Positions 1 through 64,000 of a stretch of DNA of 64,000 nt are shown piece after piece. The position numbers and the translations under genes are program-made. Within the stretch, counting starts at the first letter, position 1; each line of letters starts with the position of its first letter. The DNA comes from Candidatus Bathyarchaeota archaeon. Its GTDB lineage: Archaea > Thermoproteota > Bathyarchaeia > Bathyarchaeales > WUQV01. The stretch spans positions 1 through 64,000 of the forward strand of contig JAGGVF010000009.1 in the NCBI GenBank assembly GCA_021158125.1. Direction: 5' to 3'. The notes under the pieces were generated by a model. That model saw only the letters and a list, made by a program, of their open reading frames with translations. It made no database searches and had not been told where the DNA came from.

Positions 1-8
1 ATTTTATA

Positions 9-329
9 GGGGCTGGCGAGTTGGCGGGCGGCCTTCGAGCCGTAAAGGCTTGAGGAAACTCCGCCCACCAGCAGAACCGAGGCGCCCGCAAGGGCGCAGG
101 GCGAGAGCCCTGGCAACGGAACAGAAACGGGACGTCCACCCGGGCACGTGAAAGTGAGGCATGCTAAGTTGCCGAGTTGAGTGTGCCGGGTGGAAGCGTT
201 GAAACGGCCGTCCCTCGGGGTGGAAGGGCGAATAGGCGTCAATGAAGATTCTGCCGGAGACGCGGGTAGCCCGCTTAGCCGGATGCCGCCGAAGAACAGA
301 AGGCGGGTTATGGCCAACACGCTGGCCCC
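9..329 (+). ncRNA. rnpB: RNase P RNA, archaeal type A
   Basis: This is the catalytic RNA of RNase P, which removes 5' leaders from tRNA precursors. The conserved core blocks are visible: GAGGAAACTCC near 51-61 (CR-I), the GGCAACGGAACAGAAAC block near 111-128, and AACAGAAGGCGGGTTATGGCC-like CR-V near 295-314. The ends were placed on helix P1: bases 9-18 (GGGGCTGGCG) pair with 320-329 (CGCTGGCCCC) over ten positions including two G-T wobbles. The gene is more GC-rich than its surroundings, as expected for a structured RNA. Any promoter lies off the left edge of the window. Confidence 0.95.
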
Positions 330-398
330 AAATTTTAAAGAGTGAAAGGCGGAGGCCAAAACTTATCTGTGGAAAATTGTAGTTTTTAATGACTTAAA

Positions 399-773
399 AT
401 GGATGAAAAGCAAAAGTTTAAAAAAATAAACAAAAAGGACCTTCCGATATTTTATAGGCTTATTTTAAAGATTCCTCTTCCAAGCTTAGGTTCCTTCAGC
501 GGATTGTTTTGGGCCATCTTTGTTCCCATATTTATTGTCTTAAACTTTTTCCTTGACCTTTTTATAATGGTTTATTTTTCATTTCCGATTAATTTAGCAT
601 TGACTTTTGTAATTCCTGTTCTTATCTTTATACTTTTCATAAGAGTAATGCTGGAAAGAATGATCAACTGGTGGAACAGTTTTATAGTTAGCGGTTATAC
701 CCAACGGGAACTAAGCAAAGTAATAAACGAATATGTTAGTTTAATAAAAAACAAAAGAAAAGCTAAAACGTAA
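399..773 (+). CDS. Small membrane protein of unknown function
   Basis: A 124-residue protein I do not recognise. It has a basic N-terminus, two long hydrophobic segments at about residues 33-60 and 63-88, and a lysine-rich tail, so it is probably a two-span inner-membrane protein with both ends in the cytoplasm. It starts about 70 bases after the RNase P RNA on the same strand. The start is the first ATG; no good ribosome binding site precedes it, so a leaderless or short-leader transcript is possible. Confidence 0.6.
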   Translation: MDEKQKFKKINKKDLPIFYRLILKIPLPSLGSFSGLFWAIFVPIFIVLNFFLDLFIMVYFSFPINLALTFVIPVLIFILFIRVMLERMINWWNSFIVSGYTQRELSKVINEYVSLIKNKRKAKT

Positions 774-832
774 ATTATCATAGGACCTAACTGATTCCAG
801 CAAGATGAAATTTAAGCTTTCCTTATAGTAGA

Positions 833-842
833 TTTTAAATAT
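833..842 (+). promoter_or_regulatory. TATA box for the lysine-rich small ORF
   Basis: TTTTAAATAT is a good archaeal TATA element. A start site about 26 bases downstream (near 863) would leave a leader of about 15 bases before the ATG at 879. Confidence 0.4.
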
Positions 843-878
843 TAAAGCTGTGTCATAGCTTAATTTCGGGTTGTAGTC

Positions 879-974
879 ATGCCCCGCAAATGTAAAGGAA
901 AGAAAACAACAAGTAAAAAGAAGTCATCAACAAAGAAAACAACCAAAAAGAAGACAACGAAGAAAAAGAAGTAG
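879..974 (+). CDS. Tiny lysine/threonine-rich basic protein (31 aa)
   Basis: An uninterrupted 31-codon frame opens with MPRKCKGKK and continues almost entirely with Lys, Thr and Ser in short TTKKK-like repeats, ending at TAG. About 58% of residues are lysine. A TATA box lies at a fitting distance upstream and the frame lies alone between RNase P RNA and tRNA-Met. Such composition resembles histone-tail-like or nucleic-acid-binding extensions, but no fold can be assigned. A-rich sequence can produce such frames by chance, though the ATG, stop and promoter spacing argue for a real gene. Confidence 0.45.
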   Translation: MPRKCKGKKTTSKKKSSTKKTTKKKTTKKKK

Positions 975-1085
975 GGTTAACATAACGGTCATAAAAACCA
1001 GCCGCTTTATCCATAAATGGCTATTAACGTTTCCCTAACACTCATTTCATTTTTCTACTTTCCCAAACCAAGTAAATGCTTAAAG

Positions 1086-1093
1086 TTTATAAG
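1086..1093 (+). promoter_or_regulatory. TATA box for initiator tRNA
   Basis: TTTATAAG is centred about 33 bases before the mature tRNA 5' end, a usual distance for an archaeal tRNA promoter with a short leader. Confidence 0.45.
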
Positions 1094-1122
1094 AATCCCA
1101 TAAACCTACTACTACCTAGTGT

Positions 1123-1201
1123 AGCGGGGTGGGGTAGCCAGGTATAACCCGCCGGGCTCATAACCCGGAGATCGGTCGTTCAAATCGACCCCCCGCTACC
1201 A
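1123..1201 (+). tRNA. Initiator tRNA-Met (CAT)
   Basis: The cloverleaf has acceptor stem AGCGGGG/CCCCGCT, anticodon stem CCGGG/CCCGG around loop CTCATAA, and T arm GGTCG-TTCAAAT-CGACC. The anticodon CAT is at 1159-1161. The A1-T72 pair together with three consecutive G-C pairs (GGG/CCC) at the base of the anticodon stem mark it as the initiator rather than the elongator. Discriminator A is at 1198 and CCA is encoded at 1199-1201. There is no intron. Confidence 0.96.
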
Positions 1202-1260
1202 ATGTTTTGACGGTTTGCTAAAATTAAGATTTAAAAGCTCGACTTTGTTATTGCTTTTGT

Positions 1261-2088
1261 ATGGGCTTAATTGAAGCTTTGCTATTGTTGCTCTTCGGTT
1301 TTGCCGTTGGGTTACCTGCTTCTATGGCTGGTCTTGGAGGCGGCTTCATAATTGTACCAGTTCTTATAATCTTCTTTGGTCTTCCGGCTCAAAACGCTGT
1401 TGCTGTGAGTTTGATGGCTATGTGTGGTACGTCAATTTCGGCTACGGTGGCTTATGTAAGACAGAAAAGGGTTGATTATCTTCTTGGCCTCGTCTATGAC
1501 GTGCTTGACTTGCCTGGCGTGGCACTTGGCGCATATTTAACAACGTTTCTACCTTCAGATTTTCTGGCTGGAATCGTCGGAGCACTGGTGATGGCCATGT
1601 CAGCTTTACTGTTTACACGTAACAAGGAGAGTCAATTGATTGAAAAACAAGATTTGAAGAATCAGCCGAGTAAAGGGTGGAAAAGAACAATAGTTGACTC
1701 TTCAGGTAAAGTGTTTAAGTATAGGATACGCAGCCCGGTTTTAGTTCTTCTAAGCAGCTTTGCTGGAGGCCTTGTCGCTGGAATGTGTGGGCTAGGCGGA
1801 GGGATAACTGACACTTCAACAATGATTCTGTTGGGAGTGTCACCGCACATTGCAATTGCAAGTTCAGAATTCGCCATGACTCTAACAAGCCTAACCGGAA
1901 TTTTCGCACATGGCTTCCTACACAATCTACTCTTTGATTATGCAATACCAATCACCGTCGGCACAGTAATTGGCGCCCAAGTGGGTTCAACTCTAGCTAA
2001 ACGCGTGAAAGGGAAAACTCTGAGGAAAATACTTTCAATAATAGGATTTCTGGCCGGAATAAGACTTATCATATATGCTTTAATTTGA
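1261..2088 (+). CDS. TauE/SafE-family sulfite/anion exporter
   Basis: A 275-residue polytopic membrane protein of the TauE/SafE (DUF81) family, whose members are thought to export sulfite, sulfoacetate or related organosulfonates; the substrate here is unknown. The family's two-fold repeat shows as two glycine-rich segments, MAGLGGGFIIVP near residue 22 and GMCGLGGGITDT near residue 176, each followed by hydrophobic spans. About eight membrane segments are expected, with a polar cytoplasmic loop near residues 120-150. It stands alone after tRNA-Met, with its ATG directly following an AT-rich leader. Confidence 0.85.
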   Translation: MGLIEALLLLLFGFAVGLPASMAGLGGGFIIVPVLIIFFGLPAQNAVAVSLMAMCGTSISATVAYVRQKRVDYLLGLVYDVLDLPGVALGAYLTTFLPSDFLAGIVGALVMAMSALLFTRNKESQLIEKQDLKNQPSKGWKRTIVDSSGKVFKYRIRSPVLVLLSSFAGGLVAGMCGLGGGITDTSTMILLGVSPHIAIASSEFAMTLTSLTGIFAHGFLHNLLFDYAIPITVGTVIGAQVGSTLAKRVKGKTLRKILSIIGFLAGIRLIIYALI

Positions 2089-2138
2089 AGCTGAGGCATT
2101 CCAGATTCTTGGGTAAAGTTGATTTTTAGTTAAGAATG

Positions 2139-2146
2139 CTTAAATA
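2139..2146 (+). promoter_or_regulatory. TATA box for 75-aa membrane protein
   Basis: CTTAAATA lies about 40 bases before the ATG at 2184. The predicted start near 2168 leaves room for the GGAG-like site at 2170-2173. Confidence 0.35.
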
Positions 2147-2183
2147 GCCAGCAAACCAATCTGGGGGCTAGGAGCGAATATTT

Positions 2184-2411
2184 ATGGCAGAAGCAATTAG
2201 GCGAGAATTAAAAAGAATAGGTGTAACTCTTTCAAAAACTGCTCTTGGAATAATCTGCATAGTTTTCGGCGTACTTTTCATAGTATTTCCATTCCTACTT
2301 GCATGGATAGTCGGCCTCTTCCTCATAGTTGACGGAATAATCGTGCTGACGGAAGTTGAAAGAAAAGCTGCAGAGACCCAACCAAAAGAAACGGAAACCA
2401 AAGAAAGCTAA
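2184..2411 (+). CDS. Small DUF308-like membrane protein
   Basis: A 75-residue protein with an amphipathic basic N-terminus, two closely spaced hydrophobic segments (about 18-35 and 38-53) and a charged Glu/Lys/Thr C-terminal tail. The segment pattern with the GIICIVFGVLF and LIVDGI motifs recalls one repeat of the DUF308/HdeD membrane family, which normally has more spans. The function is not known. It has its own TATA box and converges with the DUF72 gene that follows. Confidence 0.6.
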   Translation: MAEAIRRELKRIGVTLSKTALGIICIVFGVLFIVFPFLLAWIVGLFLIVDGIIVLTEVERKAAETQPKETETKES

Positions 2412-2423
2412 AACTTCACCTAA

Positions 2424-3122
2424 TTATTTCTTAAAGCCTATTAATATCTTCAGCATTTCCCTCGCGTTTTCCAGCATTGCGTGGTTATTATTAAAGAAAA
2501 CGTATACTTTATCCGGTTTTGCCTTAACGATTCTTTGCGCAGTTTCCTTCAGTTCTTCTTTGCTGTAATAGTGGCCGTACCAGACAGTTCTTCCATGCAT
2601 TCTTTCGTAAACTGTGCCGTTCACGTTGTATACGGTGTTTGGGAGTTCTGGGCAGTCAACACTAACCCATGTTAAACCCAAGCTTGAAGCCCACTCAACA
2701 AATCTCTGTTTAAACCATTCCATATTTCTAACTTCTAAGGCAAATCTTTCCATAAGTTCTGTCTTCTTGAAGAAAGCCTCAATTTTAGAATAAAAATCGG
2801 GTTTTAGGTAGGGAGGAAGCTGAAACAGATAAAAGTCTACATTTTCATCAAGAGGTTTAAAAATCAACTCAAACTTTTTCCACAGGCTGAAAGCTTTCTC
2901 GTTAAATTTGAATCTATGAGTTATTAAACGGTTAACCTTAATTGCCCATCTAAGATTTCTCCCTTTATTCGCCCAAGATTTAACCTGATTAGGAAATGGG
3001 AAACGGTAAAAGCTCATGTTCAACTCAACAGCATTCAAACCTGAATTCTTCAAAAACCAATCAAAATTTTGCCCTTCATTCCAGGAATAAAGCCAACCCG
3101 AAGTTCCAACGTACACCTCCAA
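2424..3122 (-). CDS. DUF72 (YecE-like) TIM-barrel protein
   Basis: A 232-residue DUF72-family protein. It begins with the family hallmark GTSGWLYSW and carries the ELNMSFYRFP and FALEVRN segments typical of this TIM-barrel family, whose biochemical role is unsettled. The start codon is TTG at 3122, preceded by a GGTGA-type ribosome binding site. The length is typical for archaeal members. It lies directly downstream of, and on the same strand as, the HtrA-like protease gene. Confidence 0.85.
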   Translation of the reverse strand: MEVYVGTSGWLYSWNEGQNFDWFLKNSGLNAVELNMSFYRFPFPNQVKSWANKGRNLRWAIKVNRLITHRFKFNEKAFSLWKKFELIFKPLDENVDFYLFQLPPYLKPDFYSKIEAFFKKTELMERFALEVRNMEWFKQRFVEWASSLGLTWVSVDCPELPNTVYNVNGTVYERMHGRTVWYGHYYSKEELKETAQRIVKAKPDKVYVFFNNNHAMLENAREMLKILIGFKK

Positions 3123-3163
3123 CTACTTCACCAATCTATTACTCGTTAACTTTTAAAGTAAAT

Positions 3164-4360
3164 TCAAACCGAAGGTGAAGGGCGCCTCTCTAGGGTTAAA
3201 GGTATCTGAAGGATTTGATTTCCTCTAACAACGGTTAAAATTATTGTGTCATAAGGATACGTGTTCCTTTCAAGGTAAGTTAATAACTCGTCTCCATCTT
3301 TTATTCTAGTTCCATTAACCTCAATTATAATGTCCTTTTTTTGTAAATTTGTCTTAGCCGCGGGGCCCTCTGAATCAATTTTCGTAATTAAAAATCCATA
3401 AGTTACGTTTACGCCCATTTCTTTTGCAATTTCGTAGTTCATATCAACTCCGCCTATTCCCATCCAAGGATGATCAGGATAAGTTCCCTCTTTGATTAAA
3501 GATTTTATTTCTCTACGTATGGTGTCAGAAGGAATCGCAAATCCTATCCCCTGCGCGGGTATTTCTTGCCCAGTTTCCTCGGAGTAAACTGCTATTGCTG
3601 TTGTCACACCTACAACTTGACCTAGACAATTTAGTAGGGGGCCTCCAGAATTACCTGGATTTAATTGGGCGCTTGTTTGAATTACATCTGCAATTCTGAA
3701 ATCACCGATAAATTCAGGCTCACGTATTGTTCTTCCAAGCGCGCTTACTACGCCAACTGTCATCGAATTTGTATATCTGATAGGATTTCCTATTGCTATT
3801 ACTAAGTCACCAACCTTTAATGTTGATGAACTAACTATTTCCAGAGGTTTAAATTCATATTCTGGGGCGTCGACTGTTAACACAGCCAAATCAGCATAGG
3901 GATCTGTGCCATTAACATGAGCAGGATATCCATGACCATTTGAGAAGGTGACGCTAAGGCTAATTGCATTGCCCTTAACCACTTCATGAATAACATGATA
4001 GTTTGTTATAATAACTGGAAGAGAATAGTTACCTTCCGAATAATTGTAGACAAATCCTGAACCGCTAACATCCCCATTTGGAAGTAATACACGAATCAAA
4101 ACTATGGAATCCTTAACTTTTTCGTAAATTTCGGAAAGCGATGTCCCATTTTGATATACATTTACATTGAAATATGAGGCATTTTGAATACCATAAAGCC
4201 CGTAAATCCTTGTTTTAAGGTTTGAAACCTTGTTTTCCAACTCGTTAATTTGCTGGTATGTTATTAAATAGCTTATAATTCCACCTGAAACCATTCCAGC
4301 TATGAAAATGAGTATTAGTAACAACGATGAAATTTTGATATAAGTTCCTGTTTCTTCCAT
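3164..4360 (-). CDS. HtrA/DegP-like serine protease with PDZ domain
   Basis: A 398-residue membrane-anchored protease for extracytoplasmic protein quality control. Residues 12-35 form one transmembrane anchor, followed by a short helical linker. The trypsin-like domain carries the full catalytic triad: His122 in TNYHVIHE, Asp157 in DPYADLAVL and Ser238 in NPGNSGGP. A PDZ domain follows at about 290-390 (GFLITKIDSEGPA, KKDIIIEVNGT). The length fits the one-PDZ S1C family. It is divergent from the PAC2 gene across a 72-base promoter region. Confidence 0.92.
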   Translation of the reverse strand: MEETGTYIKISSLLLILIFIAGMVSGGIISYLITYQQINELENKVSNLKTRIYGLYGIQNASYFNVNVYQNGTSLSEIYEKVKDSIVLIRVLLPNGDVSGSGFVYNYSEGNYSLPVIITNYHVIHEVVKGNAISLSVTFSNGHGYPAHVNGTDPYADLAVLTVDAPEYEFKPLEIVSSSTLKVGDLVIAIGNPIRYTNSMTVGVVSALGRTIREPEFIGDFRIADVIQTSAQLNPGNSGGPLLNCLGQVVGVTTAIAVYSEETGQEIPAQGIGFAIPSDTIRREIKSLIKEGTYPDHPWMGIGGVDMNYEIAKEMGVNVTYGFLITKIDSEGPAAKTNLQKKDIIIEVNGTRIKDGDELLTYLERNTYPYDTIILTVVRGNQILQIPLTLERRPSPSV

Positions 4361-4432
4361 TGGGCTTCACCTTGTACCAGAGAAGTTAGGGTTACGTAAA
4401 TATTTGTCGCATAAAACTATAAATTACTGACG

Positions 4433-5098
4433 ATGTTTCTAGTTGTAAGGATGCTTATGAGGGCTCTTCTAAAATGGTTGTTTAAGCCTGAAATCGAGAA
4501 TCCGATACTTGTAGAGGGGTTACCTGGCTTCGGCAATATTGGAAGGTTAACTGCTAAACTTTTAATTGACTTCTGCAATGGAAAACGATTTCTTGAACTT
4601 TATTCGCCCTACTTTCAAGACTACGTAATAGTTGACAGCCGAGGAGTTTGCAGACCCCCAAGATACGAGTTTTATGAAGCTTCAACTCAAAACAGACCAT
4701 TAATAATTCTAACTGGAGACACGCAGCCTTCAATTGAAGATGTTAATGCACATTACGAGTTAGGAAGCGAAATCCTTGATATAGCTGAAGAGTTCGGTTG
4801 CGACACGGTAATAACTGTTGGGGGTATACCATTTCAAAATCCAAACAAAGAAGTTTACGTTGCTGCAACATCTTCCAAACTTGCTTCAGAACTTGTCGAG
4901 AAAGGTGCTTTACTATATAGCAAGGGGAGAATAATGGGTGCCACCGGCCTTTTACTTGGACTTGCAAAAATTCGAGGTTGGACCGGAATATGCGTTTTAG
5001 GAGCAACAACCGGACTTAGAGCGGATAGGGAATCTGCACTTTCAGTTTTCAGGTTTTTACTAAAACTTCTGGGACTAGAGCAGAAGGAAGGCTTATAA
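4433..5098 (+). CDS. PAC2-family protein (proteasome assembly chaperone-like)
   Basis: A PAC2-family protein of up to 221 residues. The family includes eukaryotic proteasome assembly chaperones and archaeal homologs of unproven but probably related function. The hallmark segment NPILVEGLPGFGNIGRLTAKLL is visible at residues 25-46, with ILTGDTQPS and VITVGGIP farther on. ATG codons at 4433, 4451 and 4457 are in frame; AAGG at 4447-4450 would favour 4457. It is followed by a small membrane protein gene on the same strand. Confidence 0.85.
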   Translation: MFLVVRMLMRALLKWLFKPEIENPILVEGLPGFGNIGRLTAKLLIDFCNGKRFLELYSPYFQDYVIVDSRGVCRPPRYEFYEASTQNRPLIILTGDTQPSIEDVNAHYELGSEILDIAEEFGCDTVITVGGIPFQNPNKEVYVAATSSKLASELVEKGALLYSKGRIMGATGLLLGLAKIRGWTGICVLGATTGLRADRESALSVFRFLLKLLGLEQKEGL

Positions 5099-5144
5099 AT
5101 GTTCTTTCAAGTAAGTTAGATAAACTTCAGCAGAAGGCGTTAAC

Positions 5145-5354
5145 ATGAGCAAACAAGAAACAAGGACTAGAATCTGGAAAACCTTCCTAACCTTGATTGC
5201 AGCCTTCCTAATTTTCGCTGGCCCCACATACGTTGTTTTCTTAATACAGGAAATCGGAGTCCCATATGCCTACAGCGTCACCTTCGGAGTTATCCTCCTA
5301 ATTTTAGGGCTAGTAATCGTTTTTATGCTTGTTAAAGCCGGCGAAATTAAGTAG
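5145..5354 (+). CDS. Small two-span membrane protein
   Basis: A 69-residue protein with a charged N-terminus (SKQETRTRIWK) and two hydrophobic segments at about 13-34 and 42-64, ending in charged residues. No family is recognised. It lies 46 bases after the PAC2 gene, so co-transcription is possible. Confidence 0.6.
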   Translation: MSKQETRTRIWKTFLTLIAAFLIFAGPTYVVFLIQEIGVPYAYSVTFGVILLILGLVIVFMLVKAGEIK

Positions 5355-5417
5355 CGCCTCAGATACCCCGGAGTTTTCCGTCATCCAAACGTCAGTAGGG
5401 GGACTCTTCATCGGCAA
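5355..5417 (-). ncRNA. Candidate C/D box guide RNA
   Basis: On the minus strand the boxes appear in the correct order: C-like GATGA (5412-5408), a 12-base guide, D' CTGA (5395-5392), a 6-base spacer, C' GATGA (5385-5381), an 18-base guide, and D CTGA (5362-5359). The ends can close with GCC/GGC. The total of about 63 bases fits archaeal C/D sRNAs. Both C boxes lack the leading T of TGATGA and the second guide is somewhat long, so the call is tentative. Confidence 0.35.
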
Positions 5418-5528
5418 TGAACTGTGTTGTCGAAGAACGCCTTAAGTTTAGCTATTTGTACCATTGAAAAATCATATAAGTTATGCTTGAAAAAATATTA
5501 GGTATGCGTTGAAATTGAGGAAAATTTC

Positions 5529-6071
5529 ATGAAGGAAGAACGCACCGTAAAGAGAACAACTATAATTTTGGATGAGGAGGAACGTAAATACATCGACCAG
5601 CTCATCCGTGAAGGTAAGGAGCCTGGAATAAAACCGCTCATATCTAAAATGTTAGATGTCTATCGTAGCATGATGATATATGATTGGAAATATCCCGGGG
5701 AGTATTACTGCGGTATAAGCCGAATAGCCTTCGTAAATATAGAATTCATAACAGTTCTGCTTCAACATATTCCAAAAGAAAAATGGTGGGAAGTAGGTAA
5801 AAAGGCAGGAGAAGTTTTAAAAGTTTCTTTGGAAGCTAGTTTAGACCTTAAAACCACAGATAGGGATGAGTGGCCGGAAGTTTTTAAGAGGCTTAGAGTT
5901 CAAGGATTTGGCGACTTGTATATTAAGGATAAATATATCATTGTTAAGGCTCCCTTTATTGACAGTTTTGAAGTTTGGGGAGGTTTTCTTGAAGGGCTTT
6001 TAGGCGTTAAGTTGGACGCTAAAACTGTTTCTGCTCCCTTCGTTTTTGAAATTGTAAAAAAAGTTGAATAG
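5529..6071 (+). CDS. Ribbon-helix-helix-like regulator with unknown C-terminal domain
   Basis: A 180-residue protein. Residues 7-50 (KRTTIILDEEERKYIDQL, then two helices) look like a ribbon-helix-helix DNA-binding domain. The remaining 130 residues form an alpha/beta domain with an EVWGGFLEGLLGV segment that I cannot assign; it may sense a ligand. A TATA-like CATATAAG sits near 5473 and GAGG precedes the ATG. It is probably a small transcription factor, but no target is visible. Confidence 0.55.
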   Translation: MKEERTVKRTTIILDEEERKYIDQLIREGKEPGIKPLISKMLDVYRSMMIYDWKYPGEYYCGISRIAFVNIEFITVLLQHIPKEKWWEVGKKAGEVLKVSLEASLDLKTTDRDEWPEVFKRLRVQGFGDLYIKDKYIIVKAPFIDSFEVWGGFLEGLLGVKLDAKTVSAPFVFEIVKKVE

Positions 6072-6154
6072 TGTTTCATATTCTTTATTGGAATTTGATT
6101 CGGAATTCGTATGACTTAAATAATACGATACAATATACCATTTCTTGAATAGAA

Positions 6155-6820
6155 ATGCCCTCCCAGCTGCATCCAGAGTTCTTCCTACTGATGGGAATAG
6201 ACATCTTTCTAGCAACAAGCCTAATAACAGCACTCTTCGACAAGCATTTCCCATCGAAAATACCCTACATGTACCAACTGGCAGCACTAACGGGCTACGG
6301 AAACCTAATTGTCAGCAAGGAATTCCTACAAACATTCGACCTATACATGCGGTTCTGGTACAGCCTAATCTACCTAGTAATCGCAGTTGCAAACACCTTC
6401 GCATTAACAATATACCTAGGATTCACGAAAAAACAATGGAAACTAGCCAGAATATTCACTTACACTGTTGTAATACCAGTTTTAATGATTTCAGCCTTCT
6501 TCCTGTCCAGCTACCTAAGCCTAGCAACCCATCCAATATTCATCCTACCGCCACTAACCTTCGAACTAACATTCTTGTCAGTTATAATCTTCGACTCCAT
6601 AGTTGTAAGCTTAGGCATATACCTATTCATAAAACCAAAATGGTGGCACATAGCAGTTCCAACAGCCATAGTCATCATAGGAGCAAGCGTATACACACTG
6701 CTAAAGCCGGAATGGAAAAGCTTCGCATTCATAATATGCGCAACAGTGCTTGGCATAGCATGCGCAGCAGTGCTCGGCGCAAGCATCTACGTACTAATAA
6801 AACTATGGAGGGAGGGCTAA
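6155..6820 (+). CDS. Seven-span membrane protein of unknown function
   Basis: A 221-residue, very hydrophobic protein with about seven membrane segments and short polar loops. No known family is recognised. It is the first plus-strand gene of the surface-appendage region; the secreted-protein genes at 6836 and 7392 follow immediately (15-base gap, then an overlap), suggesting one transcript and a role in export or assembly of those proteins. The overlapping frame starting at 6145 has no membrane or domain pattern and is a shadow. Confidence 0.6.
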   Translation: MPSQLHPEFFLLMGIDIFLATSLITALFDKHFPSKIPYMYQLAALTGYGNLIVSKEFLQTFDLYMRFWYSLIYLVIAVANTFALTIYLGFTKKQWKLARIFTYTVVIPVLMISAFFLSSYLSLATHPIFILPPLTFELTFLSVIIFDSIVVSLGIYLFIKPKWWHIAVPTAIVIIGASVYTLLKPEWKSFAFIICATVLGIACAAVLGASIYVLIKLWREG

Positions 6821-6835
6821 AAGAGAGGTGAAAAA

Positions 6836-7402
6836 ATGAAAATAAAGAAAATTAAATTGGCGAAATCGCTAAAAATGGCCCTACTGTTAGTTTCATCACT
6901 GCTAATTGCCAGTGTAAGCGCTGCAGTGTATAACAGCCTAACTTTAAAATCACAAATTTCCATACAAACGCAACCAGTTCAGTTTACTAACGGAGCAGAC
7001 ACCCCCAGTGGCTCAACAGTAAATCCTACATATTGTGTTCTAAGTCTATCCTGCTACCCTAACTCAACAACAACATATGAGAAAGCCGTAAATATTACTA
7101 ACACAGATACGTCGCCTCATGATATTAGATTAAGACATGTATCAATTTCACCGAATGGAACTTCAGATGTAGGGAACTTTACCAGTATAACATTCTATCT
7201 TCTAGACGCTTCTGGTAACCAGCAAGCTTCTATGACATACACAACGAGCAACAATACTTGGTCAGTGTCTCCATCAGAAACAAGTTACGTATCCATTCCT
7301 GGAGGCAATACAAACTGGACAATTAAAGTTGTAATAGTGACCTCGGAAAATGCTCAAGCAAACATAAGCTGTAACGTAGAGATGGCCTTAGATGTCAAAT
7401 AG
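6836..7402 (+). CDS. Secreted protein with Sec-type signal peptide
   Basis: A 188-residue exported protein. A lysine-rich n-region, a hydrophobic core (MALLLVSSLLIASVSAA) and an ASVSAA-type cleavage site near residue 30 form a Sec signal. The mature part is rich in Thr, Ser and Asn with many N-glycosylation sequons and beta-strand character, as in archaeal surface subunits. A GAGGTGA ribosome binding site at 6825-6831 precedes ATG 6836. The family is not recognised; a loose likeness to TasA/SipW-type subunits is only an impression. Confidence 0.6.
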   Translation: MKIKKIKLAKSLKMALLLVSSLLIASVSAAVYNSLTLKSQISIQTQPVQFTNGADTPSGSTVNPTYCVLSLSCYPNSTTTYEKAVNITNTDTSPHDIRLRHVSISPNGTSDVGNFTSITFYLLDASGNQQASMTYTTSNNTWSVSPSETSYVSIPGGNTNWTIKVVIVTSENAQANISCNVEMALDVK

Positions 7403-8018
7403 ATCTCTCCCTTTTTCTTTTTCCAGTTTGGAAACGATCAAGGATAATTATATATTAAGGAAAGTTCTGTTCAATGTTATTCTAATAGTGTTCTTTTTTG
7501 CTATAATATCGAATGTAACTGCCGAAAGTTATTGCTCTTTTATGTTAAAAACTTTAACACCTATTTCGCAGCCTCTACTCGTTCTAGACAGTAATAGCAC
7601 ATACACTTTATTGAAAGGGAAATATAACACAAGTGCCTTAGTTACTGTTCAAGCTACTGTTTCTATTCCTTCAAATTACTCGGATGTTTTAAGAATAATC
7701 AGCAACTACTCTGGTTCTTTAGAAGTCAATTTAGAGGTTTACAGTTACAATAATTTAACTCGAATTTCCAATGCAACTATACGGCTACGAAACTCCACTA
7801 ACTCGGTATTTGATCAAATAATTGTTGAGAATGGAAATTTGACGCAAAGCAAGCCGAATATCCCCTATGAATTAAGTCCATCAGAAACGCTATATATAGA
7901 TGTAGTTAATCTTCAAGCTAATGCAACTGGAACAACTTATGTCTACACAAGGCTAAGAATCAGAATCCCAAACAAGACTGCATTCATCCTGTATACAATT
8001 ACGTTCAAATTTACATAA
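7392..8018 (+). CDS. Secreted or membrane-anchored surface protein
   Basis: A 208-residue protein whose ATG overlaps the end of the preceding gene by 11 bases, implying translational coupling. Residues 24-44 form a signal or anchor helix (VLFNVILIVFFFAIISNVTA). The rest is beta-rich with roughly ten N-x-S/T sequons, which suggests a glycosylated cell-surface protein. No family is recognised. It probably acts with the 188-residue secreted protein and the 7-TM protein upstream. Confidence 0.55.
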   Translation: MSNRSLPFSFSSLETIKDNYILRKVLFNVILIVFFFAIISNVTAESYCSFMLKTLTPISQPLLVLDSNSTYTLLKGKYNTSALVTVQATVSIPSNYSDVLRIISNYSGSLEVNLEVYSYNNLTRISNATIRLRNSTNSVFDQIIVENGNLTQSKPNIPYELSPSETLYIDVVNLQANATGTTYVYTRLRIRIPNKTAFILYTITFKFT

Positions 8019-8109
8019 GTTTGGCTTTAATTACTGCGAATCTTTATTGTTGGTTCATATGTGTTAAATATGGTTTTGTTTATTGCTTTCAAAAGAGGTG
8101 AAGGTCAGA

Positions 8110-8550
8110 TTGCGTAGAATATTTAGAAATGAACGCGGTATTTCGCCTATACTGGCTACTTTGCTGCTGATAGTGATCGCCGTAGCAGCTATAATTGTGA
8201 CTTATGCGTGGATAACAACCTACATGGGCGGAGCGACTTCTCACGCAGGAGTTTACTTGCAGAAAGAGGCAGTCAGCTGGGGAAGTGGAACACCGAAGAA
8301 CATAACAATTTATGTTAGAAACAGTGGAACAGCGGATGCGTACATAGACAAAGTTTACATAGGCACTTCGGAAAACAACTTGTTACTGCAGACAGATGTA
8401 GCTTTCAATCCTTCAACTGGCTTTGTTGGAAAGGAAGGAGGAGTAGTTGCTATCTACGTGAATTACACGTGGTCAAGCGGCCAATGGTACTACTTCAGGA
8501 TAGCTCCTAAAGTCGGTGAACCACTAACGTTCCAAGCGAAGGCTCCATAG
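8110..8550 (+). CDS. Type IV pilin / archaellin-like protein
   Basis: A 146-residue pilin of the archaeal pilin N-terminal family. The class III signal ends in NERG just before ISPILATLLLIVIAVAAII, so the prepilin peptidase should cut after Gly10 and leave the hydrophobic helix that packs in the filament core. The C-terminal domain (from about residue 50) is beta-rich and has N-x-T sequons. I chose TTG 8110 because GAGGTGA at 8095-8101 sits eight bases before it; an in-frame TTG at 8083 would add nine residues. The peptidase gene follows. Confidence 0.85.
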   Translation: MRRIFRNERGISPILATLLLIVIAVAAIIVTYAWITTYMGGATSHAGVYLQKEAVSWGSGTPKNITIYVRNSGTADAYIDKVYIGTSENNLLLQTDVAFNPSTGFVGKEGGVVAIYVNYTWSSGQWYYFRIAPKVGEPLTFQAKAP

Positions 8551-8616
8551 ACATACAATTTTTACATCCAATTTTCCAGTTATTATTCCGAAATTTATTA
8601 GCGTAACCGTAAAAAG

Positions 8617-8626
8617 CTTTATAGTA
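8617..8626 (+). promoter_or_regulatory. TATA box for prepilin peptidase gene
   Basis: CTTTATAGTA is centred 25 bases upstream of the ATG at 8647, so transcription should begin at or next to the start codon and give a leaderless mRNA. Confidence 0.5.
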
Positions 8627-8646
8627 AACTATGTTTTGGGCTGCAA

Positions 8647-9441
8647 ATGCAAGCGATATTACAAGCAATAAGAGTTATGCTTTCACTGCTCTTTCTAGGT
8701 TATGCTTCTTGGAGCGATATTAAAACTAGAGAAGTAACCAATCGAGTCTGGCTTTTGTATGCACCTTTAGGTTTTATGTTCACATTGTTAGACGGCTTCC
8801 TTTATGGAAGTTTCAATTATTGGATACTTTTCGGAGTTTCCGTAGTAACTACATGGACTTTAGCCGTAGCCTTATTTTACTTAGGTGCCTTCGGCGGTGC
8901 TGATGCAAAGGCTTTCATGTGCCTAGCATTGGCCTTTCCAATTTATTTAAAGAATATTTTTAATTTTCAACTTGTAAATGGGCATCCAATCTTTCCGCTT
9001 ACAGTTTTCACAAACTCAATGATTCTAGCTGCATCAAGCGTTATTTACATGCTCCTACAAAACCTTCTCTGGAAGCTTAAAATGCGTTCCAAACTTTTTG
9101 AAGGGCTAGAAAAAGAGCCTTTCTGGCGAAAAATCCTAGTTATCCTTTGTGGATACAAGGTTTCTTTGGAAAAACTCAGGGAAAAAGATTTTTACTTCCC
9201 ATTGGAGGATATAAAAGAAAAAGACGATAAAAAAGAGAGGTTCTTGATTATTTTTCCGAAGGATGAAGACAGGAATGAAATATTGGAAAGACTTGGCTCT
9301 GCAGTTGAAAATGGAAATATTAACCCGCAAGTTTGGGCCAGTCCAGGTTTACCTATGTTAGTGTTTGTCACAGCTGGCTTTCTGGTTGCAGTTTTCTTCG
9401 GAGACATAGTATGGTTTTTAGTAAGCCTAATTTTAGGCTAA
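8647..9441 (+). CDS. Prepilin peptidase (A24 family)
   Basis: A 264-residue aspartic membrane protease that removes class III signal peptides from pilin-like precursors. Both family aspartates are present: Asp24 in SWSDIKTREV and Asp86 in GGADAKA, the GxGD-type site. Several membrane segments flank them, with a charged cytoplasmic insertion at about residues 155-220 and a final span at the C-terminus. It lies between the pilin gene and the convergent pilin-like operon and is the only such peptidase in the window, so it probably processes both sets. Confidence 0.88.
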   Translation: MQAILQAIRVMLSLLFLGYASWSDIKTREVTNRVWLLYAPLGFMFTLLDGFLYGSFNYWILFGVSVVTTWTLAVALFYLGAFGGADAKAFMCLALAFPIYLKNIFNFQLVNGHPIFPLTVFTNSMILAASSVIYMLLQNLLWKLKMRSKLFEGLEKEPFWRKILVILCGYKVSLEKLREKDFYFPLEDIKEKDDKKERFLIIFPKDEDRNEILERLGSAVENGNINPQVWASPGLPMLVFVTAGFLVAVFFGDIVWFLVSLILG

Positions 9442-9455
9442 AAGTAACGAAATTT

Positions 9456-11414
9456 TTACTCAACTAATTGGATTTCCGGTGGATGTTCAACTATAATCCA
9501 TAATCCTGCGTTATCTGGAGCAGACGGGTCATAGATTAAATCCGTATTTTCAATGGATACGACTGCGCCGAACCATGTTATGTCGAGTGGATACTGGAAT
9601 AAGGCTTGATGAAGAGCTACAGGTGAAAATTCGATGGTTACTTCAGAATTTTTTGTAACATTTAATGCGCCAGTTTCTTGTCCTGCGATGCTGTCGAAAA
9701 AGTAGAGGTTAATGTTGTTAATGTCGGTGAACATTATTCCCGCTCCAACTCCATTAGATACGAACTGACTCCAATGATGCTCCCATTTTCCGTCTGAAAA
9801 GTTATAGAAGAAATGACTTCCGCTGCTTGTTTGAACCGCGACTGGTTTCTGGTTGTTTGTTCCGTTTTCAGTGAATACTTGGAAGTTTCCGCTTTTTGTT
9901 ATTATTATTGGGGTTAAATCTGTTAGTGCTCTGTTTTCTGGGCTTGTTGATGCGTTTACGAAGATTGGTCGAATGGCATATGTATAGTAAGTTGTGTTTG
10001 CCGGGAAAGTTATGACTATTTGTGCATATGTGTTTGGGAAACCCCAGTATGAGTAGCTGGGCCATTCTGCTTCTTGTTGAACTATGTCTCTGATAGTTCC
10101 GTTGATTATTGGGAATGATGGGGATGCATAAAATCTTGGATTGTGACCGTTTATTCTCATGAAATCTGCCCTACATGTAGAAGTTTCAATATAGAAGTCG
10201 CCGCTTGCATAATTGATGGTCACTGTTATTACGCCGTTATCTAAAATGGCTTTACCTGAAGCTTGTATTTTATCGTTAAAGTTTCTTTGAGTTGCATATG
10301 ATGTTTGTTCTGCTGAGTCCCGGCCGTCCCACCATATAGTGACGTTTTTTATTGTGTGATCTATTAGGAAGACTATCATGTTTCCGTACGAGAATTTTGT
10401 TTCTTTGTTGCTTCTGCTTAATGGAACAGTATAGTCAGAAGCCCAATCCTCAACTTGGAAGGGTATCTGCCTCTCTTCAAGGTTTTCAGCATTTGAATTT
10501 GCACTTACACGAATACATTTTACTGGCACTGGCGGGATGGGCTTTCCGTCCAAAAGCTTTTGACCTAACCATCTTAAAGTGCCGTTTTGAAGGACTTCAA
10601 TGACGATTTTATCATATTCCAGTTGAGAGTAAATATTTTCCATTCCTGTAGCGTTCCAGTTGAAAATGTACGTGTACTGAGGTTTTCTTATCGTTGAGTA
10701 GAAACTTGTTGCAGTTATCCCTCTATCATCTGAAACCTTAAGCAAAAAGCATGTCTTATCCACTTTATTCGGGATTTCCACGAGATATTGATTGCCTTGA
10801 GCTAAAACATCCTGCGAAGTTATAGGCGTCCATCTTGATGTAGTATTATCATAGTAGTAAAAAACGAAGTTTTGCGAGTTAAGGTTTAACTCGGTAAGGT
10901 TTTCATCTTTTACTACGCTGACTGTGGCGTGTGTGCCAGTAACGTTTACTATGTTAAGCAGCAAGGAGCAATGACTGCTATAAACTATGTTGTTAATTCC
11001 AATGCTTGACAAGTTATAAACTATGTGAAGGAAACCTGCGGAATAGCTTGAAATCTCGTACCATTGTGTTGAAAAGTTCATGTTTACTATTTGGAATGAG
11101 GGGTTCCATTCCGGATGGGAATTAGCAATGAATTCAAGTCCGCTGCTAAGATAATTAAGCGCCGATTCATGTGCGAAGGTTGCGTTGCCAGTTACCTGTA
11201 ACACTGAACAGTAGTATCCAACAGCGAACTCTAACATTTGTTTCAAGGAAATGTTCATTTCGTCAACAGAAGACAAAACATTTGTTTGTTCTTTGGGTAA
11301 GGAGAAATTGATCATGGAGTAAGTTGTAACGACCGCTGTGACGAGAACTATAGCTAATAAAACAGCCGCAATTATCGAAAACTGTCCTTTTTCATCTCTT
11401 ATGATTTTTATCAA
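9456..11414 (-). CDS. Large anchored pilin-like surface protein (652 aa)
   Basis: A 652-residue protein with a class III-type N-terminus: RDEKG followed by QFSIIAAVLLAIVLVTAVVTTY, then a long beta-rich, sequon-rich ectodomain. I infer an oversized minor pilin or tip protein; no ectodomain family is recognised. The start is TTG 11414. Its GGAGG site lies inside the last codons of the upstream gene, so the two are translationally coupled. It is the last gene of the minus-strand secretion operon and converges with the prepilin peptidase gene. Confidence 0.65.
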   Translation of the reverse strand: MIKIIRDEKGQFSIIAAVLLAIVLVTAVVTTYSMINFSLPKEQTNVLSSVDEMNISLKQMLEFAVGYYCSVLQVTGNATFAHESALNYLSSGLEFIANSHPEWNPSFQIVNMNFSTQWYEISSYSAGFLHIVYNLSSIGINNIVYSSHCSLLLNIVNVTGTHATVSVVKDENLTELNLNSQNFVFYYYDNTTSRWTPITSQDVLAQGNQYLVEIPNKVDKTCFLLKVSDDRGITATSFYSTIRKPQYTYIFNWNATGMENIYSQLEYDKIVIEVLQNGTLRWLGQKLLDGKPIPPVPVKCIRVSANSNAENLEERQIPFQVEDWASDYTVPLSRSNKETKFSYGNMIVFLIDHTIKNVTIWWDGRDSAEQTSYATQRNFNDKIQASGKAILDNGVITVTINYASGDFYIETSTCRADFMRINGHNPRFYASPSFPIINGTIRDIVQQEAEWPSYSYWGFPNTYAQIVITFPANTTYYTYAIRPIFVNASTSPENRALTDLTPIIITKSGNFQVFTENGTNNQKPVAVQTSSGSHFFYNFSDGKWEHHWSQFVSNGVGAGIMFTDINNINLYFFDSIAGQETGALNVTKNSEVTIEFSPVALHQALFQYPLDITWFGAVVSIENTDLIYDPSAPDNAGLWIIVEHPPEIQLVE

Positions 11415-11416
11415 AC

Positions 11417-12742
11417 TTAAACACCTCCCATTTCTCCAAGCTGTAAGATAACAAGCCTGGATTTTCCGGGTGCAGTAAATGTTTCTTTATAAATTACGGG
11501 GCGGTAATACATGAGAAGGGCAAGTGCAGCTATTCTAATGTCTGGTGTTCTTGTTAAACCCATGGCAACTAGGGCTCCCCCGCTGTTGTGTTTAAAAGTT
11601 GCCGCTGCATGGTAGCCGTTAACTGGTTCAAAGACGTCGGCTTCGATGGTAAGGTGATAACTGTTTTCTAACCATTCTGGAAGTGCTCTGCTTGCACTTT
11701 GGTATGGAGATGGATAAATACCGTAATAATTGGAACGATAATAAGCGTCGGCAGTGAAGTGGACAAGCACTTTGTAGGCTTGGGTTATATCTTTTGTAAG
11801 CCAACTCGTGCTGTAAGTGTACGCTTTATTATCTAAACCTTGCAGGAAAGCATTTAATCCAGCTGGTCCAACCCTCTTTATTCCATAAATTCCATAGTTG
11901 TTCTGTGAATTTGAAAGTGCAACAGTGTTTGTTACGTAGTAAAGCGGGTAACCCACTATGCTGACCCATTTCCAGTTGTACTGATTTACCTTTTTGCCTA
12001 GAGTGTAGCAGTAGCGTGCATAAGAGCCATGAGCTGAATCGTAGCCCTCGCTTTCACGTGAGCCTCCTTGACAGTATTCGCTTGGTATTGGCACAACTTC
12101 TCCAAAGGTGTTAATTATCACTGCGTCCATGACTTCCTCCGTTGGGATTGAAGTTATTTTATTTCCATCTAGTAAGCTTAGTAGTTGAGAAGTGCTGTTC
12201 ACTAGAATTGTTGTTTCAAAATATGGTGAAAGCATGTTGTATAGGTCTAGTGCTAAAGTTTGTGCTGTGTACCCAGTAATCCACCATCCGTTTGCATCCT
12301 CACAATTCAATATATAAAGAGTTAGATTTTTCCCGTTTTCAGAAATTTTGTGAACAACCCTCCTGTAAGTTACATCGGGAGAGCTAACTGTGTAAGATGC
12401 AGAATACGAAAAGGCGCCTTTTCCCACAAAATTGGTGAGCGTTTTCTTTAAAGAATAGACACCGTTTTCAACTTCGAAAACACTTAGATTGTAAATTACG
12501 TTCGGTGGTAGACAAGCTGAAAGTGCTGTTTGAAGCTCACTCCACGACTGTTCATCTTCAGAAAAGACAGCTCTGCTTAAGAAACCGTTTGAGTCTAGAT
12601 TCTTAAGAATCGTGAATCCCAATCTTTTTAAGTTTTGAGGCGCAACTTCCCTTGGCGACGGTAGGATTATAAAATAGGATGCTGTAATGAAGGCCGTTGT
12701 TATTATGAGAATTACAATCCCAACTTCAATAGTTCTCATCAT
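11417..12742 (-). CDS. Anchored surface protein of the pilus operon (441 aa)
   Basis: A membrane-anchored protein with an N-terminal hydrophobic helix (VGIVILIITTAFITASYFII) and an extracytoplasmic domain of about 400 residues rich in Tyr, Ser and Asn. The family is not recognised. ATG 12742 was chosen because GGAGG lies nine bases upstream, within the end of the preceding gene; a TTG at 12751 overlapping the upstream stop would add three residues. The helix position is like a pseudopilin, but a clear class III cleavage motif is missing. Confidence 0.6.
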   Translation of the reverse strand: MMRTIEVGIVILIITTAFITASYFIILPSPREVAPQNLKRLGFTILKNLDSNGFLSRAVFSEDEQSWSELQTALSACLPPNVIYNLSVFEVENGVYSLKKTLTNFVGKGAFSYSASYTVSSPDVTYRRVVHKISENGKNLTLYILNCEDANGWWITGYTAQTLALDLYNMLSPYFETTILVNSTSQLLSLLDGNKITSIPTEEVMDAVIINTFGEVVPIPSEYCQGGSRESEGYDSAHGSYARYCYTLGKKVNQYNWKWVSIVGYPLYYVTNTVALSNSQNNYGIYGIKRVGPAGLNAFLQGLDNKAYTYSTSWLTKDITQAYKVLVHFTADAYYRSNYYGIYPSPYQSASRALPEWLENSYHLTIEADVFEPVNGYHAAATFKHNSGGALVAMGLTRTPDIRIAALALLMYYRPVIYKETFTAPGKSRLVILQLGEMGGV

Positions 12743-12747
12743 ATAAA

Positions 12748-13968
12748 TCAACCTCCAAGCTTAGTTACTTGGTAGCCCTTTAGACTCCAGAGAGCTAATT
12801 TCGCTTGATACGGTACTTCGCCAATTAATACTTGCCTTAGGTCTGTAGCAACCCACTCTTGATTAGACGGGTCATCGCCGAAGGTTATGTTGAAACTAAG
12901 CGTTTGAATCTGCCACGGCATGACAGAAACTCCGTACTCATTTCCTTTGCGGCAAGTTACTATTAGAACCCCTGGGCTTTCCAAGTATTCTTGTGGGATT
13001 TGTGTTCGATTGTAGGCTTTTCCATGCGTTCCAGCTGCATAATTTAAGTGTCCGCTGTAATTTCCAAGTAATTGAACCGGTTCGAGTTCCCAATTTTTAT
13101 TTAACACAAAGAATGTTGCATTATAATGTAGTGCACCGTTGTTTTCGTATTGTTTTACGTCCCACGAATGCGCAAGTATTATTGTGCCGTTTTCTATGTT
13201 TTCAATGAACGGTATAACGTTGCCGGCGCTTGTTAAAGCTTGCTTATATATGTAACCTACACCGTAGAGATTTGCTAATTTCACCGTTGTTATAATTATG
13301 TAGTTTTTAGATGCATCAATGTTTTCGAATGAGAAGTGAGTTTTTCCGCTTCCACCCGTTGTACCCGATGCTGTAGAAAACGTAATAATGGGGTATCCGT
13401 CTCCGTCAACTCCGCTGACATAAAATAGATTGCACGTTACATTTGCGTTACTGATTGGAGAACTAATTCCGTTAACGTTAACATCAAAACTTAGGGAGTT
13501 TCCGCTTTCGTGAATGTTGGAAAAACTCACGTGGATTACTGGGGTTAAACTTAATTGGAAACCATATAATCCTTCTACTCCAAGCAGTTTTTGTGCAGTC
13601 TCATAAGTTACGCATTCTTCAAGTGGTACAAGTAAATAGTCCCCGGGGCCCAATGTGATATTACTATAAAATATGCCTGAGCCCGGAGGATATTCAACAA
13701 GGGTTTCTGAGGAAACGAGTTTCATAACGTAGTATGGATTAAGCGAGTATTGTTCAAAGTTAGGGTCTCCAAGTCCGAAAACACCTGAAGTGTTACCAAA
13801 GCTAAGTAATATATTGTCAAGTATGTCGCTGCATTTGATTGCGAGATGACTGTGAAATTGGTAAAGTAGTGCTGCTTGAATCACTTGGCTGAAAAGGCTA
13901 ATGAATATGAAGAAGGCTACCAGAAAAGTTGTAACCGCAATCAGATGATCTATGGTTGTGCTTACCAT
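12748..13968 (-). CDS. Anchored surface protein of the pilus operon (406 aa)
   Basis: A 406-residue protein with an N-terminal hydrophobic helix (LIAVTTFLVAFFIFISLFSQV) and a beta-rich ectodomain; residues from about 160 to 240 look Ig- or CNA-like (ISSPISNANVTCNLFYVSG). I chose ATG 13968 because GGAGG lies nine bases before it and it leaves a four-base gap after the upstream gene, whereas the longest frame (14004) would overlap that gene by 32 bases. It resembles TadG/pseudopilin-type proteins in layout only. Confidence 0.6.
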   Translation of the reverse strand: MVSTTIDHLIAVTTFLVAFFIFISLFSQVIQAALLYQFHSHLAIKCSDILDNILLSFGNTSGVFGLGDPNFEQYSLNPYYVMKLVSSETLVEYPPGSGIFYSNITLGPGDYLLVPLEECVTYETAQKLLGVEGLYGFQLSLTPVIHVSFSNIHESGNSLSFDVNVNGISSPISNANVTCNLFYVSGVDGDGYPIITFSTASGTTGGSGKTHFSFENIDASKNYIIITTVKLANLYGVGYIYKQALTSAGNVIPFIENIENGTIILAHSWDVKQYENNGALHYNATFFVLNKNWELEPVQLLGNYSGHLNYAAGTHGKAYNRTQIPQEYLESPGVLIVTCRKGNEYGVSVMPWQIQTLSFNITFGDDPSNQEWVATDLRQVLIGEVPYQAKLALWSLKGYQVTKLGG

Positions 13969-13972
13969 TAGA

Positions 13973-14452
13973 CTAACCTCCAAACGAGAAAAGGAAACTT
14001 CCATTTGCGAATTTTGTAACTAAGATACATGCATTTGTAGAGTTACTGATGAAAACTGAGCTTTCCACCCAATCCACATTCGGTCCAACTGTAACGTATG
14101 TTTCAACTTCCATGTTTAAACCGACAAGAGTTAAAGTAATATTCAACCTTTGGTTAGATTCTCCTCTACTTAAGGGTGCTAGTTGGCCTCTTGCAGTGTA
14201 ATAATAGCCATCTATGTATTTTGGTACTCCAGGGTTGTAGGTTATGGTGCCCGCTAAAACAGATTCATGATTTAACGAGAAGTAGAGTTGTTGAATTGAA
14301 CTTGCCAAACGACCTGCAACTGTTTCAAGGGCGAGTTCTCTTCTTGAATCAACCCAAATGTTCATCATCCAGTTGGCAGCCATTGGAAACAGGAATATCT
14401 GTAAAATTAAGAGCGGAACCATAATTATGTATTCTATTGTTATGTACGGCAT
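13973..14452 (-). CDS. TadE-like pseudopilin
   Basis: A 159-residue protein whose N-terminus TIEYIIMVPLLILQIFLF has the Glu-Tyr followed by a hydrophobic helix typical of TadE-like pseudopilins. A small beta-rich domain follows. GGAGGTG lies 11 bases before the ATG. It lies in the middle of the secretion operon between two larger anchored proteins, which suggests a minor pilin or a filament initiator. Assignment to the TadE family is by pattern. Confidence 0.65.
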   Translation of the reverse strand: MPYITIEYIIMVPLLILQIFLFPMAANWMMNIWVDSRRELALETVAGRLASSIQQLYFSLNHESVLAGTITYNPGVPKYIDGYYYTARGQLAPLSRGESNQRLNITLTLVGLNMEVETYVTVGPNVDWVESSVFISNSTNACILVTKFANGSFLFSFGG

Positions 14453-14473
14453 CTTTTTAAAGACACCTCCATT

Positions 14474-15298
14474 TCATGTGTGAAGCCCAATTGAGACCCC
14501 CACTCTGCTTATGTACGCTTCAACTACTGATCCACTATCAATATTGATTGTTTCCTCCATCTCTGAAGGAGAAAAACCGAAAAATTCTGCGTCGTAAATC
14601 AACGGTGTAACAACTATTCTTATTTTTGTAACGCCTAGGTTCTGTCCAATCCTATAATTTATCAATTGGGTAGACTTAAAAGTGGCAGTTTTGTGTTGTT
14701 TCGGTTTTTCTTCGCTGTATAAAGTTGGTAGATAAAGTCTATAATGTTTTTCACTGCCAAAATTTGCCTTTACCAATCTGATACATGGGTTTAATATGAT
14801 TCTGATGTAGTTGCCTGCTACTGCTTTTTCGATTATGTAAACTCTTGCAATTGGGGCGGTTGCTCCTTCAAAAACTAATGAATTATTAGTCGGATAAACT
14901 AGTTCAAAGTAGTTGTCAGAAATTGAATACTTCGATATAGGCATTTTAAAGGCAAGTATTCCGGAGACTCCGTAGCAGAGGAGGTATTCTCCGGAAGCGT
15001 TTCTGTAATAGATTGTATAATTTAATGCGTTGGGTATGAATTCCATCTCTCCGTATCTGCTTGAATATCTACTAGTCTGAACTGTGCCGGGTATCCAAGC
15101 TAAGTCATCTATTTGAACCGCTGTATTCTGCATAAACTGTTTGATAGAATCAAATTCGCTCTCTGAAATTCTAGACTCTAAAAAATTGTTAGCAAAGGTC
15201 ATAGCTACTAAAACTAGGGAAACAACAATCGCCGTAATTATAACCGCTGAAACAGCCGGGCTTGCTCCCTTGACGCCTTTAAACATGTTTTCTTTCAT
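14474..15298 (-). CDS. Type IV pilin-like protein (274 aa)
   Basis: A 274-residue protein with a class III signal: GVKG precedes ASPAVSAVIITAIVVSLVLVAM, so cleavage after Gly11 is expected. A coiled segment (ESRISESEFDSIKQFM) and a beta-rich domain follow. GGAGG precedes the ATG by about eight bases. It is the pilin-like gene closest to the platform protein gene in the operon and a candidate main subunit of this system, although the 146-residue pilin at 8110 competes for that role. Confidence 0.75.
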   Translation of the reverse strand: MKENMFKGVKGASPAVSAVIITAIVVSLVLVAMTFANNFLESRISESEFDSIKQFMQNTAVQIDDLAWIPGTVQTSRYSSRYGEMEFIPNALNYTIYYRNASGEYLLCYGVSGILAFKMPISKYSISDNYFELVYPTNNSLVFEGATAPIARVYIIEKAVAGNYIRIILNPCIRLVKANFGSEKHYRLYLPTLYSEEKPKQHKTATFKSTQLINYRIGQNLGVTKIRIVVTPLIYDAEFFGFSPSEMEETINIDSGSVVEAYISRVGVSIGLHT

Positions 15299-15312
15299 AT
15301 CAAACCTCCATA

Positions 15313-17031
15313 TTATGTAGGGGTGCTAGGAGCGAAGAACATGGGGACAAGTTTAGCTGCGAGAATGGCTATTAGAACCAGTAACGCTGAATGCTTAAAC
15401 CCGGCTGCAACTGATTCCTCGCTTATCTTGCCAGCTACCAACCCTATAAGGTAGCAGTGAACTATTACAGATGTTGAGAAGATCATGGTTAGGAAATTCA
15501 TGTCTATGTTTGTGGTTGTTGTTTGAGTTCCTCCCACAGTTAGTGTTTGAGCTGTAAACATTAGGGTCATCAGGGTGGTTGCAACGAGCAATATAGCGGC
15601 AAAGTATGGGATCATAACGTATGGACGAACAGCCATTTTCTTCTCTTTTTCAACTTCCTGGGTCATAGTGTTGAATCTTGTAAGCGATTCTATCATGGCT
15701 ATGGTTCCCCCGCCTACGTCGATTGTTTCAACGAGTAGGAACATCACTATCTGAGTTAGCCAGCTCTTCGTTCGTTTAACAAAGTCCATAATGACCTTCC
15801 TAACTGGAATGCCCCAAGAAATCTCTTTACTTATCTGTTTTAGCTCCTTGCTGAATTCTCCATAATCCCTATCGGACAAAGTTTCGATACATTTTTCAGG
15901 AGCTAAACCGGTTTTCCTTATTTCAGTCAAATCTCTAAGAAAGTTTGCAACTCCATGCTCTAGGCTGAACTTTTTTCTCGAAATCTTCCCTTGAACTAAA
16001 GCTGCCGGCGCAACCGATATGAATAAGGTTATTGCTACGCTTGTAGGTAAGTCTACATATGAGCTAAGCGTGGCAAAGTATGGAACCTGGATGATTCCAA
16101 AGAAGTTGTTGAGAATTAAGAATAGGATTATGCCGGCGGCCCATGAGACTGCGTAGACCTTGTATGATGTCCAATCTGTGATGGGGGTTTTCGGTTGCAT
16201 GTTGTGGGCTAGGTAGATGAACATTAGTGAAAGCATGGGTGTAAAAACATATGTGTAGAGAATTAAGCTTGAGCTGCTTGAAATTCCAGTGCTGTAAATG
16301 GATTCTACGCTGAAAAGAATGTAAAAGCAAAGGGACATCAAAACCATTATAATGATGAAGGATTCTAGGAGCATTCCTAAACGTTCAGCAGCAACCTTAA
16401 CACGTGAAGCTCTAATTCTGAAGATTTCCTCAGACTTTGTCTCCAGAAAGTGCGTTATATCTCCACCGATGATCACCGTAGAGGCGTAACCAGCAACAAA
16501 ATCCCTAAAAATGTCAAGGGGATTTCTCTTTGCAGCGTTTTCCAAAGCTGTTAATGGGTCTATGCCAAAAATTTCAACATCCTTTATTATTTCCTTTGCT
16601 TCTTTTCGCATGGCTGGAAGAAGCTCAACTTGTGAAAGCCTTTTGAAGCTTACGTATGGTGGAATGCCGCCTGAGGCCATCACTGTAATGTAAGTGGCGG
16701 CGAACGGCATTTCTCTCTCAAGCGCACTTGCCCTTTCGCTTGCTCTTGACATGGGGATTACGAGAAAACATATCATAACGTATGCTGGCATGGGCACTAA
16801 GAATATTAGTGGAATAAACTTGAAGAAATACAACATAATTATTGCTGCTATTGAAACTGGGAGAGTTAACAAAGCTACAAAAAACATTAAGGAAACATAG
16901 GTTTCGGGGTATATTCTTATCTGTGCTTTTTCCAAGTATTCTTTGAATTCGAAAACGTTTTTTAGAAATCCAGGTGCTATTCGCCCGAATATTCTATACG
17001 ACCAGCCTTCAAGAACGTCGAGTAGGGGCAA
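15313..17031 (-). CDS. Type II secretion F / TadC / FlaJ-like platform protein
   Basis: A polytopic protein of 572 residues that forms the inner-membrane platform of archaeal type IV filaments. Two T2SSF domains can be made out: the first at about 100-240 (EREMPFAATYITVMASGGIPPY) and the second at about 365-500 (FLRDLTEIRKTGLAPEKCIE). Each is followed by membrane segments, as in archaeal FlaJ/PilC proteins. The start is placed at TTG 17031, nine bases after AAGGAGG; TTG 17040 touches that site. It overlaps the end of the ATPase gene by 23 bases. Confidence 0.88.
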   Translation of the reverse strand: MPLLDVLEGWSYRIFGRIAPGFLKNVFEFKEYLEKAQIRIYPETYVSLMFFVALLTLPVSIAAIIMLYFFKFIPLIFLVPMPAYVMICFLVIPMSRASERASALEREMPFAATYITVMASGGIPPYVSFKRLSQVELLPAMRKEAKEIIKDVEIFGIDPLTALENAAKRNPLDIFRDFVAGYASTVIIGGDITHFLETKSEEIFRIRASRVKVAAERLGMLLESFIIIMVLMSLCFYILFSVESIYSTGISSSSSLILYTYVFTPMLSLMFIYLAHNMQPKTPITDWTSYKVYAVSWAAGIILFLILNNFFGIIQVPYFATLSSYVDLPTSVAITLFISVAPAALVQGKISRKKFSLEHGVANFLRDLTEIRKTGLAPEKCIETLSDRDYGEFSKELKQISKEISWGIPVRKVIMDFVKRTKSWLTQIVMFLLVETIDVGGGTIAMIESLTRFNTMTQEVEKEKKMAVRPYVMIPYFAAILLVATTLMTLMFTAQTLTVGGTQTTTTNIDMNFLTMIFSTSVIVHCYLIGLVAGKISEESVAAGFKHSALLVLIAILAAKLVPMFFAPSTPT

Positions 17032-18661
17032 TGGCCTCAACCTCCTTTCCTAACTTTTCAATTTCCACTATTCTCTTGTAGAACTCTTTAGGACGGGAGT
17101 AGTATTCTGCGATTATATTTGCTACATCTTTGTAGCTTCTTATTCCTCTAACCCGCATCCAATGTAGAACTTTCTTTCGGCGTTCAATTTCTTTTATAAG
17201 CTCTTTTCTTGTTAAGCCTACATGTTCGGATATTGATGCTAACATCACGCTGTTGTTGAGTGTAGAAACGAAATCGTCCTTTGCCGGTCTCCATTTGAAG
17301 ACACTCCGGTAATCTTCGTAATCTGCAATTTCGTCTACGTATATGACTCTTCTATGGGCTCTTCTTTCACCCTTTCTTTTCTCTAGGTGAACTCTTCGGA
17401 CGGTTAGGACTATGTTCATTAGTGGGATATAGGCTGGGGCGATGTCCATGGGCTTTTGGGTAAGTCTCTTAACAGCTGAGTCTAAGTCTTCTGCGTGCAT
17501 TGTGCACATTCCACCGTGGCCAGTAGCTAATGCTTGGAAGAGAACGTAGGCTTCTTGCCCTCTTACCTCGCCTACTATTAGGATGTCTGGTCTATGCCTC
17601 ATCGAAGTTTTAACAAGGTCGAAAAGTGTTACTTCGCCTACTCCAGAGGCGCCTAAACCATAGCTTTGACGGGCGATAAGTGAAACCCAGTTTTCATGCG
17701 GCAGATTCAACTCTGCGGTTTCTTCAATTGTTATTATTTTGCTTCCGGGCTTAATTAGGCATGCAAGTGCGTTTAGCGCCGTAGTTTTTCCAGCTGCGGT
17801 GCCTCCTAGCACCATTATTGAGGCTCTGTTTTCTAGGCAAAGCCAGAAGTAGGCGGCCATTTCCTCCGAGAATGTGCCCAAGTTTATTAGGTCTATTATT
17901 GAGTATGGGTCTTCTCTGAACTTTCTTATGGTGAAGGCTGTTCCGAAAGGCGTAACTTCTCTTCTGTAGCATACTGCAAGCCTGTGCTTACCTGGAAGCG
18001 AAGCGTCAACTATTGGAAATGCTGAGCTTACGTGTTTTCCGGCCATGTGAACAAGTTTAACTACGAGGTTATCGAGTTCCTCGTCTGTATCAAACGTTAG
18101 ATTGGTTTCGATGCTTTCATATTTTCTATGCCAAACATAAACAGGCTTTTTCACTCCGTCGCATGAAATATCTTCAATGTTCGGGTCACGCATAAGTGCG
18201 TCTATATGTCCAAAACCTACGAGATCCTTCTCTGCATGGTACAAAATCTTATACCATGAAACTTCTGGAAGCCAACCTAGGCTTATACGGTACTTATCAA
18301 TAATTTTTTTGGCTTCTTCAGCGAAAAATTTCCTCGGGTCTTCAACTTCCTTTTTAGGCGGCTCTATTTCCGCAAGGAGTATGTCTAGTATTCTGTTGTA
18401 AATTGTTCTTTCAAGACTGTCAAGTTGCAGTTCGTCTAGGAAGTACTTGTACTCTCCTGTTTTGGGATTCTGGCCTATGGCTACATGTACAAACGGTTCG
18501 TAGAGCGGGTATCTCTCTACTATTTTGTATCCTCTTGGAATGAGTTTGGGAGGTGGCGGTGGAGGAGCAGCAGCTTTTGACTTCTGTTTTTTATACTTTC
18601 CGACGTTGATTTTTATTTTTAGCTTTTTGATTTTGGCGAATACCTTTCTTATATTTGGCAT
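17009..18661 (-). CDS. Type II/IV secretion ATPase (FlaI/TadA/GspE-like)
   Basis: The 550-residue motor ATPase for filament assembly. It has Walker A (GGTAAGKTT, about residue 286), an acidic IITIEETAEL segment, Walker B (PDILIVGEVRGQEA) and the TGHGGMCTMHA His box. The N-terminus carries a strongly basic stretch and a polyproline linker (AAAPPPPPPK), which may dock it to other components. ATG 18661 is supported by AGGAG eight bases upstream and a TATA box at 18693-18704; an earlier in-frame ATG at 18694 lies within the TATA region. Confidence 0.92.
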   Translation of the reverse strand: MPNIRKVFAKIKKLKIKINVGKYKKQKSKAAAPPPPPPKLIPRGYKIVERYPLYEPFVHVAIGQNPKTGEYKYFLDELQLDSLERTIYNRILDILLAEIEPPKKEVEDPRKFFAEEAKKIIDKYRISLGWLPEVSWYKILYHAEKDLVGFGHIDALMRDPNIEDISCDGVKKPVYVWHRKYESIETNLTFDTDEELDNLVVKLVHMAGKHVSSAFPIVDASLPGKHRLAVCYRREVTPFGTAFTIRKFREDPYSIIDLINLGTFSEEMAAYFWLCLENRASIMVLGGTAAGKTTALNALACLIKPGSKIITIEETAELNLPHENWVSLIARQSYGLGASGVGEVTLFDLVKTSMRHRPDILIVGEVRGQEAYVLFQALATGHGGMCTMHAEDLDSAVKRLTQKPMDIAPAYIPLMNIVLTVRRVHLEKRKGERRAHRRVIYVDEIADYEDYRSVFKWRPAKDDFVSTLNNSVMLASISEHVGLTRKELIKEIERRKKVLHWMRVRGIRSYKDVANIIAEYYSRPKEFYKRIVEIEKLGKEVEAIAPTRRS

Positions 18662-18692
18662 ATGTGTTCTCCTATTGAATAGTTGTACACGC

Positions 18693-18704
18693 ATTTATTA
18701 AATC
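18693..18704 (-). promoter_or_regulatory. TATA box of the pilus/secretion operon
   Basis: On the minus strand GATTTAATAAAT is centred about 37 bases before ATG 18661, placing the start of transcription just ahead of the AGGAG ribosome binding site. No comparable gap occurs before 9456, so this promoter could drive all seven genes. Confidence 0.5.
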
Positions 18705-18777
18705 TTATGTCTTACTAAACACTGCTCTACCTCGAAATCGAAAATTCAAAATCTAAATCAAAATAAATCAAAGCAAC

Positions 18778-21360
18778 TTAAGTTTCCTTTTCACCCAAAC
18801 TTATCTCAATTACTTTAAATCTAATCAGCAAAGCTATTACTACTACTATCACGAGAATAATCGCCATAATTATCAGCACAGTTGTCAGTGGAAATCCGCC
18901 TTGTGAAGCCCCTGCAGCTGGTAACACATCCAAATAGAGCGTTTTTTGTGCTTCCGTATAGCCGTCTTTGGACGCAACAACTGTCAGGGTGAAAGTTAGT
19001 ACAGTTTCCGTCTCCGGGGCAACGAAATTAAACGTACATGTTCCGTTAGAATTTGTATATTGTGAGAAGTTCCCGATGTCTGAGACCACTCTAACTAGTG
19101 CGTTTTGCATTGGGGTTGAATTGCAATTTACATTAACCACCAACATGACATTTTCGCCGGATACTGCTTGACTGGGAAGAACGGCTTCAAGTTCAAGTGT
19201 TCCCGGCTTCAAAGTTATTATCGTTGAAGTGTCACTTGCAGCATATCCAATCTTTGAAGCATACACAGTAATGGTCACGTTTGTCTCTTGATTAACCGGC
19301 GGCGCCACATAAGTAAATGTACAGATTCCGCTAAGGTTGGTTAAAGCTGAAGCTGAAAAGCCCCCGAATGACGCTGTAACTGTAATGTTGACGTCGGAAA
19401 CTGGTTGAGCATCGTAAGTAGCACATACAGTTATGTTCGTTGTCTTCTCGGAAATTATCACCTTAGGATAAGCATCAACTTTTAAGGTTAGAATTTTCGG
19501 CTCCACAGTAACCGTTGAATGAGAAACCCCCTCCTTATATCCTTCCTTTTCGGCAACAGCAGTTATTGTCACATTAGTTTTTTCATTAACCGCCGGTGCT
19601 GTGAAAACGAATTCGCATTTTCCTTCTAAGTCGGTAATTTTCGTCTCTGATGAAAAGTTTCCCTGATCAGCCGAAATTCTAACGTTGGCTCCTTGGATTG
19701 GTTGTCCGGCGTATGTAACATAAACTACAATGTTAACTTCTTCCTCGCTTTTCGTTGTCGATGGATAAGTTTGAACGTCAACTTTTAAAGGCGGCATAAC
19801 TTCGATGTATTTGTAGTCTGAGCCGTCGGCGTACCCCTGTTTAGATGCTGTTACGATTATCATGATGTTTGTTAGTTCTGTGATGCTTGGGGTTGTAAAT
19901 GTTGTAGTAAAGTAGCCTGTTGCGTTTGTATGGCCAGAATTGGGGCTGAAATAGCCCCCGTTTATTGACAAAAGTTTAACTGAGGCGTTTTCTATTGGGT
20001 TTGCTCCGCTTTTAACTTGAATTGTCGTTGAGACGTTCTCGAAACAGCCTGCAGCATAGGTGGAGAGGGTTAAGGAAACATCAAGTACTGGGAGTGTTTG
20101 AACGTTAATGGTGATTTGAGCAGTGTTGGTGTTTTTAGTTCCAAAGTCATCTAAAACTGTGAGCCTTGCTGTATAAGTTCCATTAGTAGAATATTTATGT
20201 CTGAAAACTGACAGCGTTGTCCATCCGCTTGTTTCACCGTCTCCAAAATCGAGATGATAGTAGTCAACTCGTCCATCATCACTTGAGTTTGTGGCGATGA
20301 ACAGAACTTCCTGATTTGGCGTAACTGTGGTTTTGTCACTTATTAACCATGCGGTTGGAGGCTTGTTTTCATAGCGGTTCGGGTGAGACAAAAATGGGAT
20401 GAAATCTATATCTGTTCCATTGCTTTCAACAGGATTTCCCTTTCCATTTGGATTTAGCGATGGATGATAAGGGCCTGCCGAGTCTCCCCAATAGTTGTAT
20501 GTTGCGTTAACGGGTTCGCTGCTGTTTGAGCGCATAGCTAGAGTGTTGCCATATAAATCATTAAAGTTGATGGAAACTCTGGATGAAGAATTTTCATAAA
20601 GTACTCCTATTTTGTTGTAAGCTATAGAATTATGCGTAATATCTAAGTCTGTTTTTCCAGAAACATAAATTCCTACATCGTTCGACATTAAATTACAATT
20701 TACAACGTGAAGATTTTCTACTTCTCCATTAATGTAGACTCCGTATTGATTGGAAGATATGGTATTGCTGTCTAGGGTTACTTGCTGGCTTGAATTTATG
20801 TTCAAGAGAATTGGAGCGACACCGTTCTTGTTTAACATTATTTTGCTGTTCTTTATTGTTAAACTGCAATCACCAATTATTTTTATGCCGTTTTCAGAGT
20901 TTTTGGTTATCTCGCAGTTTGAGATTTCTAAAGAGCTGTCCTCTATTATTATTCCGTTAACAGCGTATTCGACAGTGCAATATGCCATCTGTGAACCACT
21001 GCTAGCAATGAATTCTATTGCAACCCAATCTCCGGCTTTTGCTTCTTCTGCTGGCCTGTTTGATGTGAACGTTATCATTCTGTCTTCTGTGCCTTGCGCT
21101 ATTAGTCTTCCCGCAACATTTAGGGAGAAGTTGCCTCCAAATCTAACTTCAACTCCCGGTTCAATAGTTAATGTGACGCCGGAAGGAACTGTTATGTTAT
21201 TTATAACTATGAATGGGCTGTCTATTAAGGTCCAAACAGTGTCTTGCGTGATTACTCCTTCAACATAAGTTGCATTGGTGACTGGAAGGGAATCGGTTAG
21301 GAGCATGAACATGCTAATTAATAGGTTGATTAGCAGGAACACGACTTTCTGTTTTCTCAT
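18778..21360 (-). CDS. Large modular surface protein: beta-helix, PKD and Ig-like repeats
   Basis: An 860-residue cell-surface protein. It has a signal peptide (to about 30), a right-handed beta-helix region at about 40-300 with repeated N-x-I-turn patterns and an NYWGD turn, a PKD domain at about 340-415 (YYHLDFGDGETSGWTT), about four Ig/Invasin-like repeats of near 100 residues to about 815, each with a G-x-C/Y-x-F-T-x-T/A-P pattern, and a C-terminal membrane anchor with a basic tail. It sits just upstream of the secretion operon on the same strand and probably acts as an adhesin or shaft protein. Ligand unknown. Confidence 0.8.
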   Translation of the reverse strand: MRKQKVVFLLINLLISMFMLLTDSLPVTNATYVEGVITQDTVWTLIDSPFIVINNITVPSGVTLTIEPGVEVRFGGNFSLNVAGRLIAQGTEDRMITFTSNRPAEEAKAGDWVAIEFIASSGSQMAYCTVEYAVNGIIIEDSSLEISNCEITKNSENGIKIIGDCSLTIKNSKIMLNKNGVAPILLNINSSQQVTLDSNTISSNQYGVYINGEVENLHVVNCNLMSNDVGIYVSGKTDLDITHNSIAYNKIGVLYENSSSRVSINFNDLYGNTLAMRSNSSEPVNATYNYWGDSAGPYHPSLNPNGKGNPVESNGTDIDFIPFLSHPNRYENKPPTAWLISDKTTVTPNQEVLFIATNSSDDGRVDYYHLDFGDGETSGWTTLSVFRHKYSTNGTYTARLTVLDDFGTKNTNTAQITINVQTLPVLDVSLTLSTYAAGCFENVSTTIQVKSGANPIENASVKLLSINGGYFSPNSGHTNATGYFTTTFTTPSITELTNIMIIVTASKQGYADGSDYKYIEVMPPLKVDVQTYPSTTKSEEEVNIVVYVTYAGQPIQGANVRISADQGNFSSETKITDLEGKCEFVFTAPAVNEKTNVTITAVAEKEGYKEGVSHSTVTVEPKILTLKVDAYPKVIISEKTTNITVCATYDAQPVSDVNITVTASFGGFSASALTNLSGICTFTYVAPPVNQETNVTITVYASKIGYAASDTSTIITLKPGTLELEAVLPSQAVSGENVMLVVNVNCNSTPMQNALVRVVSDIGNFSQYTNSNGTCTFNFVAPETETVLTFTLTVVASKDGYTEAQKTLYLDVLPAAGASQGGFPLTTVLIIMAIILVIVVVIALLIRFKVIEISLGEKET

Positions 21361-21515
21361 TTACTATCATCTAAGTCAAAGGCTTAGTTGATTTCAGTTT
21401 AAGTGTTATGAATTTCAAATACGAATTGAAGTTCAGTTTAGAAAATGCCTTAAAACGAATAAAACTGAATTTCGTTTTATTTGCATGTTGTTTCTGCGGG
21501 TAAGTAGGAGTAAAG

Positions 21516-21525
21516 TTTAAATATT
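21516..21525 (+). promoter_or_regulatory. TATA box of thermosome gene
   Basis: TTTAAATATT lies about 70 bases before ATG 21587. Initiation near 21546 would give a leader of about 40 bases that contains the hairpin at 21561-21581. Confidence 0.5.
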
Positions 21526-21560
21526 GGAGTTTTTCAGCATGCATTTTGCCGGCTTCCATG

Positions 21561-21581
21561 TTCACCCAAATGGGGGGTGAA
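21561..21581 (+). promoter_or_regulatory. Hairpin that masks the thermosome ribosome binding site
   Basis: TTCACCC (21561-21567) can pair perfectly with GGGTGAA (21575-21581) across a seven-base loop. The 3' arm contains the GGGTGA Shine-Dalgarno core of the thermosome gene, so the stem would block ribosome binding until melted. Formation in vivo is an inference. Confidence 0.4.
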
Positions 21582-21586
21582 TGTGG

Positions 21587-23245
21587 ATGGCCACACCGTC
21601 CATGACGTCTACAGTTCCAGTTTTAATATTAAAAGAAGGAACAACTCGAACAACTGGGCGTGAAGCTCAAAGGAATAACATTATGGCAGCCAAGATAATA
21701 GCCGAGACTATAAAGACCACGCTTGGCCCTCGTGGAATGGACAAAATGCTGGTGAACAGCTTCGGAGACGTAACCATAACCAACGACGGCGCAACAATAA
21801 TGAAGGAATTAGATGTGCAGCATCCAGCAGCCAAAATGCTAGTTGAAGTTGCAAAAACCCAAGACAACGAAGTTGGAGACGGAACTACAACAGCCGTGGT
21901 GCTGGCTGGCGCACTGCTTGAGAGAGCTGAAGAACTGCTTGACCAGAATGTTCATCCAACAGTGATAGTTGAAGGCTTCAAAAAAGCGGCGCAAAAGGCC
22001 TACGAAGTACTAGACGGAATGGCCACAAAAGTTGACCCAGAAAATGAGGGGCTCCTAAGAGAAGTTGCTATAACGTCAATGAACAGCAAAGGAGTAACTG
22101 TTGCAAAGGAGCATTTTGCAAAACTAGCTGTAGAAGCCGTGAAGCAAATAGCCGAAAAAACTGAGGCTGGACTGAAGGCCGACATAGATTTAATAAAGAT
22201 AGTTAAGAAGCACGGTAAAAGCCTTGAGGAGACAGAACTGGTCAAGGGAGTAGTCATCGACAAGGAAGTGGCTCATCCTCAAATGCCGAAACAAGTTGAA
22301 AACGCAAAAATAGCATTGATAAACGCTAAATTAGAAATTGAAAAGACAGAATTCGACGCAAAAATCAACATTGAATCTCCAGAGCAAATGAAACTTTTCC
22401 TAGAAGAAGAGGAACGCATGCTGAAGGAAATGGTTGACAAAATAGCTGAAGTGGGTGCAAACGTGGTTTTCTGCCAAAAGGGAATCGACGACGTTGCATT
22501 GCATTTCTTGGCTAAAAAGGGAATTCTAGCAGTAAAGAATGTAAGCAGCAGCGACATGGAGAAACTAGCCAAGGCTACCGGCGGAAAAATAGTTGCAAGC
22601 ATAAAAGACCTAACTTCAGAAGCGCTAGGAGAGGCAAAACTCGTTGAAGAAATCAAAATTGGCGAAGACAAACTTGTCTATGTGAGGGAATGCAAGAACC
22701 CACGGGCAGTAACCATAGTGATAAGGGGAGGAACAGAACACGTGGTTGACGAGGCTGAACGTTCACTTCACGATGCACTCTGCGTAGTCAGAAACGCAAT
22801 AGAAGACGGAAAAATAGTTTACGGCGGCGGAGCCCCAGAAGCAGAAGTTGCAAAGCATCTACGAGAATACGCAACTAATGTTGGAGGAAGGGAACAGCTG
22901 GCAATTGAAGCTTTCGCAGAAGCAGTTGAGTCAATACCGCTAACCTTAGCTGAAAACGCCGGTCTAGACCCAATAGACATAATGGTCGAATTAAGGGCAA
23001 AACACAACGAAACCGACGGAGCCCACTACGGCATAGATGTCTTCTCAGGGAAAATCAGAGACATGCGAGAACTACGCGTTGTAGAACCATTAAGAGTTAA
23101 ACAACAAGTCATCAAATCAGCCACAGAAGCAGCATGCATGATACTCAGAATCGACGACGTTGTCGCAGCCAAAGGCATGGAGGAAAAAGAGAAAGAGAAA
23201 GGAAAAACAGAAGAAGAATCAGAAAGCAAATTCGAAGAATTCTAA
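21587..23245 (+). CDS. thsA: Thermosome subunit (group II chaperonin)
   Basis: A 552-residue ATP-dependent chaperonin that folds proteins inside a double-ring chamber. Visible signatures are [39 protein letters not shown] (ATP site) and the C-terminal [17 protein letters not shown] block, with a charged Glu/Lys tail. The length is typical. ATG 21587 (MATPSMTS) lies six bases after GGGGGTGA; the in-frame ATG at 21581 overlaps that site. A T-rich terminator follows. The subunit letter is by convention, since no second copy is visible. Confidence 0.96.
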
Positions 23246-23254
23246 AATCCCCCA

Positions 23255-23260
23255 TTTTTT
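23255..23260 (+). terminator. Oligo-T terminator after the thermosome gene
   Basis: A run of six T follows a C5 stretch nine bases after the stop codon, typical of archaeal intrinsic termination. Confidence 0.4.
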
Positions 23261-23302
23261 AAGACCGCAATCCACATTAAGTTCTAGAAAGGAGGACTGA
23301 AA

Positions 23303-23569
23303 ATGGGTAGGATAAGAACTCAAACAATAAAAAGATACGCAAAACTGCTACTGGAGAAGTTTCCGGAAAAATTTACCGACGACTTTGAATTTAACAAAAG
23401 AATGCTTGAAAAAATTGCTGAGGTAAAATCTAGAAAACTAAGAAATCAACTTGCAGGATATATAACAAGCCTTGTAGCAAGAAAGGCCAAAAAAGAGGAA
23501 AGAATAGCTGCTAAGGAAATAGAGGTTGCCATTCCGGAGAAAACGTTGCTTGTAGCTGTTGAAAAATAA
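23303..23569 (+). CDS. rps17e: 30S ribosomal protein S17e
   Basis: An 88-residue ribosomal protein of the small subunit, shared by archaea and eukaryotes. The hallmark pattern GRIRTQTIKRYAK...KFT.DFEFNKR...SRKLRNQLAGYIT is present. GGAGG at 23291-23295 lies eight bases before the ATG. The extra 20 C-terminal residues are charged and hydrophobic and slightly longer than in many homologs. It lies just downstream of the thermosome gene, past a terminator, and converges with the fumarase genes. Confidence 0.93.
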   Translation: MGRIRTQTIKRYAKLLLEKFPEKFTDDFEFNKRMLEKIAEVKSRKLRNQLAGYITSLVARKAKKEERIAAKEIEVAIPEKTLLVAVEK

Positions 23570-23580
23570 GTAGGGAAAAT

Positions 23581-24192
23581 TTATTGTATCCCTAGTTTTT
23601 CGTAAACTTTTGTTTTATTTTGTTCCATTTGTTGCCTAATGTCTTCAAATATGTTGTTTCCATGCGAGTCAATTGCGACGACAAGCGGCCCGAATTCTTC
23701 GACTTCCAGTATCCACATGGCTTCAGGAATGCCCAAATCAAACCATTCAACTTTCTTAACTTCTTTAACAACCTTTGCAGCTAAAGCTCCAGCTCCTCCA
23801 GTAAATGCTCCGTAAACGGCACCATACTTTTTCATCGCTTCGGTTGTCTTCGGGCCCATTCCACCTTTTCCGATGATTACTCTAACCTTGAAGTTTTTGA
23901 TGAACTCGTCTTCAAAAATTTCCATTCGTGTACTCGTCGTTGGCCCAGCTGAGACAAATATCCACTTGTCATCTTCCTTCTTTACTACTGGGCCGCAATG
24001 GTAGACAGCTAACCCCTCCAAATTGATTGGCAAGGGTTTTCCCTGCTTGAAGTATTCGAGGGCTCGTCTGTGAGCCTGGTCTCTAGCGGTAACCACTGTT
24101 CCAGTTATGTAAATTACGTCGTTGACCTTTAGTTTTCTAATTTCTTCTTCTGGGATGGGTGTTTTAAGATGGTAAACTGCCAAAATTTTCAC
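23581..24192 (-). CDS. fumB: Fumarate hydratase class I, beta subunit
   Basis: The 203-residue C-terminal subunit of the two-subunit, iron-sulfur class I fumarase, which interconverts fumarate and malate. Family segments DVIYITGTVVTARDQAHRR, SAGPTTSTRME, IIGKGGMG and YGAVYGAFTGGAGALAA are visible. The start is GTG 24192, one base past the alpha subunit's stop, with GGTGTGAGG in the preceding gene end as ribosome binding site. Together with the Tfr-like genes at 56-59 kb it completes a malate-fumarate-succinate segment. Confidence 0.93.
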   Translation of the reverse strand: MKILAVYHLKTPIPEEEIRKLKVNDVIYITGTVVTARDQAHRRALEYFKQGKPLPINLEGLAVYHCGPVVKKEDDKWIFVSAGPTTSTRMEIFEDEFIKNFKVRVIIGKGGMGPKTTEAMKKYGAVYGAFTGGAGALAAKVVKEVKKVEWFDLGIPEAMWILEVEEFGPLVVAIDSHGNNIFEDIRQQMEQNKTKVYEKLGIQ

Positions 24193-24193
24193 C

Positions 24194-25072
24194 TCACACC
24201 TTATGGGTTAAAATTTCATATGTCCCATCTGGGAATATTTTCGCCGTTGCCCTTCTTGCAGCCCAACATTGGAACGCTACTGCCGCCGGGTAGCTTGCCG
24301 GATGCCTATGTGCATATTCAATGTGTACGCCTAGAACAGTTGTTTTTCCACCGAGTCCCATCGGGCCTGTTCCAATCATGTTGAGTGCTTCGTAAAGTTC
24401 CTTTTCAAGTTTGGCTATTTCTGGGTCTGGATTCGGCTGGTTTAACGGCCTAAGCAAGGCTTCTTTTGCAAGTTTCATTGATATGTCCGCTCCACCGCCT
24501 AAACCGATGCCGATGATGTTCGGTGGACACGGCTTTGACCCAGCCTTTAAAACAGCGTCTACCACGAATCTTTTGAGTCCCTTTACGCCTTCACCTGGAA
24601 CAAGCATACCTGAAACGCAAACATTTTCAGAACCTCCGCCTTTCGGAAAAGCTGTTATTTCAATTTCTTCACCTGGGACTATTTTCCAGTGGATGTAGGG
24701 TATGAAACGTCCTGTATTGTCTCCGCTGTTCTTCTGAGTGAAAGGATTAACAGCGTTGGGCCTTAATGGAACTTCCTTTGTGGCCCTTATAGTTGCCTTT
24801 CGCAGGGCATCTTCAAAGAGTTCCAGCCCCTTAGCTTGGGCCCCGGCTTTTATGTAGAAAATTATTGTTCCAGTGTCTTGGCAGATGGGCGTCCTTGTCT
24901 TTTCAGCGTATTCCACGTTTTCCAGAATGGCTTGCAGCTGGGTTTTTCCAGACTCGCTTGTTTCTTGCTCGTAAGCCCTTTTTAGGGCTTCCTTAACGTC
25001 TGGAGGCAGTTCTGTTACAGCTAGCCTCAGAAGAGTAACAGCTAGATCCTCAATTTTTTCCGAAGTTATCAA
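24194..25072 (-). CDS. fumA: Fumarate hydratase class I, alpha subunit
   Basis: The 292-residue N-terminal subunit of class I fumarase, which carries the [4Fe-4S] cluster. Cluster cysteine candidates lie in RTPICQDTG, GSENVCVSGML and SKPCPPNIIGIG, each in its usual place. The start is TTG 25072, seven bases after GGAGG. It shares a transcript with the beta subunit and is divergent from radA across a 172-base promoter region. Confidence 0.94.
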   Translation of the reverse strand: MITSEKIEDLAVTLLRLAVTELPPDVKEALKRAYEQETSESGKTQLQAILENVEYAEKTRTPICQDTGTIIFYIKAGAQAKGLELFEDALRKATIRATKEVPLRPNAVNPFTQKNSGDNTGRFIPYIHWKIVPGEEIEITAFPKGGGSENVCVSGMLVPGEGVKGLKRFVVDAVLKAGSKPCPPNIIGIGLGGGADISMKLAKEALLRPLNQPNPDPEIAKLEKELYEALNMIGTGPMGLGGKTTVLGVHIEYAHRHPASYPAAVAFQCWAARRATAKIFPDGTYEILTHKV

Positions 25073-25197
25073 CTCTTAACCTCCAAATTTTTAGACTTTT
25101 AACATTGGCAAAATTCACTTATACATTTTACCGTTCTGCACCTAATAATAGTTTAACCCATCTCCCAGTAACTGCGCAAGTCCACGCACTCGTCTAA

Positions 25198-25206
25198 TTT
25201 AAATAC
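25198..25206 (+). promoter_or_regulatory. TATA box of radA
   Basis: TTTAAATAC is centred about 43 bases before ATG 25245, giving a predicted leader of about 17 bases. Confidence 0.5.
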
Positions 25207-25244
25207 TCCCTATCCAAAACTGGAAATGAAAACGGGGCATACCC

Positions 25245-26228
25245 ATGTTGGAAGAAAAAGAAGAAAAACCAACCAAAAAATACGAACTTCTAGAAGACCT
25301 CCCGGGAATAGGACCGGCTACAGCTCAAAAGCTACGAGAACTCGGTTTTCACACGGTTGAATCCTTAGCAACTGCCACAGTAAAAGAACTTGAAAAGGCC
25401 GGAATAGGTGAAAAAAAGGCCTTAGAAATAATAAAGAGGGCAAGGTCCTCTATGGCGTTATCATTCATCAGAGCCGACGAACTATTAAAAATGAGGCAAA
25501 ACGTTTTCCGACTTACAACTGGAAGCAAAGCCCTAGACAATCTTTTAGGAGGAGGACTAGAAACCCAGACAATAACAGAATTTTACGGCGAATACGGAAG
25601 TGGAAAAAGCCAGATTTGCCACCAGCTATGCGTCAACGTGCAGTTACCACACGAACGCGGAGGCCTAGACGGCGGAGCACTATATATAGACACCGAAAAC
25701 ACCTTTAGAACTGAAAGAATAGTGCAGATGGCGGAGCACTTAGGCCTAGACCCAAACGAAGTTGTCAAAAACATAATTTACGCCGAAGCCTACACTTCAG
25801 ACCACCAAATGTTCCTCCTGGAAAACGCCGACCAAGTCATCAAGGAGAATAACATTCGCCTAATAATTATAGATTCGTTGACGGCTCACTTCAGAAGTGA
25901 ATACTTGGGAAGGGAAATGCTGGCTGAAAGACAGCAAAAACTTAACAAGCATCTGCATAAGCTCATTCGTTTAGCCAGAGCCTTTAACGCTGTTGCGGTT
26001 GTAACGAATCAAGTTATGGCGAGACCTGACATATTCTTTGGAAATGCTGTTCACCCAGTAGGCGGCCACATAGTCGCTCATACAAGCCACACAAGAATAT
26101 ATTTGAGGAAAGCTGCGAAGGGCCCCACAAGAATTGCACGGCTAGTTTCGAGTCCTTACCTACCAGAGGGCGAAACAGTTTTTAAGATAACAGAGAATGG
26201 AGTTGAAGACGTAGAAGAAGAGAGATGA
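25245..26228 (+). CDS. radA: DNA repair and recombination protein RadA
   Basis: A 327-residue RecA/Rad51-family recombinase that forms filaments on single-stranded DNA and drives strand exchange. The N-terminal helix-hairpin-helix ([17 protein letters not shown]) is followed by the polymerisation motif region (SFIRADELL), Walker A (GEYGSGKS, about 115-122), Walker B (LIIIDSLTA) and the L2 loop region ([10 protein letters not shown]). The length and order are typical. A small PIP-box-like gene follows after six bases and is probably co-transcribed. Confidence 0.97.
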
Positions 26229-26234
26229 CGCTGA

Positions 26235-26672
26235 TTGACAATACCATCCGCAATGGTCACCCGCTTCTTCCAACTAGTAACAGATAAAAAGTTTACTGAA
26301 GCAGAGCGTGAGCTGCAAAGGTTAAGGCAGAAACTTGAGAAAAACGAGTGGAACGAAGGATACTTTAAAGCCTTAACGGGAATACTGCTCTCAGCAAAAT
26401 CGAACAATGACCAATACTCGTTCATGTCAAAAATAAATCTCAACGACGGAAAAATTCTCAAACAGTATCGAAAAGAGTTCCTTAAACAGGTAGATAACCG
26501 CTTACGGGAGGAATACGACCGAGGCTTCTTCTCAGCTTGGGCAGATTACATGCGCATTTTAATTAGAATTCACAAAAAAGCCCAAAAAGCGGAAGAAATG
26601 AATGATCCGCCTAGGATAAGTAAACAGAAAAAGGGGCAAATAACCATCGAAGCCTTTGTAAAACCTAAGTAA
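26235..26672 (+). CDS. Small helical protein with C-terminal PIP-like box, after radA
   Basis: A protein of 145 residues (TTG 26235, with GAGATGA just upstream) or 139 residues (ATG 26253). It is mostly alpha-helical and charged. Near the C-terminus the segment QITIEAFV fits the PCNA-interaction pattern Q-x-x-I-x-x-F, with Val in place of the final aromatic residue, and it is followed only by KPK. A terminal PIP box after a basic linker is the usual layout for PCNA clients such as FEN-1. With its position after radA this suggests a replication or repair role. No known family is recognised. Confidence 0.6.
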   Translation: MTIPSAMVTRFFQLVTDKKFTEAERELQRLRQKLEKNEWNEGYFKALTGILLSAKSNNDQYSFMSKINLNDGKILKQYRKEFLKQVDNRLREEYDRGFFSAWADYMRILIRIHKKAQKAEEMNDPPRISKQKKGQITIEAFVKPK

Positions 26673-26979
26673 AAGACGAAACGTAAATAGTCCAGAAAAG
26701 AACCAGAAAAACAATCCACGAAATGAAATATATTCCTATTCCAGTAGTAAACAGCTTAGTTGGCTTTTCAACTTTTGCAAAATAAAAATGTTTAAAAACA
26801 TAATAACTTAACAAATGAACAAGTAAAGCCAAAGTAAAGAAGGTTATAAAGTCAAAGAGGTTCAGTTCGCCGTAAATATTCTTTGTGTAAACACCGTATA
26901 AGACGCATATAAGAGCTGCAACTATTCCCAAAAAGAAACGAATCCAATAGATTTTTGTTAAAGCGCCCATACACTCCAC
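26665..26979 (-). CDS. Small three-span membrane protein
   Basis: A 104-residue protein with three hydrophobic segments at about 10-28, 42-63 and 80-99 and short polar loops. The family is not recognised. It overlaps the 3' end of the gene at 26235 by eight bases in convergent orientation. Confidence 0.55.
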   Translation of the reverse strand: MECMGALTKIYWIRFFLGIVAALICVLYGVYTKNIYGELNLFDFITFFTLALLVHLLSYYVFKHFYFAKVEKPTKLFTTGIGIYFISWIVFLVLFWTIYVSSFT

Positions 26980-27081
26980 CGTACTTCAAGGCTTTTTCTC
27001 ACAATTAATAAATAAGGCTTGTCTTTCATCACATGCAAACAGCTTAAAGGAAAGGACACAAAATCATCTGCTGGGAAAAAC

Positions 27082-29085
27082 TTGCATAAAGAACCGACAA
27101 GTTTTGACATAGCCGCAGTAGTTGCGGAGCTAAACAAAGTAGTTAGAATAGGCGATGCCAGAATAAACAATGTTTACCAGATAAACCCGAAAACAATAAT
27201 TTTAAAGATTAAAAATCCAGGTACGCAAGCTTTCAACCTTCTTGTCGAAGCTGGAAAAAGAATGCACCTTACATCATACCAAATTGAAAAACCCCTGAAA
27301 CCTCCACCGTTCTGTATGGCATTAAGAAAATACCTGCGAAATGGAATAATAAATGAAATAAGCCAGCACGAATTCGAAAGAATAGCAAAAATAGGAGTGA
27401 AAACAAAATTTGGAGATTTCAAGTTAGTAATTGAACTATTCGGTGACGGAAACATAATCTTGGTAGATCCTGAAAACAGAATCTTGCACGCTATGACTTA
27501 TAAGAGAATGAGAGACAGAAACGTGATAAGAGGCGAAGAATTCAAGTATCCCCCTCCAAGTGGCATGAACCCCCTAAAGTTCAGTAAGGAGGATTTTGAG
27601 AAAATTAGGGAAATGGGAGAAATTGAAGTTGTAAAGGCCCTAACTAGATTTTTCAGCATAGGCGGCATTTACGCAGAAGAAACACTTCTCAGAACTGAAG
27701 TTCCGAAAAAAACTTTATGCAAAGAACTCAAGCTTGAAGAATTAGATAGAATTCGTGAAGAACTAATCAGAATGGTTCTGCAAGTAAAATCGGGAAAGCT
27801 GGAACCAGCCATTGTTATTGATAAGAAAGATGAACCAATAGATGCTATACCAATTTCTTTAAAGACCTATGAAAAATACAAGCATAAAACCTTCGAATCT
27901 TTCAACGAAGCACTGGACGAGTTCTATATTAAGAAGAGTCTTGAAGAAAAGGAAGAGAAAACCTCAGAAAAAATCGAGAAACAATTAAAGAAAATGCAAA
28001 GACGACTAAAAAGCCAAGAAGAAGCCGTTGAAAAGATAAAGGAAGAAATAGAGAGAAAAAAGAGAATAGGCAATCTAATCTACTTACACTTTCACGAACT
28101 TCAAACTCTCTTCCAAAGAATCGAGGAAATACGTAAAAAGGGAGGAAACTGGACAGAAAAAGTTAAGGCTATATCCTTCCCAAAAGTTTCCATTCAAAAG
28201 ATAGATTCTAAAAAAATGTTAGTTACCATAAAAATCGATGGGGAAGAGCTTTTACTTAATCTTAGACATTCAATTCAGGAAAATGCCGCAAAATATTATT
28301 CTGAGTCAAAAAAGGCTGAAAAGAAGCTTAAAGGAGCTTTAGAGGCTATTAAAGAAACTAAAAAACGAATTGAAGAGCTGAAAATGGGCTTAAGCAAAGC
28401 TTTAGCTGAAGAAAAAACCAAAATAGAGGTTCCAGCAAAAGTTCGTAGGAAGGCTTGGTATGAAAAGTTCAGATGGTTCCACTCATCAGAAGGATTCCTC
28501 GTTCTCGGAGGAAAAGACGCAACAACAAATGAACTGCTTATTAAAAAGTATACGGATCCAGAAGACATAGTCTTTCATGCGGACATTGCCGGGGCACCGT
28601 TTGTAATAATTAAAACTGGGGGAAAGAAGCCTTCGGAAAAAACTATAATGGAAGCGGCTCAATTTGCAGCTTCCTTTTCAAAGGCTTGGAAGATGGGGCT
28701 TGGCTCCTTAGACGTTTACTGGGTAAAGCCCGAACAAGTTAGTAAAAGTGCGCCTCCAGGCCAATTTTTGAAAAAGGGTGCATTTGTTATTCGAGGAAAG
28801 AAAAACTATGTTAGACATGTACCGCTTAGAACAGCAGTTGGCATAACATTCAAAAATGGACAGCCACTCATAATCGGCGGACCAACAGAAGCAATTTCGA
28901 AACAAACCGACATCTACGTAGAAATTGTACCTGGAGATACTTCAAGCGGACGTTTAGCCAAACAAATAGTGAAAACTTTAGTTGAGAAGCTCCCAAAAGA
29001 GACCAGTAAAAGAATTCTAAAGATTCCAATAGATGAAGTCCAGTCTTTCATTCCTTCGGGGAAGGGAAGAATTCTAAAGAAATAA
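27082..29085 (+). CDS. NFACT-family protein (Rqc2/RqcH homolog)
   Basis: A 667-residue ribosome-quality-control factor. Homologs bind stalled large ribosomal subunits with peptidyl-tRNA and direct C-terminal tailing. The NFACT-N domain occupies about the first 200 residues (TSFDIAAVVAEL, GKRMHLTSYQI), long charged coiled coils span about 290-440, and the NFACT-R (DUF814) domain with WYEKFRWF and PEDIVFHADIAGAPFVIIK lies near 455-580. TTG 27082 gives MHKEPTSFD, matching family starts; an in-frame TTG at 27019 would add 21 unlikely residues. Confidence 0.9.
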   Translation: MHKEPTSFDIAAVVAELNKVVRIGDARINNVYQINPKTIILKIKNPGTQAFNLLVEAGKRMHLTSYQIEKPLKPPPFCMALRKYLRNGIINEISQHEFERIAKIGVKTKFGDFKLVIELFGDGNIILVDPENRILHAMTYKRMRDRNVIRGEEFKYPPPSGMNPLKFSKEDFEKIREMGEIEVVKALTRFFSIGGIYAEETLLRTEVPKKTLCKELKLEELDRIREELIRMVLQVKSGKLEPAIVIDKKDEPIDAIPISLKTYEKYKHKTFESFNEALDEFYIKKSLEEKEEKTSEKIEKQLKKMQRRLKSQEEAVEKIKEEIERKKRIGNLIYLHFHELQTLFQRIEEIRKKGGNWTEKVKAISFPKVSIQKIDSKKMLVTIKIDGEELLLNLRHSIQENAAKYYSESKKAEKKLKGALEAIKETKKRIEELKMGLSKALAEEKTKIEVPAKVRRKAWYEKFRWFHSSEGFLVLGGKDATTNELLIKKYTDPEDIVFHADIAGAPFVIIKTGGKKPSEKTIMEAAQFAASFSKAWKMGLGSLDVYWVKPEQVSKSAPPGQFLKKGAFVIRGKKNYVRHVPLRTAVGITFKNGQPLIIGGPTEAISKQTDIYVEIVPGDTSSGRLAKQIVKTLVEKLPKETSKRILKIPIDEVQSFIPSGKGRILKK

Positions 29086-29109
29086 AACCATGTTTCTATT
29101 TTGATTTTA

Positions 29110-29751
29110 TCAAAAACCAGGAATTTTTACTCTTTTATAAACTATGTCTAAGATCTTAGAGATTGCTGATATGCATATTACGAACAGCAGGGCAACCATT
29201 CCGTAGACTTCGAGCGGTGAAACTGACCACGTGGGTACTATCCATTTAGCCTTTGATAATATGTCTTGTACAGCTATTGCGAAGGCTACAACCCCATATT
29301 TTGGAAGATAGGCTGCTTCATTTGACCACGCTGGCAATGCAATTCTTATGGCTTGTGGAAGTATTATGTGGCGGATTATCTGAAGCCTGTTCATTCCAAT
29401 TGCACGGGCGGCAATTATTTGTCCTTGGCCTATTGATTCTATTCCTTGCCTAAAATACTCGGATTGGTAAGCTCCGCTGTTTATGCCCAAAGTTAGAAAT
29501 GCCGCTGTGAAGTTGTCTATTCCATACTCAACTAAACCAAAGTATATTATGAATAGCTGAACAAGCATGGGGGTTCCCCGTATAAACTCTACATAAGCGG
29601 TTGCAATTGGAGATAATACTTTGCCACCATATTTTCTGAGAAGCACTAGAATCCATCCTAAAACGAAACCCATGGCTAAGCCTATCGCTGCAAGTTCGAA
29701 GGTTGTGGCAAGACCCTTTAATAGTTCTGGGAAATAATCGAACAAGAGCAT
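29110..29751 (-). CDS. Polar amino-acid ABC transporter permease
   Basis: A 213-residue inner-membrane permease of the His/Glu/Gln/Arg family. The EAA-type loop that contacts the ATPase is visible as ARAIGMNRLQIIRHIILPQAIRIALP, and the N-terminal ATTFELAAIGLAMG region is typical. It overlaps the ATPase gene by one base and is the last gene of the four-gene operon. With the second permease (30527) it should form a heterodimeric channel. Confidence 0.92.
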   Translation of the reverse strand: MLLFDYFPELLKGLATTFELAAIGLAMGFVLGWILVLLRKYGGKVLSPIATAYVEFIRGTPMLVQLFIIYFGLVEYGIDNFTAAFLTLGINSGAYQSEYFRQGIESIGQGQIIAARAIGMNRLQIIRHIILPQAIRIALPAWSNEAAYLPKYGVVAFAIAVQDILSKAKWIVPTWSVSPLEVYGMVALLFVICISAISKILDIVYKRVKIPGF

Positions 29752-30530
29752 CAGCCCTCCGGAGCGGTTTTTCCTTTTCTACCGTAAAGTTCCCCTATCT
29801 TGCTTAGAAATCGTCTAACTCTCTCTGTTTTCGGTTTGGTGAAGAAATGTTCCGGTGTTCCTCTTTCTACTACCACTCCGTTGTCGATGAATATCATCTC
29901 AGAGGCTACGGAACGGGCAAATCCCATTTCATGCGTAACAACAAGCATGGTTGTTTTTTCCTTAGCTAAATCTAACATTACGTTGAGCACTTCACCTATG
30001 AGCTCCGGGTCAAGGGCAGATGTGGGTTCATCGAATAGTATGATGTCGGGTTCCATGGCTAGGGCTCTTGCAATTCCTACTCTCTGTTTTTGGCCGCCCG
30101 AGAGTTGACCTGGATAATGATGACTCCACTTTTCCATTCTCACCTTCTTTAAGGCTTCCATGGCCTTTTTTCTCGCCTCTTCTTTCGGCATTTTCTTAAC
30201 AACTCGTAAGCCCAATGCAACATTATCTAGCGCTGTTAAGTGATTAAATAGGTTAAAGTGCTGAAAAACCATCCCTATTCTGGTTCTAACCTTGTTTAAA
30301 TCGACACTTGGATCTGTAATGTCAACTCCTCGAATGTACACTTTACCTTTGTCCGGTGGATCCAGCATATTAATGCAGCGGAGTAGAGTTGACTTTCCGG
30401 ATCCACTTGGGCCAAAAATTACCTTTGTTTCTCCCTCATTAATATCGAAGGATATTCCCTTAAGAACTTGCAATTTACCGTAGGACTTCCAGATATTTTC
30501 AACTTTAAGGACTTTTTCCATATCGTTCAC
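29751..30530 (-). CDS. Polar amino-acid ABC transporter ATPase
   Basis: A 259-residue GlnQ/HisP-type ATPase that powers amino-acid import. Walker A (GPSGSGKST), the Q loop (GMVFQHFNLF), signature LSGGQKQRVGIARAL, Walker B (IILFDEPTSALD) and the switch His (VVTHEMGFA) are all intact. It is encoded between two permease genes and overlaps both by one to four bases. Confidence 0.95.
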   Translation of the reverse strand: MNDMEKVLKVENIWKSYGKLQVLKGISFDINEGETKVIFGPSGSGKSTLLRCINMLDPPDKGKVYIRGVDITDPSVDLNKVRTRIGMVFQHFNLFNHLTALDNVALGLRVVKKMPKEEARKKAMEALKKVRMEKWSHHYPGQLSGGQKQRVGIARALAMEPDIILFDEPTSALDPELIGEVLNVMLDLAKEKTTMLVVTHEMGFARSVASEMIFIDNGVVVERGTPEHFFTKPKTERVRRFLSKIGELYGRKGKTAPEG

Positions 30531-31231
30531 CTGCTATAACCCATCAATTTCTTCTTTTTCATTCCCCATACGCTTAATGCCTTAGAGACGGGATAAGTTA
30601 GGGCGAAGTAGATTATTGAAGCGATTAAGTATGGAAGCACCAAGTCGAATGGGCTTGTTATCATTCCTGCTTTCTGTTCTGAGGCACGAATGTAGTCTGC
30701 CCATCTCATGAGTTCTGGTATGCCTATGGTGTATGCCCACGAAGTATCCTTTAACTGGTTGGCGTATTCATTAACCCATCCGGGCAATGCTAGGAAGAAC
30801 ATTTGTGGAAAAATTACATGTCTCATTACTTGCAGTTTGGTCATTCCAAGCGAAAGTCCAGCGATCATCTGTTGTCCGCTGACTGCTTCTATTGCGCTTC
30901 TGAAAATTTGTGATTGAAACGCGGAACTTGTTAGTCCTATTGGCAGTATCACCGAAAGATAGGACAAGAATGGGTCGTCAAATAATGGTGGAAGGAGGGC
31001 GAAGTAAAACATGAATATGAGAACTATAAGCGGTATGCTTCTGAAGATTTTCTCGTAGCCGTCCACAATTCTTGAAAGAATTTTTCCTCCATAAACTCTT
31101 GCAAATGCAAGGGGTAAACCTAAAACTGCTCCAAGCCCGAATCCAAAAATTGTTAATTCAAGGGTTGTCGGTGTTGCTTGCAACAGAAGATAAAAATAAT
31201 GGGAGATTTTGTCCCACATAGGATGCACCAA
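30527..31231 (-). CDS. Polar amino-acid ABC transporter permease
   Basis: A permease of 234 residues. The EAA loop is seen in GLSLGMTKLQVMRHVIFPQMFFLALP and the N-terminal TPTTLELTIFGFGLGAVLG region matches the family. The longest frame starts at TTG 31231; ATG 31219, four codons on, is the alternative. It lies 28 bases after the binding-protein gene and overlaps the ATPase gene by four bases. Confidence 0.92.
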   Translation of the reverse strand: MVHPMWDKISHYFYLLLQATPTTLELTIFGFGLGAVLGLPLAFARVYGGKILSRIVDGYEKIFRSIPLIVLIFMFYFALLPPLFDDPFLSYLSVILPIGLTSSAFQSQIFRSAIEAVSGQQMIAGLSLGMTKLQVMRHVIFPQMFFLALPGWVNEYANQLKDTSWAYTIGIPELMRWADYIRASEQKAGMITSPFDLVLPYLIASIIYFALTYPVSKALSVWGMKKKKLMGYSR

Positions 31232-31259
31232 GCGGCTTTCTCTTAACTGCCTATTGACA

Positions 31260-32087
31260 CTAAATTCCGGCGAACCATTTCTCCATAAGGCTTGCTATCG
31301 TTCCGTCCTTCATCAGATGTACAATTGCTTTATTGACTTCATTACGGAACTCTACAGCTCCCTTCGGCATGAAGAGTACGCATGGTTCAGCTGGGACCTC
31401 AAATATTATTTTGATTGGATAAGTCTTAGCGAAGACTTCTACGGGTGGCTTGTCTATGAAACCTGCGTCGATTTGTCCGTTAACTACGTCTTGAACTATT
31501 ACGTCTGCCTTGTCATATCTGTGAATTTGGGATTCTGACATGTTTCCTGCATCTACTTGTTCCATTAACAAGTCATCTTCTGTCGTTGCGCTTTGAACAC
31601 CAACCGTAATTCCGAGTTCTCCAATGTCCCATAAGTGTTCAATGGTAATATTGCTGTCTGAACGTACAAACAGAGCCTGCGTTGGCACATAATATGGAAC
31701 CGAGTATTCGTATCTGTCCGCTCTTTCATCGGTGAGGAATGTTGCTGCAGCTATCATGTCTATTGTTCCCGACTCAAGGGCTCCCCATAAAGCGTCAAAT
31801 GACATGTCTTTCCATTCAACGGTTATGCCGAGTTCTCCTGCAATAGCATTGACAAAGTCTATGTCAAATCCCTCTATTTTCTGTGTTGTCGTGTTTATGT
31901 ATTCATATGGCGGATAGTCAGCGCTTGTTCCAACAACTATTTTTCCCTTTTCTTTAATTTGTTCCCAGAATGACTTTGTTGGTACTTGGGCTCTTTGATA
32001 CCCAAAGTAGTCCCCCACAAAATATGCTGCTACGCCAACTATGATTAAAACTATGAGAAAGCTCGCCCAAACTGTTTTACTAACCAT
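31260..32087 (-). CDS. Amino-acid ABC transporter substrate-binding protein
   Basis: A 275-residue extracytoplasmic binding protein (SBP_bac_3 family). An N-terminal membrane anchor (ASFLIVLIIVGVAAYFVG) without a lipobox cysteine precedes the domain start KGKIVVGTSADYPPYEY. Family segments GFDIDFVNAIAGELG, AAATFLTDERADRYEYSVPYY and GAVEFRNEVNKAI are present. Acidic or polar amino acids are likely ligands, but the specificity cannot be read from sequence. It is the first gene of the operon. Confidence 0.93.
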   Translation of the reverse strand: MVSKTVWASFLIVLIIVGVAAYFVGDYFGYQRAQVPTKSFWEQIKEKGKIVVGTSADYPPYEYINTTTQKIEGFDIDFVNAIAGELGITVEWKDMSFDALWGALESGTIDMIAAATFLTDERADRYEYSVPYYVPTQALFVRSDSNITIEHLWDIGELGITVGVQSATTEDDLLMEQVDAGNMSESQIHRYDKADVIVQDVVNGQIDAGFIDKPPVEVFAKTYPIKIIFEVPAEPCVLFMPKGAVEFRNEVNKAIVHLMKDGTIASLMEKWFAGI

Positions 32088-32147
32088 ATTCTTTCACAGC
32101 TCCTAAGATTACTATTAGAAGGTGAATTTATATCTTTACATTAGATT

Positions 32148-32993
32148 TTAGTTTTTACGTTTTATTCCGGTTACAATTACGACTTTTTTACCGTGATATT
32201 TCCTTGAAATGAACATGGCTAGTAAAACAGCTGGATCATAATTTGGGTATCTTTCGCTTAGCCGCAGCACAGAATTTAACTCAACTGTTGTTTCTATTCT
32301 TGTGTATGGTAGATCTAGAAACCTTTTTTCAACGTTTTTTCCTTCTTCTCCGTGGGTGTAAATTGAGTTAAAGGCTTTTTTGTGGTTCTCGTCGATTTCT
32401 TCATCTTTGCAAATTTTAATTAGTGGATGATTTGGAAGTACACATGCAATTGTCGTAGGCGGTTTTTCAATTAGGCCTTTATCTTTCATCTCTTTAAATC
32501 CCTGAGCAATTCCGTAGGCTAGCACGAGGTCCGCTGAGGGAACGAAGACGTAGTCTGGCTTTAAATCTACTAGTTCGTAACTTATTGCAGTATCGCCTCG
32601 CCACCTTTCAGCGACTCCGGGGGATATGTTGATTAATCCTTTTTTCTGGGATATTCTTTCAGCCAATTTATACGAATCATAGAAGTATTTGCCTTTCACT
32701 AGAATTTTTGCACCAAACCTTCTAATAGCGTTAATTTTTTCTTCTGGGGTTGACTCCGGAACTAAAACAACTGCTTTTTCTTTCATCCAATAAGCTAAGG
32801 AAATGCCCGCATTACCGCTGGAAGCCACAATATACTTTTTGTTTTTGCCAAACTTCTTAATCAGATAGGTTGTCTCTCTGTCTTTATGGCTGCCAGATGG
32901 GTTATTACATTCCATTTTTAGAAAGCAACCTAGAAATTCATCATATACGACAGGGGTTGAACCTACTTTTGGAGGCTTCGAAATCTCTTTCAT
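32148..32993 (-). CDS. PLP-dependent threonine synthase-like enzyme
   Basis: A 281-residue fold-type II PLP enzyme. The cofactor lysine is Lys37 in NPSGSHKDRE, and SSGNAGISLAYW is the loop that binds the substrate carboxylate. At 281 residues it is shorter than threonine synthase (350-500) and lacks its N-terminal zinc or lid region, so another beta-replacement or dehydratase activity is possible. It lies alone between the ABC transporter operon and the divergent FEN-1 gene. Confidence 0.7.
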   Translation of the reverse strand: MKEISKPPKVGSTPVVYDEFLGCFLKMECNNPSGSHKDRETTYLIKKFGKNKKYIVASSGNAGISLAYWMKEKAVVLVPESTPEEKINAIRRFGAKILVKGKYFYDSYKLAERISQKKGLINISPGVAERWRGDTAISYELVDLKPDYVFVPSADLVLAYGIAQGFKEMKDKGLIEKPPTTIACVLPNHPLIKICKDEEIDENHKKAFNSIYTHGEEGKNVEKRFLDLPYTRIETTVELNSVLRLSERYPNYDPAVLLAMFISRKYHGKKVVIVTGIKRKN

Positions 32994-33073
32994 TTTATCT
33001 GAGATAAATTGTCTTTCCTAGTAGTAAACTTTTATTGCCTAGTTCATTTTTGTTAAGTTTGGGCGTATCGGTT

Positions 33074-34108
33074 TTGGGGGTTAACCTCCGCGATTTAGTT
33101 CCGAAGACAACTGCTGAACTTAAAGATTTAAGTGGAAAATCCATTGCTATTGATGCTTATAATGCCCTCTACCAGTTTTTAGCGATAATTAGGCAGCCGG
33201 ACGGAACGCCGCTTAAAGACAGCCAAGGAAGAATTACAAGTCATTTAAGCGGACTACTGTACCGAACAGCCAACCTAGTTGAGTTGGGAATAAAACCAAT
33301 TTACGTTTTCGATGGGATTCCGCCAGCATTGAAGGAGGCTGAGATAAAGCGTAGAATGAGAATGAAGGAAGAAGCTCTGGTAAAGTATGAGAAGGCAATT
33401 AAAGAGGGGAAAATTGAAGAAGCACGCATGTATGCGCAGGCTACAGCTACTTTGAAGGATTATATGGCTGAAGATGCGAAGCGTCTTCTAAACCTTATGG
33501 GGATTCCTTGGGTTCAAGCTCCAAGTGAGGGAGAAGCTCAAGCCGCTTATATGGCTAAAAAGGGTGATGCAGACTACTGCGCAAGCCAAGATTATGATTC
33601 GCTGCTTTATGGAGCGCCAAAACTGGCAAGAAACGTAACCATAAGCGGAAGAAGAAAACTTCCAAGAAAACCAGTCTACGTGGAAGTTAAACCTGAAATA
33701 GTTGAATTAAAAAGGGTTCTCGAAGAATTGGGAATCACGCATCAACAGCTTATTGACATAGGAATACTTGTTGGAACCGACTATAATCCTGAAGGCGTAA
33801 AAGGTATTGGGCCGAAAACAGCCCTAAAACTAATTAAAGAACATGGAAGTCTGGAAAACCTTCTTCCAAAACTGAAAGAAGCAGAATTTCCAGTTCCACC
33901 AGAAAAAATACGTGAAATTTTTCTGAAACCAAAAGTTACCGACAATTATAAGGTTGAATGGAAAGAACCAGACGTAGAAGGCGTAATCAATTTCCTATGT
34001 GGAGAAAGAGACTTCAGCGAAGACAGAGTTCGCAAGGCACTTGAGAAAATGAAGGAAGGAATAAGAGAGGCAAAGGGAAAGACTACCCTTGAAAGATGGT
34101 TTGGTTAA
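33074..34108 (+). CDS. fen: Flap endonuclease 1
   Basis: A structure-specific nuclease (344 residues) that removes 5' flaps in Okazaki-fragment maturation and repair. The XPG-N (GVNLRDLVP, IDAYNALYQFL) and XPG-I (APSEGEAQAAYMA, SQDYDSLLYG) active-site segments and the H2TH region (VGTDYNPEGVKGIGPKTAL) are intact. The C-terminus KTTLERWFG is a PCNA-binding PIP box. The start at TTG 33074 puts Gly at position 2, which is conserved in the family; TTG 33059 in the same frame is an alternative. Confidence 0.95.
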   Translation: MGVNLRDLVPKTTAELKDLSGKSIAIDAYNALYQFLAIIRQPDGTPLKDSQGRITSHLSGLLYRTANLVELGIKPIYVFDGIPPALKEAEIKRRMRMKEEALVKYEKAIKEGKIEEARMYAQATATLKDYMAEDAKRLLNLMGIPWVQAPSEGEAQAAYMAKKGDADYCASQDYDSLLYGAPKLARNVTISGRRKLPRKPVYVEVKPEIVELKRVLEELGITHQQLIDIGILVGTDYNPEGVKGIGPKTALKLIKEHGSLENLLPKLKEAEFPVPPEKIREIFLKPKVTDNYKVEWKEPDVEGVINFLCGERDFSEDRVRKALEKMKEGIREAKGKTTLERWFG

Positions 34109-34117
34109 ACATCGTCT

Positions 34118-34844
34118 TCACAAGATTTTATGTCCATAACGGCCAGTTAACGGAACAAACGCTACTCCACCAAGATTTTCTTTGACAATTTTCTCCCCAA
34201 TTTTCCTAATCTTATACAGAGTTTGGAATAGGTGCATGCCGCCAACTGGAATTATAAGTATTCCTCCGCTCTTCAACTGTTCGGTTAATGGTTTTGGGAT
34301 GTCTGGTGCGGCTGCAGTTACCAGAATTCTGTCGAAGGGTGCCTTTTCAGCTAATCCTAGGGAGCCGTCGCGGCATGTAACCGTTACTCTGTCACCATAT
34401 CCAGCTTTAGCAACGTTTTCTCTTGCGAAGTTAGCTAAACCCTCAATTATTTCCACGGTGTACACATGCCCCCATGCATCCTTCGGTTTATCGCTTGGAG
34501 CGACAACTTCGGCGATTGTGCATGCGTGCCACCCGCTTCCAGCTCCAACCTCCAAAACTTTCTGGCCTACCTCTAATTCTAGGGCTTCATTCATTATTGC
34601 AACCATGTTTCGCCCAGCTGGGCCGCTATAACCTTTAAGCCCAACCGTGTGGCGCCGAAACTGTCTGCCCAAAACCTATTGGAAGCGGAGTGTCAACGGC
34701 CGCGTAATCTTTCATATGTTCAGGAAGGAACAATTCACGTTTAACACATTTCATAGCCCTAATAATTTTATCTGAACGTAAAATTCCTTCACGAATCAAA
34801 TTCTGGATAAGTCTTTCCCATTCGTTTGAATGTTTCATAACCAA
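34118..34844 (-). pseudogene. pcm: Protein-L-isoaspartate O-methyltransferase, frame disrupted
   Basis: The gene would encode a repair methyltransferase for isoaspartyl residues. The N-terminal part (34844-34635) reads through [14 protein letters not shown] and then stops. The C-terminal part (from about 34606) resumes in another frame as [28 protein letters not shown] with an intact SAM site. Homologs join SAPH directly to MVAIM; here 40 extra bases (34607-34646) intervene and shift the frame. A true pseudogene, an assembly error, a +1 frameshift that keeps 13 extra residues, or a spliced insert are all conceivable; the first two are most likely. Confidence 0.75.
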
Positions 34845-34923
34845 ACCTCAAATCAACTTAAAGGGTAGCAGAATATTTTAAGAATTTGTAACAGCCCAAC
34901 AAAAAGCGGCTGAGTATGGTCTG

Positions 34924-36747
34924 TTACTTTACGGTTACTGACTTTGCTAAGTTTCTCGGTTTGTCTGGGTCGTATCCTTTTTCTACAGCCATGTAATAGG
35001 CGAATAACTGTAGTGGCACAACGTAGGGTATTGGCGAGAGCACTTCCGGGACTCCTTCAACGATTTCTATATAATCGTCGGCTAGTTCTTTGATTTCTTC
35101 GTCTCCTTCTTCTATTATGGCTATTATTTGGGCTTTTCTGGCTTTCATTTCCATAATATTGCCTATAAGCGTCTTTCTAGTCTCATCGTGCGGGCATATG
35201 AACACTACTGGGAATCCGGGTTCTATGAGGCTTATTGGGCCGTGCTTGCTTTCCCCGGCTGGATAGGCGATTGATGGAACATATGCTATTTCCATGAGTT
35301 TCAGTCTGCCCTCCATCGCTGTAGCTGTGCTTATGCCTCTTCCAAGGAAGAAGAACGTCTGCTTATCCTTGTATTTCTTAGCCAGTTGCTTAACTTTTTC
35401 CTCGCTGGTTTCTATGACCTTTTCAACTATATCTGGAATACGCATCAATTTCTCTTCTAAGTATTCTATTTCCACATGGGAGACTTTTCCCCTCTTTTTA
35501 GCCAATCTAAGTGCAAGTTGAGCGAGAACAGAAAGTTGCGAAGTGAAAGTCTTTGTTGCCGCTACGCCTATTTCGGGGCCTGACTGTTGACCGATATAAA
35601 CCCTTGAAATTCTAGTTAACGTTGAACCTATAACGTTTGTTAGGCCAAGTATTGTTGCGGCTCTTTGCCTAGCCCAATCAACAGCAGCAAGAGTATCCGC
35701 AGTTTCACCGGATTGACTAACAGCCAAAATTGTACTATCAATGTTCACGGCCTTTCCGTATCTTTCAATGAACTCTGAGGCAATAACTGGATGCGTAGGT
35801 AGAAAAGCCAGTTTAGAGAACATGTAAGATGCAGCTAAACAGGCGTGGTATGAGGTGCCGCATGCCACTAGGAAAACTTCGGTTGCTCTGTCAAGAAATG
35901 TTGTCATTAACTCCAAATACTGCTCTTGAAGCCTCAAAGTGTTCCTCAAGCAGAGAGGCTGCTCATGTATTTCTTTAAGCATGAAATGCGGAAAGCCTTG
36001 CTTTTCAGCCATTTCAGGGGTCCAATCGACGAGTTCCGGTTCTCGCAGTACAGTTGTGCCATCTGCAATTCTTCTTATTTCGTACCCCTCATCGTTCAGT
36101 ACTACGAGTTCACCGTCGTTTACAACAACCACCCTATTTGTAAGCGGCAGAAAGGCTGGTATGTCGGATGCGCAGTAAACTCCGTTTTCGGATATTCCAA
36201 GCACAAGTGGACTCTCCTTCCTAGCACAAACAATCTTGTCGGGTTCAAAGGTTGAAATAACTGCTAGAGCAAAAGATCCTTCAAGTCTCTTTACGGCTTC
36301 TCTGACGGCTTCAACAAGTCCCAAACCGGCTTTTAAGCCGTTTTCCACAAGATGCGAAACAACTTCCGTGTCGGTTTTAGACTTGAAAACGTGGCCTTCA
36401 GCTTCAAGTTCCATCTTCAATTCAGCATAGTTCTCAATTATGCCATTATGGACAACTGCGATTTGTTCTTTACAGTCCGTGTGGGGGTGGGCATTAATTC
36501 TTGAGGGGGCTCCATGCGTAGCCCATCTTGTGTGACCAATACCTATTCTTCCTGGCAAGTCATCTAAATTCAGAATTTTATGAACTTCATCGATTTTGCC
36601 AGCGTCCTTCTTTATGAATATTCTCCCTTCATGAAGGGTTGCTTCCCCAACCGAATCGTATCCCCTATATTCTAGGCGATGCAACGCAGAATGGATTATT
36701 GGCGCAGCGTTACCATCTTTAAGTAGGCATCCGAATATTCCGCACAT
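34924..36747 (-). CDS. glmS: Glucosamine-fructose-6-phosphate aminotransferase
   Basis: A 607-residue enzyme that makes glucosamine-6-phosphate from fructose-6-phosphate and glutamine, the entry to amino-sugar and surface-glycan synthesis. The glutaminase domain starts with the catalytic Cys2 (CGIFGC) and includes GHTRWATHG; two SIS domains follow (GTSYHACLAASY, VSQSGETADTLAA, GRGISTATAMEGRLKLMEI) and the C-terminus ends NLAKSVTVK as in the family. Full length. It is divergent from the HTH gene at 36937. Confidence 0.97.
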   Translation of the reverse strand: MCGIFGCLLKDGNAAPIIHSALHRLEYRGYDSVGEATLHEGRIFIKKDAGKIDEVHKILNLDDLPGRIGIGHTRWATHGAPSRINAHPHTDCKEQIAVVHNGIIENYAELKMELEAEGHVFKSKTDTEVVSHLVENGLKAGLGLVEAVREAVKRLEGSFALAVISTFEPDKIVCARKESPLVLGISENGVYCASDIPAFLPLTNRVVVVNDGELVVLNDEGYEIRRIADGTTVLREPELVDWTPEMAEKQGFPHFMLKEIHEQPLCLRNTLRLQEQYLELMTTFLDRATEVFLVACGTSYHACLAASYMFSKLAFLPTHPVIASEFIERYGKAVNIDSTILAVSQSGETADTLAAVDWARQRAATILGLTNVIGSTLTRISRVYIGQQSGPEIGVAATKTFTSQLSVLAQLALRLAKKRGKVSHVEIEYLEEKLMRIPDIVEKVIETSEEKVKQLAKKYKDKQTFFFLGRGISTATAMEGRLKLMEIAYVPSIAYPAGESKHGPISLIEPGFPVVFICPHDETRKTLIGNIMEMKARKAQIIAIIEEGDEEIKELADDYIEIVEGVPEVLSPIPYVVPLQLFAYYMAVEKGYDPDKPRNLAKSVTVK

Positions 36748-36903
36748 ATCGAGCCTCTCATTTAATTATTGACGTGTTTACACTTGAAGAGGGCATTGTA
36801 TAAGCTTTTTTAGCAAAAAAGTTTCATTTCTAAAAGAAAATTCATAACTTCCTTTTAAAACTAACTTGTCTCTATGTTTACTTAACACTAACCGTTAATA
36901 AAA

Positions 36904-36913
36904 TTTTTATAAT
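36904..36913 (+). promoter_or_regulatory. TATA box of the HTH/S-layer-like gene
   Basis: TTTTTATAAT is centred about 28 bases before ATG 36937, suggesting a leaderless transcript beginning at that codon. Confidence 0.4.
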
Positions 36914-36936
36914 GCTAGCTTCTTATGCTAACTGAA

Positions 36937-37896
36937 ATGAAGAAAAAATTGCTTGTCGACAAAAGGTTCAAGGCGGTTAAGGAAATAGCAATTTTTAATG
37001 ACCCCCAAAAGTTAAAAATGGTTCTCAACAAACTTACGTGGAAAATTCTCCTCTTGCTAAGTAAAAAGGAAATGTATCCCATGGAAATCTCAAAAAAGCT
37101 AGGGGTTCATGAGCAAATAGTCTATTATCACATAAGAAAGCTTGTTAAGGCCGGAGTTGTACGCGTAGTTAAGGAAGCAGAGAAGAAGGGGGCAATGGCA
37201 AAATACTATCGCGCCGCCTATCCGGCGCTTGGAATGGAACTTCCATTCGGAGAGAGAACAACAAAAAAGCCGCTTTTCCCAGTCTTAGACAAAAAGCTTG
37301 AAAGTTTCCTTTCACCCTTCATAACTGAGAATGGAGAGTTTAACGGAAAAATAGTTGTTGGAAGCCCAGAGCCTCACGGCCCATTCAAAACGGTTGCAAG
37401 GGACGGCCATTACGCAGCCCATCTCGCCCTATTTCTAGGCCAATACGTAAAACTGCCGGAAAACTTTGTAGTCAATTTAGACGTTGACATAAAAGCCGAG
37501 AAAGAAGAAAAGAACAACCTACTACTTGTAGGCGGCCCAGGCACAAATCTAATAACCCAAGAAGTAAACAGATACCTGCCAATCTACTTTAACATGAAAA
37601 AATCCAAGCACGGCTTCTTATTTGGAGGTTTAGTTTCAAAAAATACCGGCGAAGTTTATACGCAGGACACTGTAGGTTTGATAGCCAAAATAGTTAATCC
37701 TTGGGAGAAAACCAAGAGAATAATTGTTCTAGCTGGAAACAAGGCTGTTGGAACGAAAGCATGCGTAATTGCAATTTCAAAGTTTTGGAGAGAGGTTCTC
37801 AAAAACTATAATGGGCGAAGAAAATTTGCAACTGTTATTCAAGGTTTCGACCTAGACGGGGACGGAAAAGTGGACTCAGTTGAAATCTTAGAGTAA
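36937..37896 (+). CDS. Winged-helix regulator fused to an S-layer-like domain with EF-hand
   Basis: A 319-residue protein. Residues about 20-95 form an ArsR-type winged helix (MEISKKLGVHEQIVYYHIRKLVKAGVV). The remaining 220 residues resemble the archaeal S-layer-like domain (PF05124-type), with KIVVGSPEPHGP and VGGPGTNLITQEVNRYLPIYF. The C-terminus DLDGDGKVDSVEILE matches an EF-hand calcium loop. A DNA-binding domain on a surface-type domain implies that the latter has become an intracellular sensor. I chose ATG 36937 from TATA spacing; ATG 36925 would add four residues. Confidence 0.7.
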   Translation: MKKKLLVDKRFKAVKEIAIFNDPQKLKMVLNKLTWKILLLLSKKEMYPMEISKKLGVHEQIVYYHIRKLVKAGVVRVVKEAEKKGAMAKYYRAAYPALGMELPFGERTTKKPLFPVLDKKLESFLSPFITENGEFNGKIVVGSPEPHGPFKTVARDGHYAAHLALFLGQYVKLPENFVVNLDVDIKAEKEEKNNLLLVGGPGTNLITQEVNRYLPIYFNMKKSKHGFLFGGLVSKNTGEVYTQDTVGLIAKIVNPWEKTKRIIVLAGNKAVGTKACVIAISKFWREVLKNYNGRRKFATVIQGFDLDGDGKVDSVEILE

Positions 37897-37908
37897 AGGA
37901 GATTTTCT

Positions 37909-38379
37909 ATGTTGTCTATTAGAATTAGGCCTATGAAAGAAGAAGATTTAGAAATAGTTGCGGAACTAGCCATGCTTGCAAATCCATTTGCTGAAAAAGA
38001 ATCCTATAAAAGGCATATATTAGATGAGCTGAAACAAAATCCTGAACTTTCCATAGTTGCAGTTAATGAAAATGATGAAGTTATCGGGTATGCACAAGCT
38101 GAAGTCCATGGCAAAATGGCGGTTCTTGAGGATATAGCTGTTTCTCAGAAGTGGCAAGGCAAAGGAATTGGTAAAATGCTACTGAAAAAAGAAGTGGAAA
38201 CGCTAAAGCAAAAGGGAGTCAAAATCGTAGTGGCAGAAGTTCATTATAAATGCGCAAGCGCCATACCCTTCTATTACAAATTTGGCTTCAGAATATCCGG
38301 TCGAACAAGACCATTTTGGAATCGGTCACGACGCAATCATATTAAAACTGCAACTATGAATGAAAATGAGAATAACTGA
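37909..38379 (+). CDS. GNAT-family acetyltransferase
   Basis: A 156-residue N-acetyltransferase of the GNAT fold. The acetyl-CoA binding motif is QKWQGKGIGKMLLKKEV (Q/RxxGxG/A), followed by AIPFYYKFGFRISGRTR, the usual beta-strand and Tyr region near the active site. The substrate is unknown; RimI-like protein N-acetylation is one possibility. It starts 12 bases after the HTH gene and overlaps the DUF371 gene by 20 bases, so the three are probably co-transcribed. Confidence 0.85.
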   Translation: MLSIRIRPMKEEDLEIVAELAMLANPFAEKESYKRHILDELKQNPELSIVAVNENDEVIGYAQAEVHGKMAVLEDIAVSQKWQGKGIGKMLLKKEVETLKQKGVKIVVAEVHYKCASAIPFYYKFGFRISGRTRPFWNRSRRNHIKTATMNENENN

Positions 38380-38791
38380 GACAATTTTGGCTAAAGGCCA
38401 CGAAAACATAACTGCAACCCACAAGACAACATTTGAAATTACCAAGGAAAACTGGCTTACGAGAAGGGGCAGCTGCATAATAGCAGTTTCAGCAAACAAA
38501 GCCCCAGCGGACTTAAAACCAGAATTCAAATCAGCATTAAAAAACGAAAATGCAAAGCTAACCATAACAATAAAAGTTGGGAACCTCGAAGAAATAGTTC
38601 AAGCCTACGGCAACCCAAAACTAACATTATCTAGCAGAACCGAAGCCGTCATAAGAAAAAGCAGCTACATCTGTAACCGAACATTAGCAATAAAAGCAGA
38701 CAAAGCAGCAGCAAACCTATCAAGAAAACTTGTGGAAAAACTGAAAAATCCAAAACAGAAGGTTGAAATAAAGTTAATAGTAATCATTTAG
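38360..38791 (+). CDS. DUF371 family protein
   Basis: A 143-residue archaeal DUF371 protein. The signature GHENITATHKTTFEITKE is at residues 13-30, and NRTLAIKADKAAANLSRKLVE is near 107-127. The function is unknown; the family is small, soluble and widespread in archaea. It overlaps the preceding GNAT gene. Confidence 0.85.
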   Translation: MKMRITETILAKGHENITATHKTTFEITKENWLTRRGSCIIAVSANKAPADLKPEFKSALKNENAKLTITIKVGNLEEIVQAYGNPKLTLSSRTEAVIRKSSYICNRTLAIKADKAAANLSRKLVEKLKNPKQKVEIKLIVII

Positions 38792-38842
38792 CTACTTTTT
38801 TATGCAACAACAAATTTTAATCTTCTAGAAGAAGGCGCGGCA

Positions 38843-39490
38843 ATGCCTAAAAAGAAAAAGAAGAAAAAGGAGAGCTGGAGAGAAAGACAGCGGCGGATAT
38901 CAATAAAGCATCAAAGGACTATAGAAGCTGAAAGAATAAGAAGAGAACGAGCACCAAAAAAGAAAACCGGATGGACTAAGGGGAAAATATCGGCTCTAAT
39001 ACTTTTCTTAAGTTTAATATTTGTAAGCATAGCCATCTACGAAGTTTGGCAACCTTCACATACCTCTAAAGAGCCTGCGCCTCTTTTCGAGTTAAGCGAT
39101 ACCGACGGTAATACTGTTTCCCTTGAAAGCTTAAAAGGAAAGGTTGTAATCCTCAACTTTTTCGATACCCATTGCCCTCCATGTCTCAGCGAATTTACAG
39201 ACCTGCTAAAAATCTATGAACAATACGATAAAGAGAAGGTGGTGCTGTTATCCATAGATGTTGACCCTTATCATGACACAGTTGAGGTACTTCAACAGTT
39301 TAAAGAAAAGAATAATATAAGCTGGCCAATTCTCATTGGTACTTCCGAGGTGATAGATGCATATAACATCCAGTATACCCCCACGAATGTAATTATTGAT
39401 AAAGAAGGATACATACATGACAGAATAGTCGGATGGCAGAGTTCCTATACTTCAAAACTTAAAAGTGAAATAGATAAACTCTTAAGTTAA
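38843..39490 (+). CDS. Membrane-anchored TlpA-like thioredoxin
   Basis: A 215-residue thiol-disulfide oxidoreductase facing outside. A very basic N-terminal tail of about 45 residues (starting PKKKKKKKESWRERQRR) precedes one membrane span (ISALILFLSLIFVSIAIYEVW). The TlpA/ResA-like domain follows with active site DTHCPPCLSEF (CxxC near residues 113-116) and the cis-Pro loop YTPTNVIIDKEG. It is the first gene of a three-gene redox set with the tiny Cys protein at 39514 and the polyferredoxin at 39666. It probably handles extracytoplasmic thiols or haem/cofactor maturation. Confidence 0.85.
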   Translation: MPKKKKKKKESWRERQRRISIKHQRTIEAERIRRERAPKKKTGWTKGKISALILFLSLIFVSIAIYEVWQPSHTSKEPAPLFELSDTDGNTVSLESLKGKVVILNFFDTHCPPCLSEFTDLLKIYEQYDKEKVVLLSIDVDPYHDTVEVLQQFKEKNNISWPILIGTSEVIDAYNIQYTPTNVIIDKEGYIHDRIVGWQSSYTSKLKSEIDKLLS

Positions 39491-39513
39491 TTGATAACAA
39501 GGTGAGTGATCGT

Positions 39514-39654
39514 TTGAGTTTTAAAAGAGATTTTAAAATTAGAATTTTAGCTCTTATAACCTTCTTGTTATTTGCTATTGTAGGGAATACCGAGTACAAG
39601 CTAGTGCAAATACTCGTTAAAATTGTTTGTACATCCTGCGTTGGAATAGGTTAG
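39514..39654 (+). CDS. Tiny membrane protein with CTSC motif (46 aa)
   Basis: A 46-residue frame starting at TTG 39514, eight bases after AAGGTGA (39499-39505). An in-frame GTG at 39502 falls within that site. It has a basic start (MSFKRDFKIR), one hydrophobic segment (ILALITFLLFAIVGN) and ends with VKIVCTSCVGIG. The pair C-x-x-C next to a membrane resembles a redox or metal-binding site. Its place between a TlpA-like thioredoxin and a membrane polyferredoxin suggests that it relays thiols or electrons between them. Confidence 0.55.
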   Translation: MSFKRDFKIRILALITFLLFAIVGNTEYKLVQILVKIVCTSCVGIG

Positions 39655-39665
39655 GGCGATTTCAA

Positions 39666-40433
39666 ATGAATATTGCCAATAAGAGGAGAATAACTCAGTT
39701 TTTAGCTTTAATTATTTCTAATTTAGGTTTTTTTCGGGTTTTAAAGACGGGGTTTGTCTGTCCGTTTTTATACTGTCACGGTTGCCCCTTTGCTACTTTT
39801 GGCTGTCCCATCGGCATTATTCAAAATTTTATTGTGTATGGGCGTTTTCCATTTTTTACAGTTGGTTCTTTGGGCATTTACGGAATACTTTTTGGAAGGG
39901 CATTTTGCGGTTGGGCATGCCCGTTTGGCGCCTTACATGATTTGTTGTCTCGTAAAGGAACCGAAAAAGGGATTAGGACTCAGCGTTATTGGTACATAAA
40001 ATACTTTTCCTTATTCATTGTAATCGCTTTGGCTTGGCTTTTCCTTGATACGGTTTTCTGCAAGTTCTGCCCCTCAGGCTCGCTTTTTGCTGCAATACCT
40101 TTCCGCATACTTCATCCAGAAATAGGTGTTGGAGGACCCTTTTACATTCACATGTTCACGCTTGCCCTAGTAGTTATCCTAGCGCTGATTATAAGTCGGT
40201 TCTGGTGCCGTTATCTTTGCCCACTAGGAGCGATAGCTGGGACCTTTAACAAGTTAAGTTTCCTAACTATACAATTAGATGAGCAGAAGTGCAAGGGCTG
40301 CAATTATTGCCTTGAAGCATGTCCAATGGGAATTGATAAATTGGAAAGCATAGGCTGTTCTACAGATTGCACCCTATGTGGAAGATGTATTGAAAGCTGT
40401 CCAGAAAAAGCATTAAAATTTACGTTTAGGTAA
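39666..40433 (+). CDS. Membrane 4Fe-4S polyferredoxin (NapH/CcoG-like)
   Basis: A 255-residue integral membrane iron-sulfur protein. Several spans alternate with cysteine motifs: CPFLYCHGCPFATFGCPIG, CGWACPFG, FCKFCPSG and CRYLCPLG on the membrane part, then two ferredoxin clusters, CKGCNYCLEACPMG and CTLCGRCIESCPEKA, at the C-terminus. Related proteins (NapH, NosR-C, MauN) pass electrons across the membrane. ATG 39666 starts the conserved part; a frame opening at 39627 overlaps the tiny upstream gene. Partner genes: thioredoxin 38843 and 39514. Confidence 0.85.
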   Translation: MNIANKRRITQFLALIISNLGFFRVLKTGFVCPFLYCHGCPFATFGCPIGIIQNFIVYGRFPFFTVGSLGIYGILFGRAFCGWACPFGALHDLLSRKGTEKGIRTQRYWYIKYFSLFIVIALAWLFLDTVFCKFCPSGSLFAAIPFRILHPEIGVGGPFYIHMFTLALVVILALIISRFWCRYLCPLGAIAGTFNKLSFLTIQLDEQKCKGCNYCLEACPMGIDKLESIGCSTDCTLCGRCIESCPEKALKFTFR

Positions 40434-40438
40434 AATAT

Positions 40439-41275
40439 TTACTTCCTTCTAAATTTTCTCTTTACATTCTCTATTTTTTCGCCTACTACATCTATTTTTG
40501 TAGAGTCTATTTCGCCGAGTCCCTTTTCATAAGCCCTTCTTATATGATAAACTTCGTATGGGTCTATACCCATAATTCTGCATGCAGTGGCGTCTGTTGC
40601 CACAGGGTCTCGGCCAGCGATTATCAGGTTCATTTTAACTGGATAGCCTCCGATAGGACCTGGGCCTTCTAGGGCGTAGAATCCGTCTATTACTGTTAGT
40701 TTAGGCCTTAAAACAGCGTTAATATCCACTATCACCTTGCTTATTCCAAGCGAATGAAACTTTACTTTTCGTTTTTCGGGCAACAAACCAAACATGTTTT
40801 TCATTCCAAGCGTTACAGCGGTTTCCTCATGGGTTTTCAACTTAGCCGCGCTGATTATGGCGGAGTCTAGAAGGATTTTTGGCACTTCGATGCTCCTCAA
40901 AACTTCGGGGTTAGGTATCTGCAACTTTACTCTTTCCTTTTCCTTGCTTAAATTTATGAATTTCACGTTGTTCTGTTTGCAAACCTTGTCTAGTCCTGTC
41001 GCCCTGTAGGCTTTGTCAGCATCCGTGGATGTTGCGTCAGCTTCAACAACAGCCACTTCGCCGTGAAACTCTTTAAACTTACAGATTAAAGCATCCACAA
41101 CAAGCGGATCAGTTGTAACCCCAGTTTCATAGGTTTTAGTCGAAATCAAATTAACCTTAATTAAAACCCTAGCTACGTCTCTAACTATATCTTTTAAATT
41201 TTCTTCAAGCAAGTCTAAAGCCTTAAATACTGTCTCATGACTTCTCGGTCCCTTAACGACTGAAACCGTCGGCAT
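40439..41275 (-). CDS. DUF362 domain protein
   Basis: A 278-residue DUF362 protein. Family segments are ARVLIKVNLI, TGVTTDPLVVDALI, VVEADATSTDADKAYRATG, KLKTHEETAVTLGMKNMFGLLP and DGFYALEGPGPIGGYPVKMNLIIAGRDPVATDA. Some DUF362 proteins carry extra ferredoxin clusters; this one has none, and the reaction is unknown. It converges with the polyferredoxin gene five bases away. TTG or ATG starts are not in doubt, since the protein opens at the conserved MPTVSVVKG. Confidence 0.85.
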   Translation of the reverse strand: MPTVSVVKGPRSHETVFKALDLLEENLKDIVRDVARVLIKVNLISTKTYETGVTTDPLVVDALICKFKEFHGEVAVVEADATSTDADKAYRATGLDKVCKQNNVKFINLSKEKERVKLQIPNPEVLRSIEVPKILLDSAIISAAKLKTHEETAVTLGMKNMFGLLPEKRKVKFHSLGISKVIVDINAVLRPKLTVIDGFYALEGPGPIGGYPVKMNLIIAGRDPVATDATACRIMGIDPYEVYHIRRAYEKGLGEIDSTKIDVVGEKIENVKRKFRRK

Positions 41276-41335
41276 ATTCTATCACTGAACATTGATAATT
41301 CGTAATCTAAAAGTTTTGTTAGAAAATTTACTGGA

Positions 41336-41503
41336 TTATCTTCTTGACTTAGCGGTGTAAACAGCGGTTATAGCTGCTGTCATGGCTGAAACAAGCCCTT
41401 GAGGAAAACTTACTTTAAGGAATTCTGCTACCGTGCTAACAACTAAGCTAATGGAAATGGCTGTTATAAGCGCAACAGATAAGATTTGAAATATCCTTTT
41501 CAT
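41336..41503 (-). CDS. Small membrane protein (55 aa)
   Basis: A short protein with one or two hydrophobic segments (QILSVALITAISISLVVSTVAEFL and a second weaker one) and a basic C-terminus. AGGTG lies five bases before ATG 41503; the longer frame starts at 41518. No family is recognised. Confidence 0.4.
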   Translation of the reverse strand: MKRIFQILSVALITAISISLVVSTVAEFLKVSFPQGLVSAMTAAITAVYTAKSRR

Positions 41504-41562
41504 GGGTGCACCTAGCAATTCTGTAACCTAACAGCCGAATAATTTTTTCGATAAAACGTTGT

Positions 41563-41667
41563 TGGCGGGCCCGAGGGGAATTGAACCCCTGACCTGCGGG
41601 TTAAGAGCCTCAACCTAACCCCGCTTGGCGGTTAGTCCGCCGCTCTACCTTGCTAAGCTACGGGCCC
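41563..41667 (-). tRNA. tRNA-Lys (CTT) with an intron
   Basis: The minus strand folds with acceptor stem GGGCCCG/CGGGCCC, a normal D arm, variable loop AGGTC and T arm AGGGG-TTCAATT-CCCCT. The anticodon loop CTCTTAA with anticodon CTT is at 41605-41603. Twenty-eight extra bases separate GCGG of the 5' anticodon stem from the G that completes it; removing them gives a perfect GCGGG/CCCGC stem. The discriminator G is at 41566 and CCA is encoded at 41565-41563. Confidence 0.92.
41609..41636 (-). other. Non-canonical tRNA-Lys intron (28 nt)
   Basis: The insert lies in the 5' strand of the anticodon stem (about position 30/31) rather than at 37/38. The boundary may slide by one base because a G is shared. 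The flanking strands can form competing hairpins (GGCGG/CCGCC and an imperfect GCGGG/CCCGC), but I could not draw a textbook bulge-helix-bulge. Confidence 0.7.
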
Positions 41668-41734
41668 TACGCAATATCAACATTAAAAGGACAACAATAA
41701 TAAGTTTACTTTTAAATTTCGTGCCAGCTTTTTA

Positions 41735-41929
41735 TTAAAGAATTTTCAGTATGGATAAAGCGGCTACTATTAGAAATGCTATTCCAGTCAGCCATGTGTT
41801 TCCAGTCAGCAGCCAGACTATGAATGCCACTATGGCCGCGGGAACCAGCATGAACAGCAACTTGATTATTAGGATTATTAATAAACCAAGTAGGATTAGG
41901 CCTATTAACCCCAGAACTTCAATTAACAA
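41735..41929 (-). CDS. Small hydrophobic membrane protein (64 aa)
   Basis: A 64-residue protein made almost wholly of two hydrophobic segments (LGLIGLILLGLLIILIIKLLF and a second near the C-terminus around TGNTWLTGIAFLIVAALSIL). TTG 41929 was chosen because AAGGAGG lies seven bases upstream; a longer frame to 42145 runs antisense over the AIM24 gene start. The family is not certain. It is divergent from the AIM24-family gene. Confidence 0.55.
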   Translation of the reverse strand: MLIEVLGLIGLILLGLLIILIIKLLFMLVPAAIVAFIVWLLTGNTWLTGIAFLIVAALSILKIL

Positions 41930-42032
41930 CCGCTTTCCTCCTTGAATAAAGCTTACATACAAGCATAAAAATATATGCATAACCCTAAAAGCAAACGGAA
42001 CCAAATAAAATTGGAAATTGGAGTGTAGGAAC

Positions 42033-42728
42033 TTGGAGTATGAAATTAAGTATAAGCCGTCATATTCTCTGCTTGTGGTTAAGCTGGAGCCAGGCGAGAA
42101 AATAGTTGCAGAGTCCGGTTCCATGACATATATGAGTCCAAACATTGAGGTTCACACGCGAAGAAGAGAGAAAAGCATTCTTGGAAGCATAGGGCTAAAA
42201 CTTTTAGGCCGTCAATCTTTTTGGGTGAACGAATACACTGCCCTAAATGGTCCGGGAGAAGTAGCCTTCGTTTCAGCTCCAGTAGGCGATATAGAAGTCT
42301 TAGACATAACACCGGGAAAAGGCTATATAATACAGAAATCTTCCTACATAGCCTCAACAGAAAACATAGACTTAGACGTAAAATGGGAAGGCTTCACTAA
42401 GGGACTTTTCGGCCAAGGCCTATTTATGATAAAGGCAAAGGGGGAGGGAAAACTTTTCATCAACACGTTTGGAGCAATAGACAAACACATCCTAGAACCT
42501 GGAGAAACCCTGGTGGTTGACAACTTCCACCTAGTAGCCTTCAGCGACACATGCGACTACAAAGTAACAAAATTCGGAGGCCTAAAAGAAACACTGCTCG
42601 GCGGAGAAGGACTAGTAACAAGAATAACTGGACCAGGAGAAATCTACATTCAAACCAAAAATTTGAGGGAATTTGTGGAGTGGCTTTGGACGTTACTAGA
42701 GCCTAGGGTAAGGTCGAGAGCCCGTTAA
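42033..42728 (+). CDS. AIM24 / TIGR00266 family protein
   Basis: A 231-residue AIM24-family protein with a double-layered beta fold. Family segments are VKLEPGEKIVAESGSMTYM, FWVNEYTALNGPGEVAF, GQGLFMIKAKGEGKLFIN and DNFHLVAFSD. The mitochondrial homolog affects membrane organisation, but the archaeal role is unknown. TTG 42033 follows GGAGTG by seven bases; TTG 42018 lies five codons upstream in the same frame. It stands alone between two minus-strand membrane protein genes. Confidence 0.85.
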   Translation: MEYEIKYKPSYSLLVVKLEPGEKIVAESGSMTYMSPNIEVHTRRREKSILGSIGLKLLGRQSFWVNEYTALNGPGEVAFVSAPVGDIEVLDITPGKGYIIQKSSYIASTENIDLDVKWEGFTKGLFGQGLFMIKAKGEGKLFINTFGAIDKHILEPGETLVVDNFHLVAFSDTCDYKVTKFGGLKETLLGGEGLVTRITGPGEIYIQTKNLREFVEWLWTLLEPRVRSRAR

Positions 42729-42846
42729 AAATTTCAACGAAACTGGAGCTAAGACTGCTCTAAAATCTTTAAAAGCAATCAACAAATCGTCAAATGTAAA
42801 TGCGACTGTTCTAGCATCCCTTTTTCTACTCCTAGAATAAGATGAT

Positions 42847-43770
42847 TTATTGGTTTTGACTGCTTTCAAAGTTTAGGAAGCGGAAATATTTTCGTGTATT
42901 TGCTGGAAGCAGGCAGGCAAGGATTATTAGATTAAGCAGTAAAGCTATGATAAGGCCTATTAACATCCATAATTCTATGAATCCACCTGTTACATGAGCT
43001 ATCAGCAAACTTATGCTTATAACCACTCCTGTTGTGGATGAGATAAAAGCGAAAAGCCACCCCCATCTCTTGCCATTGTAAAGTCCGTATCCTATAGCTA
43101 GTTCAGCAACGCCATTAACTAGAAAGGAAGAAACCATGAATATTCTAAGTTTAGCCGTTAGTCCACCCATCAACTGGCCAAAAACTGCGAATATAGGAGC
43201 GAGAATTAATGAGGCAGCTCCGAAAATTACGTAAAGAATGAAAGTTACGAGAACTGTCCCGGGCATTTTCATGTCTTCTACAGTAAAACCTACTTGTTCA
43301 AGTTTTCTATTCCATTCTTTAACAAGGAAAGCGCTTGCTATAGCTGCAAACTCGTAAAGTAGTAGAGAGACCACTTCCCATACTAGAGAAATGCTTACTG
43401 AAGCAAAAGGCTCTATTTCTATGGTTGGCATTAAAGACATAACATAGCCTGCGGTCACCAGATAACCAATCCAAAATCCAATGACGTTTCCGACAACTGC
43501 AGAAATGATTGTACTTCCAATTTTATTAATGAAGTTTCGATTGCATATGTAAAAGAATGCTACGAAGAGGAGAACTATTAGAAGGAACCATATTCCATTA
43601 AGGAAGGCCTTAACTACAGCTATCTCGAGGGAACTGTAGTTATAAAAATCGTGTAGGATTACAGGAATAATAGGGTCTAATTGTTTTTGAAGCCCCCATA
43701 AGAAAGAGAATATTACTGTAAGAAGTAATGTTCGAGGCTCAATCAGACTTAAATCAATTTTTGCCTTCAA
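42847..43770 (-). CDS. Polytopic membrane protein of unknown function
   Basis: A 307-residue protein with about eight hydrophobic segments spread along its length, a short charged loop near 155-165 (KEWNRKLEQVGFTVED) and a polar C-terminus. No transporter signature is recognised. It is divergent from dphB across about 80 bases. Confidence 0.6.
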   Translation of the reverse strand: MKAKIDLSLIEPRTLLLTVIFSFLWGLQKQLDPIIPVILHDFYNYSSLEIAVVKAFLNGIWFLLIVLLFVAFFYICNRNFINKIGSTIISAVVGNVIGFWIGYLVTAGYVMSLMPTIEIEPFASVSISLVWEVVSLLLYEFAAIASAFLVKEWNRKLEQVGFTVEDMKMPGTVLVTFILYVIFGAASLILAPIFAVFGQLMGGLTAKLRIFMVSSFLVNGVAELAIGYGLYNGKRWGWLFAFISSTTGVVISISLLIAHVTGGFIELWMLIGLIIALLLNLIILACLLPANTRKYFRFLNFESSQNQ

Positions 43771-43807
43771 TTTGAAACCTCGGTTACATCTTGTTCGATT
43801 GAATCAA

Positions 43808-43817
43808 TTATTTAAAT
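43808..43817 (+). promoter_or_regulatory. TATA box of dphB
   Basis: TTATTTAAAT is centred 40 bases before TTG 43853; a start near 43839 would leave a leader of about 14 bases holding the GAGAGATGA-like site. Confidence 0.45.
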
Positions 43818-43852
43818 TTTCACACCAAACTAAAGTTGAGAGATGACACCTA

Positions 43853-44659
43853 TTGAGGGAGCTAGTATTCATAGGTTTAGGCCTCTCTAACGAAAAAGAT
43901 GTCAGCCTGCGGGGATTGGAAGAGATAAAATCAGCTAACAAAGTCTTTATCGAAACCTATACGAGTTTAATGCCTAACCTCTCAATTGAAAGGCTGGAAA
44001 AACTTTGCGGTAAAAAGCTGGAAACCGTTTCTAGACGTGAACTTGAGGAGGAGAACGGAGAAAAAATTCTAAGTGCCGCTATGCATGGGAAAGCTGCTCT
44101 ATTAGTTCCAGGCGACCCATTAATCGCAACTACACACGTAACCTTAAGAATTCAAGCCGAAAAAATGGGAATAAAAACAAGGGTAGTGCACGCAGCGTCC
44201 ATAATCTCGGCGGCGATAGGCCTAAGCGGCCTTCATAACTACAAATTCGGAAAAAGTGTAACAATACCGTTTCCAAACGGTGATTACTTGTCAGAAACAC
44301 CATACTACGTCATAATGGAAAATGGAAAGTTGGGGCTTCATACACTCTGCCTTCTAGATGTAAGAGCCGAAGAAAAAAGATACATGACTATAAGCCAAGC
44401 AATTGAGATTCTATGGAAGCTTGAAGAGAAAATTGGCAAAAAAGTTATTTCTAAAGGAACTTTAGCGGTAGGAATTGCGAGGGCGGGTTCAGATAAACCA
44501 GCTGTTAAGGCTGGAACTTTAATTGAACTTGAAAACTATGATTTTGGCGGGCCTCCACATACGTTGATTTTTCCCGGAAAACTACATTTCATGGAGGCTG
44601 AGGCTCTCAAAGTGCTTGCCGGCGCCTCCGAGGAAAGTTTAAAAGAACTCATTGAATGA
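43853..44659 (+). CDS. dphB: Diphthine synthase
   Basis: A 268-residue SAM-dependent methyltransferase that makes diphthine on elongation factor 2, the target of ADP-ribosylating toxins. It belongs to the tetrapyrrole-methylase fold: GLGLSNEKDVSLRGLEEIKSA at the N-terminus, LVPGDPLIATTHVTLRI, HAASIISAAIGLSGLHNYKFGK, and the C-terminal GGPPHTLIFPGKLHFME. The start is TTG at 43853. A HAD-type phosphatase gene follows after 49 bases. Confidence 0.95.
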   Translation: MRELVFIGLGLSNEKDVSLRGLEEIKSANKVFIETYTSLMPNLSIERLEKLCGKKLETVSRRELEEENGEKILSAAMHGKAALLVPGDPLIATTHVTLRIQAEKMGIKTRVVHAASIISAAIGLSGLHNYKFGKSVTIPFPNGDYLSETPYYVIMENGKLGLHTLCLLDVRAEEKRYMTISQAIEILWKLEEKIGKKVISKGTLAVGIARAGSDKPAVKAGTLIELENYDFGGPPHTLIFPGKLHFMEAEALKVLAGASEESLKELIE

Positions 44660-44708
44660 ACAAGCATGGCTGAGGTAATCTCTGTAAACAAACTGTTGGA
44701 GGAAGATC

Positions 44709-45428
44709 ATGCTTAAACTCGTCAGTTTCGACGTTTGGGATACACTGTTTTCCATAAAAATATTCTATAAAAGCATATCAGAAGAACTATCAAAAATAAC
44801 TGGTAAATCACAAACCATTCTAGAAAATGAGCTTTTCAAGGGCTATAGAGAAGTTAAGGCTCTTAGGCGATTTGGAAAATTTGATGGTTCAGGAATGGTT
44901 CCGATGATGCTTGAAGCTATGTCCAAAATTCTTAAAGTTGATGTTAAGGCTTTAGAAGAAGCAACTATAAATGCAGTTGAGAAAATGCCGTGTGAAAAAT
45001 TTGTTATAGATGGTGCAAGGGAAGTTCTTGCACTTGTTAAAAGTTTTGGTCTTAAGACAGCCACAATAGGCAACGTTGTTTTTTGGCCAGGAAACTACAA
45101 CAAGATACTGCTAGAAAAAACTGGCCTATCAAAATTTATTGACTTCCAATTTTACGCCGACGAATTAGGGATTTCCAAACCTAAACCAGAGATATTCACG
45201 AAAGCACTTTCAAAATTTAACGTGAAGCCAGAGGAGGCATTGCATGTTGGCGACAGCCTATTCGAAGATTTCGTTGGCGCTATACTTTCACACATGAATG
45301 CGGCGTTAATAGATAAGCACCTAGATAAATCCGTAAAGCTTTCAGGCTGGAATGCATACATAATTCCGAACATAAAAGCATTAGAAGAAATAATTAAAGA
45401 ACTGAGTCCATGTGGCTCTCAAGATTGA
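44709..45428 (+). CDS. HAD-superfamily hydrolase
   Basis: A 239-residue HAD phosphatase-like enzyme. Motif I is FDVWDTLFS (nucleophile and acid Asp positions D-x-W-D-T), motif II is the T of KTATIGNVVFW, motif III is the Lys of GISKPKPEIF, and motif IV is HVGDSLFEDFVGA. An alpha-helical cap lies between about 20 and 95. The substrate is unknown. The 3' end overlaps the convergent DUF357 gene by ten bases. Confidence 0.9.
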   Translation: MLKLVSFDVWDTLFSIKIFYKSISEELSKITGKSQTILENELFKGYREVKALRRFGKFDGSGMVPMMLEAMSKILKVDVKALEEATINAVEKMPCEKFVIDGAREVLALVKSFGLKTATIGNVVFWPGNYNKILLEKTGLSKFIDFQFYADELGISKPKPEIFTKALSKFNVKPEEALHVGDSLFEDFVGAILSHMNAALIDKHLDKSVKLSGWNAYIIPNIKALEEIIKELSPCGSQD

Positions 45429-45697
45429 ACAGTTGGCCATTCGAAATCGGCTATCTTCAAAAGTTTTAATGCGTCTAATAGGCCTTCACAGTAACTAATC
45501 GAAGCCAACGCAGTTTCAAAATCTTTCTTTTCAAAGTAGAATTCAGCGTCTTCGGCATACCTTTTAATATGATCTAAAACTTCATCGATTAAAATTTCAT
45601 TTAAAACTGGAAACGGCCTTTTAATACGTATTTCCTCAAGAACTTTCCTTGTTTTCTGAATGTAAACTTTAACCCTTAACCGTAAATTCTCATTCAT
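45419..45697 (-). CDS. DUF357 family protein
   Basis: A 92-residue, all-helical archaeal DUF357 protein (VKVYIQKTRKVLEEI, ILIDEVLDHIKRYAEDAEFYFEKKDF, ALASISYCEGLLDALKLL). The function is unknown; homologs often lie near nucleotide or cofactor genes. It is divergent from ribL. Confidence 0.85.
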   Translation of the reverse strand: MNENLRLRVKVYIQKTRKVLEEIRIKRPFPVLNEILIDEVLDHIKRYAEDAEFYFEKKDFETALASISYCEGLLDALKLLKIADFEWPTVQS

Positions 45698-45790
45698 CGT
45701 TTAGCCTCTAGCCATTTTGAATAAACCATTAGTGTTAAGAATGCACTAAATATTTATCTAAGAAAACTAATTGAAGTCTAAACTCGGCCA

Positions 45791-46288
45791 ATGCACTTTA
45801 AGCAGTCTACGGCTGAAATTAAAATGAGTGAAAAGAAAACTCGGCAAGGAAAGGTTGTCCTAGCCTCTGGAACATTTGATTTGCTACATCTTGGACATGT
45901 AAAATTCCTTGAAGAAGCTAAGAAAGCTGGCGGAGAAAACGCAAGGCTTATTGTTATCGTTGCGAGGGATAACACAGTTAAGAAGCGTAAGGGACGAACA
46001 CCAATAATGCCTGAGGATCAAAGGAGAGCCTTAGTTGAAGCTTTAAAAGTTGTTGACGAAGCTTTACTTGGCTATGAAGACTTTAGCATTGAAAAAACCA
46101 TTGAAAAGATAAAACCAGACATAATCGCCGTTGGCCATGACCAAACTGGAATAGAAAGGGAAGTAAAAAAATACATTGAAGAAAAGGGGTTAAACATAAA
46201 AGTTGTTAAAATAGGGAAGTTTGGAAAAGAAGAACTTAACAGCTCTTCGAAGATAATGCGCAAAATAATAGAGTCTTATAGGAGATAA
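45791..46288 (+). CDS. ribL: FAD synthetase (archaeal nucleotidyltransferase)
   Basis: A protein of up to 165 residues that adenylylates FMN to FAD. The nucleotidyltransferase motif HLGH (His33, His36) follows SGTFDLLHLG, and the C-terminal SSSKIMRKI matches the ISSSKI-like motif of archaeal RibL. ATG 45827 (MSEKKTRQG) would remove an atypical 12-residue leader and may be the real start. The next genes are rhomboid and, convergent, the riboflavin kinase ribK, so the flavin-cofactor genes are close together. Confidence 0.9.
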   Translation: MHFKQSTAEIKMSEKKTRQGKVVLASGTFDLLHLGHVKFLEEAKKAGGENARLIVIVARDNTVKKRKGRTPIMPEDQRRALVEALKVVDEALLGYEDFSIEKTIEKIKPDIIAVGHDQTGIEREVKKYIEEKGLNIKVVKIGKFGKEELNSSSKIMRKIIESYRR

Positions 46289-46292
46289 ACAG

Positions 46293-46886
46293 TTGGAAAA
46301 TAAACAGTCCTCCCTTTTTGATTCACCCACCATTCTGCTTACTTTAGCGAACGTAATTTTCTACATGTACACATCAATTTTAAGCGGAAACCCGCTGGAA
46401 ACAAGCTGGCCTGTAAGCTGCCTTCTCGGTCAATATAACAAGTTCGTTTTAGAGCGTGGATATTATTGGCAACTTTTCACTTCAATGTTTGTTCACGCAA
46501 ATATTGTCCATTTAGTAAGTAACATGATTTTCCTGTTAATATTTGGTTTGAGAGCTGAAGGACTTTTCACAAAGAAAGAATATTTAGCCATATACTTTGG
46601 CTCAGGGCTTTTTGGAAACATCTTGTCTTTATTGCTCTGGTCTCCAAATACCATTTCAGTTGGGGCTTCAGGAGCAATCTTCGGAATCTTCGGTGCATGC
46701 ATAATTTACATTTACCAGTCAATAATTGCTGTTGTCTTCTACTCCTTCCTCCTTTTGATGATGAGTAGCGGTTATGGAGTCAACATCTTCGCTCATTTTG
46801 GAGGATTAGTAATTGGGCTTGCACTTGGATACTTTTTTGCAAAAAGGCGTTATCGTGTAGTCTATAAAGTCGAGTATCAGATTTAA
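46293..46886 (+). CDS. Rhomboid intramembrane serine protease
   Basis: A 197-residue membrane protease that cuts transmembrane segments. The catalytic dyad is present: Ser126 in GASGAIFG and His168 in FAHFGG. The HANIVHLVSNM segment holds the conserved His/Asn of TM2. Six membrane segments are expected. The start is TTG 46293, four bases after ribL, so co-transcription is likely. The substrate is unknown. Confidence 0.92.
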   Translation: MENKQSSLFDSPTILLTLANVIFYMYTSILSGNPLETSWPVSCLLGQYNKFVLERGYYWQLFTSMFVHANIVHLVSNMIFLLIFGLRAEGLFTKKEYLAIYFGSGLFGNILSLLLWSPNTISVGASGAIFGIFGACIIYIYQSIIAVVFYSFLLLMMSSGYGVNIFAHFGGLVIGLALGYFFAKRRYRVVYKVEYQI

Positions 46887-46894
46887 TCAAGCTT

Positions 46895-47599
46895 TTAAGG
46901 AAGCGTTAAAACTTCTATTTTGACTTTGTTTCCGTCCTCCAGTTTCAAGTGTTTCCTAAGGAATACTGGTGCAATTACTTCTATCACTGAAGCGTCATAG
47001 TGGCTTCTCAGCGCCATTAATACCGCCCCCTTCACTTTATTTTGTATAATGGCCGGGTAACATTTTACAGGCCCAAAAGTTCTGTTCTCATCTTTGAATC
47101 CCTCTATTTCAATTGCCGGATAAGCCTCAAGCTCAATTCTTGATTTAACGTCATATTCTGTTGCAAGCTTTAAGTTTAGGGTTCCAGGGTATGGGTCGAA
47201 ACCAAGTCTCTCTATAAACTGTTTTCTATATCCGTCCCTTGTGATATAATATGCTCCTTCGCCAAGTCCAGTAAATACTACTCCTTCAAGGGTTACTGAA
47301 GGAGGATATTCAGCTTCCATTATGAATTTTAGGCTTGAATAGAGCTTTTTTAGCTGTGCAATGCCTTTTTCACTTATTTTAACTATACAGCCTTCAACAC
47401 TTACCTTTCTCTCTATCCATCCAAGTTTTTCAAGTTCAATTAAATGCCTTGACGCCGTCTGTTGGGAGGCCCCCATCTTTTTAGCTAGAAAATCAGTCGA
47501 AACCTTGACTGTTCTACGATGCGCTCCAAGTTCAGCTAGCTTATAGAGTGTAAAAATGTTCTTCCAAAGCCTTGAGTCTATATTTGTCCTTTCCTTCAT
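46895..47599 (-). CDS. ribK: CTP-dependent riboflavin kinase with N-terminal HTH
   Basis: A 234-residue archaeal riboflavin kinase (DUF120), which makes FMN using CTP. The N-terminal 90 residues are a winged helix (VSTDFLAKKMGASQQTASRHLIELEKLGWI), which suggests autoregulation. The kinase domain follows: GVVFTGLGEGAYYITRDGYRKQF, LGFDPYPGTLNLKL and CYPAIIQNKVKGAVL. It converges with the rhomboid gene eight bases away; ribL is the other half of the pathway. Confidence 0.94.
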   Translation of the reverse strand: MKERTNIDSRLWKNIFTLYKLAELGAHRRTVKVSTDFLAKKMGASQQTASRHLIELEKLGWIERKVSVEGCIVKISEKGIAQLKKLYSSLKFIMEAEYPPSVTLEGVVFTGLGEGAYYITRDGYRKQFIERLGFDPYPGTLNLKLATEYDVKSRIELEAYPAIEIEGFKDENRTFGPVKCYPAIIQNKVKGAVLMALRSHYDASVIEVIAPVFLRKHLKLEDGNKVKIEVLTLP

Positions 47600-47678
47600 T
47601 TTATGCCCCTTCAGCTTTATAGTGAGGTTGATTATGCACTCTAATAAATGTTACTTAAAAAAGAGTAAAAACAAAATT

Positions 47679-48251
47679 TTAAGTAAAAAAGCTTTGAACA
47701 AGATAAAATACCCCAAAACCCACAAACAAGGCAAATACAAAAAATTTTAGCCACTTTTTAGGGATAACCTGCACAAGACTTTTTCCAATAATGATTCCCA
47801 GAACAGTAACTACCAAAAATGCGAAGGTCACTCCTAAAAACACAATTAAAACATGCTGATACTGGGCCGCCAAAGCAATTACCGCTAACTGCGTTTTATC
47901 CCCAACTTCAGCCAAAGAAACTAAAATGAAAGATGAGAAAAACGCCGAACCGCCTTCTTTAGAAATTAAAATCCTGTTTCCCTCTTCTCTCTTCAACAAA
48001 ACGTAAATGCCAACTGCTATAAAAGCAAATCCCGCCGCAAGCTGCGTCCAAAACAGCGGTATAAGCGTAGAAATGGCTCTACCAACCAGTATGCTCACTC
48101 CGTCTATAAGAGTGAATGCCAACATTGCTCCGCTGAGAATGGAGCGCCAACCATGCTTAGAACAAAGCGTTATCACTGCTAACTGCGTTTTGTCTCCAAG
48201 TTCAGCCAAAAAAACAAAGGAGAAAGGAACTAAAAACGTTGTTAAATCCAT
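47679..48251 (-). CDS. TMEM165/GDT1 (UPF0016) cation transporter
   Basis: A 190-residue membrane protein of the GDT1/MneA family, which moves Mn2+ or Ca2+ out of the cytoplasm. Both family repeats carry E-x-G-D-K-T: FLAELGDKTQLAV near residue 15 and SLAEVGDKTQLAV near 110. Six spans are expected. ATG 48251 begins the conserved part, one base after the stop of the upstream gene, so the two form an operon; the longest frame to 48341 overlaps that gene. Confidence 0.93.
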   Translation of the reverse strand: MDLTTFLVPFSFVFLAELGDKTQLAVITLCSKHGWRSILSGAMLAFTLIDGVSILVGRAISTLIPLFWTQLAAGFAFIAVGIYVLLKREEGNRILISKEGGSAFFSSFILVSLAEVGDKTQLAVIALAAQYQHVLIVFLGVTFAFLVVTVLGIIIGKSLVQVIPKKWLKFFVFALFVGFGVFYLVQSFFT

Positions 48252-48252
48252 T

Positions 48253-48804
48253 TTAGGTCTTGTCTTTAAGTTTGAATTCCCACTCGCACCAATAGTTCTT
48301 CGGTTTCTCATCTGGAGGGCAAACTCTACATCTAACTTCAAAATTTGGGTTCAATTCTTCAGCAAAACTTTTTAAATAGCCAAATCTCACCCTTTTACAC
48401 GGAAATATTCCCAATCCCTTCTTCAGCCTTGCCTCTTGAACCCTACAGCTTACAACTCGGAAAACTCCAACCTTCTTAGAAGAGTCTACTTCAACAGCCT
48501 TTTCAGTCTGATAAAGCGCCCAACTGGTATTACGAAGCAGATAAAGCAAAGTTTCAGCATCCTCAACCCTATCTATCCCCAAGGTCCTCTTCAAATCTCT
48601 AGCTTCAATTTTCGCCAAAATCTTCCAACAATTAGCATCAATCTCGGTTGCCGCTTCCGTTCCAAACCTTTCCTCTATTCCAAGGAAATATAAACCGTCA
48701 ACACGCCACAAATTTCGAATATGCAGGAAAAACAAATCCAACAACTTTTCAAGAGGCAAATTCTCTAACATCCCACGGTCATGTTCTTGATTCAACCTCT
48801 CCAT
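48253..48804 (-). CDS. DUF6125-like cytosolic protein
   Basis: A 183-residue soluble protein, helical at the N-terminus (ENLPLEKLLDLFFLHIRNLWRVDGLYFLGIEERFG), with a C-terminal region rich in paired cysteines (VSCRVQEARLKKGLGIFPCK, RCRVCPPDEKPKNYWCEWEF). The layout resembles DUF6125 and amino-thiazoline-hydrolase-like proteins; I am not sure of the family. The cysteines may bind a metal. It is co-transcribed with the GDT1 transporter gene. Confidence 0.65.
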   Translation of the reverse strand: MERLNQEHDRGMLENLPLEKLLDLFFLHIRNLWRVDGLYFLGIEERFGTEAATEIDANCWKILAKIEARDLKRTLGIDRVEDAETLLYLLRNTSWALYQTEKAVEVDSSKKVGVFRVVSCRVQEARLKKGLGIFPCKRVRFGYLKSFAEELNPNFEVRCRVCPPDEKPKNYWCEWEFKLKDKT

Positions 48805-49014
48805 TTTAAACCACCTTCCAGAAAACCAATAACTACAAAAATAACTAATAAATTAAGCTATTGTTGCGTAAGTTTGTCTAATATCGTGCTGGTGCACGTT
48901 TGAATTAACAGAGTCCTAACAAACTATCGCACAGTATGAATTCTTTGTATTTTAATCAACTGCAGAAATCTTTCACCTTTCTCAATTGTCCCTTCCAAAA
49001 TATTCAAAGTGTGG

Positions 49015-49104
49015 TGGAGCCTCGGCCGGGATTTGAACCCGGGACTACCGCCTCTTTGTAGACTTTACCAAGGCGGTGCCCTAACCGGGCTAGGCCACCG
49101 AGGC
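49015..49104 (-). tRNA. tRNA-Thr (GGT) with a 12-nt intron
   Basis: The minus strand folds with acceptor GCCTCGG/CCGAGGC, D arm GCCTAGCCCGGTTAGGGC, anticodon stem CCGCC/GGCGG, T arm CCGGG-TTCAAAT-CCCGG and discriminator T, the usual identity base for archaeal tRNA-Thr. Anticodon GGT is at 49069-49067. CCA is encoded at 49017-49015. The loop has 12 extra bases at the canonical 37/38 site. Confidence 0.95.
49054..49065 (-). other. tRNA-Thr intron (12 nt)
   Basis: AAGTCTACAAAG lies between A37 and A38 of the anticodon loop, the canonical archaeal position. At 12 bases it is near the lower size limit for archaeal tRNA introns. Confidence 0.8.
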
Positions 49105-49300
49105 CTTCTAAAATTAATACGGTAAAACCAAACCTTTAAAGTATTTCGAATCACCTTTATGTAATATTTTTTAGTATTAGAAATGAACGTTAAAATAAAA
49201 AGAGGAGGATTTTGGGAGAGATTAATTCTCAAGCCTCAACTGTTATCGTTAAAGATTATTAGTAAGTTGTTTTCTCAATAACCTTGATAGATCCATAGTA

Positions 49301-49386
49301 GCGGGGGTGTCCGAGTGGTCAAAGGAGGCAGGCTTAGGACCTGCTGCCGTAGGGCTGCGTGGGTTCGAACCCCACCCCCCGCACCA
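49301..49386 (+). tRNA. tRNA-Leu (TAG)
   Basis: A class II tRNA: acceptor GCGGGGG/CCCCCGC, anticodon stem GCAGG/CCTGC around CTTAGGA with anticodon TAG at 49335-49337, a long variable arm (TGCCGTAGGGCTGC) and T arm GTGGG-TTCGAAC-CCCAC. Discriminator A is at 49383 and CCA is encoded at 49384-49386. There is no intron. Confidence 0.96.
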
Positions 49387-49529
49387 ACACTCAAACTAAA
49401 CTTATTTACACTTCTGTTCAGGAAGAGCCGTATGTATGGAGCCTGAAAATACTTTCAAAATTCTCTTTATTTTCTTTTGGCGAATCATCTCAGATTAGAA
49501 GTTGAATATAAAGTGATAAAAATAAGAGT

Positions 49530-50690
49530 TTAGATGGCTATCCTTTTCTTCAGTTGGTTTATTATTGTTAGTTTCTGTATCTCTGTGGTTCCTTCGTAGA
49601 TTTCTGTTATTTTTGCGCATCTGTGGAATCTTTCTATGTGGTATTCTGCCAAGTAGCCGTATCCTCCGTGGATTTGGATGGCTTCGTCTGTAACTTCCAT
49701 GGCTACTCTGCTTGCATAGGCTTTGGCGGTTGAGGTTGCAACTGGGTCAACTTTTCCTTGGTCGTAGAGCCAAGCCGCCTTATAGGTTAAGAGTCTTGCA
49801 GCTTCGATTTTCATGTGCATTTCCGCTAGTTTGAATGATATACCTTGAAAGTCGATTATTGGGCGGCCGAACTGCTTTCGTTTTTTAGCGTATTGGAACG
49901 CCCTTTCGAATGCTCCCTGTGCTATGCCAACTGCTTGTGCTGCTATGGTGATTCTTGTTCCGTCAAAAAGCTCTAACGCGTAATAGAATCCTCTATTTAA
50001 TTCTCCAACTAGGTTGTTTTCCGGTACTCTGAGGTTGTCGAATGAAAGTGAACCAGTTATGCATGGCCTTATGCCCATTTTTCCATGGAGTTTTTCTACG
50101 TCTAATCCGGGCATTCCTTTTTCAGCGAGGAAAAGGCTTTGTCCTCTGTAGGGTGGTTGAGCATTGGGGTCTGTTTGGCAAAGTATTATGAAATAGTCTG
50201 CTATTGGGGCGTTAGTTATGAAGGTTTTGTTTCCGTTGATGACCCATTCGTTTCCTTCTTTTACTGCTGTTGTGTCAAGTCGGGTTATATCGCTTCCATG
50301 CTCCGGCTCTGTAAAGGCCGCTGCGGCTGTTGCTTCTCCTCGAGCTAAGGGTGGAATATATTTTTCCTTTTGTTCTTCTGTTCCATGCTTTAAGAGGACG
50401 TCCGGAATCATTAGGTTGCCAAGCGATATGGCCGCTCCCAATCCCGGGTCTGCTCTGCACATTTCTTCAACTACTATGCATTCCTCGAGAACCCCGTAGC
50501 CCTGTCCGCCGTATTCTTCGGGTATTCTCATGCTTGTGAATCCGAGTTCAGCGGCTTTCTTGTAGAGTTCCATTGGAAATTCTTCTTTTCTGTCGAGTTC
50601 TAAGGCTAATTCAAGTGTAAATTCTTTTTGGCAGAACTCTCTTATGGCTTTTTTAATTTCTTTTTGTTCATCGTTTAATTCGAAACGCAT
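49530..50690 (-). CDS. Acyl-CoA dehydrogenase
   Basis: A 386-residue FAD enzyme that oxidises acyl-CoA to enoyl-CoA and passes electrons to ETF. Signature segments are AAAAFTEPEHGSDITRLDTTA, WVINGNKTFITNA and IQIHGGYGYLAEYHIERFHRC, with the catalytic Glu in TEIYEGTTEIQ. Full length. It is the last gene of the hdrA-etfB-etfA-acd operon; no CoA ligase, enoyl-CoA hydratase or thiolase lies in the window, so the acyl chain used is unknown. Confidence 0.95.
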   Translation of the reverse strand: MRFELNDEQKEIKKAIREFCQKEFTLELALELDRKEEFPMELYKKAAELGFTSMRIPEEYGGQGYGVLEECIVVEEMCRADPGLGAAISLGNLMIPDVLLKHGTEEQKEKYIPPLARGEATAAAAFTEPEHGSDITRLDTTAVKEGNEWVINGNKTFITNAPIADYFIILCQTDPNAQPPYRGQSLFLAEKGMPGLDVEKLHGKMGIRPCITGSLSFDNLRVPENNLVGELNRGFYYALELFDGTRITIAAQAVGIAQGAFERAFQYAKKRKQFGRPIIDFQGISFKLAEMHMKIEAARLLTYKAAWLYDQGKVDPVATSTAKAYASRVAMEVTDEAIQIHGGYGYLAEYHIERFHRCAKITEIYEGTTEIQKLTIINQLKKRIAI

Positions 50691-50709
50691 CCGCTGTCTT
50701 CCTTTTGAT

Positions 50710-51696
50710 TTAGGCTTTTTCTCCCTTTAGTTCCTTCAGTTTATTTGTTAGTACTGGGACAACTTTGAAGAGGTCGTCGACGATGCCGTAATCGGCGACG
50801 CTGAAGATAGGTGCGTTTGGGTCTTTATTTACCGCAATTATTAGGTCTGAATTTTTCATTCCGAGCACGTGTTGGAAGGCGCCGCTTATTCCAAGTGCAA
50901 TGTAGAGTTTGGGCTTAACTGTTTTTCCTGAAGTTCCAACTTGTCGGTCGCTTGGAAGCCATCCTTTGTCGACTATTGGACGTGAACAAGCGAGAACTCC
51001 TCCAAGGGTTTTCGCTAACTCTTCTGCTACTGGAATGTTGCTTTCATCTTTTATTCCTCTTCCAATGGCTACGATGACGTCTGCTGCTGTTATGTCTACG
51101 CCGCCTGGTGGAGGCAGAACGTATTCAACGAAGCGTTTCCTAGGAGTTTCTTCTGCTATTGGGGAAGGAACCTCGATGATTTCTCCGTTCATTGGTTCTT
51201 CCTTTTTAGCTTGGAAAGCTGCTTGACGAACTGTTACTAGGTAGCTTTCAGCCTTTCTAAGCACGGCTTCAACGTTTACTTTTCCACCGTACATTTGCCT
51301 AGTTACTGTTAATGCGTCGTTTTCAAATTTTATGTCTATGCAGTCTGTTGCTAGAGGGATGTCTAATGAAACAGCTAGGCTCGGCGCCAACTCAACTCCA
51401 TAGGATGTGTGTCCAATCATTGTTAGCAGTGGCTTACGTTCTTTTATCAGGTGGGAAAGCACTTTCTGGTAGGCGTCAGAGTTGAAGTTTTCCAGTTTTG
51501 GATCTTCGATTAAGAGAACCTTTTTTGCGTATTCTGAAAGTGTTTTTGCGTGTTCTTTGATATCTTTTCCTAGAATTACTGCTGTTAGTTCCATGTTTGT
51601 TTTTTCAGCTAGTTCTCTGCCCTTAGTTAGCATTTCGAAGGTTATATCCCTAATTTCTCCTCTTCTATGCTCGGCGAGAACAAAAATTTCTCCCAT
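50710..51696 (-). CDS. etfA: Electron transfer flavoprotein, alpha subunit
   Basis: A 328-residue ETF alpha subunit that carries FAD and shuttles electrons. The C-terminal FAD-binding domain shows IGRGIKDESNIPVAEELAKTLGG, ACSRPIVDKGW, QVGTSGKTVKPKLYIALGISGAFQH and AVNKDPNAPIFSVADYGIVDD. The N-terminal domain is of the usual length. It begins one base past the etfB stop. Whether this ETF bifurcates electrons cannot be settled by eye; the HdrA-type neighbour makes the question worthwhile. Confidence 0.95.
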   Translation of the reverse strand: MGEIFVLAEHRRGEIRDITFEMLTKGRELAEKTNMELTAVILGKDIKEHAKTLSEYAKKVLLIEDPKLENFNSDAYQKVLSHLIKERKPLLTMIGHTSYGVELAPSLAVSLDIPLATDCIDIKFENDALTVTRQMYGGKVNVEAVLRKAESYLVTVRQAAFQAKKEEPMNGEIIEVPSPIAEETPRKRFVEYVLPPPGGVDITAADVIVAIGRGIKDESNIPVAEELAKTLGGVLACSRPIVDKGWLPSDRQVGTSGKTVKPKLYIALGISGAFQHVLGMKNSDLIIAVNKDPNAPIFSVADYGIVDDLFKVVPVLTNKLKELKGEKA

Positions 51697-51697
51697 T

Positions 51698-52486
51698 TTA
51701 GACCAGCCCCCTAGCCTTTAATAATTCAGCAATTTTCGCTGCTACTTCCTCTGGGCTTCCTTTAACGAATTCGGCTTGTTTCTCCACTGGAGGTATGTAC
51801 ATTTTTTCTATCCTTATCCATGATCCAGCCTCGCCGACCTCGTTTTCGCTTAATCCTATATCCGCTAGGCTTAGAACTTTTATTTCCTTCTTCATTGCTT
51901 TTCTGATTCCCATGATGGAAACATAGCGTGGCTCGTTGATTCCCGTCTGAATTGTGAGTACTGCTGGCAACTTCACTTCAACTATTTCTTCTAGTCCGCC
52001 TTCCAGTTCACGGTTAACTACGGCTGTTCCATTTTTAAATTCAATTTTCTTAACTAGAGTTGCGTGTGGTATTCCTAGAAGCTGGGCGAGCGCCGGGCCT
52101 ACAACTGCGTAGCCGTCGTCACCTGCTTGTGCTCCAGTTAATATTAGGTCGTGGGGCAGATCTTTGATGACTTTTGAGAGAACCTTTGCAATAGCGTAGC
52201 CGTCTGAGCCTTCCAGTTTTGGGTCTGTAACCCTTATGGCTTTGTCTGCTCCCCTTGCTAGGCATTTTCTTAGGGTGCTGTCAGCATCTTCGGAGCCAAC
52301 CGTTATGACGGTGACCGTTCCTCCAAGCTTTTCTTTTATGCGTACTGCCTCTTCAACTGCGTAGTCGTCCCACTCGTTAATGTCGAAAACCAAACCTGTT
52401 TTTTCTATGCTCTTTCCGGTGCTGTCGATTCTTACGTCTGCTTCGGCTGTTTCCGGAACATGCTTAACACAAACAATTATATCCAT
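51698..52486 (-). CDS. etfB: Electron transfer flavoprotein, beta subunit
   Basis: A 262-residue ETF beta subunit. MDIIVCVKHVPET, INEWDDYAVEEAVRIKE, CLARGADKAIRVTD, LTGAQAGDDGYAVVGPALAQLLGIPHATLV and the C-terminal recognition-loop region LPAVLTIQTGINEPRYVSIMGIRKAMKKEI are visible. The loop after LTGAQAGDDG binds AMP or, in bifurcating types, a second FAD. It lies between hdrA and etfA in the operon, 17 bases after hdrA. Confidence 0.95.
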   Translation of the reverse strand: MDIIVCVKHVPETAEADVRIDSTGKSIEKTGLVFDINEWDDYAVEEAVRIKEKLGGTVTVITVGSEDADSTLRKCLARGADKAIRVTDPKLEGSDGYAIAKVLSKVIKDLPHDLILTGAQAGDDGYAVVGPALAQLLGIPHATLVKKIEFKNGTAVVNRELEGGLEEIVEVKLPAVLTIQTGINEPRYVSIMGIRKAMKKEIKVLSLADIGLSENEVGEAGSWIRIEKMYIPPVEKQAEFVKGSPEEVAAKIAELLKARGLV

Positions 52487-52503
52487 AATGCTTCCCTCTC
52501 TTA

Positions 52504-54867
52504 TTAGATTCCTAACTTTTCCTTAACTTTATTACGTTTTTCCATAGGAAGAGGACCAAACTTTTTAATTCTTTCAGTGAACATTGTGAAAAGTTCAGCT
52601 GCCTTCTTGTACACTGGCAGTGGCACGTAGCTGTATCTAACCCTCATTCGTTCAATTCCGTATTCTCCAAGTGAACGTATAATTTCATTTACTCGTCTCA
52701 TACCGAACTTCTCGTCGATTTCTTCCTGTCCTTCGATTAGGAGTACACCGTCTGCTCCGTAGGCAAATGCGTAGAGTAGATGCTTTAAGCCTATAATGGC
52801 TGTTGAGGGAACCGCCACAATTCGAATGTTTTCTGGATAATTGGTTCTGTCAAGTCCGAGGAAGTCCATGCCTGTATATCCAACCTCCTTTTCGACAAAG
52901 GCTACTATTCTAACCTCGTCTGGAGCTTTATCTGACAATACGCCTCTCAAAGTGGCAAATATCTGCCTAGTAGTAGCGTTCTTAAAGTCAATAGCTTCTC
53001 TTGGGCAGATTGGAATACATGCGCCGCAGCCTACGCATATGAATGGGTCAACTTTGGCTTTTCCACCCTGCATGGTTATGGCGTTTACTGGGCAGATTTT
53101 AACGCATGCTTCACATCCGTCGCATAGTTCTGTAATTACAAAGGCCTTCTCCGGACTTGTGGTGACGTATTCTTCTTTAAGGAATAATGAAGCTTTAGCG
53201 GCTGCAGCTAGGGCGTCTGAAACGGTGTCGCGGACATCCTTTGGGCTCAAGGCGCATCCGCAAGCGAAAATTCCTGCTTTAAGTGAATCAACTGGGTCGA
53301 GTTTCGGATGTTTCTCTTGTATAAATCCGTCTTCTCCTATGGCAAGTTTCATTTTTGCCGCTAGTTCTTGAAGTCCTGCGGATGGAATCATCGGAGTTGC
53401 AAGTGCGACCATGTCGTACTCGTCTTCTTGAACTTCGTTTAAGAGGGTGTCCTCCGCAACTACGACGAGTTTTCCGTTTTTGTTCTTCCAGATTTCGGCG
53501 ACTTTACCGCGGATGAAAACTACTCCGGCTTCTTGGCATCTCCAGTAAAGTTCTTCGTAGCCTTTACCAGTAGCCCTTATATCCGTATAGTAGATTGTTA
53601 CGTCTATTCCGAGCATTTTCTTTAGGAGGAACGCTTGCTTTAGGGAGTACATGCAGCATATTCGGCTGCAGTACGGGATGTGATTTTTATCTCTTGAACC
53701 GGCGCAGAGGACTATGGCGATTTTCTTTACGTCGCTTCCGTCAGCCTTTTTTACGTAGCCTCCTGTCGGTCCGGAAGCTGAAGTTAGTCTTTCCAGCGCC
53801 ATCATTGTTATGACGTCTGGGTAGATGCCGTATCCATACTGCTTGAGTTTGTTTGCGTCGTAGAGCTGGTAGCCAGTGGCCATAATTATTGCGCCAACGT
53901 TTAGCTCAACTATTTTTCCTTTATCTTCAAGGTTTATGGCTTTTGCAGGGCATAACTGCTCGCATTTTCCGCATTTTGTGCATGCCTCAAAGTCTATTGT
54001 ATAAGCGGACGGAACTGCCTGCGGAAATTCAATGTAGGCCGCCTTTCTTTCTGATAGTCCCTCATTGTACTCGTCTGGAACCGTAACTGGGCAAACTTTT
54101 GCGCATACTCCGCAGCTTCTGCATTTTTCAACGTCTACGCCTCTGGGCTTCATGAAAACTTTCACGTTATAATTTCCTGGTCTTCCACTTATTTCCTGTA
54201 CTTCGGCGTACGTCAGCAAGTTCACGTTTGGGTTTCTTCCAACTTCAGCCATTCTCGGCGTGAGTATGCATTGGGCGCAGTCTAAGGTTGGGAAAACTTT
54301 TGTGAGCTTCGCCATGTTTCCGCCTATGCTGGGTTTCCTCTCTACAAGGTGAACTTTATAGCCTAAATATCCAAGTTCCAAGGCTGCTGTTATTCCAGCT
54401 ATTCCTCCGCCAACTATGAGGATTTCTCTGGAGCATTTTTCCCTTATTTTCTCCAGCGGTTCAAGTTCTAGACTTCGTTCGTATCCTCCTCTTATTAGGC
54501 TTATCGCCTTTTTCGTGGCTTCTTCTGAGGGTTTTGGGCCGTGAACCCACGAGTCTTGTTCACGTATGTTTACGAATTCAAGCATGTAGGGGTTTAATCC
54601 CGCCCTTTCCAGTACGCTTCGGAATGTTGAAAGGTGCATTCTTGGGGTGCAGCTGGCTACTACAACGCGGTCTAAATTCTGCTTTTTTATGGCGTCCAAA
54701 ATCATTTCTTGACCTGGCTTAGAACAGAGATATCTATGATATTTCGCAACTACCACTCCCTCCCAGTTTTTCACTGCTTCAACAACTTTTTTTACGTCTA
54801 CAACGTCGCCTATGTTCCCTCCGCACTCACAAACAAAAATTCCAACTCTAGGCTTTTCTGCTTCCAT
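52504..54867 (-). CDS. hdrA: HdrA-type flavoprotein fused to a degenerate MvhD-like domain
   Basis: A 787-residue FAD and iron-sulfur protein of the HdrA family, the bifurcating hub of heterodisulfide reductase. The N-terminal CECGGNIGD, FAD motif ILIVGGGIAGITAALELG, LDCAQCILTPRM and four ferredoxin motifs (CRSCGVCAKVCP, CTKCGKCEQLCP, CDGCEACVKICP, CVGCGACIPICP) are present. From about residue 650 an MvhD-like domain follows, but its [2Fe-2S] cysteine sites are replaced (FVEKEVGYTG, VPSTA, EGQEEIDEK). ATG 54867 follows GGAGAT by seven bases; TTG 54882 overlaps that site. It heads the etf/acd operon. Confidence 0.9.
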   Translation of the reverse strand: MEAEKPRVGIFVCECGGNIGDVVDVKKVVEAVKNWEGVVVAKYHRYLCSKPGQEMILDAIKKQNLDRVVVASCTPRMHLSTFRSVLERAGLNPYMLEFVNIREQDSWVHGPKPSEEATKKAISLIRGGYERSLELEPLEKIREKCSREILIVGGGIAGITAALELGYLGYKVHLVERKPSIGGNMAKLTKVFPTLDCAQCILTPRMAEVGRNPNVNLLTYAEVQEISGRPGNYNVKVFMKPRGVDVEKCRSCGVCAKVCPVTVPDEYNEGLSERKAAYIEFPQAVPSAYTIDFEACTKCGKCEQLCPAKAINLEDKGKIVELNVGAIIMATGYQLYDANKLKQYGYGIYPDVITMMALERLTSASGPTGGYVKKADGSDVKKIAIVLCAGSRDKNHIPYCSRICCMYSLKQAFLLKKMLGIDVTIYYTDIRATGKGYEELYWRCQEAGVVFIRGKVAEIWKNKNGKLVVVAEDTLLNEVQEDEYDMVALATPMIPSAGLQELAAKMKLAIGEDGFIQEKHPKLDPVDSLKAGIFACGCALSPKDVRDTVSDALAAAAKASLFLKEEYVTTSPEKAFVITELCDGCEACVKICPVNAITMQGGKAKVDPFICVGCGACIPICPREAIDFKNATTRQIFATLRGVLSDKAPDEVRIVAFVEKEVGYTGMDFLGLDRTNYPENIRIVAVPSTAIIGLKHLLYAFAYGADGVLLIEGQEEIDEKFGMRRVNEIIRSLGEYGIERMRVRYSYVPLPVYKKAAELFTMFTERIKKFGPLPMEKRNKVKEKLGI

Positions 54868-54993
54868 TTTGTTAATCTCCAACTTTACCCATTTTTGTTA
54901 GCTTATTAGAGAAAACCATAGAGAGGAAAACGCTTAAAAAATCTTATGTTCATTGTATCTGTTCATTATAATTTGAAAGGCGAGGCGTATTAA

Positions 54994-56103
54994 ATGAATG
55001 CGCTTGAACTAGTTCAAAAACATAAGCTTCTCGAATGCATACAATGTGGAATGTGCACTGGAAGCTGCCCAGTAGCAAGGAAAACAAGACTTAATATTAG
55101 AAGGTATATGCGTGAAGTAGCCATAACTGGAAAAATTGTTATGCATCCTTCAGAAGAGCTTTGGAGCTGCACAACATGCGGCACATGCGCAGTTCGATGC
55201 CCGAAGGAAATAAGCCCCTACGAATTCTTAATCGACATTCGAAGCACAGCCGTAGAGGAAGGCCAAATTGCACCTACGCTTAGAGACGCCCTAGAAAGCG
55301 TATTCAAAAACGGTAACCCGTGGGGAAGAATAAGAAGCAAAAGAACCGGGTGGGCTGAAGGCCTAAACATCAAGCATATTTCACAAGGAGCAGAATACCT
55401 ATACTTCGTAGGCTGCACGCCCGCCTACGACACCCGAGTTCAAGAAGTAGCCAAAAGTTTGGTGAATTGCCTCATAAAAGCCGGAGTAGACTTTGCAACT
55501 TTAGGCCAAGAGGAAAACTGCTGCGGAAGCGAAGTCTATGGAATAGGCGAAAAAGGACTTTTCGAATACTTAGTCGAAGAAAACATGAAAATATTCAACA
55601 AATATAATGTTAAACAAGTAGTTACAAGCTGTCCACACGCATATCACACGTTCAAAAATAGGTATGGCCAAACAAGCTTTGAGGTTATGCATCACAGCCA
55701 ACTCTTTGCAAAGCTAATCGATGAAGGAAAACTATCATTTTCCAAAGAGTTTAACAAGACAGTAATTTATCATGACCCATGCTATCTAGGTAAGCAAAAC
55801 GGCGTATACGACGACCCCAGGAAAGTTTTAGAAAGCATTCCAGGAGTAAAGCTCATAGAGTTTGACCGTTCAAGGGAAAGAAGCCTATGCTGCGAAGGAG
55901 CAGGTGGAAGAATGTGGATAGACATCCCAGGCGAACGTCTAGCAGAAATACGCGTCAAGGACGCAGTGGAAGCAGGGGCGGAAATCATAGCAACAGCTTG
56001 TCCATTCTGCCTTCTAACCCTAGAAGACGCAGTAAAAACGACTGGATACGAAGAGAAAATTAAGGTTTTGGACATAGCGGAAATACTTGCACAAGCAATT
56101 TAA
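54994..56103 (+). CDS. HdrD-like iron-sulfur protein with two CCG domains
   Basis: A 369-residue heterodisulfide-reductase-type protein. Two [4Fe-4S] motifs, CIQCGMCTGSCP (Cys15-25) and CTTCGTCAVRCP (Cys59-69), are followed by two CCG domains. CCG1 has ENCCGS but ends CPHAYH, lacking the last Cys; CCG2 has HDPCYLG, LCCEGAGG and TACPFC complete. It is paralogous to the C-terminal half of the protein at 57987, with NPWGRIRSKRTGWAEGLN against NPMGRYPTKRMEWAEGLN. It is divergent from hdrA and probably reduces a disulfide or accepts electrons from HdrA. Confidence 0.88.
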   Translation: MNALELVQKHKLLECIQCGMCTGSCPVARKTRLNIRRYMREVAITGKIVMHPSEELWSCTTCGTCAVRCPKEISPYEFLIDIRSTAVEEGQIAPTLRDALESVFKNGNPWGRIRSKRTGWAEGLNIKHISQGAEYLYFVGCTPAYDTRVQEVAKSLVNCLIKAGVDFATLGQEENCCGSEVYGIGEKGLFEYLVEENMKIFNKYNVKQVVTSCPHAYHTFKNRYGQTSFEVMHHSQLFAKLIDEGKLSFSKEFNKTVIYHDPCYLGKQNGVYDDPRKVLESIPGVKLIEFDRSRERSLCCEGAGGRMWIDIPGERLAEIRVKDAVEAGAEIIATACPFCLLTLEDAVKTTGYEEKIKVLDIAEILAQAI

Positions 56104-56227
56104 CAACATTTCTTGTACTCTTAGTTTCTCAGATTCAGGTTGTTCCACGCATAAATATTTTGATGCTCAAACCGTGGAGCCAAGCTTATTATGGAACAGT
56201 GTAGGAAAACTATTAAAGGAATAGTTT

Positions 56228-56241
56228 ACATTTGTAAATGT
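56228..56241 (+). promoter_or_regulatory. Palindromic operator candidate upstream of the flavoprotein gene
   Basis: ACATTTGTAAATGT is a palindrome with perfect six-base arms around GT. It lies 46 bases before ATG 56274 and just before the AAGGTGAG site at 56259, where a bound repressor could block expression. No second copy was noticed. Confidence 0.3.
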
Positions 56242-56273
56242 TCTTAATTCAGCAACATAAGGTGAGAGTTGGA

Positions 56274-57974
56274 ATGGAAACATTGACCCACGACATAATA
56301 ATAGTTGGGACCGGCATAGCCGGTTTAAGAGCGGCCATAGCAGCCGCAGAAACAAGCAAAAAAATAGACGTAGCAGTTATATCCAAGATTTATCCAGTTC
56401 GCTCCCACTCTGTCTGTGCTCAAGGCGGAACAGCAGCTGTGCTCAGAGAAGGTGACTCATATGATCTGCACGCATGGGATACAGTTAAAGGTGCCGACTT
56501 CTTGGCCGACCAAGACGTAGTCGAATTCTTTGTTAGGCGAGCGCCTCAGGAAATTATCAATTTGGAGCATTGGGGCTGTCCATGGAGCAGAACAGAAGAC
56601 GGAAAAATAAATCAACGAAGATTTGGAGGCCACAGCTTTCCACGCGCATGCTTTGCAGCTGACATGACAGGCTTCCATGAAATGCATACGCTATATGGAA
56701 AGGCAAAAACCCTCGAAAACATTACCTTCTACGACGAATGGTTCGCTACCTCCTTACTCGTAGAGGATAATACAGCCGTAGGATTAACTGCAATAGAACT
56801 CAAAACTGGAAAACTTCACGCTTTCAAGGCTAAGGCCATCATAATGGCGACTGGCGGATATCAGAGAATCTATCAATTCACAACATTCTCGCATACAGCA
56901 ACAGGCGATGGAATGACAATTGCATATAGGGCAGGTGCGCCCCTAAAAGACATGGAGTTCGTTCAATTCCACCCGACAGGCTTGGTTCCGCCAGGAGTAC
57001 TCATAACCGAAGGTGCAAGAGGAGAAGGCGGATACCTACTCAACGCTAAAGGCGAACGATTCATGAAGCGATACGCGCCAGAAAGGATGGAGCTGGCGCC
57101 ACGAGACATAATCGCCAGAGCAGAGCAGACTGAAATAAACGAGGGAAGAGCCTTCCAGGGGCCTTACGGCCCATACATTGCCCTAGATCTTAGGCACTTA
57201 GGCGAAGAGAAAATAAATGAAAGGTTGCCGCTTATAAGGGACGTTGCAATAAAGCTTGGAGGCGTAGATCCAGTCGAGGAGCCCATACCAATAAGGCCGG
57301 CGGCCCACTACGCTATGGGAGGGATTCACGTGAACATTAAGACTGAATCTCCAATTGCGGGCTTATACGCAGCTGGCGAATGCTCATGCATAAGCGTTCA
57401 CGGCGCCAACAGACTTGGAACAAACTCAACCGCCGACTGCCTAGTCTTCGGAGCTGTAAGTGGAGAAGAAGCTGCAAAGTACGCATTATCAAAGAGTTTC
57501 AGAGAAATACCGAAAGATAAGGTTTTAGAGGAAGAGAAAAGAATTTTCGACGGGATTCTTGGTAAGGAAGGAGACGAGAGGGTTCCAGCTATAAGGGATG
57601 AAATGCGCAAGGTAATGAACGATAAAGTTTGGATTTTCCGAACTGGCGAGGAACTTCAAGAAGCCTTAAAGGAAATAAGAGAATTGAGAAAACGATTCGA
57701 AAACATTCGAGTTGAAGACAAAGGCGGAGCTTTCAACATGGGACTCATAGAAGCCTTACAGTTAGACTTCACTTTGGAACTTGCTGAAGTCACAGTTGTA
57801 AGCGCTTTGGCCAGAACTGAGTCACGAGGAGCCCATTATAGACTGGACTATCCAAAAAGAGATGACAAAAACTGGCTGAAGCACACACTAGCATATTACA
57901 CGCGGGAAGGCCCAAGACTCGAATATATTCCAGTCACAATAACAAAGTGGACTCCGGCGGAGAGGAAGTATTAG
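56274..57974 (+). CDS. tfrA: Fumarate reductase/succinate dehydrogenase flavoprotein (TfrA-like)
   Basis: A 566-residue FAD subunit that interconverts fumarate and succinate. [18 protein letters not shown] binds [13 protein letters not shown] holds the flavin-linking His, and [38 protein letters not shown] and [18 protein letters not shown] are the active-site regions. ATG 56274 follows AAGGTGAG by seven bases. No SdhC/D anchor genes accompany it; the partner at 57987 is an SdhB-HdrD fusion as in methanogen thiol:fumarate reductase, which fits a soluble enzyme. The direction is not decided. Confidence 0.9.
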
Positions 57975-57986
57975 GAGGTGTAGCAT

Positions 57987-59552
57987 ATGAGCACAAAAGT
58001 CGAGAAGATAGTTGAATTTGAGATTCATCGTTTTGACCCTGAAACTAAGAGAAAATATGTTTCAACCTATAAGGTTCCAATTCGAAAGGGAATGACGCTT
58101 CTCGACGCTTTAATGTATATTAGAGATAACCTTGACGGAACACTTGCGTTCAGATCCTCGTGTAGAATGGGAATTTGTGGAAGCTGCGGCATACAAGTGA
58201 ATGGAAAACCTATGCTTGCATGCTATACGCAGGTGCTTCACCTAAACGCTGACAGGCTTGTTATTGAGCCTCTACAAAACTTTCCAGTTATAAAGGACTT
58301 GGTAGTTGACTTCAAACCGTTCTTTGGCACGTATGAACGAATCAAAAGTGTTTTAATAAAGCCTGAAGAAGAACTGAAAAAGCCAGCTGAATTTATACAG
58401 CTTCCCAAAGACCTCAAGAAGATATGGGATTTAGCGCTTTGCACCAAATGTGGAATATGCTACTCCTCATGTCCAGCTGCAATAGACGAAAGATTCCTTG
58501 GACCATCTACACTGACCACGAACTACAGATTCATCATAGACACTCGTGATGAAGGTGCAGAAGAAAGATTGAAAGCTGCAGCCGACAATATATGGCTATG
58601 CACCTCATGCAATTCATGTACGCTTTTCTGCCCAAAAGAAGTCGATGCGTCATCTTCAGTTGTTGAAGAACGAAGCCTAATAGTTGAAACTGGCAACATA
58701 CCGCGAACAGTTATGGACGTACTCACAAGTGTAATGAGATACCATAATCCGATGGGGAGATATCCAACCAAAAGAATGGAGTGGGCTGAAGGCTTAAACA
58801 TTAAAACCTATCCTCAAGTTACAAAAGCCGATGTCCTATATTTTGTCTGCTGCCTAACAGCCTACGACACTAGACATCAAGAAATAGCCAAGTCTATGGC
58901 TTCCCTGTTTAACCGTTTAGGCATAGACTTTGCAGTTTTAGGCAACGAAGAATGGTGCTGCGGAGACCACATATTAAGGCTTGGCGAGAAAGGCCTATTC
59001 GAAGAATTAGCTGAACACAACGTGTCTATGTTCAAAAAGTTTGAAGCAAACAGAATTGTAACATTATCTCCCCACTGCTATGATGCATTCAAAAACCAGA
59101 AACCCTACTCTGACATGGGCCTCAATGTCCAGCATTACACACAACTCCTAGCAGACGCAATAGAAAAAGGCAAACTAGCGCCTTCAAAGCCAATAAACAA
59201 GAAAGTTACCTATCATGATCCATGCTTCTTGGGTAAGCGTAACGGAATCTTCGAGGAACCGAGGAAGATTCTGGAGTCAATAAAAGGCTTAGAACTTGTT
59301 GAGATGAAAAGAAACCGAGAGAACAGCTTCTGCTGCGGAGGAGGAGCTGGAAGAGTTTGGACTGAAGACGCCACGCCGGAGAAAAGGCCATGTGTAGAAA
59401 GGGTTAAAGAGGCGCTTGAAACAGGTGCGGAAATAATTGCTACGGCATGTCCATTCTGCGTATCTACACTAGAAGATGCAACAAAAGTTCTAGACGTAGA
59501 AAACAAAATAATCGTAAGAGACATTGCCGAATTGGTAAAAGAAGCGCTATAA
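57987..59552 (+). CDS. tfrB: SdhB-HdrD fusion iron-sulfur subunit (TfrB-like)
   Basis: A 521-residue fused subunit. The N-terminal part is SdhB-like with a [2Fe-2S] site CRMGICGSCGIQVNGKPMLAC and clusters CTKCGICYSSCP and CTSCNSCTLFCP. The C-terminal part has two CCG domains: the first with EWCCGD and SPHCYD (one Cys replaced by Ser), the second with HDPCFLG, FCCGGGAG and TACPFC. This architecture is that of TfrB, which couples fumarate to CoM/CoB thiols in methanogens; the thiol here is unknown. GGAGG lies nine bases before the ATG. The preceding flavoprotein gene ends 12 bases upstream. Confidence 0.92.
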   Translation: MSTKVEKIVEFEIHRFDPETKRKYVSTYKVPIRKGMTLLDALMYIRDNLDGTLAFRSSCRMGICGSCGIQVNGKPMLACYTQVLHLNADRLVIEPLQNFPVIKDLVVDFKPFFGTYERIKSVLIKPEEELKKPAEFIQLPKDLKKIWDLALCTKCGICYSSCPAAIDERFLGPSTLTTNYRFIIDTRDEGAEERLKAAADNIWLCTSCNSCTLFCPKEVDASSSVVEERSLIVETGNIPRTVMDVLTSVMRYHNPMGRYPTKRMEWAEGLNIKTYPQVTKADVLYFVCCLTAYDTRHQEIAKSMASLFNRLGIDFAVLGNEEWCCGDHILRLGEKGLFEELAEHNVSMFKKFEANRIVTLSPHCYDAFKNQKPYSDMGLNVQHYTQLLADAIEKGKLAPSKPINKKVTYHDPCFLGKRNGIFEEPRKILESIKGLELVEMKRNRENSFCCGGGAGRVWTEDATPEKRPCVERVKEALETGAEIIATACPFCVSTLEDATKVLDVENKIIVRDIAELVKEAL

Positions 59553-59568
59553 ACTTCTCATTTTCCAT

Positions 59569-59766
59569 TTATTTTAAATTTTCATCTATTTTTCCGTCTG
59601 GAAGCATATTATCGGGATGAGGGATGCCTTTCTCTTCCATTTGATATCTAACACAACTTTCATAGTCTCCCATGCAGTAGTTTTTAATCCATTTCTCGTC
59701 CAGTTTTCCTTCTTCATAAAATCTCTTCATTGGACAAACCGTGTACCATTTGCATATTTTACTCAA
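59569..59766 (-). CDS. Conserved four-Cys small protein (65 aa)
   Basis: A 65-residue protein with four cysteines at 5, 11, 31 and 38 (CKWYTVCPMKRFYEEGKL, then YCMGDYESCVRYQMEEKG) and a polar tail ending near PDNMLPDGKIDENL. The spacing C-x5-C-x19-C-x6-C could bind an iron-sulfur cluster or zinc. Similar small proteins are known in archaea and anaerobes and are often mislabelled as glycosylases. The function is unknown. It lies just after the TfrB-like gene in convergent orientation. Confidence 0.7.
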   Translation of the reverse strand: MSKICKWYTVCPMKRFYEEGKLDEKWIKNYCMGDYESCVRYQMEEKGIPHPDNMLPDGKIDENLK

Positions 59767-59862
59767 CCTAAATGGGCCTCCCGCTACGTAGCTGACAAGT
59801 TATCTGTCCTTTCAATAAATAAAGCCTTATCTTAATTCATAAATCAGAGCTTTACCAAGTTC

Positions 59863-60489
59863 TTAAGCTTTAAACTCGCTGGGAAACAAAGCCCTTTTTA
59901 GGATTCTTTCTTCATCTTGAACTATTTCTTCTGAACGTAAATATTCAATTAACTCTTTATGTATAACTGGTTTTCCATCTCTCAACGGATAAGCGTAAGG
60001 TAAGTAAATTTCAGCATACTCGTTAAGCTTTACTGTTAACCCCTTCATTATAGGGATTTCATCAAGTCTTTTCCCTTCACTTACAAGCTTAGCCACGTAA
60101 ACTGCACCGTCTATGGAAAACTGTTCTCTTCCAATATTTCTGACCGTTGCTTTGGGAAATTTTGCTGTCAAAAACTTTCTCGTTCTTCCCCTAGGCGGAT
60201 GGTCACCTAAAATTCCACCAATAATGACAGCCCTTTTTCCTTTGAAATCTTCTGGCGTAAGTAGCTTTTGAGCTTGGGGGTCAAGTATAACAACTTCTTC
60301 TGGATTAAAAATTTCAGCAAAACTTTTAAATTGAGTTTTTCCAAGCTTTGAAAGCAAAAGAGCGGCGTTTCGGTTTTTCACGTTTGTGAACATTATTTTA
60401 CTTTTCCCAACTATTTCTGACGAGTGCATGTACTCTATGTAAAGCCATCTTCCAACTTCTGGTTCTAAATGTTCTATTACAAACAGCAA
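59863..60489 (-). CDS. SPOUT methyltransferase, Sfm1/DUF431 family
   Basis: A 208-residue SAM-dependent methyltransferase of the SPOUT knot fold. The family motif GGILGDHPPRGRTRKFL is at about 113-129, and residues 150-200 (GREQFSIDGAVYVAKLV) complete the knot. Yeast Sfm1 methylates an arginine of ribosomal protein S3; the archaeal target is unproven. It ends the run downstream of the radical SAM gene (22-base gap), probably in one transcript. Confidence 0.85.
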   Translation of the reverse strand: MLFVIEHLEPEVGRWLYIEYMHSSEIVGKSKIMFTNVKNRNAALLLSKLGKTQFKSFAEIFNPEEVVILDPQAQKLLTPEDFKGKRAVIIGGILGDHPPRGRTRKFLTAKFPKATVRNIGREQFSIDGAVYVAKLVSEGKRLDEIPIMKGLTVKLNEYAEIYLPYAYPLRDGKPVIHKELIEYLRSEEIVQDEERILKRALFPSEFKA

Positions 60490-60511
60490 CTTTCTAACTC
60501 TCAGGTTTATT

Positions 60512-61639
60512 TTATGGAATCACCTCGCAACTGTTATACTTCATATGTTCAAAATCTTTTAGGCTTATCTTTCCCTCAGATATGAGCTTCTTAACTTTTG
60601 GCAACCCCAGTTTTAACGAATCAATCAAGTTTTTAATAGTCCTACAAACAAGCTTGTAAGCTTCGTCTGGCCAACGTTTAGTTAAGTTTGCATAGAGGCA
60701 TCTTCCCCCGCACTCATGGAATATTTCGCATTCTGTGCATGGACTTCCAACATATACTTTTTTCAGCCTAAGCGGATGAGCATTCTTTATGTGGCCTAAA
60801 TAGTAGTCTTTCATTCCGCTCATTATTGGACATGGAATAATGTGGCCGTCAGTCTGTATACTATAGTTTATCCACCCCGAACCGCAACGTAAGAGACTTT
60901 TCTCACCCTTCAAAAGGGACTCTGTAACAGCCAAAAATGGATAAATCCTTAAAACTTCCCCTTTCTTTTCCATACAGTCTATCCAAAATTTAACAAGTTT
61001 TCGGACGCCTGGATTATAGCTTTCCTCAACCCATTTCCTAAACTTTCCAAGTCTTTCGGGTATGTCGCTTCTCCAGAATCCAGCGTCAATTTGCCAATGA
61101 ACAGAAGAAAAAGAATAGTCTGGATTATTTAAAAGCCATAAAACTTGTTTGTAAATATCTGTTTCTTCCATTACCGTCATTCTTGCAATTATTTCGCCTT
61201 TAAACCCGGTTTCTTTGATAAACCGAAGATTCTTCATGATTTTTCGGTAAACACCCTTCCCACGATAATAATCTGTTAAGGACTCGTCTCCGTCTATTGA
61301 AACAAAAATTGTATGCAGTTTTTTCAAGTATTCTGCCTTAACTTTGTCTAAGTGCAGCCCGTTTGTTTGAATTATGAAATGCTTTGCCTTCACCATGTCC
61401 ATTATTTTTTCCATTTCTTCAATGCAAAGCAATGGCTCACCGCCGTAGAAAATGATAACTGCTTCCGGGTCTTTTTCAATAAAGCTTTTCAGAGCTTCTA
61501 TTTCATAGCTTATTTTGCTTGGAACCGAATAATCTATTCGGAAAGCTTCAAAATCAGTTTCCATTTCTTTCAACGATTTTTCATAGCAATATTTGCATTT
61601 CAAGTCGCATTTAGTTGTCAACAGCACATGATAGAACAT
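60512..61639 (-). CDS. Radical SAM/SPASM enzyme, AF1577-like
   Basis: A 375-residue radical SAM enzyme. The SAM cluster is held by Cys11, Cys15 and Cys18 in TTKCDLKCKYCYEKS; GGEPLL is the SAM-binding motif. The C-terminus has a SPASM-type domain with LRCGSGW, PCPIMSG, GSPCTECEIFHECGGRC and a later VCRT cysteine, for extra clusters. It resembles the AF1577-type (TIGR04084) putative peptide-modifying enzymes. No obvious precursor peptide adjoins it; the four-Cys protein at 59569 is the nearest small ORF. Confidence 0.85.
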   Translation of the reverse strand: MFYHVLLTTKCDLKCKYCYEKSLKEMETDFEAFRIDYSVPSKISYEIEALKSFIEKDPEAVIIFYGGEPLLCIEEMEKIMDMVKAKHFIIQTNGLHLDKVKAEYLKKLHTIFVSIDGDESLTDYYRGKGVYRKIMKNLRFIKETGFKGEIIARMTVMEETDIYKQVLWLLNNPDYSFSSVHWQIDAGFWRSDIPERLGKFRKWVEESYNPGVRKLVKFWIDCMEKKGEVLRIYPFLAVTESLLKGEKSLLRCGSGWINYSIQTDGHIIPCPIMSGMKDYYLGHIKNAHPLRLKKVYVGSPCTECEIFHECGGRCLYANLTKRWPDEAYKLVCRTIKNLIDSLKLGLPKVKKLISEGKISLKDFEHMKYNSCEVIP

Positions 61640-61718
61640 GCTTCATACACTGAAGACCATGCTTACGTTTTAATGAAAGAGTTAGCTTTCAAAAATATTT
61701 ACTTAACGATAAAACCAA

Positions 61719-62348
61719 TTACTTCTCCGCAGTAACAATTATGCGGCTTCTCAAATAATTATTCACTTTCTCCTCCACCGTTTTAAGATCAATTTTTCTA
61801 AAATCTTTCAAAAGTCTTCTCAATTCTTTTTCATCGACAAAGTGGTGAAGAATCCCTTTTTCTGGGCCAATCTCATCCATGAAAGTGTCTTCTTCAACTT
61901 TTATTCCTTTTCCATATCTACTACTCTTCTCTGAGTGAAAATTTGCGAGAAATAAGCCGTTATCCCTTAAAACTCTGTATATCTCGGAGATTGTCTTCTG
62001 AATTTCCATTTTTCTCTGATGATATATAGTGTTTATGCATATGACTGCGTCAAAGCACGAGTCAATGTATGGAATTGATTTCATGTCGGCTTTAATTAAT
62101 CCAGCTTCTAATTTCCGTTTTTTAATTCTTTCCTTTGTTATTTTTATCCCTACTTCAGAAAGATCTACTCCATAAACTTCAAATCTCCTTTCAGTTAGAT
62201 ATATTACGTGTCTTCCAGCTCCGCATCCTAAATCGAGAATTCGTTTTGCATTTTTCTTCTTTAGAACAGGCATTAGATTAACAACTAGTTCAGCAGGTTT
62301 TTCCGGCGAATAATCTTTTCGTTTAAGTATATGGTTCCACTCAGCCAT
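61719..62348 (-). CDS. Class I SAM-dependent methyltransferase
   Basis: A 209-residue Rossmann-fold methyltransferase. Motif I is ILDLGCGAGRHVIYL (about 36-50), followed by YGVDLSEVGI, an acidic loop KADMKSIPY and VICINTIYH. The substrate is unknown. Its start overlaps the end of the ChrB-like gene by eight bases, so the two are translationally coupled. Confidence 0.88.
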   Translation of the reverse strand: MAEWNHILKRKDYSPEKPAELVVNLMPVLKKKNAKRILDLGCGAGRHVIYLTERRFEVYGVDLSEVGIKITKERIKKRKLEAGLIKADMKSIPYIDSCFDAVICINTIYHQRKMEIQKTISEIYRVLRDNGLFLANFHSEKSSRYGKGIKVEEDTFMDEIGPEKGILHHFVDEKELRRLLKDFRKIDLKTVEEKVNNYLRSRIIVTAEK

Positions 62349-62847
62349 GGCTCTTTATCTTCGATTTTAAGAATTCAAAACGTTCTTTTCGACTCATTTT
62401 TTCCAGCTGGGCCTTGTATTGTTCACGAAGTAGCTTGAGCTGGCAATAGGCGTAAAGTGCATCATAGACAAAGAATCCTTTCTCTAAGGCTTCGTAGTCG
62501 TCTTTTACAATGTACATGGCTCCGGTCGCAATGGCGTCTAGTCCAGCTGCTTCTGGGACTTTATCCCTATCCGCACTTATGTCGGCTGAGTGAACTATTT
62601 TTGCAAGTTCAAGTAGAGCCGGATCTTTCAAGTCGTATTTTTCTATTATTGTTTCGAAACTGCACTTGTTATCGTGGTGGCCAAGCTCAACGCCTGGTAT
62701 GTCAAATGGGGTTCCATCTTCTGGTTTTAGCTCTGTTCCCGGCCAGGGAACAAACTTGAATTCTGCGTTGGGGTCTATAAACCTCTTTATCAACCATGGG
62801 CATGCAACTCGGTCTACATGGACATGCTCACGAGTTACCCACTTCAT
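62341..62847 (-). CDS. ChrB-like (chromate resistance domain) protein
   Basis: A 168-residue protein matching the C-terminal domain of ChrB. The signature WVTREHVHVDRVACPWLIKRFIDP is at residues 3-26, with FDIPGVELGHHDNKCSFE and HSADISADR following. In bacteria ChrB accompanies chromate exporters, but stand-alone archaeal homologs have no proven role; the His/Cys residues may bind metal or haem. No chrA is in the window. It is divergent from the MFS gene. Confidence 0.85.
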   Translation of the reverse strand: MKWVTREHVHVDRVACPWLIKRFIDPNAEFKFVPWPGTELKPEDGTPFDIPGVELGHHDNKCSFETIIEKYDLKDPALLELAKIVHSADISADRDKVPEAAGLDAIATGAMYIVKDDYEALEKGFFVYDALYAYCQLKLLREQYKAQLEKMSRKERFEFLKSKIKSHG

Positions 62848-62933
62848 TTTATCACCTTAAGAATAAGTTATGTATACTGCAACCTAGATAATATTTCCTT
62901 AAAGTTAATTAATTGACCTATGGCGAATGCACA

Positions 62934-64000
62934 TTGGGCAAGAATGGGAGAGTTCCAAGCGGTTTTCTTTTGCTTTGTTTTATGGGAGCCTTTGCCATAT
63001 TCAGCTCGACAATGTCTAAGTCTCCTACTCTTTCGTGGTTTTCAAAATTCCTCGGTGCAAACGATTTTGAGGTGGGACTCATCGCCGCAGCAAGCACCGT
63101 TACTGGAATATTCGTCAATGTGACTGCTGGCTCCCTTTCTGACGTTTATGGAAGAAGAAAACTGCTAACAATTTCCGGATTGATTTTTGCTTCAGCTCCG
63201 TTTCTTTATCTTTTTGTCACTGAAATTTGGCAGTTGGTTCTGCTTAGGATATATCATGGGTTTGCAACAGCCATTTTTATGCCTGTTTCATTGGCTTTTA
63301 TAGCTGACATGTTTGCTTCTCGTAGAGGAGAAGTGATGGGAATATTTACTTCTTCAACGATGATTGGTAGACTTTTAGCCCCCGTAGTTGCCGGTTTCTT
63401 GGTTTCCATCCAGTTTCTAGCTCCTTTCCAACTTGCCTACTTAGTTTGCGGTTTCGTAGGCCTTATAGCCATGTTTTCCTCTTTGGGAATAAAATCTGTA
63501 AGTTACGAGGAAGCTGGCGAAAGGATAAGCGTTGTTAAAGGCTTGAAGGCTGTTATAAGGAACACTGAGATAATCATAGTTAGCTCGGCTGAGGCGGCCA
63601 CATACTTCAGTATAGGCGCCGTTGAAACTTTCATGCCAATTTATTCGGACATAATTGGAATTGAAAAATGGATGACCGGCCTGATTATGAGCTTACAGAT
63701 ACTAACCATAGCTCTTCTCAGACCCGTTGCCGGCTTACTTTCAGACCGTTATGGAAGAAAACCCTTCATAATGATGGGCCTAGCAGTCTCAGCAATAAGT
63801 TTGCTGTTCCTTCCGTTTACAACCGAATTCTACAGTTTACTACTCGTAATGATAATGCATGGACTCGGAATATCATTAACCACTTCTTCAACTTCTCCGC
63901 TAATTTCGGAAATATCTTCAAAGGCTACAGTTGGCTTAGGGATGGGTGCTTTGGAAACAATAAAAGACGTTGGTCACGCCACTGGCCCGATGGTAGCCGG
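62934..64000 (+). CDS. MFS transporter, truncated by the window end
   Basis: An open frame of at least 355 codons that runs off the window. It shows the MFS loop 2-3 motif GSLSDVYGRRKLL, a repeat of it in the second half (GLLSDRYGRKPF), and about ten membrane segments so far. The substrate is unknown. The start is uncertain: TTG 62934 or TTG 62913 in the same frame; a TATA-like AGATAATATT at 62887-62896 fits either. It is divergent from the ChrB-like gene. Confidence 0.8.
   Translation, partial: MGKNGRVPSGFLLLCFMGAFAIFSSTMSKSPTLSWFSKFLGANDFEVGLIAAASTVTGIFVNVTAGSLSDVYGRRKLLTISGLIFASAPFLYLFVTEIWQLVLLRIYHGFATAIFMPVSLAFIADMFASRRGEVMGIFTSSTMIGRLLAPVVAGFLVSIQFLAPFQLAYLVCGFVGLIAMFSSLGIKSVSYEEAGERISVVKGLKAVIRNTEIIIVSSAEAATYFSIGAVETFMPIYSDIIGIEKWMTGLIMSLQILTIALLRPVAGLLSDRYGRKPFIMMGLAVSAISLLFLPFTTEFYSLLLVMIMHGLGISLTTSSTSPLISEISSKATVGLGMGALETIKDVGHATGPMVA

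Follow-up and report, generated by a model that had tools for sequence, protein, structure and literature searches.

A module of five adjacent genes encoding pilin-like proteins, here named A to E, is widespread in Bathyarchaeia. We consider it rather probable that the five products are the accessory (minor) pilins of an archaeal type IV pilus (T4P) and form a tip or priming complex in which E is the adhesin. Their families are known from salt-loving archaea; unusual here are the large extra domains on D and E and the leaderless state of B, C and D.

Organization of the locus

The window, the whole 64,000-nt stretch of DNA that was analysed, carries the five genes on the minus strand. A preliminary description had reported five consecutive genes for helix-anchored products of 274, 159, 406, 441 and 652 aa, and all five reading frames were recovered: A (14474..15298), B (13973..14452), C (12748..13968), D (11417..12742) and E (9456..11414). 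Each product has an N-terminal hydrophobic helix followed by an outside domain. A TTG codon starts gene E. Gene C yields 406 aa from the ATG following its GGAGG and 418 aa from the first ATG, and gene D yields 441 aa, or 444 aa from an upstream TTG. With the shorter starts the gaps A-B, B-C, C-D and D-E are 21, 4, 5 and 2 bp. The spacing had been given as minus to a few bases; it becomes negative only if C and D use their longer starts. Likewise, the GGAGG sites said to lie inside upstream gene ends do so for C, D and E, which have them within the 3' end of the preceding gene, but those of A and B are found just past the preceding stop.

Directly ahead of A-E are genes for a TadC/ArlJ-type membrane platform protein (15313..17040, minus strand, 575 aa; T2SSF, 8.4e-24) and a TadA/ArlI-type assembly ATPase (17009..18694, minus strand, 561 aa; T2SSE, 1.3e-35; PilB3_C, 5.4e-7). 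Adjoining the ATPase gene is one for a surface protein (18778..21360, minus strand), possibly an S-layer-like component, that combines a right-handed beta helix with PKD and Ig-like domains and ends in a C-terminal membrane helix. On the plus strand, beyond E, are a candidate major pilin (8083..8550, 155 aa; arch_flag_Nterm, 1.5e-7; UpsA, 1.4e-8) with the class III leader RG/ISPILATLLLIVIAVAA, the slash marking the cleavage site, and a prepilin peptidase of the A24 family (8647..9441; PF06847, 3.7e-23; PF01478, 1.3e-11). Thus the ATPase, platform gene, candidate major pilin and A24 peptidase by which an archaeal T4P locus is recognised were all present in the window.

Distribution and synteny in Bathyarchaeia

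Among 201 genomes of the class, 51 contained a strong match to any of A-E. The complete five were found in 43 of these, and the remaining eight had partial sets, mostly at contig ends. This agrees with the co-occurrence that the preliminary description had put forward as a check. The order A-B-C-D-E was invariant across 42 loci. Homologues with roughly 30-67% identity recurred in this order in dozens of genomes, which places the set far beyond chance. TadC or TadA adjoined the module in 37 of the 42 loci; of the loci with neither, four lie on a short contig and begin with C or D, and L062/L118 is a genuine exception. One lineage keeps the five genes and the peptidase with no adjacent motor, indicating that A-E behave as a unit. 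The candidate major pilin and A24 peptidase adjoin E in many relatives, and in 12 of 42 related loci the beta-helix/PKD surface protein stands beside the ATPase.

Correspondence with haloarchaeal T4P families

Searches of the five window proteins against Pfam and NCBIfam gave nothing usable, and C, D and E gave nothing against PDB sequence profiles. As shown by hhalign, each protein had a different best partner among the haloarchaeal families: DUF7289 for A, DUF7266 for B, DUF7287 for C, DUF7288 for D and DUF7261 for E. The E-values of these pairings ranged from 2e-4 to 0.04, D being the weakest, against decoys that were not fully neutral: for B and D the highest-ranking decoys were the DUF7266 and DUF7288 proteins of the Salinibaculum T4P locus L119, and two of those for A were pilins bearing a Pilin_N or similar domain. 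At the curated Pfam cut-offs of these five families the window proteins gave no match. Homologues gave matches below the cut-off, to DUF7266 in 11 of 36 B members (best 3e-4) and to DUF7287 in 3 of 37 C members (best 0.009). A small A paralogue (L038) matched DUF7289 at 1.3e-5. Judged by these sequence comparisons, A-E correspond one to one to five families of haloarchaeal T4P loci. A literature search on the DUF names found no paper.

In Halobaculum halophilum (L120) and Haloferax mediterranei (L121) an ATPase and TadC are followed by the same five families; in the Salinibaculum locus DUF7261 was not detected. The gene order is 7287-7288-7261-7266-7289 in these haloarchaeal loci, whereas it is 7289-7266-7287-7288-7261 in Bathyarchaeia. 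The A and B homologues there are about as long as A and B of the window (243-265 and 147-166 aa versus 274 and 159 aa). The C homologue is shorter (about 180 aa), and those of D and E are small (196-254 and 314-333 aa).

The neighbouring ATPase, TadC, peptidase and pilin genes, the invariant order, the co-occurrence and the one-to-one family matches indicate a minor-pilin module, and most of them also support the earlier proposal of pilin-like, jointly produced subunits of a multi-protein complex. That A-E are anchored enzymes or binding proteins of unrelated kinds, linked to the pilus motor only by a common transcript, is very improbable. The large non-pilin domains of D and E could be taken that way, and the preliminary description had named unrelated enzymes on one transcript as the finding that would overturn it; these domains are, however, add-ons fused to pilin modules, which paralogues have on their own, and neither the fixed order and co-occurrence nor the haloarchaeal matches fit such an assemblage.

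Leader peptides and mature N-termini

Cleavage of the leader by prepilin peptidase is regarded as obligatory for type IV pilins. We searched for a basic leader with a [KR][GA] cleavage site ahead of the helix. This class III motif was present in A in 29 of 38 loci and in E in 36 of 42 (KG/ASPAVS and KG/QFSII in the window), but in none of 39, 38 and 42 loci for B, C and D. A search for a class III site in each protein had been proposed earlier; the site is present in A and E and absent from the other three. In 23 loci for B, 14 for C and 29 for D, an in-frame stop lies at most 8 codons from the helix motif, so there is no room for a leader. B, C and D start at the expected mature pilin N-terminus or 1-2 residues before it (MPYITIEY in B and MVSTTIDHL in C of the window). 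They also keep an acidic residue near the mature N-terminus, which we assessed by the type IV pilin criterion that the mature protein has such a residue at about position 5: E7 in 36 of 36 B proteins, D7 in 36 of 37 C proteins and E6 in 39 of 39 D proteins. A and E have no acidic residue at about that position.

Small D paralogues carry class III sites, and their KG/QMRVIE aligns with MMRTIE of D such that the initiator Met of D takes the position of Gln+1 after the cleavage site. Class III sites are also visible for all five families in Haloferax mediterranei, unlike B, C and D of Bathyarchaeia. The sites in haloarchaeal homologues and small D paralogues suggest that the ancestral state of B-D was probably a processed, filament-type pilin. 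It is possible, and we propose it tentatively, that Bathyarchaeia make three of their five minor pilins 'pre-matured', bypassing the prepilin peptidase and forming a permanently assembly-competent priming complex; D would be the latest step, with leader loss accompanying the gain of a large alpha/beta head. A literature search for pilins without signal peptides found no paper.

B, C and D might instead act like ArlF and ArlG, staying in the membrane and pseudoperiplasm, where they would guide the pilus base to the S-layer or anchor it there, and A and E alone would enter the filament. The archaellin-like ArlF and ArlG have no signal peptide and serve as stator or anchor at the base rather than the tip (PMC8978795). 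Like B-D, they combine a pilin-like N-terminal helix lacking a class III leader with a T4P-related locus; B, C and D are leaderless in every testable locus, and the beta-helix/PKD surface protein adjoins the motor genes. The families of B-D, unlike ArlF and ArlG, carry class III sites elsewhere, and the three proteins retain the acidic residue of polymerising pilins. No Pfam or NCBIfam match to ArlF or ArlG was obtained with the window proteins. We regard such a role, the main alternative to a tip complex, as unlikely.

Additional domains of D and E

D consists of a pilin helix and beta strands with an inserted alpha/beta region of ~290 residues, at about residues 141-420 (predicted model, pLDDT 84.5); its paralogues of ~140-160 aa do not have the insert. 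Fold searches against PDB and BFVD gave no significant match for D, the best in PDB being CTP synthase (E 0.09), and the insert had no Pfam match. At this E-value there was no confident match to a glutamine amidotransferase-like fold; a degenerate amidotransferase/ThuA-like domain is a by-eye reading and unproven. The inserted domain is also present in a secreted protein of 1313 aa, for which a Pfam search gave nothing.

In E, residues ~1-245 form the pilin module and residues ~245-652 a beta supersandwich head. Comparison of the head with PDB folds gave supersandwich matches (best E 1.6e-6) with low TM-scores, about 0.2-0.4 of the query, and resemblance to domains of PL26, GH36 and GH38 enzymes. 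E is the length-variable member among relatives (634-1188 aa). Extra domains enter it at several sites: two relatives have F5/8 type C domains, of the galactose-oxidase type, and further lectin-like inserts occur; recurrent inserts of ~150 aa gave chance-looking antibody matches or none against PDB. Smaller paralogues have neither the D insert nor the supersandwich head. The fold is common in carbohydrate-active proteins and, together with the variable length and extra domains, suggests that E is probably an adhesin. The low TM-scores count against this reading, as does YidC of E. coli, which shares the fold and has no known sugar-binding role.

The enzyme-like folds could also point to a secretion or surface-processing machine, in which a short pseudopilus handles polysaccharide or exports enzymes and the D domain and E head are catalytic or substrate-binding. 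The resemblance of the E head to PL26, GH36 and GH38 domains, the enzyme as top, non-significant match of D, and the D domain in a secreted protein agree with it. In GH36 enzymes, however, the supersandwich accompanies the catalytic barrel as an accessory domain, and such a barrel is missing here; Pfam and NCBIfam detected no catalytic family in D or E, and a separate candidate major pilin and peptidase gene are next door. This alternative seems to us improbable.

Proposed role of the module

If A-E form a tip or priming complex, TadA and TadC would build the filament from the adjoining major pilin, and the adjoining peptidase would mature this pilin and cut A and E as is usual for pilins. B, C and D, translated from the mature N-terminus or nearly so, would need no cleavage and would be assembly-ready once inserted in the membrane. 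The N-terminal helices of A-E may then bundle into one complex that initiates filament growth and afterwards stays at the tip, where the E head, of carbohydrate-binding type, would be presented to surfaces or cells and D would contribute a second large head.

Several observations count against this explanation. The D insert has no confident fold match, the supersandwich TM-scores of the E head are low, and ArlF and ArlG, which are leaderless too, are found at the base. The clade 1 model of Makarova et al. (PMC4858521) puts archaeal minor pilins near the base. Electron micrographs of Bathyarchaeum tardum were without pili (PMC10477458), and its genome carries the A-E locus (L084). A literature search on pili of Bathyarchaeia found no paper.

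In a widespread, barely cultured class, leaders kept on two minor pilins and absent on three offer a natural test of what leaders are for, sharpened by the leaders still on haloarchaeal homologues and, for D, on close paralogues. Through the one-to-one mapping, five families of unknown function are linked to a single conserved pilin module shared by two distant groups of archaea, and the adhesin-type heads give domain-level hints on its function.

Comparison with other systems

Among the archaeal T4P variants that Makarova, Koonin and Albers described in 2016 (PMC4858521), clades 2, 4C and 4F share with this locus the ATPase, TadC and a dedicated pilin set, as well as an S-layer-like neighbour and several minor pilins of unclear role. 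Bathyarchaeota are not named in that paper, and leaderless minor pilins and domain growth like that of D and E are not among the features described in the sections consulted.

For bacterial Tad and T4a pili it is established that minor pilins at the tip carry variable domains (PMC12075869), which favours the tip complex proposed here. TadE-TadF-TadG of bacterial Tad/Kil systems resemble A-E as co-encoded minor pilins with variable domains; the Kil tip pilins, unlike B, C and D, all have a predicted prepilin peptidase site (PMC12075869). The preliminary description had called the products TadE-like. This applies to B alone and not to A, C, D or E: by eye, B shares the register E-[YF]-x-x-x-x-P with TadE, and of 36 B members, 2 gave sub-threshold matches to the TadE family (PF07811; best E 0.041), B of the window not being one of them. 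The Streptococcus sanguinis tip pilins PilB and PilC, with VWA and lectin domains, provide a comparable lectin-type graft on a minor pilin; as cited in PMC12075869, they are set apart from A-E by different domains and by three subunits instead of five.

Organization of the locus

The window is part of contig C9 in an archaeal genome of 1.37 Mb. Its minus strand carries, in order of transcription, genes for a surface protein, a TadA/ArlI-type ATPase and a TadC/ArlJ-type platform protein, followed by five genes designated A (14474-15298, 274 aa), B (13973-14452, 159 aa), C (12748-13968, 406 aa), D (11417-12742, 441 aa) and E (9456-11414, 652 aa). Two plus-strand genes converge on E: one for an A24 prepilin peptidase (8647-9441), the other for a candidate major pilin (8083-8550) that matched the archaellin/pilin N-terminal region at 1.5e-7. 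GGAGG precedes each of the five starts, and those of C, D and E are located within the final codons of the preceding gene. The GGAGG that serves the following gene as ribosome-binding site also encodes a conserved Gly-Gly at the C-terminus of B and of D.

The surface protein (18778-21360), of beta-helix/PKD/Ig-like type with a C-terminal membrane helix, is a possible S-layer-like partner; of 42 related loci, 12 have it beside the ATPase. Upstream of the candidate major pilin, two secreted proteins of 188 and 208 aa (6836-7402 and 7392-8018) are probably rich in beta strands. They match no family in Pfam or NCBIfam; by eye they resemble fibre proteins of TasA/camelysin type. In loci L027 and L046 at least one of the two has a homologue near the pilin. 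A single stretch at 49530-59552 holds genes named by eye from sequence as acyl-CoA dehydrogenase, electron-transfer flavoprotein and heterodisulfide-reductase/fumarate-reductase-like.

Distribution and synteny

When genome contigs were scanned with the D profile, 42 loci emerged, 41 labelled Bathyarchaeota or Bathyarchaeum at source and one Thermoproteota only. The order and strand of A-B-C-D-E were identical in all 42 as far as the contigs extend; TadA-TadC stood ahead of the set in 37, and pilin and peptidase often lay directly past E. Strong matches to at least one of the five were found in 51 of 201 genomes of the class and the complete five in 43; most of the eight partial sets appear, from their coordinates, to lie at contig ends. 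Counting the genome of the window, 18 of the 41 near relatives have E. The lineage of loci L062 and L118 has the five genes and the peptidase without an adjacent TadA/TadC motor. Its A homologue (L062:5419-8292 and L118:6012-8885) is about 954 aa long, enlarged by an insertion inside the pilin domain. The window's own genome (G000) contains two more loci with T4P-type ATPases: one on contig C13 (L042), with small module paralogues and two tandem pilins, and one on C22 (L041), where TadC is divided between two genes. The genome of Bathyarchaeum tardum also carries the locus (L084), and since electron micrographs of this organism showed no pili (PMC10477458), expression of the locus may be conditional.

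Correspondence with haloarchaeal families

None of the five window proteins matched a curated family. Below cut-off, matches were found to DUF7266 for B-family members (11 of 36, best 3e-4), to DUF7287 for the C family and DUF7261 for the E family, to DUF7289 for a small A paralogue (1.3e-5) and to DUF7288 for D of a second locus. In haloarchaeal plasmid loci, located via their ATPase, five unnamed genes come after ATPase-TadC; Pfam assigns them to DUF7287, DUF7288, DUF7261, DUF7266 and DUF7289. In profile comparison each of A to E had one best partner, all distinct: A with DUF7289 (E-value 3.5e-4), B with DUF7266 (2.1e-4), C with DUF7287 (1.9e-3), D with DUF7288 (0.04) and E with DUF7261 (1.3e-3). 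Although each E-value alone is weak, the one-to-one pattern, the shared type of locus and the independent Pfam matches make it likely that the five are homologous to the haloarchaeal families, least surely for D. The preliminary description was right about the five genes and the kind of machine; its alternative of TadE-like subunits is wrong or unproven.

Leader sequences

The preliminary description had also suggested looking for a class III cleavage site in each of the five proteins. Starts were compared with the upstream in-frame stop, and class III-like sites were counted over the loci. Such a site, with a possible start upstream of it, was seen in 29/38 loci for A and 36/42 for E and in no locus for B (0/39), C (0/38) or D (0/42), so that the suggestion is borne out for A and E only. 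An in-frame stop within 8 codons of the helix motif left no space for a leader in 23/39 (B), 14/38 (C) and 29/42 (D). A has its class III motif in frame in L063, L066, L069, L075 and L083, but upstream of the motif there is no ATG, GTG or TTG, which may reflect other start codons or assembly errors.

The usual N-termini are M[PA]HITIEY for B, MAGSTIDHL for C and MMRTIEV for D. The initiator Met is usually removed before Pro or Ala; if so here, most members of the three families have an acidic residue at position 6. The acidic residue is retained in B (36/36), C (36/37) and D (39/39).

The B and C paralogues are leaderless as well. Small D paralogues with visible N-termini have G|Q-x-R-x-x-E or a close variant, and the initiator Met of large D occupies the place where Gln+1 follows their cleavage site. 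Each of the five haloarchaeal families had a visible class III site in one locus or more; in L120, one gene start as annotated is too short. Because sites are present in these families and in small D paralogues, loss of the leader probably took place in the Bathyarchaeia line for B and C and only in the large version for D. The distribution suggests loss rather than gain.

The main alternative is that B, C and D form a base anchor like ArlF/ArlG, which resemble archaellins without a signal peptide (PMC8978795). The clear lack of leaders in the trio would suit an anchor, but their homologues have cleavage sites and the acidic residue is retained, as in polymerising pilins.

Variation of D and E

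The same cassette occurs in three relatives with D of about 150 aa and E of about 245 aa, and in many Bathyarchaeia genomes, the window's own among them (L042), additional loci encode small paralogues of C, D and E. The predicted structure of large D (pLDDT 84.5, pTM 0.67) begins with the helix and the initial beta strands, continues with an alpha/beta region (about 141-420) and closes with one final strand (428-437). Since this strand comes after it, the alpha/beta region appears in the model to be inserted into the pilin head. A fold search with the D model gave no confident match. Segments of the alpha/beta domain, interrupted by other sequence, occur in a 1313-aa secreted protein (L116:2877-6818) without a Pfam family.

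Large E (pLDDT 84.2, pTM 0.81) was predicted as a pilin module of about 245 residues and a beta-rich head. Among the PDB matches of the head are supersandwich domains from YidC and from PL26, GH36 and GH38 enzymes, at E-values of 1.6e-6 to 1e-3 with low TM-scores. Homologues of E range from 634 to 1188 aa, with inserts that fall around residue 255, between 390 and 460, close to 510 or 595, or at the C-terminus. Related insert sequences were found at differing sites. Two inserts (L043, L076) were identified as F5/8 type C domains, which are galactose-oxidase-like. The range of lengths, the variable inserts and the fold matches therefore mark E as the variable, probably sugar-binding member of the set.

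Relation to known pilus systems

Most likely the five proteins would form one minor-pilin complex, which would prime filament assembly and then cap the tip. E would provide the principal adhesive head, D would contribute another, and B, C and D would require no peptidase. Bacterial tip complexes (PMC12075869) are the analogy from which we infer the complex, its tip position and its adhesion. The surprising element is the leaderless trio B-C-D, which is open to testing. The five proteins constitute an archaeal T4P accessory-pilin set whose general type is described in Makarova et al. (PMC4858521).
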